NCBI RefSeq assembly: GCF_016097555.1
Contig: NC_054704.1
Span: 32,558,054-32,622,053, forward strand
Length of the DNA: 64,000 bases
DNA from: Gigantopelta aegis
Taxonomy: Eukaryota; Mollusca; Gastropoda; Neomphalida; Peltospiridae
Direction: 5' to 3'
Of the stretch, positions 1 to 64,000 are shown piece by piece. Numbering within the stretch: the stretch's first letter is position 1; the number at the start of each line of letters is the position of its first letter. A program made the position numbers and the translations under genes. The notes beneath the pieces were generated by a model. The model did not search any database, had not been told where the DNA came from, and saw only the letters and a list, made by a program, of their open reading frames with translations.

Positions 1-1850
1 CTGGTTACCATATTATAACATCATGTATAAATGTGAAATACAAGCTCAAATGCACTTTTAAAAAAGTCGTGCATGTTCGCTATGAACGGATACCGTCAAA
101 CGTATACGTTTGATTCGTCGCCCGTGCCGCCATAGCTCGGCAAAGCACAAACGACAGCCTGTTGTCAGTTTCAGTTAACGTGTGTTTGCCGATTTCAAAT
201 TGTTGGGTTCGTCTCAAAAATATTAAAAGAGAAATCTTGCGCTGTACGAAAAACGTTCGGTTGAGAATACGGTACTAGTTTTTAGTTAAAACCGGTTTGA
301 CCTTGACAACATATTATCGACAGTCTTACCTTCCTATTTCAGAATTGATATTTTATAAAGTGTTAGTAGAACTTTCAAAGTTTAGTTTGTATACTAGTAA
401 CACATTAATCATGTATGTATTTTAAAAATAAAATATACTAAAGTAGACAATGAACGTTTTCACTTCTTAATTTTACGTTAAAATTGACAAATTCAAATAA
501 ATATTATTTCGTTTGGAAAGGGTAAAGTTGGGGGGGGTGGGGGGTTGTTTAACGACATCAAAGATAAAGCATATTGATTTAATAATCGTCCGACCTCATA
601 CAACCATAAATAAAATGTGTTGAGTGCATCGTTAAATAAAACATATCCTATCCTTCCTTCCATCTGCTGTTGGATGTCTAATATTTGTTAATTTTGACAT
701 ATAATCTTAGAGAGGAATCGGGTGCATGTGCAAGGGGGAGGTTGGAAACCCGTACTTGCCCAAGCTTAAAAAAAATTGAAATGTATTTTTGGAGGGATCA
801 TGGCCCCATATAAACTTCGCTCAACAGTCTATAACCCCAACCCTGCTGAAATCCCTGCACACGCGCCTTGGAAACCCGCTACATTTTTTTTTAGCAAGGG
901 ATCGTTTATATGTACCATCCCACAGACAGGATATCACATACCGTGGTCTTTTTGTATACCCGCCGATGGGGATCGATCCTAGACTGACCGCGCATTTCCA
1001 AAAAACACCTTTTTAGGTCTAAGTAATGGATAAAAATAACATATAGATCTAGTCTTGGAAAATGTTACGTAAATCGAACACAGTATCCTCTTTCTCTACC
1101 CCTAGAGCATTACATAATTAGTAACATCCCCTTACATGTAACGCGTATGCTAACAGCTGGCCACTGTCAAAATTTCAAGGTAAATCCCCCACTCACCGAC
1201 CCCTGAAAAGGCGTTGTACCAAACCTCTATGGATATAAATATGTTTTGGAGATGTGAGACGACCCCTCAATCAAGAGTTAAATTTGTTCAAAAATTGCGA
1301 AATCTCACGTGATCTCTAGTTGGGGAATTCTATACTTATGATAAGCCAATGAAAACCGAGATCGGTACGAGCCCATTAAAAGTGTCCCACTTTCAAAATA
1401 CTGGTTTTGTTTTTGACCTGGATAAGCCAGCATAGTGAAACCAATGCGATGTGCGGCATCATATATGCACCAAACGTAATTGGATTTTCTGTTCTATATG
1501 CTTAAATAATAAAAATATTCCAGGGAATGTAGTTTTAATAATAATTTTTAAAAATCATGATATATTTGCTAATCCAATTAATTTAATTAAATATGTTTAA
1601 TAATGATTTTTAAAAAGCATGACATGTATATACAAACAAGTTTGAGATACCTAAAACTGATTTTCAAAGACACACATACATGTTTCAACATAAATAAAAC
1701 TAAAGAATATGAATTTACCAGAAGGATCTGAACAGCAATCTTGTGACTATTTACAAATTTATGGGCAACAACAGATAAAAACAAATTTTGAGGAGAAAAA
1801 TCACCCCGTTACAAGTATTTTTCCCTTTATAGAAGGCAGTGCTAATTTAC
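1..1850. other. Gene-free stretch downstream of the last recognised NDC1 exon
   Basis: No exon could be supported on either strand. This is probably the next NDC1 intron, because the exon ending at 1851 splices onward with a GT donor and the protein is not finished. It contains a SINE tail relic near 590-660, a SINE copy at 695-1013 and AT-rich single-copy sequence. Confidence 0.6.
695..1013 (-). repeat. Diverged tRNA-derived SINE copy
   Basis: This stretch contains the family hallmarks seen in other copies of the window: 'cccgctacatt', then 'agcaagggatc', then 'cagacaggat', then 'ggggatcgatcctagac'. Read on the minus strand it runs from the tRNA-like head to the tail. Compare the better copy at 32164-32432. 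Confidence 0.7.
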
Positions 1851-1965
1851 CTTCAATAGACCAGATGGAAGGCTGGGCAGATGCAAATAAGCTATGACTT
1901 TTAGCATTCGGGAGCTCATTGAAGAAATAATGTAACAGAGAATTCTCTTTGATGATTAAAGATAT
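1851..1965 (-). CDS. NDC1: NDC1 exon (C-terminal domain)
   Basis: The exon is 115 nt, phase 0 to phase 1. It encodes ISLIIKENSLLHYFFNELP and then SLFASAQPSIWSIE. The vertebrate counterpart has the pattern YFFS...F.DAQ.HIWALEG. It is the last exon recognised; at least one more is needed to finish the protein. Confidence 0.85.
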
Positions 1966-4900
1966 CTGCAAGGACAAAAATATTACCATGAAAACAACCT
2001 AACAAAATATTGTTTATTTTTGTTGTAATTCTCACAACAAAAACCTTTTTTTGTTGAAGATATTTTAAATTTAGTCTTGGTAATTACTATAACAGAGGTG
2101 CAATATCAATTTAAAAATAAAACCTGAAATCTTTAAAAAAAACCCTGAAAAATCTAAACATTTTCAAATAAAGGTGATTTTGCAACATTACAGATTAAAT
2201 CCAGATCTATTTTGTAAAAACATTTATAGCCATATAAAAACCCTGAAATTGGATAAAAAGCTAAAAAATCACATTCCTGTTAATAATAAATATTACTACT
2301 TCCATGCAACAAGTTTTGTTGTAAAACAATATATAAAATATCAGTCGTTGGCTTTTGAAAAATGGCACACCTCAAAATGCTTAGGTGAGTGAAAAATGGC
2401 ACTCATCAAAATGCTAAGTTGAGTGAAAACCAAGCATTATTAATTGATGAAGTAATTGGTACATGTAAATGCAGAGACATATGTTGCAAAAATTAACCAA
2501 TAATGTTTTCTTCTAATTTTATGTTGTTTGGTTCATTAATGTAGTCTGACTATCCTTTCAGGAATGGAGTTGTTCCAAGAGTAAAAATAATTTGACCCCG
2601 ATAGCTCCGATTGGTCAATATGCCACAGAGTGCTGTGCATCAAATCATGTTCCAATCACATGGTCTGTGATTTTCTAACTAACGTATTGAAACAAACAAC
2701 AATTAAATAGTCGGCTATGATCATTGATTACCGATACTATATAATATAACAGATGTACATTCATTAACCTATGGTTGAAATACAAATATTGAAATAGTTT
2801 TTTTGTGTTTTTAAAAAAGAATGCTTGTTATGTTTAAAATATTAATAATGATTCTTAGGTAATCTTTAAAGAAAAAAAAAAAGAGGAAAATTTGTGTTTG
2901 TAAACAAGACCTAGACCTATTCCTACATACCTGTTACATTTGTTTCCTTCTTTTTATTATTCCATCTACTTTTGAATTATCTTTGTCTAAATTACATTTC
3001 TTTTTTAAAACAAAGTAGAAAGTTACATGCTTGCCATTTTCGGGACCTCACGTAAGCTTTGTAGGCTAACAGTTATGAACTAATCGCGACAATTTTACCA
3101 ACTTAGTTGATTTCCATAGCGAGTTCATTTGTGTAGGCTACACAAGCCACTATTTAATTTGATTCCTTTTTTTGTCGTAACTATATGAAGAGTATAAATG
3201 AGTTAGCCGTATCAGATGTTGTGATCTATTACCGTACAAAAGTGGACTGTTTGTAATTAATAATAATAAATTAAATAGGCAAAGGAGTTTTGATTGGATT
3301 GGTACGTCTTCGAAGATGTCTATTAAACCTGTGTTTTCCAATTTGTATAGCAAAGATAAGTACCAGTGATATATTAAAAGCTTGCATGGACGCTACCATT
3401 CACGGCACATTTTTTTTCCCTGGTATTATTAAATGGGTCTTTCTATCAGCTACATACGGTAAATAGTGGCAATCAATGTACAACATTATTTTACGTGTGC
3501 TGTTTGTTAGTGTAATGAGTGTTATTTTTCATTCACCAGATTGAAATTATGTGTGCTGTATGAGCGCGATTGCACTTGTGCACCTTAAAAGACAAGGTCT
3601 GAAATATGAAAAACAATTTTGACATTTGTTGGCATAATATTCCATTTTCATTCTTAGGCAAAATGATTCATCAAAATAATTAGCATATCTTGAATGCCTG
3701 TTTGTGATGTGTTGAAATCTGATGACAGTACGATACCTTTCGTTTCCAAACTGGTTTTGCCTGCTGTACGACCGGAGGATTGGTTGTGTTCAATGAATGT
3801 TCCACAGACATGGACAGGTTTGGTCCAGTCTGATTGAGAAAGGAACCAGAGATGTTAGCTGAAAAATTAAGTTGCACATAAATTGTTTAATACACATTTT
3901 AGCCAGGCTAGCTCGGTCACTCGCCAAATTTGCAAATTTAATCATTGATATTTTGAATAAGAACTGACTATTTGCAAGTTAAATATACTAAAAGTTTAGC
4001 AATATGGTACTACTGTATTGTACTTTAACCCCAAGTTACATTCAATGACGTGACCGTTACAAATTTCTTTTTTTATATATCGAAAATAGCCTATTACTTG
4101 ACCACATCAATTAAATCCAGTGTCTGATTTCATTGACAAAGCAACAAATTTTCTTTTATTTAAGAATATTTGACAAATTGCTAAAGATTTTTGGCAAAAA
4201 GGTTGTAATACTTGATCTAAACAGACAAAATTTAAGGAATACTTGTATCATATCTCAGCACATTTTTTAAACCATGGCTATTTCGATACTTTTGTCCATC
4301 CCATCCTCCGACAAAATGTTTTTTGTAAAATAATTTAAGTTTGGTTTGACGTAAGAAGAAAAGTAAGTGTTTTGGAAGTAACAAACAATTACTATTTTTG
4401 TGTTAAATTTTGAAAACAATTGGTTCAGAAGTAAATAACTTCTTGTCAATTCCATGGTATGGAAAAAGGTGTCCGAACCACAAGAGCTAAGGAAAAAGAA
4501 GGAAGTTACAGTCACGTGACTAGAACAGGAATGGGTGCACAGTAGATTTTTAGGCCATCCCATTGGCTGTTGGGATATTAAAACTAGACTACTATTCTCA
4601 GGGGAATATGCATTTGTTGAGGACAGGTGATGTTGAAAAGAAAAAGGCATTCCCTATGGGGGAAGGACTATAGATAGTGAGAAGATACACATGTCCACCA
4701 AAGAATCCTCTTACTGAAAAGCAACCTTTAGTATACCCTTTCCCCATAACAGGACAACACATACTGCAGCATTTGAGGTAGCAGTTGTAAAACAAGCATG
4801 CTACCACAAGCTACATCCTACCTCAGTGAGACATTATACTATTCTCTCAAAACCACACATGAAACGCTACCTGTGTGATTAAAGTTGCTATTTTTGGCAG

Positions 4901-7537
4901 CAACTGGCTTTTTTAGTGGAAGGGCAGTAACAGCTTGCCAGTTAGCTCGATGAACATGTGATATCAGTTCATCAATGCTCGACAAACAAGCAGAACAAAG
5001 TTTATTCCAGATGTGTGGGTGGCCGCCTGAAATAAAAGTAAACCTGTGTGAATAGACATGTTTGTTTATCCAATCAAATTACCTAAGAATCATTATTAAT
5101 ATTGTAAACATAACAAGCATTCTAAAGCAATATATCCCCTACCTGACCCAACAACGTTTTTTTAATCTATACTACTCAAAAGAATTTAAGGGTCAGACGA
5201 TATTTTCGACATTATTTTCTGAATGTCAATTATATTAGCTAGACCATAATGTCACGCATGGTATTGTTCCATTTTGACGAAAGTGGGTCTAAGCAACCCA
5301 TAAATTAATTAAAATCCACTGTCATTGACACTGTCGACTAGTTCTACTGGCGAAAACATGCTTACATTTGCACGTAAATTAGGGCAAAAGCGAAAGGTCT
5401 GCTAAGTGCCCATAACTTGCTTTTTCACAAAGCGCTTCATTTGCACGCTTTGCATGTGTATTCCATGTTCCCAATGCTGAATTTCCGTATAATTGGAGCT
5501 CGCGTTCGTGTACGGTGCACACTCCAAATATGACAATGGTACGACGTCAACTGACTATCGAAGATCGAGGAAGGGCTATTGCTTGGCTTCAGGATGGCAA
5601 TACACAAAGAAATGTTGCTGTGAGACTTGGTGTCAGTCAGAGTGTCGTTGGCCGACTGTGACAACGGTACCAAGCAACGAATTCTGTTCGAAATCGTCCA
5701 CGTTCGGGAAGACCCCGAAGCACTACAAATAGAGAGGACCGCTACATCACCAATATGGCTCTACGTCAACGCACAACCACTGCACGCCGATTACGTGACA
5801 ATCTGCGGACTGCGACTGGAACTCGAGTGTCTGATCAAACCATACGCAATCGTCTGAGAGCCAATAATCTACGCTGCCATCGCCAGGCTGTTCGACCACC
5901 ACTCCTACCACGTCACAGAACGGCCAGACGTCACTGGTGCACGCTTCATCTGCGGTGGCAACGTGTTCAGTGGGGTCGAGTGATGTTCACTGATGAGTCC
6001 AGGTTTAGTCTCCAGTTCAACGGCGGTCAGGTTCGTGTCTACAGACGTCCTGGGGAGCGCTTCGCTGACGTTAACGTTAGACAACGTCACCGGTTCGGTG
6101 GTGGCAGTGTCATGGTGTGGGGCGGCATCTCTATCCACCACAGGACCCCCCTCTATGTGGTGGATGGCAATCTGAATGGAATCCGCTATCTGAATGAGAT
6201 TATCCGGCCGTTGGTTCTCCCAGGCCTTCAGCAGATTGGCGGCGGGGCAGTTCTGCTGTATGACAATGCCAGACCCCACCGCGCCAGGGTGGTAACGGAC
6301 TTTCTCAGACAACAAGGTATCGCCAGGATGGATTGGCCAGCATATTCGCCTGACTTGGCCCCAAATAGAGCACGCCTGGGACGAATTAGGCAGGAGAGTT
6401 CGGGATAACCATGCCCCTCCGGCCAACCTTCATGATCTGGGTCAACTTCTTATGGCAGAGTGGAAGGCCATTCCCCAAGAGTTCTTCAGACCTGTGATCA
6501 ACAGCATGAGGCAACGATGTGTCGAGTGTATTCGCGCCAGGGGTGAATTCACACAGTATTAAACGAATGTTCTGTGTAAAATCCATGTTTGACAACCTTC
6601 AACTTTGACAGCATGTCATGTGACTTTCTTGTATACAGTGATGTTTATTTGTGGTTTTTTGTAAATATGGAACAATAAATAAAAATTTTGGTGTAGTTTA
6701 CATCATCAATCTAATACACTCTGAAACTTGTTTGGTTATAAATTTTTGACCCTTAAATTCTTTTGAGTAGTATAAATTAGTTTCATATTTCATAAGTTAA
6801 GTTCAAGGGCCATAACTCTATCAAAAATAAGCCAATCTACAATAACTCTGTCAAAAATAAGCCAATCTACATAAAACTTAAAAGTCAAAATTGATTTTTA
6901 ACTCCATATAATAAAGCTATACATACTCTTCAAAAACAGTAGGGGAACCTGAAATATTAATGTTAATATCAACTATTAGACCGAACATACATTTCGACCA
7001 AAGACATCCTAGTAAAGAACATTCTGGGCCCCGTTCCATGAAGCGATCTTAGCCCTAAGATTACCGTAGGCGCATAGCTACCCTATGCACTTAGTTGATC
7101 TTAGGGCTATGATCACTTCGTGGAACGGGGCCCAGGTCTGCTGATCAACATTCCATAGTTTGCACATGCATCACGCACGTGTCATTCTCGATTTTGACAA
7201 TTTCCAGGAAGGTCTATTAATCACTGTGGAACATTATTTCTGTCAATCTTTTTCATTCTGTTGATCATACAGTTGTTATTGTTGTTTTCAGTCATTTTTA
7301 TTGTTTGAATTTGCGATTTATTGATTAAAAAAATGTCAACTTTCAAATTTCACTTCTGACCTCAATCTTCCTTCAAGATCTTTGGTGGTCATAAAACCTA
7401 CTGTAATACTGAACTACTGGTTGTAATGTTTGCCCAATTAATTCACTATTATCATATAGCCATTCCCTACAGCTAATATACCTTACAATTTTGGCAATTG
7501 TAAATTCTTATTAGAGTTCCCCTACTTTTTTTGAAGA

Positions 7538-7583
<46 letters not shown>

Positions 7584-10500
7584 TCTTCAAAAAAAGAAAC
7601 GCAAAAGGGTACAAATGGGTTATAACTCCGATTTTATGTTTCCTACCGATTCATGCTTTGTGAATATAAGGTCATTGCATGTCCCAAACACATTCCCACG
7701 GTTACATTCGATAAAACGCAGCTACTGTACAATAAAGTTCCAAAATGTGAATATTCGCAAAAACGCAGCCACGTGCAAACCATGTCACCACTGCACGTGC
7801 GTTGTCTGCACGTGCAACATGAACACCGACAGTATAAAAGTGCAGGGTGTTCGCTTGCCTGGCCTCTGTATCTGGCCGACAGTTGACAATCCAGGACATG
7901 CCACGTCTCAGTGAACCGCAGAGAAACAATGCCATCGGCCGACTAGACGCAGGCGAATCCAGAACGGCCGTTGCCAGGGCATTCCATGTGTCCCCAAGCA
8001 CCATCTCCAGACTGTTACCAGCAACATGGATCAACACGTGACCTCCCTAGATCCGGTCGACCACGGGTCACTACCCCCGGGCAGGACCGCTACATCCGGG
8101 TACGCCACCTTCGGGAACGATTGACTACTGCCACCTCCACAACCGCAGCAATACCAGGTTTGCGCAGGATATCCGACCAGACAATACGGAACCGACTGCA
8201 GTGGTGCCAGATTCATCGACAATGGCCTCAACTGCGATGGAGACAGGTGTGGTTCAGTGACGAGTCCCGATTTCTGCTCCGACGTCATGATGGAAGATGT
8301 CGCGTGTATAGGCGTCGTGGTGAACGTTATGCGGCAAACTGCGTGCAGGAAGTGGACAGATTCGGCGGGGGTAGTGTCATGGTGTGGGCAGCCATCTCAC
8401 ACACTGGCAGAACTGACCTGGTCCACGTGCAGGGCAACCTGAATGCACAGGGCTACATTGACCAGATCCTCCGGCCACACATCGTTCCAGTTATGGCCAA
8501 CGCCAACGCAGTGTTCCAACATGACAACGCCAGGCCTCACACAGCACGTCTCACAACGGCTTTCCTACAGAACAACAACATTAATGTCCTTCCTTGGCCA
8601 TCGATATCACCGGATTTGAACCCAATTGAGCATCTATGGGACGAGTTGGACCGACGCCTCCGACAGCGACAACCACAGCCCCAGACCCTGCCCGAGCTGG
8701 CAGCAGCCTTGCAGGCCGAGTGGGCCACCATCCCCCGGGACGTCATCCGTACTCTGGTTGCTTCAATGGGCAGGCGGTGCCAGGCAGTTGTCAACACACG
8801 CGGAGGCCACACCCGGTATTGACTCCAGATGACCTTGACCTTGGTGGTGTGTCCTATCACTTACTCACAATGGACTAGAGTGAATTGTGAACAATCCTGC
8901 AACATTTGGTAATTATCGGATTCACCATTCAATAATTAAATCAATTCTCCAAATGTTACGACAATGTGGTTTTGCGTTTCTTCTTTTGAAGAGTATATAT
9001 ATAAAAAAATTCAACATCTTAGAAAAAAAGTCTGGAAAACTATATATGGGACAAATGGACAGACACAAAACTTATAATTCCCTCCAGTTGGAAAGATAGG
9101 GGGGACTAATAAAAAAAAAAAAACTATACTACTACTTACTACTACTACTACTACAGCTACTGTATGGCAACTGTGCTTCTTAATAATTAAATCACTATCA
9201 GGCCCATAGCCTATTCCCAGTAGCTGCAAGACATGTTTTGCGTGTACTTTGCAGGCACCACTGAACAACATTTTTTTTATTGTACAAGACTAATGGTTGA
9301 AACAATAAATAACAAAGATATGAGATTGACACTGTGTCTTAGGATCAATCTCATATCTTTGTTATTTATTGCACACATGCATTAGTTTGAGGTCAGGTTA
9401 AGTTGAAAAGAAAACGTCTCCCAGGATGAAGGAAGCACTCACCAGGTTGACTGAGACTAAAGACTTCTTTTCTTCTAATGGGTGAAAACTGTGACAGGTG
9501 ACTCACATCTTGATAACCTAAATACTGAAAAAAAATTTAATAAAAGAAAAATGCTGTAAATCAGAAAATGTTGAAATGCTCAAATATGTTGTTATTAATG
9601 TGTCTGGCAAATGCCACTTTTAAAGAAAACACTGCAAACAAAAAATGTTGAATTGTTGTTTTAGTTTTAGCTCACATCTACTAAACACAAGCAGTTGGCA
9701 TTTGTTTTGACTGGTTCCAGCCAGTGCTCCACAACTGATGTAACAAAGGCTGTGGTATGTACTACCCTGTCTGGGATGGTGCATATAAAAGATCCCTTGC
9801 TGCTAATCGAAATGAGTAGCCCATGAAGTGGTAACAGCGGGTTTCCTCTCTCAATATTTCTGTGGTCCGTAACCATATGTCCGACGCCATATAACCGTAA
9901 ATAAAATGTGTTGAGTGCATCTAAATAAAACATTACCTTTCTTGTTTTGACAGTCAAACCAGTGAAAGCTTGCCATTTGTGTTACCTCTATAATAATATC
10001 CTTAGTTTCTTATGTAAAGCACCACAGAAATGACGAGTGTGCAGCTAACTAAGTATGAACAACAACAATTCATGGACTGTTCGTTTTGTTGTCCAGAATG
10101 CTTTTCTTTTACATATGTGTTATCTTGTTCATTACATGATTACTTTTCTAATGGCATAAAATACATTTTTTATTCCGATACTAAAGCAATATATGTGCAT
10201 GTTTGGTTGTTTTTCTTTTCATGTTAAAAATATACATCGACACATTTTCGCGTTAATATTTTGCTCACATTAATTTCATGATTTATAGTAATTAGATAAA
10301 TAATAAACTTCTAAAACAACTTGATGACACAAACAACACACACACACACACACAAACATGCATATGCAGTGTGCACACACACACATGCAATTACAAACAC
10401 ACAGAGAGAATGTCACTGTTAGATGGTAGACAATATAAACAATATATGCAGTCTGTTATTAGAAAAGAGAACCGAGGAACCAGCTATTAAAGGTATAACA

Positions 10501-11091
10501 CCTGTAGAAGTGGAATACTCCTTGATGACAGAGCATCACTGAGGCATTTATCACGGCTCGCCTGTAAAATGTGGACGATTTGAAATGCATAATGCTGAAA
10601 GAAAACAGAAATATTACTGTATGACAAGTGTTAAAAAATAAATAATAATATGCAAACAAACAAAGAAATGTTTTATTTAACGACGCACTCAACACATTTT
10701 ATTTACGGTTATATGGCGTCAGACATATGGTTAAGGACCACACAGATTTTGAGAGGAAACCCGCTGTCGCCACTACATGGGCTACTCTTCCGATTAGCAG
10801 CAAGGGATCTTTTATTTGCGCTTCCCACAGGCAGGATAGCACAAACCATGGCTTTTGTTGAACCAGTTATGGATCACTGGTCGGTGCAAGTGGTTTACAC
10901 CTACCCATTGAGCCTTGCGGAGCACTCACTCAGGGTTTGGAGTCGGTATCTGGATTAAAAATCCCATGCCTCGACTGGGATCCGAACCCAGTACCTACCA
11001 GCCTGTAGACCGATGGCCTACCACGACGCCACCGAGGCTGGTAAATATAATATGCATTCTAAAATATAGCTAATAAGAATTTATAATTATG

Positions 11092-11162
<71 letters not shown>

Positions 11163-14100
11163 CACCCTTTGGCTGTTGCGTACTTTTAATTATTTGTAAA
11201 ATTTATACACAATGACAGGTTTTATCAGCTTGTAAAGCAAATGTTACCTCTGTGTGGTGCACTTTAACCAGTAAAGTACCCAAACTCCAGCAGACATTGG
11301 CAAACATTCCAAAAGTCAAAGTTTGCCACAGCAGTTCCATGTCAAAAAGTCCAAGAATCGAGTCTAGTGGACGTATTTCAGGACTAAAAGAAATAAATTT
11401 AGTTCATATATTAAGAGGCTGGAAAGTAATAACGTTAGTTCAATTTACAAATGGGGAAACTAAATGTGAGGTGGAACAAATGTATTGTTGGAGTAAAAAA
11501 GATGTTTGATGGAAAATACCATAAATCCTTGAATAAGACGCCAAGGCTGTACTAATAAGCTACATCTATTTCCTAAAGATGGAAAGTTAAAGTTTTGTTT
11601 AACGACACTAGAATACATTGATTGTCTATTGGATTGCAAACATTTGGTAATTCTGACACGTGGACATCAGAGGAAACCTGTTACATTTTTTCTAAGGGAT
11701 CTTTTATATGCACTTTCCCACAGACAGGAAAGTACATACCACAGCTGTTGACCAGTTGTGGTGCACTGGTTGGAACAAGAAAAAATTCAAATCATTTGAA
11801 TGGATCCACCATGGTGGTTCGATCCTACAACGCAAGCACTTCAAGTGAGCACTCAACTGTCTGACCTACATCCCACTCTTAAAGATGGAAAGACACTGAC
11901 CCTTAGCTAAACATCTTCTAGCCTGTACACAGTGAAGTTAAAAATGATACACAAAAAAATAGTCCTGTTAGTACAGATTTACTTACTGAATGGTCCTGTT
12001 AATACTAGTACACACCCATCGACGAGGGATTGCCCCTGGAAAAATAAAACAGTCAAAGTCAATTAAGTTTAGAAATAGTAAAATAAAGCTATTACTGATA
12101 TAAGTGACAAATAAACACCAGACTTGTAACAATTAACAAGATTTCAATGCAAAGTCTAATAGGGAGTTAAATCACGAAATAAACTAGGAGTTAAGTCAAA
12201 ACAACAAAACATATTTGTGTCAGTCTTGGAACATACTACTCCATGTTTCATTGACTAGAACTAGAAATTTATATTTGGTTAATACACACAATTGTACAGT
12301 TGTCATGCACACAAAAAACACATACATTAAAGGAAACATGACACGAGACCATATTATAGCTCATTTTAAAAGAAAAATGATATAAAAATAATATACAAAT
12401 AACTTTATAACAATAAAATACGTGTAGTTAACTTAAAATGAAGAAATTACGCTAATCAGTATCAAAGTACGATTTATGCATATTTCTTCGTGAGCGTTCG
12501 GAAAAAAAGGGAAGTGACGTCAGAGCCGCTGTACTCTTCCATTGTTGTTAACTGTTTATATATGGAGTAAGGAGCTTACGATCTTTTCAGTCCAACAGTG
12601 CCGTACTGCGCGGCCTTTGGGTGTAAAAATAAACAGTTTAAACGATCGGGATTGTCTTTTTATGGTTTTCCAAAGGATTGTATCCGAAGAAAGACGCGTG
12701 TATTTTATCGCAAAAGAAAAGATTGGACACCAACACCGCATAGTACTTTGGTGTCAGCCTATTTACAGCCCGGAGCCCGAACGTTACCCGGAGACAAAAA
12801 CAGTACTCGGTTGCGAATGCCGAGGTGTACATTGTACATATTTGGCACAAAGATACACCTCAGCATGATGTATTTATATATGTTAAAACAAAAATGTAGA
12901 ATTTTTTATTTATTTTTTTGGAAAAAAAGAAGATTTTTCATGTTAGGGCTGTAGGCCTACATAACAAAATCTGTATTCACCGTCCGAAGAAGGAAACGTC
13001 AACAAGTAATTAAATATGGCATATACAAACATGGGATTTGGCATGAGGATACATCTCAGTACGATGTATTTAAATATGTTTTTTAAAAATGTGTAGAAAA
13101 CAATAATAATTTTAAATAATGTTTTTAATCTTCGTCACAAAAACGTTCCTCATCGCCCGAAGCCCCAAAGCAACACGAAGTTCAATACAAAATAAACCAC
13201 TACTGTCGGTGTCGAAATAACTATTATGTTTCATCCACGGGCTGACTTGAGAATCGGAGTGTTGCTTTAGTTAATTGGTCCTTTCTTTCCGTGGCCTGCA
13301 CATGTGATTCCTGATTGGCAGGTGTATATTGCAGGGTATCGACCAGGTAAGTGATTACCACGGTCTAGACATACGTACAAAATACGTGCCAGTTTTTTTA
13401 AGATCACAGGGTATTGTGGCGTAACCTATCGCGACTATAGTACAATGTTAATGGACATTATCAGCCGCCCTGCTTCATTACTGTAAATAATGCTGTAAAA
13501 CCCTTGATTAAGTAGACTTTCCCATCTAAAATTACAAAACTGACCAATTACGTAGTACCAAAGAAAAGAAAATTATCACTTGGGTATCGTGAGTGGTCGT
13601 TTTTACTCTAACGCACCCTACCAATAGGCCTAATAATATGCTACTTTTTTATGAGAGAAAAATACTATAACCTCATTTCGTTCTATTGATGCAAATAGAA
13701 ATATATTTAGTTTAAAAGTTGATTATACTCTCAAGTCATTTATGTTGTTTTACAAGCCAGGTTAATGAAAGTGAAGCGCCTTGTCGTAAATTAGAGCGTT
13801 TGTTTACACTGTGCATACAGATTTCATTATGTACAGCCCGAACATAAAAAATGCGATATTTTCTAAAAAAAAAACCCACCAAAAAATGTTTGTCCTACAT
13901 TTATATTTTTTTACATTTTTAAATACATCATATCGAGGTGTATCTTTATGCTAAATATGAACAGTATACACCTCGGCATTAGCATCCGAGTTTTGGTTTT
14001 GTCTCCGGGTTACTTTCGGGCTCCGGGCTGTAAATTGGTCGACCGGTCTGGTCTGGCACCATCAGTTTCTCCACCCTCCGACTCGCTATCCGTTTTTTCT

Positions 14101-17100
14101 TCAGTATCACTGTTGTAAGTAAATGTGTGTCTTTCTTCATTTACTAACAGCTCATATTGATACGGCAAAACGTTTTGCGAACGAACACTCATTGTTTTGG
14201 TAAGCTGTGCAAGTCTTAGATTCTTTATGAGTGGTACGGACTAATGCTTTTAAGTGTAAGGCTTCAGATCAAGCGACGCGTCTCTGACGTCACGGACCTC
14301 GTGATTGCCCTGCTCATTAAAGATCGGCAATTTCCGCTAAGAGCTCGTATCTGGGGTTCTTTTATGGAGATATTTTAAGTAATTAATTTTTTATAAAAAA
14401 TTTTTTTAGGTGATTCAATTTATAATTAATTGTACATGGTTGGTGCCAAATATGGTTTACGTGACATGTTTCCTTTAAACACTTCAGCTATTCCCCTCTT
14501 CCACCCAATATATCAAACATTTATTATCTTAATTAAATATTTAGTTATTAGCTACCAAAAAAATATATGTAAAACAACTTACCAAAAAAGAAATATAAAA
14601 TATAGAAATATTTTAGCTTCTGTAATGTCTGCTTTGCACATCGGTTTAACAATGGTACTATTTCCAATTTTATTCGTTCTATCTTTTTTCTCTGTAAATA
14701 AGAGAATATAAGAAATGTATATATTCTTTACAATGACAATACAGTTCACACAGGCACAATATGAAATTGGATCCATTTCACACACAGAACATGTTCAATT
14801 GTATATTCCTTAAGTTCTTACTAAACCAATTTTGAAGATAATACACTATTTTAGAAGTTGATAAGCAAATATAATTTCTTGAGAACACAGGTACACTGAA
14901 AAGTGTGGATGCCTGAAAAATGAAAGTGTTGAACATATTTATTCACATTTAAACTTTATTACTGAATGAATGTTTAAAGGGACATTCCTGAGTTCGCTGC
15001 ATTGTAAGATGTTTCCGACTAATAAAATATTTTTACAATTACATTTACATATTAAATATATTTTCTTGTTTAGAATATCAGTGTCTGTATATTCAATGTG
15101 TTTCTGGTCATCTTAATATTTGTAAGAAGGCCAAACTGGATTTTGTCCTCAAATAATTTCATACATACGAAAAAAAATTTATTTTAGGAAATAAAATGAA
15201 ATTTAACCTTGTACAAATATTAGAACAATCAGAAACACGTTTAATATTCAGCCACTAATATTTTATGCAGAAACATATATTTGATATGTAATTACAATTG
15301 ATAAAAAGTCTGTTAGTCGACAACATCTTAAAAATTGCAGCAAACTCAGGAATGTCCCTTTAATGACAACCCAGCACCAAAAAACCCCCAACTCAGCAAT
15401 ATTTCAGACTTGGTCATAAAAAAAGAATATTCTTAGAAATCTGAATAATAGCTGTCCCTTAGTATATAATGAATTATACTTACTTGCACAACAGGAAATT
15501 CCAGGTAGTTTGTGTGAAGAATAAAATCACCGTAGGCAACCACACCCAAGTATACTCCATAGAGGATCAAAAACAAGTGGCTTTCATTGAGATATACAGC
15601 ATCACTGTGGGGGGGGAAAAAAGAACTTTCTAAAAACTTAAAACAATGATCAGTTTATGCAAACCTAATTGTAACCCATGTGTAGGTCAACTATAAACAA
15701 ATCGTAATCAACAACCTGTGATTCAGTGTTACTCATATTTCTGTATCCCAGATATCTATAAATTTTATTAAAGGAGGGAACAATTAAGGCATTTGGCCTG
15801 GTATGCATATTCAACAATATATAACGCACATTATTGCTTAATATCAACAAGTATAATTGTATAGTTAATTAATAAAACGGTTAAATGTGACGGCTATTAT
15901 ATATAACGGGCGCAGCCATTTTGTACCTTCCCAGTGAATACACCCTCTGGCGAGCTGGTGGTTACGTAATACCTAACGTGTCATGTCAGGAATTAGTTTT
16001 CGAACTGAAGAAACAAAACATACCTGATTTTTGCGAATGCATCGCAATGTTCTGTAATAATAGCCATCCCAGTAAGCCAGCAACAATTTAATTATATATT
16101 ATGTTTCAATACACAATAAACCACCATTGTCAAAGTGTTGAAATAATTGTATTATGTTTGGTACATAAATTAATCCATGAACTGAAATAATAATCGGAGT
16201 GTTTTCTTGGTTAATTGGTCTTTTCTTTCTGTGGCCTGTACCTGTGGTTCCTGATTGGCAGGTGTATATTTAGACGGTCCCCAGACACTGTATCTAGACA
16301 CCCTAAAAAGACGTGCCTCTTTTATTAAGATTACAGGGTATTGTGTGGTAACCGTACGGATACCCCTTCAGTCGTAATGGGCATTATCAGCCTCCCTACA
16401 TTATTACTGTAAGTAATTCTGTAAAACCCTTGATTAAGTAGACTTTCCCCATCTAAAATCACAAAACTGACCAATTACATCGTCCCAAAGAAAAGTATCA
16501 CTTGGGTATCGCGAGTGGTCGTTTTTGCTCGAACGTATCCGACCAATAGGCCTAATAATAAGCAATTTTTCTTTGGATTTTTTTTAAAAAGAAAAATACT
16601 ATAACTCCATTTCGTTCTATTGATGCAAATTGAAATATATTTAGTTAAATAGTTTATTATACTATCAAGTCATTTATGTTGTTTTACAAGTCAGGTTGTT
16701 GACAGCAAAGCGCCTTATCGTAAATTAGAGCGTTTGTTTACACTGTGCTAGACACTGGAGATGGACAGAGCTGACGTCACTTCGCCCCAAGCTATACCAC
16801 CGGTCGTCACAAAAACGAAATAAAATGGCTGCCCCCAGTTAGCAGGAATAATCATGGTTTTTTATTAACATTTGTTAAAGTGTCAGTGTGTGTTGGTGGT
16901 CCAGGTATGCATCTTTCCAACACATAAGGCTCTTGTTTGAGTTGACCCTACCTTTAAATACACCAAATATTTTTTTTTTTATTTATCCCTTCTTACTCCA
17001 ATTATGAATAAGTATTACGATATGTTTACCTCATTACTTCTTGATTTATCCCCCTTCTTACTCCAATTATGAATAAGTATTACAATATGTTTATCTCATT

Positions 17101-19372
17101 ACTTCTTGATTTATCCCCCTTTCTTACTCCAATTATGAATAAGTATTACGATATGTTTATCTCATTACTTCTTGATTTATCCCCTTTCTTTACTCCAATT
17201 ATGAATAAGAATTACGATATGTTTATCTCATTACTTCTTGATTTATCCCCTTTCCTTACTCCAATTATGAACAAGTATTACGATATGTTTATCTCATTAC
17301 TTCTTGATTTATCCCCTTTTCTTACTCCAATTATGAATAAGTATTACGATATGTTTATCTCATTACTTCTTGATTTATCCCCCTTCTTACTCCAATTATT
17401 AATAAGTACCACAGTATGTTTATCTCATTACTTCTTGATTTATCCTCCTCCTCACACCAATTATTAACGAGCATTAGAGATGCCAAGTAGTCGAATGTGC
17501 ATGTGTACGTCTGTATGAATAGCTACATGTACATGTACTGACATACAGATTTTTGAATTGAGATGCACGTCAACTTGTAAGCGTATTATTATGTTTTAGT
17601 TACTGCGAAGAAAACGCGCAATAATGTGAGTCTTACAGTTTAGACTGTTTATAACCAAATTATGTACTTAGAAATATGTTTTATCACAGTCGATACGATC
17701 TTAATGTCATTGTGATATTATACAAACATATTGAAATATAATATTTTTAAAATATGAATTTAAAACCTACAAGTAACCTACTTATGTGTATCCCAGTTAG
17801 TTTTGTAATACATTTAACATGTACAAGTTCAATATCTCAACCTCTCCAGGGCTCACCCTGTACATTGCCAAATTAGCCAATTGCTAATTTTTATACAAAA
17901 TGGCTACAAAATTTAGACTTTGGCTCATAAATTATTCCTCAAATTAACCACATTTTAATAATTTTCAAGAAAATAATCTACATTTCTGAAAATTTATTAA
18001 ACCAAACTTTGTTCCGGTGTGAGCCCTGCCTCTCTATTTTTTTTATCTTAACCTTGATGTTGTAAGCTTGTAGGTCAGACCAGCAAATCGTTCGCCAATG
18101 AAGAATGAAGCAGCACTCCACGCCATAATGATACCAAGAGCTACATAAGACACGAGGTATGGTAATCTAGACATACGAAACAATGACAAGAAACGTTCAC
18201 ATCTCGTATTATAAATCACAGGAACCACTGAAAAACAAAACACAAACAACATAAGTATATTTTAAGGATCCATATATTATTTAAATGTGTATCAAAATAC
18301 TGTTATCATTTACATTTTTAAACTAATATTATCTAAACTTTCCCCAAACCATAAATAACAAACTATTCATATTCATATCCTTTTCTGTCCCAGATGAACA
18401 TTTTACTTTAAGTTTGTGACAAAGTAAGTTACTTCACATTTTGAAAAATAATAAATATGACAATTCTAAGTTTATGTAAAATAATGTTATATTTCCCCAA
18501 GAGATTAAACAATGGAATGGCTTAAGTATATAATGTATGCAATTTGTGGCCAATCATAACATAAATTAGATTTTCAGTGTCTGCAACCAAAACAAGATTT
18601 ATCATTGTCAATCTTAAGTTTAGACATTTACTTTAGACTGCTTAATCAAGAAAGTCTTATTTTATAACATTTAAAAAACATGAAGAAAATCCTTTTTACA
18701 TACCAGTAAATGAAGAGAATGAAAACCACATATGAGCAGAGTGTACGAACACAATGAAGTTAACTCCAATTAGGAACCAAAGGGAAAACCACATATACAG
18801 GAAGTCTACAAAAGAAGAAACAGTTTATTAATCCTGTTATTATAAGCAGCTGTCCAACACCTGCAACTAACGACAGTTTACATCTCAAAACAAAAGAGGG
18901 CTGCAGAGAACAATTGCAGGGTTTGGCTGTCAAGATATCTACAGGTATTCCATAAAATGCATGTTTATTCTAAAATATTGCCATAACAACCTCTTTATTG
19001 TTTTGTACCATTTATATTATTAAGCACTACACTGACTAACTGGTGGAAAATGCATATGAATTAATACAAATTTAAATTATAATATTGGATAAAGAATTAC
19101 AATAATTTTATTAGTTTTATTAACAAAACAATTACATAAACATAAATATTGTGCAGACTGTGTCCAAATGATTTCCATATGTAGATCAAGTTTATATGTA
19201 ATAATGTATTATTGCAAAGCAATTTAATAATCATAATAAAAAGATACTTACTTGAAATCCAAGTCCAAGGATGGAATAGATAGATTTGTGCGAGAAAGAG
19301 ATAAACAAATGAAACAGGAGGTAGTAAAAGAATAAACCAGATGATGCTCGCCACATGTCGCCAACGACAAAC
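1851..19372 (-). CDS. NDC1: Nucleoporin NDC1 (partial gene, 12 exons)
   Basis: NDC1 is a multi-pass nucleoporin that anchors nuclear pore complexes in the nuclear envelope and is needed for pore assembly. Twelve minus-strand exons join without phase conflict: 19372-19252, 18805-18704, 18227-18053, 15604-15484, 14691-14583, 12035-11987, 11383-11248, 10594-10502, 9524-9443, 5026-4871, 3858-3737 and 1965-1851 (1381 nt, about 460 residues). The N-terminal half shows six hydrophobic segments. Family landmarks include the RWRHVASIIW start of helix 1, LFHP after it, LNESHLF before helix 4, RPLD before helix 6, YLGYQD, FSLSQP and, near the end, ASAQPSIWSIE. Homology was judged by remembered similarity to vertebrate NDC1. 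The first coding exon (about 25 residues in vertebrates) was not found upstream of 19372, and the C-terminal exons after 1851 are outside or unrecognised. Introns host Tc1 elements and a TTAA-flanked inverted-repeat element. Confidence 0.93.
3737..3858 (-). CDS. NDC1: NDC1 exon (linker region)
   Basis: The exon is 122 nt. It encodes a polar linker, ANISGSFLNQTGPNLS, ending KPVWKRK in phase 0. Vertebrate NDC1 has a longer, poorly conserved linker here. The assignment rests on phase, splice sites and position more than on residue identity. Confidence 0.75.
4871..5026 (-). CDS. NDC1: NDC1 exon (GGHPHIW)
   Basis: The exon is 156 nt. It begins GGHPHIWNKLCSACLSS, matching the vertebrate GGHPHNW, and becomes low in conservation toward LKKPVAAKNSN. 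The 4.4-kb intron before it (5027-9442) contains both Tc1-like transposons. Confidence 0.88.
5170..6772 (+). mobile_element. Tc1-like DNA transposon (about 1.6 kb) in an NDC1 intron
   Basis: The terminal inverted repeats begin TACTACTCAAAAGAATTTAA at both ends and continue GGGTCA, and both ends are flanked by TA, the target of Tc1/mariner elements. A broken transposase frame lies inside on the plus strand, opposite to NDC1. Confidence 0.95.
5530..6562 (+). pseudogene. Tc1-like (DD34E) transposase, broken
   Basis: The frame opens at ATG 5530 with a helix-turn-helix N-terminus (MTMVRRQLTIEDRGRAIA). A TGA at 5659-5661 interrupts it, where relatives have a tryptophan codon. After that the frame runs with the DNA-binding part (SDQTIRNRL), first catalytic D in FTDESRF, GGGSVMVWGG and second D in YDNARPH. 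Near 6361-6366 an extra A shifts the frame just before the catalytic E. In the shifted frame the E follows the second D by 34 intervening residues and the C-terminus continues to a stop at 6560-6562. With two inactivating changes it cannot make an intact transposase. The terminal repeats still look usable in trans. Confidence 0.93.
6924..7540 (+). mobile_element. Non-autonomous Tc1-type element (617 bp)
   Basis: Inverted ends TACTCTTCAAAAA...AGTAGGGGAAC at 6924 match the reverse complement at the right end near 7516-7540, inside TA dinucleotides. The outer 12 bases are shared with the transposase-bearing element at 7581-8995, from which it is separated only by a TA microsatellite. It contains no transposase frame. 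A palindromic foldback sequence (7026-7133) is nested inside. Confidence 0.75.
7026..7133. repeat. GGGCCCCGTTCCA foldback element (108 bp)
   Basis: The ends are GGGCCCCGTTCCATGAAG and its near-perfect reverse complement, with 'gatcttagccctaag' paired against 'cttagggctatgatc' inside. The whole 108 bp can fold into one hairpin. No convincing target duplication was seen, partly because it is nested in the 617-bp element. Confidence 0.75.
7541..7580. repeat. TA microsatellite between two Tc1-type elements
   Basis: About 20 TA units separate the right end of the 617-bp element from the left end of the next transposon. Both elements use TA as target, so the repeat may have served as the insertion site. 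Confidence 0.9.
7581..8995 (+). mobile_element. Second Tc1-like DNA transposon (about 1.4 kb)
   Basis: The left end TACTCTTCAAAAAAAGAAAC and the right end near 8968-8995 are inverted copies, flanked by TA. It carries a broken DD34E transposase on the plus strand and lies in the same NDC1 intron as the first Tc1 element. Its internal sequence differs clearly from the first, so it is a different family. Confidence 0.93.
7898..8822 (+). pseudogene. Tc1-like (DD34E) transposase, frameshifted and internally deleted
   Basis: ATG 7898 opens MPRLSEPQRNNAIGRLDAG with a helix-turn-helix ending VSPSTISRL. Just after this (about 8012-8016) a small deletion changes frame and the first frame stops at 8039. 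The rest of the protein (RDLPRSGRPRV onward) continues in another frame to TGA 8820-8822. After SDQTIRNRL the sequence jumps directly to WCQIHRQWPQL, so a block of roughly 20-25 residues normal in the family is missing. The catalytic D (FSDESRF), D (FQHDNARPH) and E (SPDLNPIEHLW) are intact with 34 residues between the last two. Confidence 0.92.
9304..9370. repeat. Perfect 26-bp inverted repeat (hairpin)
   Basis: Arms 9304-9329 and 9345-9370 are exact reverse complements around a 15-base loop. The hairpin lies in an NDC1 intron about 70 bases before the exon end at 9443 (reading on the + strand). Confidence 0.9.
9443..9524 (-). CDS. NDC1: NDC1 exon (YLxxQD...FSLSQP)
   Basis: The exon is 82 nt. 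It encodes YLGYQDVSHLSQFSPIRR and then KEVFSLSQP, one of the best conserved parts of the NDC1 C-terminal half. The acceptor follows a run of T; the donor is gtgagt. Confidence 0.93.
9690..9945 (+). repeat. SINE copy (tail half)
   Basis: The SINE body is recognisable by 'ctgtggtatgt', 'ctgtctgggatggtgcata', 'agatcccttgctgctaat', 'gcgggtttcctctctc' and the tail 'gtgttgagtgcatc'. The tRNA-like head is degraded. Confidence 0.8.
10502..10594 (-). CDS. NDC1: NDC1 exon (31 codons)
   Basis: This phase 0/0 exon encodes FQIVHILQASRDKCLSDAL and ends PLLQ. It corresponds to the vertebrate 'AEGSDECLPKVL' stretch just after the last membrane helix. Confidence 0.87.
10663..11042 (-). repeat. tRNA-derived SINE, near full length
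   Basis: Read on the minus strand, the head begins around 11042 with a tRNA-like A box (ggcgtcgtggtaggcc) and a B box GGGTTCGGATCCC (10977-10989). The body with 'gatcccttgctgct' follows, and the tail ends in 'aacacattttatttacgg' read on plus. It lies in an NDC1 intron next to a GA microsatellite. Confidence 0.85.
11095..11158. repeat. GA microsatellite
   Basis: About 30 GA units lie in an NDC1 intron, 90 bases before an exon boundary. Confidence 0.95.
11248..11383 (-). CDS. NDC1: NDC1 exon: sixth transmembrane helix
   Basis: The exon is 136 nt. It encodes PEIRPLDSILGL, then LWQTLTFGMFANVCWSLG, then KVHHTE. RPLD and the following hydrophobic helix match the last membrane segment of NDC1. The segment after it enters the soluble C-terminal half. 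Confidence 0.92.
11586..11870 (-). repeat. SINE copy
   Basis: It carries 'gttttgtttaacgacac' at the tail end and 'aagggatcttttatatgca', 'cacagacagga' and 'ttcgatcctaca' in order on the plus strand, so the element points to the minus strand. Confidence 0.8.
11987..12035 (-). CDS. NDC1: NDC1 microexon (49 nt)
   Basis: This small exon encodes GAIPRRWVCTSINRTI. It matches the vertebrate G-x-I-P-x-x-W segment after helix 5. The acceptor is tttccag and the donor gtaagt, and both phases fit the flanking exons. Confidence 0.88.
12598..12954 (+). pseudogene. Truncated THAP-like zinc-finger frame inside the element
   Basis: The frame begins PYCAAFGCKNKQFKRSGL and SFYGFPK, the start of a THAP C2CH DNA-binding domain (C-x4-C, then the F-x-FP motif). 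The later C-x2-H and AVPTIF positions that complete a THAP domain are missing; the frame instead runs into the sequence shared with the inverted arm. The first codon of the domain is GTG preceded by 'acagt', so no good ATG is seen. THAP domains are common in P-element-type and other transposases. I regard this as a transposon-derived fragment, not a host gene. Confidence 0.6.
13160..13815. repeat. Core repeat, copy 1 (see 16090-16750)
   Basis: About 650 bp share the same order of blocks with 16090-16750. Shared blocks include 'ttaattggtc', 'gattcctgattggcaggtg', 'acccttgattaagtagac', 'actgaccaattac', 'tatcacttgggtatcg' and 'aaattagagcgtttgttta'. The copies are direct repeats about 2.9 kb apart, the first inside the TTAA-flanked element. 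Confidence 0.8.
14010..14192 (-). CDS. Unrecognised 60-codon frame in the right arm of the element
   Basis: The peptide begins SVRSQNVLPYQYELL and then becomes acidic and serine-rich (YNSDTEEKTDSESEGG). The LPYQYE-type start followed by an acidic tract resembles the N-termini of transposon-linked proteins seen in aquatic invertebrates, but I cannot name the family. It may be only the first exon of a broken gene. Confidence 0.3.
   Translation of the reverse strand: MSVRSQNVLPYQYELLVNEERHTFTYNSDTEEKTDSESEGGETDGARPDRSTNLQPGARK
14583..14691 (-). CDS. NDC1: NDC1 exon: fifth transmembrane helix
   Basis: The exon is 109 nt. It starts with RKKIERIKLE and ends with the hydrophobic KYFYILYFFF. The exon sits just beyond the right end (14474) of a TTAA-flanked mobile element that fills most of the following intron. 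Confidence 0.88.
14978..15359. mobile_element. TTAA-flanked foldback MITE, copy 1 (382 bp)
   Basis: The ends AGGGACATTCCTGAGTT and the reverse complement are each flanked by TTAA, and long internal inverted similarity makes the element largely palindromic. A second copy is at 35487-35832 and a diverged one at 28659-29048. It is in the NDC1 intron between exons 14691 and 15484. Confidence 0.9.
15484..15604 (-). CDS. NDC1: NDC1 exon: fourth transmembrane helix
   Basis: The exon is 121 nt. It encodes DAVYLNESHLFLILYG, a hydrophobic helix and YLEFPVVQ. The vertebrate counterpart has LNEYHLFF and YLPFPIIQ at the same places. The acceptor tract is interrupted by a run of C on the coding strand. 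Confidence 0.92.
16090..16750. repeat. Core repeat, copy 2
   Basis: This is the direct counterpart of 13160-13815, but here not enclosed by the AGGAAACATG ends. It lies in the NDC1 intron 15605-18052. Confidence 0.8.
16985..17465. repeat. 66-bp minisatellite (about 7 units)
   Basis: The unit contains 'actccaattatgaataag' and 'ctcattacttcttgattta'. Because 66 is a multiple of three, an open frame of 132 codons with a 22-residue period runs through it on the plus strand. It is intronic and shows no other gene-like feature. Confidence 0.95.
17830..18030. repeat. Dispersed repeat ending 'gtgagccctg'
   Basis: A similar block occurs at 57570-57740 with 'attgccaaa', 'agccaattgct', 'tacaaa(a/g)tggctaca' and 'gtgtgagccctg'. 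The family is not recognised. Confidence 0.6.
18053..18227 (-). CDS. NDC1: NDC1 exon: third transmembrane helix
   Basis: The exon is 175 nt. It encodes VPVIYNTRCERFLSL, then SYVALGIIMAWSAASFF, matching the 'VVPS...C' and 'MAW.AA' positions of vertebrate NDC1. The donor is the less usual gttaag. Confidence 0.92.
18704..18805 (-). CDS. NDC1: NDC1 exon: second transmembrane helix
   Basis: The exon is 102 nt, with acceptor tttgtag and donor gtatgt. It encodes FLYMWFSLWF followed by a long hydrophobic stretch ending SFSSFT. Its phases fit both neighbours. Confidence 0.9.
19252..19372 (-). CDS. NDC1: NDC1 exon: first transmembrane helix
   Basis: The exon starts in phase 0 after a tttcag acceptor and encodes VCRWRHVASIIWF, a hydrophobic helix, then YLFHPWTW. 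It ends one base into a codon at a gtaagta donor. It is the most N-terminal NDC1 exon recognised, so a short upstream first exon ending in phase 0 is expected. Confidence 0.92.
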
Positions 19373-19570
19373 CTGAAAATATATAAAATAAACTGTTAAT
19401 TAATACTATTAAAAAGATATCATTAGGAGGTTCATTAAAACATAATTTTAGAAGTGGTATGGATGGTTGATATTAAAATTAATTGCAGCTATGAACAGTT
19501 ACAGCAGCTTACTGTTCCAGCAAATCTTCAAATTTCAAAGTATCAATGCATAGAGAATATATATATATAT

Positions 19571-20664
19571 ATACAATACAACATAATACAAAATGCTTTA
19601 TTTCTGTGCTGACATATAATGGAACATATAAATACAGTCTGGTGATCCAGCAATAGTAAAGCTAATGATAAAAATAATCAGTTCTAGATTATGGTAGCCC
19701 CACTCCCATGGGTAGCGATATTCAATACTGGGCTAGTAAATAACTACTATCACAATGCCCGACGGCTAGTGAAAAAAAGTTGTCAAATGCTACATTTAAG
19801 TCTATTTTACTAAAATTAAATTAGATATGCTCCCACACTGCCAAATCTTAGTGTTTTTAAGCTCCATTTTCCTCTTTAGATGACATAATTATCTGATTAT
19901 TACTATTAGTAACATTTTATCAACTTAAAGTAAAGTAGGGCTAGTGAATTTTTAATTGTGGCTAGAATTTTTTTTAAATCACTGATCCCATAGCTAGTCG
20001 ATTTTGTAAAAAGTCTGGAAGCCCTGATAATGAACGATTAAAAAAAAGAAGAGAAATTGCAAGGAACATTTTGTTTTAAAAATTCTGAATAGCAGCAGTT
20101 GCTGCATCTTTGCAAGCCAAGGGTATTCTTTGTGATGTTATTTCAAAAAGGACCCTTAACACAAAGCCCGATTTTCCAATGTTAGAAGTGCTTCAATTTC
20201 AATACAATACAATATAATACAAAATGCTTTATTTCTGTGCTGACATATAATGAAACATATAAACACAGTTTGGTGATCCAGCAATAGTAAAGCTAATGAT
20301 AAAAATAATCAGGAGTTCTAGATTATGGTAGCCCCACATCCATGGATAGCGATATTCAATACTGGGCTAGTAAATAACTACTATCACCATGCCCGACGGC
20401 TAGTGAAAAAGGTTGTCAAATGCTACATTTAAGTCTATTTTGTAAAATTAAATTAGATATCGTCCCCCACCCCCAAATCTTAGTGTTTTTAAGCTCTATC
20501 TTCCTCTTTAGATGACATAATTATCTGATTATTACTATTAGTAACATTTTATCAACTTAAAGTAAAGTAGGGCTAGTGAATTTTTAATCATGGCTAGAAA
20601 TATTTTTAAATCACTGATCCCATGGCTAGTTGATTTTGTAAAAATTCTAGAAGCCCTGATAATG
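19571..20664. repeat. Direct duplication of about 0.47 kb
   Basis: Blocks 19571-20037 and about 20200-20664 match in order: 'aatgctttatttctgtgctg', 'gatccagcaatagtaaagc', 'ttctagattatggtagccc', 'tactgggctagtaaataac', 'atgacataattatctgatt' and 'gaagccctgataatgaa'. About 160 bp of unrelated sequence lies between them. Confidence 0.9.
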
Positions 20665-23275
20665 AATGACGTAATACATGTATTAAACAAAATAAAACAA
20701 TTTATGGTTAAATGCTAGTGACTTGCAACATATTATTTGATAGGGGTTTATTTAGATAATGCTTCAATTTCATTGGATACAGTAAGACTTGGGCAAATCA
20801 CATTATTTGTTAAATACTGGTTGATATACTTGACCAAAACTTTTTTGTTTTTTTGTTTTTTAATATCATCACTAATCAAGTGAAATCACTTTTTGTATCC
20901 CTTTCAAAACTGCTAAACTTTCATAGGAAAATTACTCTTGCAGTTTTTTTTTAATGAATTCATGAATAGTTAATGGATCATTAAAAGATAGAGGCTTTGA
21001 ATGCAACATAATATACATTATTAAGACATAGCTGTAATAAATTAAAAATGAATTATTCTTACAACTTTGTCATGTGGATTATTCATTCATCTGGATAGAA
21101 AAAGTAATTTACTAGTCTATTGCCTTTATTAAAAACAAATGACAAAATATGATGGTATCTAATAATTACAGAGTTAAGTAGAGGAGAGGGGAAGCTTTCC
21201 ACGATTACAGAAAAACAGAGGTAGAAAATGTGAATACGATAATTACGGAAATACTATTCTGCATTTTTCAGCTAAGATACGCGAAACAAAATAGATTGTA
21301 ATCAGTTAACGTAAAAAAATCAACAATGTGGACGTAAAACAAATCCATTCTAGTAAACAAAAGTGAAGCACCCTCCAGTAAACAGGAAAGAGTGCAATGT
21401 TTCTAACTATGTTAGGAGGCATGCGTTTGCAAAAAGTATCATACTGCGCATGTGTGGTTCCTCATTTTCCGTTTTTAAAGCCATTATATGAATAAATATA
21501 TGTTTCTTAATTATTATGCACAATTGACAAACACTTTGTTTAAAAAAAAATTAAAGAACAATTCAGTTTGTCAAGTGTCCTGGTCCGGTCCGCGTTTTAC
21601 CTACAACCATCGCTAACACTTAATGTCAATACTGATACCAGTGTATAGTTTGTAAAATATCATTTGATTCTTAATTAACACAATTTATACATTCAAATTA
21701 TTTACAATTGTTATGAATGGATTATGAATACTATTCCAGGGTGTACACTTTATGATCGCCCGATCGCCCATGGCGAGTCAAAATAGCGTCGGGCAAGTCA
21801 AAACAATATTACGTGTCGCCCGCCTGGCGACCGAAAATTTCCGCATACTAGTATTGTATTATGTATCAAAATGCAAATAAATAATGTTTGTAAGAGGTTG
21901 GAAAGTTATTTTTATTTATTGTTTTCATTATAATTTAATTGCAACAGTTTGTAATAAAACTAAAACAAGTTCTGTTGCCTTCTTTTGTATTGTTATTATT
22001 GTTTGTATGATATGATAACATGTTTTTGAAGTCCAGTTTAAGTAAGTTCTATTTTTTAAAGAAATTCAGACGCGGGCCATTCAAAGGTTCTACGGGCGAG
22101 TCAAAGTCTTGCTGTGAGTGGCCCGACTGGCCAGTCAAAAAAAATCCCAAGTGCATACCCTGCTATTAACTACAGTAGAGGCACACAAATGTAGCATAGC
22201 TTTTGCTTATATAATAAGTGAAAACAAATTCGAACAGGGGTTTTAAAAATCAAAATTAAATGATTTGGCCTTGTTGATCTGGCAAGTGTGAGGGAATCGT
22301 AGTCATAACGGCCTTAACAATAATTGGTCAAAACGGCCAAAGTGAAAAAGTCACAACGGCCCTTGAAAAAAGTTAAGATGGCCTTAGATATACTACTTTA
22401 AAAATGTATTTAATCTACACAAGTATCAAGAAAGATAACTGTGCAAAGACAGTTTTTATAGTACGGTCTCACTACATGAATATTATCTGCATCTTATTTA
22501 TGGTTGAATAAACATGAGTTTAAAATCTACAAATGTGGTTAGTGTACTAGTACATCTGTGTTAATATGTAGATTTTAAGTACAGGTAAGTTTTGGAGAAA
22601 CATTATAAATAGTTATTATTATAACCATTCCAAACACACATCGCCCGAGTCACGGGCGGGGCGGTCTATCGGTCTTTTCAAATACAAGGTCAATTTGTGG
22701 TCTTAATTATATTAGTAAATTGGGAGACAGGCCAGTTGTGGCCCCCGGGTGAGCAGCGCCACTAGGTACTCGTTCAGACGATACACACTCACCCGGAAAG
22801 CCTTGGCGGTCCACTACCCGCCCCCCCTTTCTGTGACTGAATTATTAAAATAATAAATTACGGGGTGGGCACGCACGCCCCTCCCCCCCCGACGAGTAGC
22901 ACCACTTGGAACACGCCCGGCGATATGCACTCGTCCGGGTCAGTCTATCAGTGTTGTTAAATAAAAAGTTAATTGGTGGTCTTAATTACAATAGTAAATT
23001 GCGTTGTGTAGGCTAATAAATTGTTACCAGTGATTCTGTTGTTTTGGTTGTTTTTATACATATTTTTGAACTGCCTATGATATAGGCTATTTTGATTACT
23101 AATTATTACTAATGGGAATTAATTTAACGTTATAGTACCTATTGGCCGTTTTGACCATTTCTTTTGGCCGTTTTGACTTTTTTCTTTGACCGTTTTGACC
23201 ATTTTCTTTGGCCATTTTGACTTTACATGTTCAGGGTCGTTTCATCATGGGGCCGTTTTAACCGCATACCATGTG

Positions 23276-23752
23276 AGGTCTCACTACACAGATGTCATCT
23301 GCCATTGAAACCCATGTTAAACTGCCCAACTTCAAGCGAAGATTGCCCATAGAACGGGTTCTCGTTGGCACAAACAACTTACACCATTGCGAACATACAT
23401 TATATAAGCATTTATTTTCACTCCAAAATTGAGAACATTTCCGTCTCAGTTTTTTGCTATAGGACCACATCTGACTGTAGTACCGGTCTGAACAGGTGGT
23501 ACATTAACCGATTCACTCAGGCTGTCACTTGCGCTATATACCCATGTCCCAAAAGGTCGATGCACAATATTACAAAATAACATGGGCAAAATACAGCCAG
23601 AAGGCTTACCATTAAACATACATATTGTTTTAATTCTTCACCATTTCCTAGAAGTGAATATGTGAACCATAACATGTGTCACAATTAGGAACTATAGTGG
23701 ACCATGATGAATTAACTCTCACCCGGAAGTCATCTGTGTAGTGAGACCTGAG
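23276..23752. mobile_element. Short element with inverted ends (477 bp)
   Basis: The left end AGGTCTCACTACACAGATG and the right end CATCTGTGTAGTGAGACCT are exact inverted copies. No coding frame or target duplication was recognised, so the class is unknown. Confidence 0.6.
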
Positions 23753-24559
23753 GTCGTGACACGCACTAAATGTTAATTCATCTTCGTCCATTTTAAGTCA
23801 ATTTCTATGACTCATATCGGCCCGATATCAATAATTTGGAAAGTGTACCGCCCGTTCCCCCCATTAGTTATCGATCTAAAGAGGGATTTTTTGATGGGGT
23901 ATATACAGAAAAGTGGGGCATGGGGCCCTAACCCTAACTCTATCCCTAACCCTAAACTATTATAAATGATGGGGGGAACGGGTGGAGCTCTTGCCCAAAT
24001 AGGATGTTAGTTGCACATACCATGCATGAGAAAACAAACTGAACGGAGTTGGAAGCATAACGCAGTTAGGGACTTTGACGATACATTTTTTTCAGATTAA
24101 TTTTTTTTTATATATTTCTTTTTAAACCTATACAATATTAAACATTTTGTTGCATCATTTTTTATTATGGACATAATTTTATCTTAAATTTCATATTATA
24201 TAGATCCCCGTCTACAGCTCTTTTAAAAAAACGTGATTGAAGTTGCCTCCCTTTGCTAAGTTACTTGCTCATCACGCTTCTTAAATTTTTTATTTAGCAA
24301 GCCTCATTTTCGGCAATACTTTTTATTTTGTTTCAGGGAAAAATTACCTCTCCTAAAAACCATATTTCAATTGGTAACATGATGAAAGATTAAACTGGTC
24401 AATTAAATCTCTCTTTAAAAAAAGACAATGTTAACTACTTTCCTTCTTCACATTTTACCGCCCTTAATAGATTGGTTAGTTTGAAATTCCTCTGCTTCTT
24501 TCGGAGCATGGCAAAAACTCCGAAATTGGTAGAAAAAGAATGACGAAAATTGCATATTA

Positions 24560-24835
24560 AATGCATTTTTCTACAAAACATACCAATGGCTGTATATTAA
24601 ATTAGTTTTTGACCATCCTAATGTTTGTACTAGGTCAAACTTTATTTAATTTCCTAATAAAGCAAATAATTTGTATGTATAAAATTATCGAGAGACCCAA
24701 TCCAGTTTGGGCTACTTCAAACATTAGGACGACCAGAAATACATTTAATTGAATATACACACACTGATACTCTAAACAAGAAACTTTATTTAATATGTAA
24801 TTTTAACTAAAAAAAACCCCTGTTTAATTTTCACC
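24560..24835. repeat. Partial copy of the TTAA foldback family
   Basis: It contains internal blocks of the 14978 and 35487 elements ('ctgtatattaaat', 'caatccagtttgggct', 'attaggacgaccagaaat', 'atatgtaattttaa') but lacks the AGGGACATTCC ends. Confidence 0.65.
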
Positions 24836-24916
24836 AGTACATTATCAAAGTATGCAGGCGCCGTGTACCCAGGCATACGCATGAACACACGTGTGTAGGG
24901 CCTATTAATAAAATAT

Positions 24917-24950
<34 letters not shown>

Positions 24951-25617
24951 CAACTACACCAAAACAATCAACCCCTACAACTTAAATTTATAATCTTCAG
25001 CAGTCTTTGAATACGGGGGTGAGGTGGGGTGTGTATTCGAGTATACTAATTATATTTTTATCATAGTAATTTGGCAATAGGCCTATTACATTATGATAAA
25101 TAAAGGGGGTTGGGTATTATTAATATACTAATATTATAAAATTTAGCCTTTTCCAAAACTTTTGATGCCAGTCGAAACCTCCTTTTTACAGTTTTAAAAC
25201 GGTACTTTTATTTTTGTGGTCTAGATCTTAGGGAATCAAATTTCAGACCAAATACATATTTGTAAATGCTTAGACTTAGACTTAGGCCTAGATATGTTTT
25301 TAACGTGCTCATATACCTCTATGGTTTCGAGCACTTTTTAAATGCCATTCGCACATCTATAGATTTGTGAAAGGGGTGGGGGCACCCGACATGATATGAG
25401 GTGTTTTAACAGGCTTTTATTATTATTTATTGTTTTTGACGTGAGCGAAAAAAGGGGGTGCGTGGCTCTCGGTGCTCACCCCAATTCCCCATATCAAATG
25501 GGGCATTAACCGGGCCACTCATGTATTATTCTTTATTTATGCCTTTTCTGTAGATCTTAAACTTTGGCTTAGCTACACGTCTGGTATGCTATTCCATTTA
25601 TTGCATACTAAAATCCC

Positions 25618-25729
25618 TAGCCCGAGTACTCTGCCGTTTGAGAGCTAGACGGACATTTGGATGGTTATGATCGCTCTAATTATAAAACAAATGCCTGTCT
25701 GGCTCTCAAACGGTAGAGTACTCGGGCTA
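25618..25729. mobile_element. Palindromic MITE with 9-bp target duplication, copy 1 (112 bp)
   Basis: The ends are TAGCCCGAGTACTC and GAGTACTCGGGCTA, with roughly 45-base arms that fold back. It is flanked on both sides by TAAAATCCC (25609-25617 and 25730-25738). Nine-base duplications are typical of Mutator-like elements. A sister copy is at 38830-38936. Confidence 0.92.
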
Positions 25730-28352
25730 TAAAATCCCTTACTGTTATTTAACAGAAAACAACATTAGTTGTAGCAGCCCCCTCCAGTTTAATCCTTGTC
25801 ATGAGCTGTTAACACATTTTTTATAACATTGCCAGTATACCAGTTTTAAACAAGTAGGCCTATTGTTAAAACATATCAGTCCATAGTCCACTCCCCACCC
25901 TCCTTCGTCTTCTTTTTTTCAAAGTTGGTAGACAGCAGACTCCCGTAACACTATAATACATTACATAACTTCATGTTGTTTAGATCATAACCTTTAGTAA
26001 CAATGTTTTCCGCTAGTAGGTTGTGCGAATGCCAGCATATTTTGTTTATGGGTTTCCATTATAAAAATATGGTTACCAGTACGGTTTTGTATCAACTTTT
26101 GTTTTTGGACACGATTCCGTTATCTACCGCTACATGGTCCAGTTGACCCCCCCCCCACCCATCCGCAGCCGTACCGCACAAATGGACGTCTTACATAATA
26201 ATTTATTTCATTTATGTGCAATTTAGCCGCATCTGTACAAGTGGACATGCAACTTAAGGATCCTTTCCATTTGTTAATTTTTTTTTATATTGCTCTTGTA
26301 GTTTCGTCCAGTTTAATATATTATTAAACTTCAAATCATGACGTTTGTGAATATCCATACTAAATGAAAATACATGCTCTAAAATGCAGAATCATATCCA
26401 TTTTATATGTACTGCATGGACTAGGGCGACCAACTATTATTTTTCAATAGTACAGTCACTGGTACTTATTCCACTTCAGTGCACTCGTTCCCCATATATA
26501 GGGCTACATATAGGACACCAGAAGAGTTCACAATCTATTCCGATCCAAGAGGGTCCAACAAATGTTTGTGACAAAATAATTTACTATTCAGGGCCGTAGG
26601 AACCAGGTGGGTGGGGTGGTGGGGTGGTGGGTGGGGGTGGGGGCTGGAGTAACAGGCCCATCACTCAAGGTGGAAAATGTACATTTTTTTGTCCTACTCT
26701 ATATAAATAAATGTAAAATTGTAGTTTGTATCCCCCTCCAGGTATTGTTCCTACAGGCCTGCTATTGCATATGGTGAAGAAAACACAAAGAAGCAGATAT
26801 AAATCAGATTTTTAATCTTTGTTACAAAAATATGAACAAAATACACAAACATTTCTGGTGAAAAAAACAAAACAAATATGAAAACTAAGTAGGAAAATAT
26901 TTGAGAAGTTTACCATTGTATTGAAAATCACACTACCCAAAAGCTGATTCCACCCCCAACTCCCTGTTCATGTTGGGGTGTCATTAATCATATTCATTAT
27001 AATGACACAAGTAGTGTGGTACTAAATAATGTAATGCAAGGAGTTTTTAAGAAACAAATATCTAGGTTTGGGTTTACCATCTTGTGTTGGACATTCAGAA
27101 AACTTTAATGCATATATTACACATACTGCAGAGGAGTTATAAGGAGGGAAGAAAAAAAACCCAAACAAAAACAACCCGTTTTTAACACCATACTATTTTC
27201 TTGTATGCTCATTACAGCATTTAATATAGGAATGTAAAACAAATATAATGAAACCACATTCATATAAACAGTTTTTCATCTAAACATGGACTGATATTTA
27301 ACACAGAAACAAGAATTCCATCAAATTAAATATCTTGTCTACCATAAACTTTTTCAGAGCACTTTAATGAACATCCATATAAACAAAGTTTTACTGATCT
27401 AGGAATTATAGTTTGTGAAAAAACCCCATCTAAACATGAAACTTTAACACAAAAGTAGACACCGTCGCCATTGGAAAAATAATAACTATATCGCGTCTGT
27501 TTACTTTGTAAAATCGAGACAATAAATATAAATAATTTAGCTTTCAAAGCATTCCTGAGTGATACAAAATACTCAACAAGTTACAAACAATATTTCATTT
27601 CATTTTCATCAATGTCTACATGCACAGCTTTTAAGTAAAGGTTCTACAAAAGGTTGCCATTGTTTAATATCTTAAAATATAATTCATAGCAATTTGATTT
27701 GATGCCTGTTAAAGCAAAAAGACTGCAAGTTTGACTTTGTTTTCCACCCATGTAGATGCAAAGTATTAAATGTAAAAAAATAAACCAACATAATATACAT
27801 GTATTGAATTGATGCAAATGAAACTCATCAAAATAATAAGTTTTATGTTATTAATCATTTCCAATCAGTTCACAAAGGAAACTGCATAATGCACAAAAAT
27901 TGTATTTACAAAGATCATAACTAGAAGTTGGAATATATTCACAGTTTCTTGTTTCTATCAAGGTGCCATTCTCCCCTAACTGTGAAACATTAATCAAACC
28001 CAAATTGTTATTTAAGGCACACACTTAATCAAATCAAATACATTACTTAGTTGGGGCAAAGATTCAGATCATATTATTAAATGTTCTTAAAAACTGATGA
28101 ACATGCTTATGATTTATGAGATTATCATGTTTGATATATTACTTTGAATCACTGAGAGTTCAAAGGAAACGAGACATTTTTTATCTGATTCTTCATTCTC
28201 ATAACCTTTAGTATGAAACTGCAATAGTTACGATACAGACCCTGTACAAAGCAACTTGCTTGATATACAATCTGAAAGTTTTTCTTTTTTTACATATCAA
28301 TTTTATTGCCAATGGAGAACAATTATATAAGGAGGTGATCCCTCCCACCCAG

Positions 28353-28499
28353 CTAGTTGACTGTATGTCTCTTCCTTGAAGGTAAAAGTGGATCATCTTC
28401 ATGGTCCGAGTCGTATTTTTCATCTGTTGTAGTAATAGTTTCTTCCTCCTGCAAAGCTCGCTGTGTTTTCTCTACTTTACTAATATTTAGAATGCCATT
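28353..28499 (-). CDS. MFSD1: MFSD1 exon 13 (cytosolic tail, stop)
   Basis: It encodes NGILNISKVEKTQRALQEEE and later DSDHEDDPLLPSRKRHTVN, then TAG at 28353-28355. The acidic DDPLLP resembles a lysosomal dileucine sorting signal. Confidence 0.95.
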   Translation of the reverse strand, partial: NGILNISKVEKTQRALQEEETITTTDEKYDSDHEDDPLLPSRKRHTVN

Positions 28500-31400
28500 C
28501 TGAAATAAATACAAAAACAAAAGATCTTAAAAAAAAAGAGGAGTAAAATGTTTGGTTTGCTATAATCCAACGCTACAGTTCAACAGTAGGTGTTTTGTCA
28601 TGTTGTTATCTTCTATACTATTTTAGTTAGGTTAAAACCTCAGTAGTATGAATGTTAAAAGGGACTATCCTGATTTTTCAGCTGTAGCAAGACTCCTGTT
28701 TGTTCCCCCACACAAAATCCAGATTTTAACGGGTTTTTAAAAAAAACCACTATCTCACCTTCAAGTGTTTTAAATATAAAGCAATATATGAATAAATACA
28801 TTTGGAATGACCATGGGCCGAATTATTTCAAAGTTCATTTATCTGTTGGAAGAAATAATAAATTTGTACATACACAATTATTTGAGACAAAAATCGATAC
28901 GGAGATGCTACAAAACATTACAATGTCCAGAAATACATTGGTTATAGAGATATACATATTCTAAAGTAGAAAATATAAGTAAATTGTAAATTTAGTAATA
29001 TACAAATATTTTAATTGCCGGAAATCGTACAAACTGACGATAGTCCCTTTAAGAATGGGTAAAATTGGATTTTTTAAAGGGTTGCGATGGGGGACAGATT
29101 GTGTGCCAGACACCCTCAGTATACCAATGTATGTTGCACAACTCACCGTTCTCTTGTCATTGATACTAAGTGCCACTGTTGTCGCCACACACGCTAGAAC
29201 ATTGGCAAGGAGGAATATCATAACATACTTCCACCTCTTAAGGCCTTCCTCTTTCTCCAAGCTATAAGAAAATATATCAACACATACTACATGTATATAC
29301 CATTATGTACTATAAATCAGGAAATGTTAGCAAGCATGAAATTTTAGTGAGGCCATACAAGATGGTAATATTTCATGACACTAAATTTAAAAGGACATGC
29401 AGTAGACTGTTAAACAAAAATACAACAACCCTCTGTGAGTTTGTTTTGTCTGTGATTAACTGAAAACACAATGATGGTTACATGTTAAATACATACCAAC
29501 TCTAGGCATTGGGGGAAAAAACCCATCTGGCCCCGTGCTTATAAACCTTAAAGTCTACACAGTCCAGACTTTAACGTCATGGCAACGCCATTCAAATAGC
29601 ATTATGTTAAAGTCTGGACTTTATTAAAGTCTAGACTCTAAGATTTATAAGCACGGGCCCTGGAAAAGTGATGTGGGACAGAAAGACAGGACAGAGATGA
29701 AACCTATAGTTTTCTCCGGAGATTTAACCTATGAAATTTGATGTTAATTTATTATGACATTTTTTTTATTTTTATCAAATTTGTTTTTTAATAAAAAAAT
29801 GTTAGAAGAATTAGTATGGTCTTAAAACTTAATACTATGTTTTTATAAGAGTTTTAGCATTATTCATTATAAAGTTACAAGTCAATTCAATGGTTCCATT
29901 TTTTCGCTAATGCATTATGGTGTATTTTGTAGCTTTGTTCAAACAGCATTGACTAGCAACACCAATACTCACTGCTGACTCTTTCCAAGAATTTGCCCGA
30001 CAATCAGATTAGAAATGCCTATGCCAATCATCTGGACAGATGTTGTCAGACCCATTGCTGTACCCACTGTAGCTTGGGCTACGACCAGCGGAATAGTTGG
30101 CCACATGCTTGCCTGAAATAAATATAGTGTAGTGTAAGAGTATGCATTTTTTAAGAATATAAAAACATATTTCAAAGTCTTACATAACCGGATGTCAGTT
30201 CACACCATAGTTCATTTCCCCCAAAAAACTGGAAATAACAGACATAAATATTGGACATCTGGTCACAAATGTATGCAAATAAATGCAACTTTATAAATTT
30301 TTGGCATAATTTTAAACACCAGTAAAATATAAACATTAGAAAAACCCAGGAAAGTAATACTTATCCTTTCACATAGTAAGAACATTATTTTATGTATTTA
30401 TATAAAATTTTAAGTGAAAATATATGTAAAAGTTATCAATTTGTACCACCTTAAGGTGGTTTTTGTCAAAATGTAATCCAGTAGTTTGAAGATTAAAGAA
30501 TTTTCTCAGTTAAAACAACCATTCTGAGAGTGCAATATATGTTCCCTATCGGGTTAAAAGATATTTTGTATCTCCAAGTTCATGGAAGTCAAACTTGATT
30601 TGAAACGATACATGATAAAATTACACACAAACTTCCAGCTCAATATCTTGAGGCATAGTGAAAAAACCTCCAGGAAACTAAATGTAGGAGAGACGGTCTG
30701 ACAGAAGGATGGAGATGAAACCTATAGTTCCCTCTGTCAAGACTAGTAGGGACTACAAAATACTTACTGCTGCAACGGAATAGGTGATACCCAGCCAGAC
30801 TGTGGCAACTGCAGGATACACATTGGAGAATGCCAAAATGCCAAATACTGGAATTGTCATTAAAGCACAGAATGAAGCAAGATACCCACGCTTTCCAACA
30901 ATATCCTAAAATATAAAATATGTCCAGGTTTTAATCTCTTAAAACTGTCTTGATGATAATTGCAATAATTTGAAAATTTAGTGTCAATTAATTGTCACAA
31001 ATTAGGGATTTTAGTTTAAGTTCAAAACTGAGTGACATTTCTTTCTCTCCAAAATACAGTCATTTTTTTTTAACATACTGTCATTCAAATTAAGACTATT
31101 CCCCTTCCAAAAATTACACACTGGCAACTTGTAATTTAGAATCCTAACTTAATCATCATACTTAATTTTAATTCTATACAAACTGAGATGTTAATTTAGT
31201 TGAGTTTATATTCAGTTATGTATACAAATATTACATTCCATTAAATATACATGTCATTAGTAAATGTAAAAAAACAACAACATTGTGTTTCCTAAGCTTG
31301 TTTTAGAATTGTTTAGCACCATGCCTAATTGTCTAACATCATCTTGCCTTAATCAGCAGCGGATTGCCCTGAGATTAAACAAACCTTTTTCAATAATTAA

Positions 31401-34400
31401 TTCTAAAATTGACTTTATAAAACACTAATTAATAGAATATGACTGTTATATATTTTGCCATTCATTAAAGCAAGCTAAGAAAAGAACACCATGTCATATT
31501 AATCGAGTTTACAGTATTTAATTTAAAAACCTGCTGTTCATCACTGAATCAGTACATCAATAATATAAGCACCATATCATAACTTATTGTAATAAAAGTA
31601 CAACTTACTATGAATGCACCCAAGAATGGAGACAACACCAAGGACACATCATACACAGCTCCAGCAATGTAAGACGATGTTTTGTCATCAAAACCATATT
31701 TGTACTGAATAAATTTACTATAAAGAAAATAAGAATTTTTTTTCTTGCAAGGACAGTTTAAAATATTTGCTTTCACATTCAATTTTAGTTTATGTACACT
31801 AAACAAATCCTATTCTACATAGTCAGAACTTGTTACAACGACTGTTGTTACATTTACACCATCCATCCACAAACTGTCGGAACAAATATACAATATTATT
31901 GTTCATTACACTGGAATTCACACCTTCCAACACCCACAGAGCAAATGACGAACAAGCATCCACCCGACTTCTGAAAATACCTCTTTATGACATTTCGCAA
32001 CCAAAGATACCTTAATGGTTTAAATGGGTTGCTGTCAATAAACAATGCAGCTTGCAGGTAAAAATAATGAAAGTCAAGGTTGCAACATTTATGGTTAATA
32101 AGTGATATGTTTCTTCTTTGATAGCTTTGTGAAAAACATTATAGTTTGTGAAGCAATGATAGTCAGGGATGGGATGTAGCCCAGTGGTAAGGTGCTTTTT
32201 TGATGCATGGTCAGTTTGGGATCGAGCACCACGACTGGTATATCAAAGGCTGTGGTATGTGCTATCCTGTCTGGGATGGTGCATATAAATAAATCCCTTG
32301 CTACCAATGGAAAAATGTAGCGGGTTTCCTCTCTAAGACTATATGTCAAAATTAGAAAATGTTTGACATCCAATAGCCACTGATTAATAAATCAATGTGC
32401 TCTAGTGGTGTTGTTAAACAAAACAAATTTCTTAATTGATAATCATTTCTAAACAATATTGTAATAAGATTTTGTAACCATTAATTTTACTGTCACTAAT
32501 GTAAACAAACCTGGCATCAGCAACAAATGGGAAGACTCCGTTGTAGAAAAACATGATGGACAAAACCACCAGCCAAAATGCAAGTGAGAAATGTCGGATG
32601 TGAGTGAATTTCTGAAGAAAGAAAACATTTTACATATAAAATTGTTCAACTACTAAAATCAATTATTTACTATATTTTAGAAATTATTCTTATTATAAAA
32701 GTATAACTGCTAGGAATTGTAAACTTTCATAATGACCTTTGTTATTCTTATTTGATGAAACACAGATCCCACGACATCTATACTTATATTCCAGCTTAAA
32801 ACATTTTTTTTATAAAGTTTGTTTATAACACTGAATTTATTTATTACAAAGTAGTTACTTATCTGCCTCCATTTTATTGACCCTTTATTTAAATGATTAT
32901 TGAAGAACATAGTTTACAATTAATATACACCAATTTTTTCGACTCTGATTTAATGGCTGCATCATCACCAAGCTGTTTAACTCCATGTATGTCTAGAAAG
33001 CTGAGAATAATGGCCGATGCAAAACCCAAACCACAAAGCATCGCACCTGAAAGCACAAAAATATTTGAATAAATGGACAATATGAAAACATCCAATCCCT
33101 GCAATTATGAAAATGTCTACTGCAAAAAAATATGCCACAGAAAAAAACCCACAGCTGAAAAAGTGTCTCAGAGATTAAAAAGTGGGCAATCTCCACATTA
33201 TCATTAGATCATGTCTAAATTGTTTAATTCTATGTCATAATTCAGTTTAATTGGTAGTATTAAATGGCAAACATTGTAATTCCTTCCACACTGCTTTGGT
33301 GGACCCATTGGACTATTTCACTAGTCAGTGCTGCATAACTGATGAAACAATGGCCGTGATATACACTATCCTGCATATGAAAAGATACCTTGCTGCTAAT
33401 TGGTGACAGCAGGTTTCCTATCTCATTATCTGTATGGTCCTTATACATATGTCCGACACCATATACCGGTAATAATAATTAAAATATGTTAAGTGCATCG
33501 ATAAATAAAACATTCCTTCCTTTGCTCCACACTTTAAAGCTTGTTAAAAGTTTCCTTAATGGAACCATCAAATTTAAAATGTTTTTCACTGGCCTTTTGC
33601 AATGTGTACTATTTACTTTTGTGTATAGATACCTGCCCACAAGGTCCAGTTTAGTCCATAAACTTGAGAAAAACTTTCAGTGAAAAAGAAGTTCAACACA
33701 CTTCCAGCCCGGGAAAAGCAGAGTGTGATACCAAAGGCCATGGCAAGCTCTTTGTTCCGAAACCAGAAAGCTGTTATCTTGTTCTGGACAACTAAAATGA
33801 GAAGACACTGTAAAAATATAGAGCTAATCCTGAAATTATCCATGGTGATGGGATGGTGAAGCATCCCATCCGACAATAAATACACAATAATTTGGCCTTA
33901 ATGACAAAACAAGTTAAAATAGAATTAAGCAGATACAAAAGGCATGAAATGGTGCCTTCCAACAAAATATGTGTTTACATTTTGCATCATTTGTGCCCCA
34001 CCTCAAGTAGTGAACTTTATTTCCATTGCAGATATTAAAAGTTGTTTGCAAAATTTACATGATGTGAACATGCGCAACAGTGCATATTCACGAAAAAACC
34101 CCATCACGCAATATTAATCAACTTTACAGTAGTTGTGTAACAGCATATCACTTATATATTAAAAAATTACCTGCATCTCGAACAATTATGACTGATTTCC
34201 CATGAAATCATTATAATTACGGTTTAGATGAAAACAATGAAGGGCAATAACACCAAACCAACTGGTTAGTGATCCATTTCCTGAGCCAAAAATAAGCCTT
34301 CCAACAAGCATGAGTGGTAACATGGCTGACGTTCCCTTCATCATGCAACCAACAGCAAACACACAGGACCCCAACACACACAAAGAGGAGAAAAGAAACA

Positions 34401-37400
34401 CACCAACTGAAATTAATAGAAAATTCAAACATAAATTATTAAAGAATTAATTTAGTTTGGGCTTAATACCAAATTGAAACATGTTTACGGCAATATTGAC
34501 ACTAATTATTATTATTATTTGTTTAAGATTTTTTTTTTGAATTCATAAATCATACAAATAGAAAATACAAATTATGATGGAAATGTGAAGGCAACAGATT
34601 AAAAAATACAAATTTTAACATATTAACATTAGCAAAGGGAAGATAGATTTAAGTTTTGTGCTATTGTATACCCAGTACACTTTGTATTCATTCATTTATA
34701 TTTATTTCTGTGCTTTTATCCAATTAAGGTTCAAGCCCGCTGTTCTGGACACACACCTCAGCTATCTGGACTGTCTGTCCAGGACAGTGTGTTAGTGGTT
34801 AATGAGAGGGTTGTCGTTGTAGTGGCCTAACACCTACCCACTGAGTCGTTAAACTTGCTCTGGATAGGAGCCGGTACTGAGAGGTGAACCCAGTACCTAC
34901 CTGCCTTAATTCCAATGGCTTAACCACAACACCAACTTTTATAAACATGTCATTGTTCAGATATTTTGAATATATAATAACCTACAAATAATTAACTAAT
35001 TAAATGTATATAACTGGCCTAAACAAAAACAAGTTACCTCTATTTCCAACCTTATCAATGAGAAAACCTGCACCAATGACAACAACAGCATTGCTGAAAT
35101 AAAACCAATTCAAACATCAAGATTGTTATTTAAAAAAGGCTTCTAAAGTAAACTGCTACAAAAAGAAAGCAGTTGCTATATCTCTAAAGTCTAGACTTTG
35201 TAGTATACTGCATTACGTTACATATATTCACCACTTTCAAAGAGTAATAAAATGTATATGCACTCAACCATAATTGAACATTTTATGTCATGGACCTGAA
35301 ATTAAACCAAATGTAAATGCTTTAACTTACGTCCAGGCATATATGGCATAAAGGAGGTTGTAGTTGTCTGGGGTCATCCCAAGACAGTCAGTGCAGTTGT
35401 TGCAGTGGTATGTCTCATTCCCTATTTCATAATCTTCAGTTCCATTTGTACAGTTATTGTGCTGAAAGATATTAACAGTTTGTTAAAGGGACATTCCTGA
35501 GTTTGCTGCACTTTTTAAGATGTTATCGACTAACAGACTTTTTAACAATTGTAATTACATATTAAATATATTTTTCTGCATAAAATATTATTGGCTGTAT
35601 ATTAAACGTGTTTCTGATTGTTCTAATATTTGTATTAGGTTAAATTTCATCTTATTTCCTAAAATATTGTGTTTTCGTACATACGAAATTATTTGAAAAC
35701 AAAATCCAGTTTGAGCTTCTTACAAATATTAAGACGACCAGAAACACATTGAATATACAGACACAGTTTAATTGTACAAATATTTTATTAGTCGGAAACA
35801 TCTTACAATGCAGCAAACTCAGGAATGTCCCTTTAATAATAAGCCATCTTTACATGGAGGTTTATCAACAATCATTTTGAATTTTGAACTTTTTGTTGTT
35901 TGATGTTAAATGTGGATTAAACAATATAAATTTCTCAGTTAAGGAACACAATCAATAATAAATTTGATAGTGACAGCAATAAGGTAATCCTATACACAGG
36001 ATTCTGGATTTCATTTTTATGGGAACCCTTTTTGGTTCCATGGCTTATTACTGCAATCCACCAGAAACATTTTCAATAATCATGGTATTGGTGGGTCATA
36101 TTACATGATAATGGACAATGGATTTTCGATTTCATGATTTTGCAAGCATACTACTGGAAATGACATTTTTCATGAAAGCAAGTCAAACAATATTGCTTCT
36201 TATTAAAGGATGAATTAATAAAGTATTTGAGAGGTCTTGATATAGGCATTTTGCCTGTTGACCAATCCCCAACCAGCATTATAATTGGGAATAAATATTG
36301 TTTAAACCATTTAGTATTTGAACACATAATGGTTGAAGACACTTCTGTTGTAAATAATCAGTAAACACTTTCAAACATTTACCTCTGTAAACTGGTCTTG
36401 TAAAACGCTGGGCATATCAAAACAAAAGTAAGACCCAAACGTGAGCATACAGTTGAAGAAGAGGATCACAAACCGAAAGCCAACTGCAAACAGGAACAAA
36501 CAAAATGTCATTACTGAAATGTTTTTCTGATATTTTAGGATGCATTCAGTAAAGTTTCACTTCATAACCATCATAATTATAACAGGGTTCATAGACTTAA
36601 AGACCAAACAAATTTAAAGACTTTTACCTGCCATTTTCAAAGAGTTTCAAAGACTTTTACACAGCGGTCAAAGACAATAAAATGCGATAAAAACACCAAA
36701 TCAATTTGTTTACTTTGCTGTCCACGGCAAAAAATAGAGCTTTTTTACATGCATCATGACATATTAAACCTTGTAACTGGAAAATATCAAGTGCATGCAG
36801 CTGTAAAAAGATATCATCATTGCTTTGGCTATTATTTGTGAGAATTTAAAGACTTTTAAAGACTTTTATTACAGTTCGACGACTTTCAAAGACCTAAAAA
36901 ACTTTTTTTTCAAATTCAAAGACTTTCAAGGAATTTAAAACCCGCTACAAGCCTTGTATAAGCATGTGGATGTGTGTAATTTAAAACCCGCTACAAGCCT
37001 TGTATAAGCATGTGTGTAATTTAAAACCCGCTACAAGCCTTGTATAAGCATGTGCATGTGTGTAATTTAAAACCTGCTACAAGCCTTGTATAAGCATGTG
37101 CATGTGCATAATTTAAAACCCGCTACAAGCCTTGTATAAGAATGTGCATGTGCATGTGTGTAATTTAAACCCCGCTACAAGCCTTGTATAAGCATGTGCA
37201 TAATTTAAAACCTGCTACAAGCCTTGTATAAGCATGTGCATGTGTGTAATTTAAAATCCGCTACAAGCCTTGTATAAACATGTGCATGTGTGTAATTTAA
37301 AACCAGCTACAAGCCTCGTATAAGCATGTGCATGTGTGTAATTTAAAACCCGCTACAAGCCTCGTATAAGCATGTGCATGTGCGTAATTTAAAACCCGCT

Positions 37401-39159
37401 ACAAGCCTCGTATAAGCATGTGCGTAATTTAAAACCCGCTACAAGCCTCGTATAAGCATGTGCATGTGCGTAATTTAAAACCCGCTACAAGCCTTGTATA
37501 AGCATGTGCATAATCTAAAACCCGCTACAAGCCTTGTATAAGCATGTGCATGTGTGTAATTTAAAACCTGCTACAAGCCTTGTATAAGCATGTGCATGTG
37601 TGTAATTTAAAACCCGCTACAAGCCTTGTATAAGCATGTGCATGTGTGTAATTTATTTGCTATGCTTTTGTATTTACGTATATGGGTGCTTTATTATTTA
37701 TGTTTTTAATCATTAACACACTTCCACCGACTTTGATATGAATGTACAATCTTTAAATGGTTGAATTATCCGATACTGATTTTGCTTTCATAAAACGTTA
37801 AAAGAAAAGTTGTAAATACTGAAATTGCATCCAGATGCAATGCTTTCATATTATTGTTGCATGGATTTCTCTCTCTTAATGATGGCTGTATGGCGATGGA
37901 TAGACATCAGAAAAAAACAATAACAGTAAAACAGCTTATTTTACATTATTGTTTTGCACTAATTTCAGTATATTCTGAAATCCAATGATCATTTTGCGAA
38001 ATATACTTTCAGTGTATTCTACTTCCAAATTGTGATTCCCCCCCCCCCTCCGATTTCACAAGGCACATAAAAATATATATACCGTACAGATTTATTAATT
38101 TAGTTTTTAGAACTTGGATAGAATAAGATAACAATTTAGCAGAGAAAATGTGTGTGTGTGTGTGTGTGTGCAGGAGGGTTTCAGGTTGTAGAACTCCCCC
38201 TTGCTGAAGCAAATTTTCTTTTTTTAAATAAATTTTCCAAGGGAGCATGACTCAACCCCCCCCCCCACCCCCAATAATCTTCGCTTGCCACAGTATAGAC
38301 CCCACACTGCTAATATTCTTGCACAATCCTGAGTTGAGATTTCCTACAAATTTCATTACTGTCTTCAGAATGCCGTCTGGTGGCAGTAGTGGATACTACA
38401 CCCAGTGTTTGCTATCAGTCTAACAACAATGACAGCCAGGTTTGAACTTTGTCCTTTCTCCAGGGCTGTAGCTAGCAGGGGGAAATGCAACGGTGGAGGG
38501 GTAAGGAAGCCAACCCCCAGAAAAAATCCGCAAAAAATTATAGAAACTTAAAGAAAATTCTCTTCTTAACCATTTATGGAGTTTTAAACTATTAACTACT
38601 CAGTTGCCCCCAAAACAAAAAAATCCTAGCTACGGCCCTACTCTTGTGATTTTCCAATAAAATTAAAGTTTTCTACTAGTAAATGAAAGTATTTGATTGT
38701 AATAATGCATGGATATCTTGTTCAAGGTATACTTTTTACATTTCTAATAAATAAATAATAATATAAAAAAATTGGGGGGGGGGGGGCAAAACTTTAAACT
38801 GTTAAATGAAGTTCAAGCATCCCATGCCGTAGCCCGAGTACTCCGACTGTACGAGAGTTAGACGGACATTTGGACAGTTATACGCTCTCATGCCAAATGT
38901 CCGTCTAGCTCTCTTACAGTCAGAGTACTCGGGCTACCCATGCCGTAATCAGAGTAAAAACTTTAAAGTTAAACGCCGCCCCCTTTGACGAATTCCTAAT
39001 AATTCGCCACTGAAATTATGTACAAGATTTTAACATTTACATAAACGAAATGAAAAATAACAGATAAATATAATGGGACGCATATTTTGGTATGTATGTT
39101 TCTTCGATATGCAAATACAGAGTATGCAACTTACAATGGTTAACATCTAAAATCGCCAT
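28353..39159 (-). CDS. MFSD1: MFSD1 lysosomal transporter, complete (13 exons, 493 aa)
   Basis: MFSD1 is a major-facilitator transporter of the lysosomal membrane, described in mammals as a dipeptide exporter working with the accessory protein GLMP. Thirteen exons join in phase from ATG 39159 to TAG 28353: 39159-39135, 36483-36383, 35461-35331, 35093-35038, 34406-34263, 33791-33633, 33046-32931, 32611-32511, 31717-31609, 30905-30768, 30112-29973, 29261-29147 and 28499-28353 (1482 nt). Landmarks include SYFCFDMPSVLQDQF, YNLLYAIYAW, GRLIFGSGNGSLT, AFWFRNKELAMAFG, FFYNGVFPFVADASKF, SYIAGAVYD, ASMWPTIPLVVAQAT and MIGIGISNL. The protein has 12 predicted helices. Its length is close to the roughly 465 residues of the human protein. 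The start was chosen because TAA lies in frame at 39178-39180 and this is the first ATG after it. Confidence 0.96.
28659..29048. mobile_element. Diverged TTAA-flanked foldback element (390 bp)
   Basis: The left end AAGGGACTATCCTG and the right end ATAGTCCCT are each flanked by TTAA. It lies in the last MFSD1 intron. The terminal bases resemble those of copies at 14978 and 35487, but the interior is different. Confidence 0.75.
29147..29261 (-). CDS. MFSD1: MFSD1 exon 12
   Basis: It encodes EKEEGLKRWKYVMIFLLANV and then LACVATTVALSINDKRT, helix 12. Confidence 0.95.
29529..29660. repeat. GGCCCCGTGCTTATAA foldback element (132 bp)
   Basis: The ends GGCCCCGTGCTTATAAA and TTTATAAGCACGGGCCC pair, with an inner pair of 'aaagtct' and 'agactt' blocks. 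It lies in the MFSD1 intron between exons 11 and 12. Confidence 0.75.
29973..30112 (-). CDS. MFSD1: MFSD1 exon 11
   Basis: It encodes ASMWPTIPLVVAQATVGTAM and MIGIGISNLIVGQILG, helices 10-11, nearly identical to the vertebrate protein. Confidence 0.97.
30768..30905 (-). CDS. MFSD1: MFSD1 exon 10
   Basis: This phase 0/0 exon of 46 codons encodes DIVGKRGYLASFCALMTIPV and later VWLGITYSVAA, helices 9-10. Confidence 0.95.
31609..31717 (-). CDS. MFSD1: MFSD1 exon 9
   Basis: It encodes KFIQYKYGFDDKTSSYIAGA and then VYDVSLVLSPFLGAFI, helix 8. Confidence 0.95.
32164..32432 (+). repeat. tRNA-derived SINE, best-preserved copy
   Basis: The head 'gtagcccagtggtaaggtgc' fits a pol III A box and 'tttgggatcgagcacc' a B box. 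The body follows with 'gctgtggtatgtgctatcc', 'ctgggatggtgcatataaa', 'tcccttgct' and 'agcgggtttcctctc', and the tail is 'tagtggtgttgttaaacaaa'. It is antisense to MFSD1 in the intron between exons 8 and 9. Confidence 0.9.
32511..32611 (-). CDS. MFSD1: MFSD1 exon 8
   Basis: It encodes KFTHIRHFSLAFWLVVL and IMFFYNGVFPFVADA, helix 7 and a highly conserved motif of the family. Confidence 0.96.
32931..33046 (-). CDS. MFSD1: MFSD1 exon 7
   Basis: It encodes AMLCGLGFASAIILSFLD and then the cytosolic linker KQLGDDAAIKSESKKL between the two six-helix halves. Confidence 0.93.
33287..33523 (+). repeat. SINE copy, diverged
   Basis: The copy has the same body order as 32164-32432 ('ccgtgatatacactatcctg', 'ccttgctgctaattgg', 'gcaggtttcctatctc') and ends in 'atgttaagtgcatcg'. 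It lies in the MFSD1 intron between exons 6 and 7. Confidence 0.75.
33633..33791 (-). CDS. MFSD1: MFSD1 exon 6
   Basis: It encodes VQNKITAFWFRNKELAMAFG, FSRAGSVLNFFF and YGLNWTLWAG, strongly conserved helices 4-5 of the family. Confidence 0.96.
34263..34406 (-). CDS. MFSD1: MFSD1 exon 5
   Basis: It encodes VGVFLFSSLCVLGSCVFAVG and later GRLIFGSGNGSLT. The donor is acca|gttggt, chosen because it keeps the frame into IVQNK. Confidence 0.93.
34690..34937 (-). repeat. Second SINE family, minus copy
   Basis: It matches the element at 55563-55812 in reverse: 'ccaattaaggttcaagc', 'acacacctcagctatctgg', 'cctaacacctacccactgag' and 'ccagtacctacctgcc'. It lies in an MFSD1 intron. Confidence 0.8.
35038..35093 (-). 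CDS. MFSD1: MFSD1 exon 4 (56 nt)
   Basis: It encodes NAVVVIGAGFLIDKVGNR, the second helix and the D-K-x-G-N-R form of the MFS loop 2-3 signature. Confidence 0.95.
35331..35461 (-). CDS. MFSD1: MFSD1 exon 3 (luminal loop with four sequons)
   Basis: It encodes an NNCTNGTEDYEIGNETYH stretch, then CNNCTDCLGMTPDNYNLL and YAIYAW. Four N-x-T sequons and several cysteines crowd the first luminal loop. Confidence 0.95.
35487..35832. mobile_element. TTAA-flanked foldback MITE, copy 2 (346 bp)
   Basis: AGGGACATTCCTGAGTTTGC at the left is matched by its inverse at the right, each abutting TTAA (35483-35486 and 35833-35836). It begins only 22 bases beyond the acceptor of MFSD1 exon 3. Confidence 0.92.
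36383..36483 (-). CDS. MFSD1: MFSD1 exon 2
   Basis: It encodes FRFVILFFNCMLTFGSYF and DMPSVLQDQF: membrane helix 1 and the conserved start of the first luminal loop. Intron 1 upstream (2.65 kb) contains the 16-unit minisatellite and a MITE. Confidence 0.96.
36935..37652. repeat. Minisatellite in MFSD1 intron 1 (about 16 units of 36-50 bp)
   Basis: The unit contains 'taatttaaaacccgctacaa' followed by 'gccttgtataagcatgtg'. Unit length varies through 0-3 copies of a short 'catgtg' block. A cluster of central units shares the variant 'gcctcgtataag', showing local spread of a point change. Confidence 0.95.
38830..38936. mobile_element. Palindromic MITE with 9-bp target duplication, copy 2 (107 bp)
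   Basis: The ends TAGCCCGAGTACTC and GAGTACTCGGGCTA are flanked by CCCATGCCG on both sides (38821-38829 and 38937-38945). The element lies in MFSD1 intron 1 and is the same family as 25618-25729. Confidence 0.93.
39135..39159 (-). CDS. MFSD1: MFSD1 exon 1 (25 coding nt, start codon)
   Basis: It encodes MAILDVNH plus one base, followed by a gtaag donor. The phase-1 end matches exon 2, which starts with two bases. The N-terminal tail is therefore very short. Confidence 0.85.
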
Positions 39160-39258
39160 TTTCACAATCGTAAGAGATTACTTGACTGACTTTCAGTATT
39201 AATCGACATATTCCGCCCGCTAATGAAAACCATTCGGAATACCTCGGCCAACGACGGA

Positions 39259-39266
39259 ACTTCCGG
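39259..39266 (-). promoter_or_regulatory. ETS-type site (CCGGAAGT) upstream of MFSD1
   Basis: A CCGGAAGT core lies on the coding strand about 100 bases upstream of the MFSD1 start codon, in a locally CpG-richer stretch. ETS-family sites are common in metazoan housekeeping promoters. The function is inference. Confidence 0.35.
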
Positions 39267-40141
39267 ACTGTTGCACGACGAATTCCCGAAGTGTACGACA
39301 GATTCTTCGTAAGCAAACTCATTCACACTGCCGATACGAACCCACCTAGGAAATATTGCACGTTATAAAAAGTGTGACACTTTACATTTCATCTGTCTAC
39401 ATGAAACCTAAGTGTCACATGGAGTTTAAAATATTCTAAAAATGTTTTTGTTGGCAACCCTCGTATATGCTAGTCCACGAGCTGACACCACTTTAATCAT
39501 GTTTTCTGTTGCACATTTTTTGCGACTATTTCTTGGTTAGGAATTGGCAGTCTTGCAAGTTGTATCCTGTGCTTTACTGAAAAATTTGCACTTTTCTCAT
39601 ATTTCGTGACCACATATTTTCACCGGAAATTATGGGGTAGGGGAAACAAACTGCTCTAGATTCTTTATTTCTTGCTTTACTGTATCATACTACCACTTAA
39701 AATGTGTATCTTGGTGAGCTCTTTCAACTGGAAAATGCAATATGCAAATTAATAATTAGGTCACCAGAGGTCAAAAGGTCACCGTTGTTGACGACTGCCT
39801 AAAATCTAGACACAAATGTGAAGAAAAATTCACCAAAAATAAATGTTTTCAAACAAAATCAATTTAATACCTTTATTTCTTAGCCAAGACGCTAGGAAAG
39901 TTTTTAGGATAGCTGGTAACTTTATAGAACAAATTTTATACATAAAAAAATTAGATGAAACTTTGTCATTTTTTTCAAAATACAATGTACCCACTTTTCT
40001 TATTTCAAAAGTGAATTTGCAGATATTTGCCAAAGTTATTTTATATATATTTGCCAAAGTTTTGACAGTTTACCCATCAGAAATATGCACAGCCTCTATA
40101 GAACTATCGTCTGTAGGTTGTAATTGTTGTTATTGTTTTCA

Positions 40142-40345
40142 GGAATGATGTCGGTATACCAATCGCTTCCAGAAGAGTATGGAAAGCACAGGATACAACT
40201 TGCAAGACTGCCAATTCCTCATGCCCCAGGATGGGCTGCACCAAGAAATAGCCACAAAAAGTTTGCAACAGAAAACATGATTAAAGTGGTGTCGGCTCCT
40301 GGACTATGCAGCCTACCAGTATACTTGTTTCATAATAATAAATAG
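40142..40345 (+). CDS. Exon-like open frame, unrecognised, upstream of MFSD1
   Basis: After a 'ttgttttcag' acceptor-like tract, the plus strand encodes MMSVYQSLPEEYGKHRIQLA, then RLPIPHAPGWAAPRNSHKKF and a C-terminus ending LFHNNK and TAG. The composition is protein-like, rich in P, H and K with no low complexity, and GC content is higher than its flanks. No upstream exon was identified and I do not recognise the family. It would be transcribed divergently from MFSD1, about 0.8 kb away. It could be the last exon of a small gene or chance. Confidence 0.4.
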   Translation, partial: GMMSVYQSLPEEYGKHRIQLARLPIPHAPGWAAPRNSHKKFATENMIKVVSAPGLCSLPVYLFHNNK

Positions 40346-41334
40346 TCAGTTAGGCCTAAATATGACTATAGTCTATTGACTTTGTTGCGTTCGGCGAATT
40401 GTGTTTTTTATATTGCATGTTGTTTACAGATGGATTTATTTTACCACTAACACTGTCGAATGCGCTCTCAACTCAAACCATGCCTGGCATGTGATTGGTA
40501 CCGGTACCGTATAAATTATATGTTTAACATGTCATACAACAAAATACTTGAATATAAGCGTGAAATTAAATTTCACGACTGATGATTTCTACTTTGGACA
40601 TGCATGATCGGATCAGACATAAAGTATATATTGGCGTATTAAGAAATTATCATAAAATAGTGTACGAGATGTAGGCCCTACCCATTATGAAAGCATACGC
40701 ACGTTCCATATATTTACGTTTCTTCTACTCATATAGGCCTACATATATGCAATATACTCAAATAAGTACATTATTTATCAATGTTAACGGTTTTATAGTA
40801 ATGTAACAAGACAACGTGTAACACATTTAATGTAGGACAGTTAAACGTTTACTGCTACTCTTGAAGTTTTATAAAAAATATGTACGCGCTACGACCTCAA
40901 AATACCTGAAATAAAATATCAAGAACACATTACAAATAGCTCCAGAATGCACCTCTGAACATCTACATTTAAAAATATCCCGGGAAGTAGGGTCTCCACG
41001 AGTACTCGAGTACTCGGGCACGGGTCGAGTCTAGCAAGACGAGTCCGTTCACAGGACTCGAGTACCCGTATTAGGTGGAATACAATGATCAACTATAATA
41101 CACTGGACAATGTAGGACAATAATTTCAGGATTAGATAATCAACGATTTAAATGACACAATAATGATAAAATCATGCGCTACTTTTTTTTTTTTTAAACT
41201 GGCCGTCCATCCATCATAACACTAAATATATCAACCGGTTTCTAAATGCAATACAATGACAGGATTTGGCATCCATGTTCAGCCCTGGAATTAAAATGCA
41301 TAATTCTATTTAACTTTATTCTTTAATTTCATCA

Positions 41335-41465
41335 TCATCTAGTGTAAGTGTCGGGTAAAGTAAAGCACATCGATTTATTAATCATCGGCTATTGGATTTT
41401 GACATACTAGTAGTCTGTGGGATGGTGCATTTAAAAGACCCCTTGCTACTAATGAGTTGTAAGGA
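41335..41465 (-). repeat. SINE fragment
   Basis: The blocks 'gatttattaatcatcggcta', 'tctgtgggatggtgcat' and 'accccttgctactaatg' are those of the SINE family. Confidence 0.7.
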
Positions 41466-41837
41466 AGCCTGTATAGCCACATGACGTACTTTCCGTGACC
41501 TTAACCTTGATTACGTCACGACCTTGTCACGTGATCATGACCCGGCCCTGACCTTTTTAGACTGGCCCTGACCTACGTAGAGGACAGTGACCTTGGTGTG
41601 CAGGTGCGTGTCACCCCAAGGCTTGACGAGAACAACGATCGCCCATAGTGGATACCTGTCGTGGCCTTGGCCGTATTAAAGCCGTAAATTCACCCACTCG
41701 GACTTATTTAGTAGGGTCGTGTGCAACGCCCCCGCCCTAGCCCCAACCAAGACTGGTTCGGACCCGTCGACTTGGTCCAGTCCGTGAGCTACACCATGTA
41801 CATAGGACATAATGGTATGTGGTGGTAGTGGTGGTGG

Positions 41838-41976
41838 TGGCTGTCGCTGCTGCTAGGAAGGGTTATGTTTCCAACAATCCATGCTTATTTTCGCACGTGA
41901 CGAGTTAGATCGTGAGGCCATACATAAGTTTTAGAACAACATGTAACACTGATTCATGATATTGACTGTTGAATGA
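41838..41976 (-). pseudogene. Decayed start of a second Polinton-type ATPase gene
   Basis: On the minus strand this stretch parallels the first 60 or so codons of the ATPase at 47395-48879. It has the leader 'ttcaacagtca', the start at 41955-41957 followed by 'aatcagtgt', then blocks matching the C2H2 region and, after 'ccatgc', a remnant of the CAG tract. Stops and indels interrupt it within a few codons. It lies 2.1 kb outside the left end of the intact element and shows that an older copy inserted or was duplicated here. Confidence 0.7.
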
Positions 41977-42394
41977 CTCAAAGTGAAATGATGATGATAT
42001 CTGACCTTTTAGGCCTATACTTGTTCGTCTGTTTCGTTTTGGGGTTTTCGATCCCGTACCACTCTGTTGTTGATGATGTTGTATTCGAGCAAACTCGGAA
42101 GTTTCAAGTGCATGTTTAGAATCCTCCAATGAGAGTTCCAAAGTTAAAATATAAATGTTCTATCCAAATAATGCTAAAAGACTTTGTCTACATACTACAA
42201 TACAATACAATAACTTTATTTCCATGTTCATATATGTATAATAAAAACATAGTCTGGTTGACCAGCAAAAATAAAGTACTAAACAAATTACCATTAGGCC
42301 TAGCTGTACACGTTTTTAAAATTGTCCATTCGCGATACGTTTCTTTGCCTTTATTTTGCTTAAATACCTTTATGTGCGCTGGGTTTTATTTGGG

Positions 42395-42500
42395 AATTCA
42401 CCCCACAGACAGGATAGCACATACCACAGCCTTTGATATACCAGTCATACTGCACTAGTTGGATATAGCCTAATGGGGACAGATCCTAGACCGACCTCGC
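42395..42500 (-). repeat. SINE fragment
   Basis: It contains 'ccacagacaggatagcac', 'ataccacagcctttgatata' and 'gatcctagaccgac'. Confidence 0.75.
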
Positions 42501-43370
42501 TTCAAAACATTCCTTTTAACATATTAAATAAATAAAAATGTATTTACACATATACTATTTAAAAAACACCTGCTAGGAAACGAACTTAATACCCCTAAAA
42601 CAATGTCTCTGGAGCCGCCTGTCAAGGGTATTTTAACAACGCAAAATTAAAAGATTTATACAATAAAATTAACTTTAGTGGAATGTGTTTTTTTACTTTT
42701 AACAATTAGAATTATAGTTAAATACTCACGCGGATTTCCAGTGATGTTTAATACTCCACATGTATCATATTTAAAATTTAATAAAAATGTCTTCCCTTCC
42801 CCCTAAAAAAACCCCAACAAAATATCACAGCTCTATTTTCCCCTTATCGTTTCATTAAAAAAGACAGTCGTACAAATACTAATCAATGTTACATGTCTAA
42901 CCACAAATTATTTATTTATGTATTTATTTATTTACTTATTTATTTATTTATCTTATTTTATTTATTATTTTATTTTATTTTATTTTCACTATCATTTATA
43001 TCAGATACATACAACTTTACTTGAAATAATATCTGATATTTACGAAGTTTTAAAACATGTATGAGCCATCACGCGAAAACTTAGCATGACGTCAGAAACC
43101 GAGTAAACGCGGCTCAAAGTTTGACATCACATGTAAGTTTACGCGGAAGTTAAAGTTGACATGCTATTTGCGTTGTTTGTTTTGAAGAATTTAGAAGATG
43201 ACATCTTCTTCTTTACATGAAGATCAGTTTGAAGTAAAGATATATCTGTATGTACAATAGTGTTTGGTTACTATTTTGTATTTTGTACCTGAGAACATTG
43301 GTCGAGATCGTTAGCGATACCATCAGCACTTTGATACATTTACAAGTGTAGGGAGAAGTCCTATTTATCA

Positions 43371-43976
43371 CATAATATCTTACATTTTCAGTGCAATCAA
43401 AGTATGTGATATTTTTCAGATCACATACTTTAAGAATTTGATAACTTTGCAAATTAGATGTAAATTAGTCGAGGTCTCGGCACTAGGTTTATCGACATTT
43501 AAGCAAACGTACTTGGGTGACACTCTATAATTGACGTATGCATTCATAGTCATCAAATAAAAAAAATTCAATGGCAATTTGACACTGAAAGCTGTCCAGC
43601 GTTCAGAAAACAAAAAAACGTTAGGCATAACTTTATTTTGATGTAAGGACATCCAAAATGACGTCATTCGAGTTTGACGTCATTTCCATTCAAAAATACA
43701 CCGCCCCACATATTCTTACGTCATTTGAATATCTGGTAATGGCGGACTGGAATTAAAGTTGCGTGTACCATTTACAAAAACACGTTGTATTAAGCTTGAG
43801 CTTATATGATAAAGAGATTATTACCCTCGTGTATTTCGGTATCGTCAATATCATATATTAGGAATAAAAATAATGTATTATGCTCGCCAGAGGCTCACAT
43901 AATGCAATTTTTATTCCTAATATATGATATTGACGATACCGAAAAACACTCTGGTAATAACCTCTATATATCGATA
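43371..43976. repeat. Hairpin-bearing repeat, copy 1 (about 605 bp)
   Basis: This block recurs in inverted orientation at 62360-62962. It contains a 37-bp inverted repeat (43835-43871 against 43907-43943) with the loop 'gctcgccagaggctcac'. No transposase frame is present. It ends about 135 bases from the left end of the Polinton-like element. Confidence 0.85.
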
Positions 43977-44105
43977 TGGAATGCAAGTATCACATGTTTT
44001 TATAACGTACATGATTATACATAACAAAGTGCAGCAACCTTTCCAGGGTGGTAGACCCATGCAACCCGATACGATCTTAATTTGATGTTTGGTCTAACTT
44101 ATGAT

Positions 44106-44111
44106 AGTGTA
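44106..44111. repeat. Left 6-bp target duplication (AGTGTA)
   Basis: AGTGTA directly precedes the terminal repeat at 44112 and is repeated at 51822-51827 directly after the right end. Confidence 0.93.
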
Positions 44112-44855
44112 AGTAGTAGGTGGGGCACTTGGGTACCATGTATGCAAATGAGCTAGGTCACGTGACCTGTCCTGCGTTCTGATTGGTTGACCTCTAAGGG
44201 CGTGGCCTCTTCCGATTGGCTGACCTTTAAGTGACCTAATGACGTCACGTTCAGTGCATTGACCTCGGGGTCGTGCAGCTGGCTGACCTTTAAGCGTGGG
44301 GACGCTACTGGGTTAATGACTTGGACAGCTGTGGGAACCTGACCTCTGTGTCAGGAAACACCGGATGTTGGTAAGATTGATGGGTGTGTTAACCGTCGGG
44401 GGTCCTTTGATGTACAGGAAACAGATGGTGCGGAAGTCGTTAATGACCCCTAGAGTGGTGTTGAATGATGGGGTGTTTATTTAACTGTGACAGCCGTTTG
44501 ATGTACAGGAAACAGATGGTGTGGAAGTCGTTAAGATGGCAAGATGGATTTGACAGGTGTGGGTTGATTAAGGAGAACCAGTCAACGGGGAGTGGAAAAT
44601 TCCAGAGGTTTTACCAGATGTCGGGGGAAAGGTTTGAAACGTGTCCATATACGGCGTTGGCCATGAGTCATTTCAGAACGTGTTCAGACACGTCTTGAGT
44701 GGGGGTCTCTGTATAATGAGAACCAGTCAACGGGGAGTGGAAAATTACAGAGGAAAAACCCCAGGGTTTTGCCAGATGTCGGGGGAAGGTTTGAAACGTG
44801 CCCATATACGACGTTGGCCATGAGTCACCCCAGAGCGTGTTCAGACACGTCTTGA
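44112..44855 (+). repeat. Left terminal inverted repeat of the Polinton-like element
   Basis: It matches 51130-51821 in reverse, with blocks such as 'caaatgagctaggtcacgtg', 'gctggctgacctttaag', 'ggatgttggtaagattgatg' and 'ttgccagatgtcggggg'. Small indels distinguish the two arms. A partial extra copy of its inner part follows directly at 44918-45115. Confidence 0.9.
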
Positions 44856-44917
44856 CCTCGAGATAGCGTGGGTACGCTCTTCTGCTCGTTGCGAGCACAA
44901 TTTCTTACAAAGTGTCA

Positions 44918-45115
44918 ATAAACACCGGATGTTGGTCAGATTGATGGGTGTGTTAACCGTAGGGGGTCCTTAGGGGGAAACAGATGGTGCGGAAGTCGTT
45001 AATGACCCCTAGAGTGGTGTCGAATGACGGGGTGCTTATTTAACTGTGACATCTGTTCGTTTTGGCCATGAGTCATCCCAGAACGTGTTCAGACACGTCT
45101 TGACCTCGAGATAGC
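44918..45115 (+). repeat. Internal direct duplication of terminal-repeat sequence
   Basis: It repeats 'aaacaccggatgttggt', 'gatgggtgtgttaaccg', 'gtgcggaagtcgttaatgac' and 'cgtgttcagacacgtcttga' from the left terminal repeat, in the same orientation. Confidence 0.88.
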
Positions 45116-45159
45116 GTGGGGGTCTGACGTCACAAGAAATGCCCGAATCATTGCTGTAG

Positions 45160-45312
45160 TCGGTGGTTAAGACCGGGGTAGATACCGGGGTTCGTATCCG
45201 GGTATCAACTGGTCATCACCCAGCCTTTTCACTAGCCACAGATGGCTGACGCGTGTCCAGGACAGCGTGCTTGAACCATAATTGAAATATAAGCACGGAA
45301 ATAAGTTGAAAT
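45160..45312 (+). repeat. Second SINE family copy inside the element
   Basis: The head 'ggttcgtatccgggtatc' resembles a pol III B box. The tail 'gtccaggacagcgtgcttga' is shared with the copy at 55563-55812. Confidence 0.7.
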
Positions 45313-45324
45313 AAATGCAAATAG

Positions 45325-45500
45325 TAAGCTTTGTTTTAAAAGTTTAACGACACCACTAGAGCACATTGATTTATTAATCATTGGCTATTGGATGTCAAAC
45401 ATATGTGGTACTTTTGAAACAAAGACGAAACCCGCTACATTATAGTAGCAAGGGGTCCTACACCAGCCCGCAGACAGGATAGCACATACCACACAACTCC
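45325..45500 (-). repeat. SINE copy inside the element
   Basis: It contains 'gtttaacgacaccactagag', 'gatttattaatcattggcta', 'acccgctacattatagtag' and 'gacaggatagcacatacc'. Confidence 0.8.
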
Positions 45501-46383
45501 CACTGTCTTAGATATCCACAGATAGCTGGCGTGTGTGTGTGTGCGGGCGTGCTTAATCCTTAACGGGATAGAGTATTTCGTATTGCCAGACATTCGTAGA
45601 AGATGGCCCCCGAGACTTCATAACAAGATTAGCCAATGAGAAGGTTGCTAGTTTGTTTTGAAATACGACCTTCTTTCATATCTCGCAATGATCGCACGAT
45701 GGTAATTTCAAAAATAAACAGACAAAGCATTAATATTACATATGTATCACTATAAAATAAATACTGAATGTATACTCAAACGATATATACCATTTGAAGA
45801 ATAACAAACACGGGGGTGTTGGTAGTGGCATTTAACGTAAGAGCAGATAATCTTTCTCACCCCTACATTATCCCCACTGTCTTAGCCACAGATAACTAGC
45901 GTGCGCGCGCGCGCGTTTAAACCTTAATGGGATAGAGGTACGGAAAATAAATATAACCTCATAGTTTGAAACTTTATTTCAACATTAATCACTTCCCGCT
46001 GAGACAGATGTGTAGCTAGATCTCTTAAAATACAGAAAATTATATCGTCTGCTATAGATACGTAATGAGAAACACACGCGGGTCACTTCCAAGTATTACT
46101 TTCTTACTACGCTGTGGCTAATTGGTGGAAATATGATACCCCTGCAGCTACAAGCAAATGCTTTATTTAACGACGCACCGAAGCTTACAAAGTCGAGTTT
46201 AATTTCCCGGGTTATTTTTAGCGAAGCAGCCGATATTTTTCAAAGAAATACGGTGGAAAAAGCAGATACACTTATTCGGTGGCCAGTAGGGGGAAGAAAG
46301 GAATGTGCGTAACAACCCAGCCCATTACAAACATTAATAAAGGAATGTATAGACGGCTTAATTGTTAAGGAAAGAAAGGAATA

Positions 46384-46384
<1 letters not shown>

Positions 46385-46419
<35 letters not shown>

Positions 46420-46433
46420 TGTGTGTGTGTGTG
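46385..46433. repeat. TGCG/TG microsatellite
   Basis: About ten units of 'tgcg' pass into 'tg' repeats. Confidence 0.9.
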
Positions 46434-46554
46434 AAACACCCCAGCCCATTGCTTTGAAGAAAGAACGTGTGACTACAACTCAACGTTCCAACGTAACCTA
46501 TGATCTTTTAACTGCATTTGAAACACGAGTATTTCCCTAGAGTACAAGCCTTTA

Positions 46555-46696
46555 TAGACAACCAGTGTATTATGTCTGGTATGTCAAAGACCGTGGTATG
46601 TGCTGCCCTGTACACACAGCTCTTGCTACTATAAAGTAGCGGTAGAAATATCCAATCACAAATCTAGTCATAGAGTAGAAAACACAAACAACAAAC

Positions 46697-46763
<67 letters not shown>

Positions 46764-46985
46764 ATATTTTACCAAATGGGTAAATACAGTGGTCGATCTA
46801 GGATCGATCCCCGTCGGTGGTCCAATAGGCTATAGCCAACCAGTGCATTATGCCAAGGGCCGTGGTATGTGCTGTCCTGTACACACGTCCCTTGCTACTA
46901 TAATGTAGCGGTAGAGACTGACATTCAATCACAAAACTAGTCATGGAGTAAAACACACAAAAAACAAACGTAATGGTTTGGGTTT
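46555..46985. repeat. Direct duplication of a SINE-like block around a GA microsatellite
   Basis: Two copies (about 46555-46698 and 46838-46972) share 'ccgtggtatgtgctg', 'ccctgtacacac', 'cttgctactata' and 'tagcggtag'. Between them lies a GA tract at 46699-46760. Confidence 0.8.
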
Positions 46986-47029
46986 TTTCATTTTATTTCT
47001 AAATGACAAATCACAAACTACACATATAT

Positions 47030-47078
47030 AATATGGACACACATTGGGTTACATCGAGAGGCCTTAAGGGCGACAACT

Positions 47079-47128
<50 letters not shown>

Positions 47129-47382
47129 GACACACATTGGGTTACATCGAGAGACCCTAGGGGCGACAACTACATACAGTAGAATCTCATTGGCTCGAAC
47201 ACTGTCGGTGCATCAAAGTCTGTTCGACCCATCGGGTAGTTCGAACCATGCATTCGGCCGTTGTCGGGTGCTTCTGTAACACAAAAATCATTCGGACAAC
47301 CTCGCATGTTATATATGTTATATATATATATAATGGACACACATTGGGTTACATCGAGAGGCCCTAAAGGGCGACATGTGAA
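47030..47382. repeat. Three copies of a ~50-bp block with TA repeats
   Basis: 'atggacacacattgggttac' followed by 'atcgagag(g/a)cc' and 'gggcgaca' occurs at about 47033, 47127 and 47333, each linked to TA runs. The last copy ends just downstream of the ATPase stop. Confidence 0.9.
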
Positions 47383-47394
47383 TAATATGAGTGT

Positions 47395-48676
47395 TCATTT
47401 CTCTTCATCTTCGTCCTCATCATCAGTATCATCACCATCGGTATCGTCGCCGTCTAGTTCGTCCAAATATTCGCCGATCCACGAACGATACTGATTTAAT
47501 TTAGAACGGATCTGAGGTCTCAGATCTCTTTTCGGATTCACAGACTGAAGAATTTTTCTTGTGTTGGGGCCTTTATCAAAGTAATGCATATAAGCCAGGA
47601 AGCGAGAGTACGTGTCTTTAAATAACTTCCATTGTAAAGTCTTCATGTTTCTTTCGATGGCATCTTGGGACATGTTTTTTTCTTCGTAGCGTTTCCACTT
47701 GCTTTCGATATAATCACGATTGATGTCGAATTCACGCTCGATCATCAGACGTATGCCTTCGTTTTCCAGATCGGACGACGGCTCCTCTTCTTCATTTCCC
47801 TCCTTGCACGTTTTAAATCGTAGATGTCGCTGCAAGTCACTCCCGTCTTTAAAGACCAGACCACACGTATCGCAAGACTGCATCCTCTTGACTTTTTTCA
47901 GATAGGGCTCTACCTCATCTTCTTCTTCGTCGTCACTTTCGTAGGCGGGTATGCCTGGTAGTTTTCTCTTGAATGCGTTACTTTGCATGATTTGCACGTA
48001 GAGCTCTTTCTCCGACGGTGGTTGAAACTCTTCTGAGACATTCGCCGTTACGTTCGTGCTTTTATACCATTCGGACGGCCCCGTCTCTAAACCATTTGGT
48101 CGAAGGCGCCAATGTTCGGGCGTGGTCGGTTTCAAGTCCACCAAGAGATGTCCGTAGGGCCTGTGGGTAGCTTCCTCAAACCGTTGCATGAAATGACGAG
48201 TATTTCCAGGATACATCTGCTGTGCCAAGGTTAGGACTTGCTGCTTGTCGATGGGGTTGTTGAACAGTGCCAGGTAATGACAGTTTCTTCTCTGTATCGG
48301 GTCTTTGCTGCTATAGAGGTTCTGGTTGATGGCAATCACCAATAGGTTTCTGTGGTGACTTCCTTCCGTGAACAGATCGGTGATGCGAGAGTCTTTTCCA
48401 GCTGTAGACATCAGGTCATCCAACACGATGAGATTTCTGACTCTGGGATCCAAATAACGATCCTTTTCCAAATTCTCGGGTATGCCTTGAACAAATTTTA
48501 CTCGAGCAACCATTTTGATCGTATCATAGAGAGGTTGCCATCGTTTGTAGAGCCAGTTGATGCGCTGGGGAGGCGGGTGGATTTTACCATCCCGTAGCAG
48601 TTTGTACAACAAAAATGTTTTTCCACACGACGTGGGTCCCGACACGATCATGGTGAACGGATGTAACAATCTTAAG

Positions 48677-48771
<95 letters not shown>

Positions 48772-48879
48772 CTGGGAAGGCTTATTTTCAGATTCCAAGA
48801 GTCCATGTTTATTTCGTACGTGCCGAGTTAGGTCGTGGGTCCAGACATATTTTTTTTGGCAAATGTGACACTGATTCAT
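47395..48879 (-). CDS. C2H2 finger-polyQ-packaging ATPase fusion (494 aa)
   Basis: This is a predicted FtsK/HerA-type (A32-like) DNA-packaging ATPase of a Polinton/adintovirus-like element. Residues 4-25 form a C2H2 finger (C-x2-C-x12-H-x4-H). Residues 36-67 are about 32 glutamines coded by CAG with one CAA. Then come HPFTMIVSGPTSCGKT with Walker A (GPTSCGKT) at 81-88, and LIVLDD, a Walker B strand with two acidic residues, near 150-155. A second finger-like motif (C-x2-C-x12-H-x5-C) is near 330-355, and the C-terminus is a D/E-rich tail. The ATG at 48879 is 60 bases downstream of a TATA-like box. The frame is intact despite the repeat-filled surroundings. The family call rests on motifs and context. 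What the fingers do is unknown; DNA or terminus recognition is a guess. Confidence 0.85.
48679..48774 (-). repeat. CAG (polyglutamine) repeat, 32 codons
   Basis: It is an uninterrupted CAG tract except for one CAA, inside the ATPase frame between the finger and the Walker A domain. Confidence 0.97.
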
Positions 48880-48939
48880 GATGTTGACTGTTGAAGTGTT
48901 CGACGTGAACTGGCGATGTTGAAACTGCCATGCCCTCCC

Positions 48940-48946
48940 TTTTATA
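48940..48946 (-). promoter_or_regulatory. TATA-like box of the ATPase gene
   Basis: TATAAAA lies 60 bases upstream of the ATPase ATG on the coding strand, followed by 'ggga'. Confidence 0.6.
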
Positions 48947-48952
48947 GTCTTC

Positions 48953-49294
48953 TTAGAAATGTTTGTGCCGTTTTTGCCCAGTCTGCTCTCGTCGTTTCCG
49001 TTCCACGCCGCTCTGTTCTCGTTTCCGTTTCTGCTCGGCCTTGGCTTGTTCTACCACCGGTTGCGTTGGGGAGACCATGACGACTTTAGGTGTCGGGGGC
49101 TTGTTCTGTTCCTCGTTTTCTTTTTTCCAAGTGGGATCGTAGAGTTCTAGACATCGATCCACGCTGTACATCATCTGACTTTTCCCACCACGCTGCACTG
49201 AAAAATGAGGTTGAAGTTTGCCTTGGGCTTGCAACTTGTAAAAGCGGGTCCACTTGTCCGCGTCGGGAACGTACAACTTGTACTGGTCTGACAT
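48953..49294 (-). CDS. Small basic protein of the element, function unknown (113 aa)
   Basis: The frame starts at ATG 49294 with MSDQYKLYVPDADKWTRFYK, a well-ordered N-terminal half rich in aromatics. It ends in a strongly basic tail (KRKREQ, ERKRREQ, QKRHKHF) suited to nucleic-acid binding or nuclear import. A TATA-like box is 52 bases upstream and the ATPase gene begins about 75 bases downstream. Position and size suggest a small virion or DNA-binding protein of Polinton-like elements. I do not recognise a defined family. Confidence 0.65.
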   Translation of the reverse strand: MSDQYKLYVPDADKWTRFYKLQAQGKLQPHFSVQRGGKSQMMYSVDRCLELYDPTWKKENEEQNKPPTPKVVMVSPTQPVVEQAKAEQKRKREQSGVERKRREQTGQKRHKHF

Positions 49295-49346
49295 GTTGCG
49301 CCTGTGAAGGTTCTATCTCAAATGACGATGTTACGCATTGCCCTTT

Positions 49347-49354
49347 TATTTATA
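49347..49354 (-). promoter_or_regulatory. TATA-like box of the small basic protein gene
   Basis: TATAAATA on the coding strand, 52 bases before the ATG at 49294. Confidence 0.6.
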
Positions 49355-49444
49355 CTCTCTATAATTTCGCATATGCGCACAAAGATTAAATTTTGTGTGA
49401 TACGTATGGTCCATGCCCCCATCCCAAAGAATAACTCGTGCACA

Positions 49445-49564
49445 GCTCAGGGGCCACTCTCAGCGCCACAGGGTCACACTCAGGGCCATACTCAGGGCCA
49501 CACTCAGGGCCACACACGGGGCCACACTCAGAGCCACACACAGGTCCACACACACACACACACA

Positions 49565-49621
<57 letters not shown>
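49445..49621. repeat. GGGCCACACTCA tandem repeat passing into a CA microsatellite
   Basis: About eight degenerate 12-base units (49470-49545) lead into roughly 35 CA units. They separate the BIR gene from the promoter of the small protein gene. Confidence 0.95.
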
Positions 49622-49626
<5 letters not shown>

Positions 49627-49633
49627 CACCCTT

Positions 49634-49800
49634 ACATTAATAACAAACAAAACGTGTTATTCACATGTTTATTTTACAAAACGAAAAGTAGCACACACGT
49701 GTTTAATTTCTCAACACATTAATAACAAACAAAACGTGTTATTCACATGTTTATTTTACAAAACGAAAAGTAGCACACACGTGTTTAATGTCTCAACACA
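49634..49800. repeat. Tandem duplication of 83 bp at the 3' side of the BIR gene
   Basis: Two adjacent copies of a block with 'acaaacaaaacgtgttattc', 'acatgtttattttacaaaac' and 'agcacacacgtgtttaat' differ at only a couple of bases. Confidence 0.95.
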
Positions 49801-50361
49801 TTGTTAATGTAGGGACATCTTGGGGACAGCCTGTAATGTTCCATCACTGGATCGTCCATCTTCTGCCATCTGTAGGTGCGTAGTCCACAACAGTAGCAGA
49901 CGACGGCATCGTGGTCTCCCGTGTAGAAGAAACCGGCCTTGGCGAGTTCCCTCGGTTTCTGGCGCAACTGTATGGGCCACCACCCAAACGTGCAGAGTCA
50001 GTCTGTAGAATCTTCTCATTTCGGGTCGATGACAGAACAAGTAATGTCTCGAAAGACCACCGCCATCGGCGTCGTAGGCATCATCATCGTAGGGAGTCGA
50101 GTCCGTTTCTCGAGCAGCATCCGTCTGATCCATGGGTTCTTCGTCCACGATTTCGACGGGTTCACGGATATCCGTGGGTTCTTCGTCCACAATTTCACCG
50201 GGTTCACGAGCAGCGTCCGCTTGATCATGTTCTTCTGGTTTGGTAACCACTCTTTTGCATTGGATCGTGTGTCTTTTGGAACATTTGCATACCAAGACAT
50301 CGTCACCGCTGCTACAACTGCTGTTACTGCTGCTGTCCATTCTCGAATATTCCGATGCCAT
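49785..50361 (-). pseudogene. BIR-domain (IAP-like) gene with a frame break
   Basis: BIR domains bind caspases or apoptosis adaptors, and virus-type elements use them to delay host cell death. The frame from ATG 50361 gives MASEYSRMDSS, a Ser/Cys-rich start, then an acidic linker with two similar EIVDEEP repeats, reaching MRRFYR near 50018. The BIR core lies in a different frame, open from 49997 (just after TGA 49998-50000) to the stop at 49785. It includes LAKAGFFYTG and DAVVCYCCGL, with all four zinc ligands in BIR spacing (C-x2-C-x16-H-x6-C). The join therefore needs a one-base shift near 50000-50015. That could be an inactivating indel, a sequencing error or an unusual decoding event. No RING finger follows. 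A TATA-like box is 67 bases upstream. Confidence 0.8.
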
Positions 50362-50427
50362 GCCTGGAACGCACTCTTCACTCTACAACGGTCGACTGGC
50401 GAATGACAAACAGTTCTAAATCTAAGG

Positions 50428-50435
50428 TTTATATA
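50428..50435 (-). promoter_or_regulatory. TATA-like box of the BIR gene
   Basis: TATATAAA on the coding strand, 67 bases before the ATG at 50361 and about 10 bases from the first p53-like decamer pair. Confidence 0.55.
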
Positions 50436-50445
50436 CACAATGTCT

Positions 50446-50465
50446 GAACATGTCCAAACACGTCC
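50446..50465. promoter_or_regulatory. p53-family-like decamer pair in the BIR promoter
   Basis: GAACATGTCC is a perfect RRRCWWGYYY half-site. It directly abuts AAACACGTCC, which has one deviation in the core. The pair lies just upstream of the TATA-like box of the BIR gene. Confidence 0.45.
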
Positions 50466-50488
50466 TGGGTTTTTCCCGTGACGTCACC

Positions 50489-50508
50489 GAGCATGTCTGG
50501 ACACGTCT
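50489..50508. promoter_or_regulatory. Second p53-family-like decamer pair in the BIR promoter
   Basis: GAGCATGTCT is a perfect RRRCWWGYYY half-site. It abuts GGACACGTCT with no spacer, 23 bases from the first pair, between the BIR promoter and the 3' end of the PC4 gene. Confidence 0.45.
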
Positions 50509-50525
50509 AATATCTCGGGTTGCAT

Positions 50526-50996
50526 TCACTCTATGACACCCTTCAGATTCTGATGATCTTGGTAACATGGATCTCTCAGTTCCGGCACAAAGTCGTAGAT
50601 AGTGTCAAAACATTTCTGAAGCTCTTTCCACTGTTCGACAGTCAGTCGAACGCCGCGACGGGAGGGTTTCAGTTCTTGATCACAATACCACCACTGACGA
50701 ATATCCACACCTTTGTAAATGGTCTCGACGTAGACGTTCCCTCCGAGATGTTGTGATGTGTCCTGTTTAAAGGAGACCAGTTCCAACCATTGTTTCATCG
50801 TCAGAGAAACACCTTTCTTGGTGGGAAAAAGTTTTCCACGGTCCTCGTCGAACTGACGAACGTGAATGGCAATGTCCCCCTTCCACAGTTTAGCCACGAC
50901 GTAGACGTTACCGCCGAGGTCTAGTTTGCATCTCGTTTCGTTTTCTTCGTTTTTGACACTGCCCTCTGTAGTGCTTCTGTTATATCCCGATGCCAT
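50526..50996 (-). CDS. Double PC4-like coactivator domain protein (156 aa)
   Basis: PC4 (p15) domains bind single-stranded DNA and act in transcription and replication. Two copies are seen. The first (about residues 28-77) has GNVYVVAKLW, HVRQF, LFPTKKGVSLTMKQW and L-E-L. The second (about 83-133) has GNVYVETIYK, DIRQWW and LKPSRRGVRLTVEQW. Each shows the PC4 pattern of an R-x-[FWY] strand, K/R-P-x-[KR]-[KR]-G-[IV]-x-L-T and a final Q-W-x-x-L helix. I chose ATG 50996 (MASGYNRS); a longer frame exists only with a GTG start. The frame is intact. A TATA-like box is 115 bases upstream. A role in replication or late transcription of the element is inference. Confidence 0.82.
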   Translation of the reverse strand: MASGYNRSTTEGSVKNEENETRCKLDLGGNVYVVAKLWKGDIAIHVRQFDEDRGKLFPTKKGVSLTMKQWLELVSFKQDTSQHLGGNVYVETIYKGVDIRQWWYCDQELKPSRRGVRLTVEQWKELQKCFDTIYDFVPELRDPCYQDHQNLKGVIE

Positions 50997-51110
50997 TTTC
51001 TTCTTTCCAAGTATAGCGCAATCAGACACAGGAACGTAAGTATCATCAACGGTATACGTCTTCTCTCTAGCAGTGTCGTTGAGCGAATGGCAAGCGTCCT
51101 GAATATGGGG

Positions 51111-51118
51111 TTTTTATA
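51111..51118 (-). promoter_or_regulatory. TATA-like box of the PC4 gene
   Basis: TATAAAAA on the coding strand at the inner edge of the right terminal repeat, 115 bases before ATG 50996. The terminal repeat would thus serve as upstream promoter. Confidence 0.5.
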
Positions 51119-51129
51119 GGCCCCCCACG

Positions 51130-51821
51130 GTAGCGTCCCCACGATATCTGGAAGGCAAGACGTGTCTGAACACGCTCTCTGGGGTGACTCATGGCCAACG
51201 TCGTATATGGGCACGTTTCAAACCTACCCCCGACATCTGGCAAAACCTTGGGGATTTTCCTCTGTAATTTTCCACTCCCCCGTTGACCGTTTCTCATTAT
51301 GCAGAGACCTCACTCAAGACGTGTCTGAACACGTTCTGGGATGACTCATGGCGAACGCCTTATATGGACACGTTTCAAATCAACCCACACCTGTCAAATC
51401 CATCTTGTCATCTTAACGACTTCCACACCATCTGTTTCCTGTACATCAAACGGCTGTCACAGTTAAATAAACACCCCATCATTCGGCACCACTCTACATT
51501 AACGACTTCCGCACCATCTGTTTCCTGTACATCAAAGGACCCCCGACGGTTAACACACCCATCAATCTTACCAACATCCGGTGTTTATTGACACAGAGAG
51601 GTCAGGTTCCCACAGCTGTCCAAGTCATTAACCCAATAGCGTCCCCACGCTTAAAGGTCAGCCAGCTGCACGACCCCGAGGTGCACTGACGTCATTAGGT
51701 CACTTAAAGGTCAGCCAATCGGAAGAGGCCACGCCTTAGAGGTCAACCAATCAGAACGCAGGACAGGTCACGTGACCTAGCTCATTTGCATACATGGTAC
51801 CCAAGTGCCCCACCTACTACT
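51130..51821 (-). repeat. Right terminal inverted repeat of the Polinton-like element
   Basis: It is the inverse of 44112-44855 and ends in CCTACTACT followed by the AGTGTA duplication. Compared with the left arm it lacks a segment near the first 'ccagatgtcggggg' block. Confidence 0.9.
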
Positions 51822-51827
51822 AGTGTA
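51822..51827. repeat. Right 6-bp target duplication (AGTGTA)
   Basis: Directly follows the right terminal repeat and matches 44106-44111. Confidence 0.93.
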
Positions 51828-54800
51828 TATAACTTCAGGCCCGTAGCCAACATGATTAGCGGGGGGGGGGGGGGGGGGGGGGGTAGAAATTTCCAGGGTT
51901 TATTGGCTAAGGGCGATAAGAATTTTACAAAGGTAGTCCTTTGGTCGACCATCGATTTTAGAGTCTGGCGAGTATGGTACTACCAGTTAAAAAAGAAACG
52001 CACTGAAACTGAATCGAATGACCAATGTGACAAAACACATTGCGTCTCTGCTGGCGCGAACAACAAATCCGACAGGAGACAATATTACAGAACATGTTCT
52101 ATATTTTGTCAGCGCCGGACAGTCTCAGCTTCTACGATTTTGGTCTGGGGCTGTAAAGACATATTACACAAAACGTATTGCAGACACTTGAATTGTTTTT
52201 GTGTTTTTTTTGTGTGTGTGGGTTTTTTTTTTTAAAGTCATCGGCTTTTTGTAATGGACTGGGTACGCCATAATTATCTAGTAGACCTACTTTTTGACAT
52301 TATTAAATGTTATGGTACAAATTAATCCTATTTAATTAGCTTCTAGTATTTTATTCTGGGACAAAATCAAAATATATCTTGTAGTTTTAACTCGTACTAA
52401 CAATGAAATTGTCCATTACTACAGGGATTATTCCAAAATTCAATTAATTTAGTAGAAAATCCTTTACTGGAAAGTTCATCCCTTTTCAATCTAATTAAAA
52501 TTAGCTCCACAATAGCATGTGGATCTAACAGCAGCCAGTTGGAGCTCATGTCCACCAATCAAAACCTTACTTGCAGAATCATGCCAGTGATTTAAAAATA
52601 ATTTGAAAACATTCCGAATTATCCTGAGGGTATACGACATGTTTCGTGTGAATTACGAATGCCTTAAAACATGTTTTATTTTATAAAATAAATAATTTGT
52701 AATGTAAAACTGAAGACTGATTTATTTGGGTTTTTTTTTATAAATAAATAATTTTTCATGTAAAATTGAAGACTGATAACCCATCCCGTACGTATTGGTA
52801 TGGTTCGCTCTACTGCGGCCACTAAAATAGACTCGCCCAATGCTATACAAGGACGGAGGGGGATGGGTGGTCATGAATGACCGTTGAACTCACTAGAATA
52901 TAGGGACTTAAGACAATAGGTACAACCGTAACACAAAACTAGGATTAACACACAGACTACACGCTCACTTCATCAGTACACAGGGTGCATTGACTAATGA
53001 TAACAATGCACCCGCCCCCATTTAATGGTCCAGCACGTACTCTAATAAGGAACCGGACAAAAGAATACCGTTCTGAGAACACAATTGCAAAGCACGCGGG
53101 GTAAGCTGAACAAAAGAATATCGGCCTCCCCCACCCAAACCCCCAATACTTGCTGCTGGTAATAACTTGGTACTTGGTGATGCCTCGACCAGAAGCGGTC
53201 AGGCCCTTTATAAGGGCCCTATGGGCAACCTAGGGAGACACCACAGCATCGTAAAGGTCTAAAATTAACGAGCTACTCTCGATTCACCAATACCAAAACC
53301 TATATTAGCTCGGCCATTTACCTTTCGATCGACCGTTCAAAATTGGACTTCCACGCAGTTCTACCTTTTAAGGTTTTAGTATCTTTGTACTATGTTATCG
53401 ATTACTTCAGAGAATGCAAGTGAAGCTGCATAAATTGGCTGTTCTATCATTTTTCTTTACACCTGTATTAAAAATATTTAATCTGTATCATTTAATGATA
53501 ATTTGTAAAAAAAACATTTTTATTTATAATGGATTTCTTTTTCCAAAATTTTATTTGGATTAGTATGGGTTTAAAACGTAATATGTTTTTTATATGAATT
53601 TTAACTTTATTCATTATGCAGTTACATGCCAATTCATCGTTTGCCTTTTGACGCAAACGGACTATATACATGGCTATTATTATACATGGTTGTTATTCAA
53701 CAAAAAAAAGTCTAGTTTTGATTTTCGCTGTCCATTTAAATTGGAGGGCTAGTTGAATTTGAGAAGGGCCATTAAGATTTTTCTTCAACTGGCCCAGCTG
53801 GTGACCATGGTTTTCATGTTAATTTTCAACCCTGAATTTCATGTAAACGGAACTCATCAAAAGCGAGCGCCGAAGGCGCGGAGCCGTAAACGGGGGGAAG
53901 GGGGTCCCCAGATATATATATATATAAAAACCCTCATGACCTTATAATAAAAAGAGACCATCCTGAGTTTGTAGCTATATTATCAAGCTGTCGGCTAGTC
54001 TAATCTATTATACATAAAACTTACATCTTTCTTAGGTTAAATAATCTTGCTTCGAATTTAAATAGCTGTATATGCAATAGTTACATTTCTGACCATTCTC
54101 AGGTCGGTAGCAACCAAGTCGGGGGGGGGGGGGGGGAGAGACTATAGCCCCACTTTTATAAACCCGGTTTAAAATATGGCTACCCCCCCACCCCCACACC
54201 AACTAGACTGTGTCCACTACAGATTGTGCCCTCTCCCCTCCAGATATCGTTCCTACAAGCCTGATTCTAATGTTTTATATACCATAGCTCAACTTTCATA
54301 TGTATCATTTAATTTTATTCCAAATACCGAACAAAATTTTTAATAACTTGGTGAAAGAAATCCCGACAAGAATCCTGAATGTATTTATCTGTATAATGCT
54401 TTATAAATATTTAAATTATGTTAAATACAATAAATATCTGCATACATACACGCGCGCACACATTAATATTATTTCAGCCCATATCTGATATTTATTGCGT
54501 ACAAATCCGAACCGATAGTTTGTCGGGCGTTAACAACAAAATCTTTTTTATTTCGTGATAAGCAATAATTCATAAAGGTCTCCAACAAGTCTTGTTGGAT
54601 GTCGACAGAATTTTCGGGTTCCCTACTGATAGAATAATTAATCATGGAGATATTCACATTCCTATTGCGTGGCCTCCCATTATTTATGCCCCCCCAACTT
54701 GTCCACAAGTCTGTTTTTGCGAGATCTCACGTGAGTGCGCAGTGGAATGTGAAAGAGGTCTATTGCACAAGTGTGCGCGAACATTGATGCAATTCCTTAC

Positions 54801-56271
54801 GAGAAAATGAAACGCGGAAGTCCGGAATGCATTGCCTGGTTTACGTTTGGAAATGAAACTACTGTTAAAGTTGAAATTTTTGTCGAGAATGAAACACCGT
54901 TCTTGACTTTTCTTACATGTCATAACCTCCCGGTAACCTGAACCACCGTTCTCGACTTATTTCGATGCCTGTGTATATCACATACCCGACTAAAAACATT
55001 AAATAAAAATAAAAACAAAACAAATATTCTGGCTACAGTAATTTAATGATGTCAGAAATGTGCAGTATACCATTATTGTCACAGAATATTAAAAAAATTG
55101 TTTATGTTCATTTTGACAGTGATACATTAATATAATGTGATAGAAATGCAAGTAAAATGCTTGTAAGTAAACAAATGTGTAAGTTAAGAGAAAGATAAAT
55201 ATGGAAAATAAGGATACAACAATGAAAAATGTAAACTATAATGTCTGTGGTTATTAATCAATCAATCAATCATCAATAATAAATATCTATGTAACTAGCT
55301 ATCTATAAATAATTATCTCACTTGCTCGAATACTAAAAAACCACACACACACCATATATTTATTTATACTTCTGTAAACATTTGAAAAAAGATTGTTCCA
55401 ATACTTTAACATATTGTGCTATCTTACTACATATAATATTTATACAAATACTTTGTCTTATTGACTAAATTCATATTCATTTGTAACAAAGTTCTAAACA
55501 CCTGTAACTGTGACCAATATTTATTAATTTTTATTTGTTAAATATGCAACACAATCTTACGACCTGCCTCAGTGGCACTACAGGCTGGTAGGTACAAGGT
55601 TCGCAGCCCGGTACCAGCTCCAACCCAAAGTGAGTTCTTAAGGGCTCAATGGGTAGGTGTAAGGCCACTACACCCTCTTCTCTCTCACTAACTACTAACC
55701 AATTAACAACTAACCCAATGTGCTGGACAGACAGCCCAGATAGCTGAGGTGTGTGTCCAGGACAGCGTGCTTGAACCTTAATTGGATATAAAGCATGGAA
55801 ATGAAAAACAATCTTACGTTGAAAAAACCCGTTTAAACGTTATTCTTTGGTTTCACAACGTCATCTAGAATTCAAGAGGACAAGAATTCTGTGGAATTTA
55901 ACATCTCTCCTACAATAAACCTATTCATGTCACTAATAGCTTCATCCATAGATGTTCATCTCAATGCATGTTGAAAAAAACATACCTATATCTCATATTT
56001 TTACTTTGTAAAGGCAAGACAAACAAACAAACAATCAAAAAAAGATAAAAAAGTACATTTTCAAATAAAATATGTTACCGGTATCATTGTTACGAGAATC
56101 AATCAAACACTGTACGATCTCAAGTCATAAGCGTAATATCTCAAAATTGCATATGCATAAATGTATCTATAATAAAAATAAGAAGCACTGGTTAAGTACA
56201 TGAAAGTGTAGTAATTTAATGCCTAGCTTTTCTTTTGAATTTGTCATACACCACTGGAAAAGCCTAGTAAC
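51828..56271. other. Gap between the Polinton-like element and DHCR24
   Basis: No supported gene was found. Seen here are poly-G runs at 51860-51882 and 54121-54136, a partial TTAA-foldback copy near 53945-54080 ('gagaccatcctgagtttgt', 'ctaatctatta'), and a SINE at 55563-55812. A repeat shared with 26590-26765 runs over about 54100-54265 ('tcgttcctacaagcctg'). Confidence 0.6.
55563..55812 (+). repeat. tRNA-derived SINE of the second family
   Basis: The head 'cctcagtggcactacaggct' fits an A box and 'aaggttcgcagccc' a B box. The body 'gggctcaatgggtaggtgta' and the tail 'gtccaggacagcgtgcttga' follow. An inverted copy is at 34690-34937. Confidence 0.85.
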
Positions 56272-56322
56272 TTAATGCCTAGCTTTTCTTTTGACTTTGT
56301 CATACACCACAGGGAAAGCCTT
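56211..56322. repeat. Tandem 56-bp duplication of the DHCR24 C-terminal codons
   Basis: 56211-56266 and 56267-56322 differ at five positions. The second block holds the last coding codons and stop of DHCR24. The first lies in the 3' UTR and would still spell a closely similar C-terminus ending KRKARH and a stop. Confidence 0.95.
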
Positions 56323-56425
56323 TGAACAGTCAAGTTGCTCTCGCATGTTATTGTATAATGAGTGGTCGAACATCTTGTAGAATTCTTCCCGTGTCATGTA
56401 GGAGTCGGCATAAAGCATTTGAAAA
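56272..56425 (-). CDS. DHCR24: DHCR24 last exon
   Basis: It encodes [20 protein letters not shown] and [15 protein letters not shown], then TAA. Its final 51 coding bases are duplicated in tandem downstream. Confidence 0.96.
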
Positions 56426-58733
56426 CTAGAATAAATACAAATAAAGCATAGATCAAAATGAGACAGTTTATGAATTAAAGCAGCTTGTTACCCAGGGGGC
56501 AAAAAGAAAAATGAACCCAGCTTGCTGTAAATGGTTTGCCACTAAAAATCATATAATACATATATCTAGGAACATAACCTAAGTGGACAACCTTGCCAAA
56601 AAGCTATTGGAAATTCTTAGGTAGCTTTTAAATATGATGCCCCTTTGTGAAATTTATGCAGTGTTTTCCACTTGCCCAAAAGTCAGTCTTAGATTTGGTC
56701 TCTGGAATCTGATGGTGCTAACTGACTTTTAATAACATGTTCAGCATGACCCCTCAGAACCCCCAATTATTATTATTATGAAAACTTATATATGTAAATG
56801 TTGGTCGATTTGGGGAACATTTTGTCTTGATTTATATGAAATTAGGGATAGCCAGTTTGATTAAATAATTTTCAAAATCCAAGATGACCACCATAATGCT
56901 CAACATTCAAAATAGAATCGAAAATGGTGAAATTTGTTCACCAAATCCATTTCAGATCTCCTGAATATCTTTATTCTATATATTTATTGTAACAGAGTTG
57001 TAGCAGTAATTTAAAACATACTGAAGCAGCAAATTTCCAAAAGCATATTGACAAGGTTGTCCACCTAGGTTGGGTTTCCTAGATATATTTAGATATGATT
57101 TTTAGTGACAAACATTTTATAACACGGCCGCGTCCATTTAAAAAAAAAAAAGGTTTTGCCTCCACTTTTACAACAAGATGATTAACTTAAGGTTTCTGGC
57201 AGAGAACAACAAGATAATTTAATGCAAGTTTCCCACTCCTTAAAAGACCAGGAAAATAGCAAAATTAACTCCCCTTTGGTTTTAATGACAGATATCTCAA
57301 AGAGATTATAGGTTAAATTGTTTTTAAACAACCAGTCTTTACAGTGCCTAACAAACATAAGCTTCCATATGGTGTTGTATTATTGGTAGAGTTAACAAAA
57401 CTAATTACAATATATTAATATTTGTGTTGAATGCAATAAATAACCCAATCATTATAAAATTTTATACACTGCCCAATATGAAAAAATACTGCTGGCTAAT
57501 TGTAAGTAAATGTTTACAGAAATATCTTTCTTTAACAACACCACAACACATTATTTAATGTGCAGCCATTAAAAGTCACACATCCATTGCCAAATGAGCC
57601 AATTGCTATTTTTTATACAAAGTGGCTACAACATTTAGTATTTGGCTAATAAAATTATCCTCAAATTAAGGTTGTCAAGAAAATACTCAAAATTGGGTTA
57701 ACCAAGATTTGCTTAAGTGTGAGCCCTGGGCCTGTGCTTGTAAAACAAGAGGTCAAAGACTGTGGTATGTGCTTTCCTGTCTGTGGGAAAGTGCATAAAA
57801 TAGATCCCTTACTGCATTAGGAAAAATGTAGCGATTTCCTCTGACTACGTGACAGAATTATTAATCTATGTGCTTTAGTGGTGTCGTTAAACAAAACAAA
57901 CTATAACTTTATATTATTACATGTACTAAATCGCAAGATGATCAGAATTTCGAGGGCTGGGAAAGTGCATATAAAAGATCCCTTGCTGCTAATGGCAAAA
58001 TATAGCAGGTTTCTTTTAAGACAATGTGTAAGAATTATCAAATATCCAGGGTTTAAGCTGTCATTCGCCAAATCATCAAATACGAATTAATATTGAATTT
58101 GGTGAAAATATTTAATTATCAAATGACCAAAAAGCTAATTCGAAAATCCAGTATCATTATCTTCCGCTATTTGTTTTTGAGGAGTATTTGTTAATACATT
58201 CAAACGCATACAGGTCGGAAATAAGTTTACAAGTCGGAAATAACAACTTCTGAGTAAACACGATCGCAGCATTAGTCTTGCTGTTTGTTATTTTGTACAT
58301 CTACTTTGTGCATGCTTGTTTTGAGCCACTTCCGCCGGATTCCGTAACTGGCTTTATTTTTATCAATCGGAATAGCTCGCTCCTTTTCGCTTCCTCCATG
58401 TGGCCAATGTCACGTGATTTCTTGCGTGCGGAAAAAGACATGTCTCGATTGACTGTTCATGGAATAACACTTACTGGATATATCATAAAGGATTGTTAAA
58501 ACGCTGATTAAACTGTTTAACTCTGTCTTTATTGTTGCTGAATATTTAACAATGTACTGTCATTACAACTCCTAGCAATAACAATAAACTGGGTGCAGTA
58601 AGCCTCGGCAGACGATTGCGATTTAGTTGCATGTAATATTTTTTATCATCGCACATATAAAATTAGCAACTTTATCAATGCGTTCAAATGGCACCAGTTA
58701 ATATACATATATTAATGTGTTGTCATTGATGTC

Positions 58734-58790
<57 letters not shown>

Positions 58791-61700
58791 CACAAACAAG
58801 ACGTCACACTTCACAATGTGGATTTTAAAACGGGGCAGAACTAAAGTAGTAACTCGGCATGGACCCCCATATTTTTTTTATTTTTTTTTACAAAAAACCC
58901 CTACATTTTTGTAGGATGGGACGGACTAGGCTATAGATACTTACTTGTCTGTACTTTATTGTTTTAATGTTCTCGAACTATAAAGAAAAATCTCACAAAT
59001 GAACGAGATGCAAACGACAACAAATCGGATCTCGATGATTGCACGAACCGTGCATGAGAAAACAAACTGACCAGAGTTGAAAGCATAACGCAATTTGGGA
59101 CATTGACGATATGCACCCCAAGGTAGTTTCAGTGTGGATGGCGTAGGCTTGTTGTCATTTGTTTTGTGTCGCAGAAAAATTGTTGGTACAGCATCTTTTT
59201 TAAAAGCCATAACACATGGTATTCCCATATCTCGCTAAAGCCGACAAGCCAGTTTGGACGAATTGAAACTAAAGTGTCTGCTGTTGCAACGGTCTCCGGC
59301 ATTTTCTTCCTGTCCAGTATTTCCACGTTATTTTAATCAAATTCACACACAGCTTTCTCGCAGCAACATTACTAGGAAATGCTTGAAGACTAAATTTATC
59401 GGTTTTTGTATTGCTACAGCCGCCAACAACACACCGTTTAACCATAATAAACACAAAAGAAGCAATGAACAATGGCGCTGACTATCGAAAGGTGTTCCCT
59501 TCGTGACGTCACGGATCAAATCTTACGGAAATTCCCGAAACGAATTCAGCTGGTTCTGTTTTTTAGGGGAATATTTTTAAATGGAAAATATACCGGTATA
59601 TATTTTTTTTACATTTAAAAAAAAAAAATTCTAATCATATTAAATAATATCTTGACTGATATAGCTCAATACATCATACATCTGGCACAGCACTTTAATT
59701 TTGTCATCATTTTTTGGCTACTTGAAACCTGAATTTGGCTAGAGAGTTTTGGGTCAAATTAGCCAAATTGCTAATAATGTTTTAAATCCAGCTTAAACCC
59801 TGAATATCTGATTAAGAGATCAATGTGCCTAGTGTTGTCATTAAGCAAAGAAACTTTAACTTTAGTTACACTCAAGACAGAAATGGAACAACATACCCCT
59901 TGACAGATCTCACATAAGCTTCCAGATTTCGTGTTGTGCTAACTGTTTCATAGGTGCTCTTTTTTGGTGTTCCATAAGCACCGATGTCAACAAACATCTC
60001 ATCTTTACCAGTGTGAGGATGAACCATACCAGGGTTATTGCACAACAGGAACGGACATATCCACAGTGGATATATCTGGAAAAAAATATTTCAAGTAGTG
60101 TTAACTGTAAAATGTTTTAAGTCATCACTTCACTTTTTTCCACAGAGCCACAAGATTTCAAGTTTTATGGGAAACACTTTCTTGGAATCTTACACTGTGA
60201 TCATTGGAAGCCATTGTGTTACGTAACAAGCTAAAGCAATACATGTCCCCTACCGGGCTCAACAGTTAAAGGCCATAACTCTGTCAAAAATGGGTAAATC
60301 ACCATGAAAGATCTCAAAAACTATATGTGAGACAGATGGGGACAGACGGACACCAGACAGACAGAAGGATGAAACCTGTATTCCCATCCGCTTGTCCTGT
60401 GATTTGTCCAAAACGCTACTGATGTTATACCAGAAACAAACATTTCTTTGAAATCCTGTAGTCTGAAAGTACAGACTGAAATCTATTAAACACTAGTTGT
60501 TTGCTATGAACTTAGCTGCTCAACAATAGTGCTGAATCAAAATTTGTTTATTTTTAAATATTTTTAATACGAACCTGGAGTTCCCGGTGAAAGACATCAA
60601 GTGCAGTGTTCAACTGATCCATGGGAACCAGCATGTCCTGGATGATTTGATACTTCTCGTACATCTTCTTGATTGTGTCGCCCTGAGTGAGTTTTAGCAG
60701 AGAAATCTTTGGTGGCACCATCCAACCAAACAGGTAGCGAAACACTGGATGATTACCAAACGGGATGATATCCTAATATGAAAATTACAAACAACATTTA
60801 ACAATCTAGGAATAAATTATTTTGTAATTTTATTTTTAAAAATTATTCAGTGACATTTCTGGAAACCTAAATTTTGGTTTGCAATGTTATTCTATGTATT
60901 TTGGAATTTTGCAATGCATACAACTTTTTTTTTCCCGCTCAGTTCTAAACAAATGATTTCTTGACATTATTTCAGCACATTATTCATCAGCAGCAATTAG
61001 TTTTAAAAATATGGTAATTAAGACACATGTTATATGTTTGAGAAAAATGTCTAGGCAATCTTGATGAACAAACACAAAGATTTTATTTTAATTTTAGTAT
61101 TGGTCTCATTTAGTGATATTTTTCGACAACGAAATGTTATGGAATACTGAGTGTGATTATACAAACCTCCATTTCCCAGAAAATACTGCGTGTGTGTCTG
61201 TGATAGTAGTGACGGAGTGGAATATATTCCACAGCATAACCTGTTTTCAAGAAACCTTCTACGTGTTTGTAGAACCATGGCTTCCAGTAGCAGCCGATGG
61301 AGTTGATCTGCAAACAAAAGGAAATTTCAAAACAGATGCCTTGTAGTATTTCTGGGAATAAAATGACTAAATGTAGTTATGAAAATTACTTTTAATGGAC
61401 ATGTAATTTAATAAGTAATGTTTTAAAACATTTTTTTTATAATAGTTACAAATTCAGGATTGTTCCATTAATTGCACTGTTGAAAATAAGCACAACACTG
61501 ACTAGGCCGTTAAAATTCCTGTCATACAAATAAACGCATATGGTCATCTTCTTGTATGTGACACTGATCTTTTATTTTCGAAAGAAAAGAGGAGCAGAAA
61601 CCACATACAGATTCAATATGCAACAAAACCAGACTTTATTAAAAGGACAAAACATTGTGGCTAAGGATCTGTCCACTCATATAGTCATAATATTCTTAAC

Positions 61701-62290
61701 TATGTACTAAACATTAGGATACCGGTTTATAAATTATACTTGTTCTCTGGACAACTGGACTACTTTTGCTTGGCCAAGATAATTTCCCCCTATTTAGATA
61801 CGTGCTTATTTCAAATGGTCAGAGTTCGACAAATCCGCTAGCCCGACGCCTGTGGCTAGTGGTTTTTAAGTTCGGGCTAGTGAGAAATGCAAAACCACTA
61901 GCCCGCAGTATAACAGACCCACCACCCATATAAAAATGGTGTACCTCCCACCACCCATACAAAAACTCTTGTACCGCCCACCACATAATAATTTCTAGAA
62001 CAATATAACAAATGAACTGAAACCTTTTCTTTTTCTACGTCATCCGTCATGTTGGCTGTCATAACAACAGCTTCATTCCGTGAGTAGACCACACCCTCAA
62101 CAAACTGGTTACCATGGTTTCTCATGACCTGGTTCTTGAACGTAGTGAGCATGTCAGCTTTGGTGTGAACAGGAAAATACTCAATCTTCACAAATTGTTT
62201 TGCTGGCACAATTTTGATTTCGGCTGATACAAGAAATCCCAAGGTTCCATATGACCATGGAACTGAATAAAATAGATCAGGGTTTTCTGT
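56272..62290 (-). CDS. DHCR24: Delta-24 sterol reductase DHCR24 (C-terminal 312 residues, 5 exons)
   Basis: DHCR24 is an FAD-dependent enzyme of the endoplasmic reticulum that reduces the C24 double bond of sterols such as desmosterol, using NADPH. Five exons join in phase: 62290-62024, 61307-61167, 60772-60575, 60075-59897 and 56425-56272, ending at TAA 56272-56274. Landmarks close to the vertebrate protein are [91 protein letters not shown] and [10 protein letters not shown]. The N-terminal membrane segment and most of the FAD-binding domain must lie beyond 62290. No exon for them was recognised in 62291-64000. The last intron (3.5 kb) contains a THAP relic. Confidence 0.97.
57735..57897 (+). 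repeat. SINE copy in the last DHCR24 intron
   Basis: It contains 'gactgtggtatgtgctttc', 'ctgtctgtgggaaagtgcat', 'agatcccttactgcat' and the tail 'tagtggtgtcgttaaacaaa'. A further fragment is at 57960-58030. Confidence 0.8.
58735..58787. repeat. TA microsatellite
   Basis: About 26 TA units in the last DHCR24 intron. Confidence 0.95.
59100..59440 (-). pseudogene. THAP zinc-finger gene relic
   Basis: On the minus strand the frame [20 protein letters not shown] and [17 protein letters not shown] gives the first half of a THAP C2CH domain, and a stop follows near 59269. The second half appears in another frame ([15 protein letters not shown], the AVPTIF box of THAP). Between them the C-x2-H region is damaged by indels. 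It lies inside the last DHCR24 intron. Flanking sequence near 59055-59110 is shared with 24020-24085, so it probably came with a mobile element. Confidence 0.75.
59897..60075 (-). CDS. DHCR24: DHCR24 exon (FVDIGAYG)
   Basis: The exon is 179 nt. It encodes [20 protein letters not shown] and [15 protein letters not shown], ending in the YVRSVKG codons split by the last intron. Confidence 0.95.
60575..60772 (-). CDS. DHCR24: DHCR24 exon ([11 protein letters not shown])
   Basis: Sixty-six codons start [19 protein letters not shown] and include [17 protein letters not shown] and [10 protein letters not shown]. Both ends are phase 0. Confidence 0.97.
61167..61307 (-). CDS. DHCR24: DHCR24 exon ([11 protein letters not shown])
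   Basis: Forty-seven codons encode [19 protein letters not shown], later [19 protein letters not shown]. Both ends are phase 0. Confidence 0.96.
62024..62290 (-). CDS. DHCR24: DHCR24 exon (end of FAD-binding domain)
   Basis: Eighty-nine codons start [19 protein letters not shown], include [18 protein letters not shown] and end DDVEKEK in phase 0 before gtttca. Confidence 0.96.
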
Positions 62291-64000
62291 CTGAAAATAT
62301 AAAAATAATTTTATAAATGTGTACTATAATGATGCTCTCCTGACATATATATATATATATATAGGTTATTACCAGAGTGTTTTTCGGTATTGTCAATATC
62401 ATATATTAGGAATAAAAATTGCATTACGCGAGCCTCTGGCGAGCATAATACATTATTTTTATTCCTAATATATGATATTGACGATACCGAGATATACGAG
62501 GGTAATAATCTCTTTATCATATAAGCTCAAGCTTAATACAACATGTTTTTGTAAACTGTACACACAACTTTAATTCCAGTCCGCCATTACTAGATATTCA
62601 AATGACATAAGAATATGTGGCGCGGTGTATTTTTGAATGGAAATGACGTCAAACTCGAATGACGTCATTTTGGATGTCCTTACATCAAAATAAAGTTATG
62701 CCTAACGTTTTTTGTTTTCTGAACGCTGGACAGCTTTAGGTGTCAAATTGCCATTGAAATGTTTTTATTTTATGACTATGAATGCATACGTCAATCATGG
62801 AGTGTCACCCAAGTATGTTTGCTTAAATGTCAATAAACCTAGTGCCGAGACCTCGACTAATTTACATCTAATTTGCAAAGTTATCAAATTCTCAAAGTAT
62901 GTGATCTGAAAAATATCACATACTTTGATTGCACTGAAAATGTAAGATATTATATGATATATATGATATATATATATATATATATACATACATACATACA
63001 TATATATCTATGTATGTATGTATATATGGGATCCATGAAATTATGAAGCAGGAATAATTTTGTTTGATGATGACCCTCCATCTCAGGCTACCACACTCCA
63101 GTGATATAGAGGACGATTTGAAAGATACAATAGGATATAAAACACAAACAATGGATACATGTTACACTCCTACATCAGGACACAACATTTCAAGAGAACT
63201 GTTGTTCTGTTCGCGTATAGTTAAGCAACTTTAAAATCACTTGAACCACCAATTGGTTATGTGGTGAACAAGTAATTTCTAAAATTAAAAGTACTCTATC
63301 AAATGTCAAATTGAAAATCAGTTTATTTTTTTTAATACATTTGAAGTATGTAGCATAGAACCATGGTTCAAGTGTTTTATAATGAAGTAGGTCTAACTTG
63401 TCAGTTACTAGAACTATATTCGCTTAAGTAAAACTCACATGAACAGACTTCCGGTTACCTAAGATTTTGAAATATTGTCCTGTGACATTATTAATATATT
63501 AAACATGCAGAAATGTATACACAAACATTATGAGCATATGGATTTGCAGAAGAGATATAAGTATTTTTAAAACAATCAGTTTGCCATTGGAAAAACATCA
63601 CTTTTTTTTTTTAAATGACATAATTCTCAAAATTGAATTAATTTTTTTTTACCAGTTTTCATTCGAGTAGGGGGCAGCTTTTTTACAATCTGTTTGTCAA
63701 TCTCAAAAATTTGATATATCCATTTATTTTGTAACAAGTGTGAAAAGAAGTTGTCACAAAACATCAGCACCCCAAAAATATCACCTTATTTCCACACATC
63801 TATCATCAGAAATTATACTCTTGGTTGCTATGTCACGCGAAAGTGTTACACTCCTGACCATTTTTAACATAACATTTGTTATTTATTTTGTAATGCATGC
63901 ATGAAGTCATAGTCATTTCTTACACAAAATACAACACCAAGAAAAGACATTAAAAACTGAATTTATCAATATTGTTGCTTTTAGAGCCAAAAATGTAAAA
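62291..64000. other. Upstream DHCR24 intron sequence, no exon recognised
   Basis: It contains the inverted hairpin repeat at 62360-62962 and a TA/CATA microsatellite at about 62955-63027. The rest is AT-rich sequence in which no supported exon was found. Confidence 0.6.
62360..62962. repeat. Hairpin-bearing repeat, copy 2 (inverted)
   Basis: It is the inverse of 43371-43976. The hairpin arms around 62386-62422 and 62457-62494 keep the same loop motif 'gagcctctggcgagc'. One T fewer in a run near 62709-62714 separates the short frames in the two copies. Confidence 0.85.

What the first reader, a model, noticed from the sequence alone, without database searches (positions are those of the whole stretch)
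44112..51821. Compact Polinton/adintovirus-like element with exact 6-bp target duplication but no polymerase or integrase
The sequence shows about 0.7-kb terminal inverted repeats, AGTGTA on both outer sides, and four same-strand genes (PC4, BIR, small basic protein, ATPase). Polintons are normally 15-20 kb and encode polymerase B, integrase and capsid proteins. None of those is visible. It could be a deletion derivative, or a minimal satellite-like form mobilised by a full relative. The retained set, packaging plus host-interaction genes, is unusual.
Basis: partly seen in the sequence, partly recalled or inferred. Interest (0 to 1): 0.85.

Follow-up and report, generated by a model that had tools for sequence, protein, structure and literature searches.

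The report
Compact satellite-like Polinton in vent snail
A short virus-like jumping DNA element in a deep-sea snail genome lacks the genes for copying and inserting itself, yet its family has spread to many sites while its remaining genes stayed under selection, so it probably lives as a parasite of larger relatives in the same genome.

Summary
Window 44112-51821 is a 7,710-bp insertion with Polinton-type ends, inverted repeats of about 0.67-0.74 kb and an exact 6-bp duplication. It carries PC4, BIR (broken here), small basic and ATPase genes on one strand, and no detectable polymerase, integrase, protease or capsid-like gene. A second family with other repeats has the same four genes. A 12.3-kb element with polymerase and integrase has the second family's ends; a damaged one shares the window family's. 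Mobilisation in trans is therefore likely. The ATPase is the surprise: its type lies near scored polymerase in 0 of 87 scored places and near the capsid-like gene in 0 of 87, whereas the large elements' own ATPase lies near one or other in 46 of 58. Between the two families this ATPase shows dN/dS 0.16-0.22. Best reading: a satellite-like Polinton lineage with its own packaging-type ATPase, copied and inserted by large relatives. Helper dependence and particle use are inferred; search lists were capped.

The parts
44106..44111 (.). left target-site duplication AGTGTA
44112..44855 (+). left terminal inverted repeat, starts AGTAGTAGGTGGGG
44912..45103 (+). extra partial copies of terminal-repeat segments just inside the left repeat
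   Evidence: D2, D6, D10, I8, I13, I15
45104..47394 (.). half without long open frames, with simple and dispersed repeats; shared at 0.7-3.5% divergence among nine copies compared
47395..48879 (-). packaging-type ATPase, 494 aa: Walker A GPTSCGKT (motif name recalled), C2H2 finger near the N-end and after the ATPase domain, poly-Q stretch; the type seen here only away from scored polymerase genes
48953..49294 (-). small basic protein, 113 aa; in two large Polintons read it sits next to the capsid-like gene
49295..49803 (.). CA-rich spacer where larger relatives carry integrase and two small genes between BIR and basic
49788..50361 (-). BIR gene, broken in this copy: acidic N-part (ORF 49804-50361) and BIR domain piece (49788-49997) are in different frames; open in some other copies
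50526..50996 (-). PC4-domain protein, 156 aa
51155..51821 (-). right terminal inverted repeat (inner boundary approximate)
51822..51827 (.). right target-site duplication AGTGTA

Best explanation
A compact, non-autonomous Polinton belonging to a multi-copy, satellite-like lineage in Gigantopelta aegis. Shown: Polinton-type ends and 6-bp duplications, many insertions, absence of polymerase, integrase, protease and capsid-like genes, the same gene set in two families, larger elements with related ends in the same genome, and low dN/dS between the families. Inferred: the element is copied by the protein-primed polymerase and inserted by the rve integrase of a large Polinton acting on the shared ends. 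Also inferred: its own ATPase favours loading of its short DNA into particles made by the large relative, while PC4 and BIR act on transcription and cell death.
For: Of 14 TIR-bounded sites of the window's family, 13 have perfect 6-bp duplications, 13 different sequences (one of them with altered outermost element bases); the 14th (E12) has a truncated right end. Ten gene-bearing copies read inside keep the order PC4-BIR-basic-ATPase on one backbone, as far as the genes are present; E7 and E10 have lost some. The non-coding half differs by 0.7-3.5% among nine copies. A second family (C12:30142305-30148469, duplication GGTAAC; C4:96030578-96036435, duplication GCCATA) has different TIRs but the same four genes; all four are open in 2 of 5 copies read, at C4:96.03M and C3:63.66M. 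C15:8294843-8307114 has polymerase, integrase and PC4 between second-family TIRs with duplication GATGCG; its PC4 has no synonymous difference from that of compact copy C12. For the window's family, C8:14779650-14786883 carries its TIR (92%), PC4 (99%), BIR, a broken integrase, a capsid-like fragment and polymerase pieces; C4:26238890 carries its TIR with PC4 0.9 kb and the capsid-like gene (one stop) 5 kb away. ATPase type: window type near scored polB 0 of 87 and near scored capsid-like gene 0 of 87; large-Polinton type near polB 33 of 58, near either 46 of 58. dN/dS between families: ATPase 0.16-0.22, basic 0.13-0.18, BIR 0.17-0.27.
Against: No particle, transcript or mobilisation data. Genome counts are lower bounds from capped lists: 91 of 211 polB, 87 of 5013 ATPase, 97 of 267 capsid-like and 135 of 1188 large-type ATPase candidates were scored. 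The bounded large element C15 has no capsid-like gene or 288-aa ATPase among the scored places and its middle was not read, so it is not shown to be complete. No intact two-ended large Polinton with the window's own TIR was found; C4:26238890 has no scored integrase, large-type ATPase or polymerase within 15 kb. A broader group of 29 ATPases (39-44% identical to the large-type query) also lacked scored polB within 8 kb but was not read out apart from C8:69.39M. In Mya and Mytilus, gene models fuse this ATPase to integrase/chromo or to an adenovirus-type protease, so there it probably sits in larger elements. Some close pairs show weaker constraint: PC4 0.66-1.12 in three pairs on few changes, BIR 0.65 in one. 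The window copy itself has a broken BIR gene.
Confidence: 0.66

Rival explanations
1. Ordinary internal-deletion derivatives of Polintons, moved passively in trans; the genes are leftovers whose selection happened only in the large elements.
For: PC4, BIR and the basic gene are all present in large Polintons; several compact copies have stops, frame changes or further deletions; shorter remnants of 1.2-1.7 kb exist.
Against: The ATPase type is not found beside scored polB or the capsid-like gene (0 of 87 each), yet it shows dN/dS 0.16-0.22 between families. Two families with different ends carry the same four-gene set.
Confidence: 0.24
2. A split genome: compact and large elements are two parts of one virus, each supplying genes that the other lacks.
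For: A large and a compact element share related ends and have PC4 genes without synonymous difference.
Against: The large element at C5 carries its own ATPase, basic, PC4 and BIR genes besides polymerase, integrase and protease.
Confidence: 0.05
3. Assembly artefact or a host gene cluster that happens to lie between two unrelated repeats.
For: Nothing specific; one cluster (C8:66.03M) is tangled and one second-family copy lies beside an assembly gap.
Against: The same unit recurs at many sites with different perfect duplications; the window has no N.
Confidence: 0.02

Closest known systems
Polinton/Maverick elements
   Same: 6-bp duplications and (AGT)2...(ACT)2 termini as reported for vertebrate Mavericks (PMC8097293, passages read); long TIRs; A32/IVa2-like ATPase.
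Non-autonomous derivatives of DNA transposons
   Same: Would keep cis-acting ends and depend on enzymes of relatives (concept as in PMC6431247, passages read).
   Different: Keeps four genes with low dN/dS, one of them of a type not seen near the presumed helpers' polymerase.
Phage satellites of the PICI kind and virophages (recalled as analogies)
   Same: Would share the life style: helper-dependent spread, possibly diverted packaging.
   Different: No sequence relation tested; virophages encode capsids (recalled), this does not; no match for the ATPase in the phage collection.
Molluscan Polinton ATPases (relatives in Solemya, Mytilus, Pecten, Mercenaria, Mya and others)
   Same: The window ATPase aligns with 18 relatives, bivalve ones among them, at 37-44% identity; many keep both C2H2 regions.
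   Different: In some Mya and Mytilus gene models the ATPase is joined to integrase/chromo or protease domains; not so here.

Membership tests
Polinton/Maverick (autonomous) | 6-bp target-site duplication and AGT-type termini with long TIRs | tested here: met
   copies
[quoted passage not shown]
   no match at E<=1e-3 with polB queries from the same genome; ten copies negative at 1e-4, large elements positive
Polinton/Maverick (autonomous) | rve integrase | tested here: not met
   positive control in C1 element 97% over 345 aa
Polinton/Maverick (autonomous) | cysteine protease and capsid genes | tested here: not met
   the capsid query is only a putative capsid
Polinton/Maverick (autonomous) | packaging ATPase | tested here: met
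   but of another type than those near polB
Non-autonomous Polinton | same ends as an enzyme-encoding relative in the same genome | tested here: met
   C8:14.78M shares the window's TIR at 92% but is damaged and one-ended; C15 shares the sister family's TIRs at both ends
Satellite (helper-dependent, own selected genes) | genes under selection while in the compact form | tested here: inconclusive
   ATPase dN/dS 0.16-0.22 across families and type absent near scored polB and capsid-like genes point that way, but lists are capped and no branch-wise test was made
Satellite (helper-dependent, own selected genes) | mobilisation or packaging by the helper | not testable with these tools
   needs transcript, particle or mobility data
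Adintoviridae | family-specific capsid and core genes | not tested
   no adintovirus reference was compared

The most novel reading that the evidence does not exclude
A true satellite system of animal Polintons: at least two families of 6-8 kb elements that took up a dedicated packaging ATPase, passed it between families by recombination, and use it to divert particles of large Polintons in the same genome, much as phage satellites divert phage heads. An integrase-bearing intermediate (7.6 kb, PC4-BIR-integrase-two small genes-basic-ATPase) still exists.
Probability: 0.35. Interest if true: 0.9.

Novelty: new variant of a known kind. Interest (0 to 1): 0.74.

Why it matters
Whether Polintons of animals make particles is an open question (particles have not been observed, according to the abstract of PMC8097293 seen). 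A parasite that keeps a packaging-type ATPase, but neither polymerase nor capsid-like gene, under selection would be indirect evidence that particles are made and worth stealing. It also gives a natural test: compact and large elements with known ends coexist in one genome, so particle content and new insertions can be compared directly.

Tried and rejected
Viral contigs: no relative of the ATPase or the basic protein in IMG/VR; none of the ATPase in the phage collection. Genome contigs: one stray hit in a Bathymodiolus symbiont MAG. PDB sequences: only finger and low-complexity matches for the ATPase, none for the capsid-like protein. Structure of the basic protein: pLDDT 69, pTM 0.41, no clear fold, no fold search made. 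Capsid-like protein folded from one sequence: pLDDT 35, useless, so 'capsid' rests on position and size only. Pooled dN/dS over all copies (0.33-0.50) is blurred by frame changes in E3 and E8; the open-frame comparison is the one used. Papers: 8 searches, of which I saw listings and starts of abstracts, plus found passages of PMC7895826, PMC6431247, PMC11071308, PMC11071296 and PMC8097293. None of what I saw described a compact Polinton family with this gene set, but no paper was read whole, most subscription papers are not in that library, and Repbase was not searched. Kapitonov and Jurka 2006 is not held and is recalled only.
Full report
What is there. The window element spans 44112-51821 (7,710 bp). 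It starts AGTAGTAGGTGGGG, ends in the reverse complement, and is flanked by AGTGTA on both sides. The inverted repeats are about 744 bp (left) and 667 bp (right), 97.0% identical where aligned. G+C is 0.31-0.35 in the kilobases just outside and 0.42-0.49 inside. The right-hand part carries four genes on the minus strand in the order PC4, BIR, basic, ATPase from the right end. The left 2.3 kb has no long open frame.

Host. The genome searched as the window's own has 1.149 Gb in 5216 contigs. Two contig lengths, C5 40,821,028 and C14 59,883,994, equal those given for proteins named Gigantopelta aegis (P0127; P0126). The paper on that snail reports 1.15 Gb and 15 pseudo-chromosomes (PMC7895826, passages seen).

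Copies of the same family. The left repeat has 75 matches, with 40 of 432 candidates scored, so this is a lower bound. I took 14 sites with two opposed repeats. Thirteen have perfect 6-bp duplications: AGTGTA, GCTATA, GGCGAC, ATTATC, ACCTTG, GATGGA, CCACTA, CATGTA, GTCAGA, TGTGTA, AACATA, AATGTC, GATAAA. The one with GCTATA has altered outermost element bases. The fourteenth has a truncated right end. Left-right repeat identity is 93.8-98.4% within nine of the copies and 99.6-100% in the tangled C8:66.03M one, so the insertions are fairly recent. Ten copies were read between the repeats, plus two inner pieces of the C8:66.03M one. The ten share one backbone, with the non-coding half only 0.7-3.5% different among nine copies compared. 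The gene order is the same, with losses: E7 (C15) lacks the basic gene, the BIR domain and most of the ATPase; E10 (C3:4.98M) lacks the BIR domain. All four frames are open in 2 of the 10, E2 (C2) and E11 (C4). In the window copy the BIR gene is broken by a frame change. The shared backbone suggests that the founder had already lost its other genes before it multiplied.

Mosaics. In the PC4 bins the window copy and the C9 copy are 98-100% identical, while the others are mostly 90-94% and one is lower. The copy at C3:6.54M has a divergent ATPase N-half and basic gene on the common backbone. Genes have thus been exchanged between elements.

A second family. PC4 hits fall into a close group and a group at 55-60%, many of the latter in open frames of 208 codons. 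Two elements of the second group measure 5,858 and 6,165 bp with duplications GCCATA and GGTAAC and carry the same four genes. Beyond the terminal AGTAGTA their repeat gave no match to the window's at E<=1. Two further places with this ATPase but no scored PC4 were read; both are of this kind, with PC4 lost in one and PC4 and basic damaged in the other. Integrase-bearing compact forms also exist. C1:425028-432662 (7,635 bp, duplication TACGTA) has PC4, BIR, integrase, two small genes, basic and ATPase. C8:69386823-69394067 (duplication TATGTA) has integrase, two small genes, basic and ATPase.

The large relatives. PF03175 gives 124 matches, many in open frames of 1000-1600 codons. At C5:14047815-14061517 the order is PC4, BIR, integrase (rve and chromo domains), two small genes, basic, a 435-aa capsid-like protein, protease (PF00770), a 288-aa ATPase and polymerase; its ends were not resolved. 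Rows of PC4, integrase, capsid-like gene and polymerase within 7-13 kb also occur at C9:55.54M, C10:54.15M and C12:43.03M (positions; not read). C15:8294843-8307114 has polymerase, integrase and PC4 between repeats of the second family, with duplication GATGCG. Its left terminus reads AGTAGA, a gap of 200 N lies just outside its right end, no capsid-like gene or 288-aa ATPase was scored in it, and its middle was not read; so it is not shown to be complete. A row at C6:100.906-100.927M with polymerase, 288-aa ATPase, capsid-like gene, integrase and PC4 ends in a second-family repeat (88%) at 100926652, but it holds two integrase matches and may be composite. For the window's own family, C8:14779650-14786883 has the same repeat (92%), PC4 (99%), BIR, integrase (with a stop), two small genes, basic, a capsid-like fragment and polymerase pieces, but its left end is lost. 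C4:26238890 has the same repeat with PC4 and the capsid-like gene (one stop) nearby, and no scored integrase, polymerase or 288-aa ATPase within 15 kb. So the compact forms look like the PC4 end of a large Polinton with the middle and the polymerase end removed.

The ATPase. The compact elements carry an ATPase of 479-512 aa with C2H2 fingers. Places near polymerase carry a 288-aa type (37% identical to the window's over 199 residues), a 224-aa type or others. Of 87 scored window-type places none has a scored polymerase within 25 kb or a scored capsid-like gene within 15 kb. Of 58 places of the 288-aa type 33 have polymerase within 8 kb, 36 the capsid-like gene, and 46 one or the other. Fisher's test gives 4e-17 for polymerase and 4e-19 for the capsid-like gene; copies are not independent, so these are descriptive. 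Five of the 87 have a listed integrase within 5 kb and 23 a scored PC4 within 8 kb. The search lists are capped, which is the main weakness.

Selection. With open frames only, dN/dS between the two families is 0.16-0.22 for the ATPase (synonymous difference about 0.19), 0.13-0.18 for basic and 0.17-0.27 for BIR; PC4 is near saturation, 0.13-0.16 where it can be computed. Pairs within a family run higher: 0.24-0.46 for ATPase and basic, 0.21-0.65 for BIR. Among close PC4 pairs of the second group (compact, integrase-bearing and C15 copies) four computed values run 0.49-1.12 on few changes. Since the ATPase type is known here only away from polymerase and capsid-like genes, its constraint most simply acted in compact elements; no branch-wise test was made. 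It is also the gene most alike across the two families, which suggests that it spread between them by recombination.

Mechanism. Shown: ends, duplications, multiplication, gene absence, related ends on integrase- and polymerase-bearing elements, and low dN/dS. Inferred: replication and integration in trans, particle use, and roles of PC4 (DNA binding or transcription), BIR (cell-death control) and the basic protein (unknown; AlphaFold gave no clear fold).

Novelty. Non-autonomous mobile elements are a known idea and deletion forms of Polintons are to be expected. What looks new is a recurrent four-gene compact Polinton with a separate ATPase type, in at least two families. The eight paper searches named in Tried and rejected showed nothing like it, within an open-access library only.

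Noticed in passing
window 5662-6408 and 7947-8822, + strand: Two open Tc1/mariner-type transposase pieces (DDE_3, E 5.1e-11 and 1.7e-17; the first also HTH_Tnp_Tc3_2).
   Followed up: partly
window 16987-17464 and 36932-37655: Tandem arrays with units of 66 bp (7.3 copies) and 46 bp (16 copies).
   Followed up: no
window 51861-51883: A run of 23 G not far outside the right duplication.
   Followed up: no
L001 (JACCHT010000018.1) 4496-5241: A relative of this ATPase lies on a contig filed under a Bathymodiolus symbiont MAG; P0103 is likewise filed under Sedimenticola. Probably host DNA in symbiont bins.
   Followed up: no
G000:C8:66030858-66037471: One left repeat and two right repeats with the same duplication GATGGA; left and middle repeats are identical over 740 bp. 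A rearranged or duplicated copy.
   Followed up: partly
G000:C10:71782175, C13:23784686, C4:27289341: A different integrase (45-46% to the query) directly beside distant window-like ATPases, ATPase first, as in Mya gene models; no scored polymerase within 8 kb.
   Followed up: no
window 48678-48774: The ATPase poly-Q stretch varies in length between copies.
   Followed up: no
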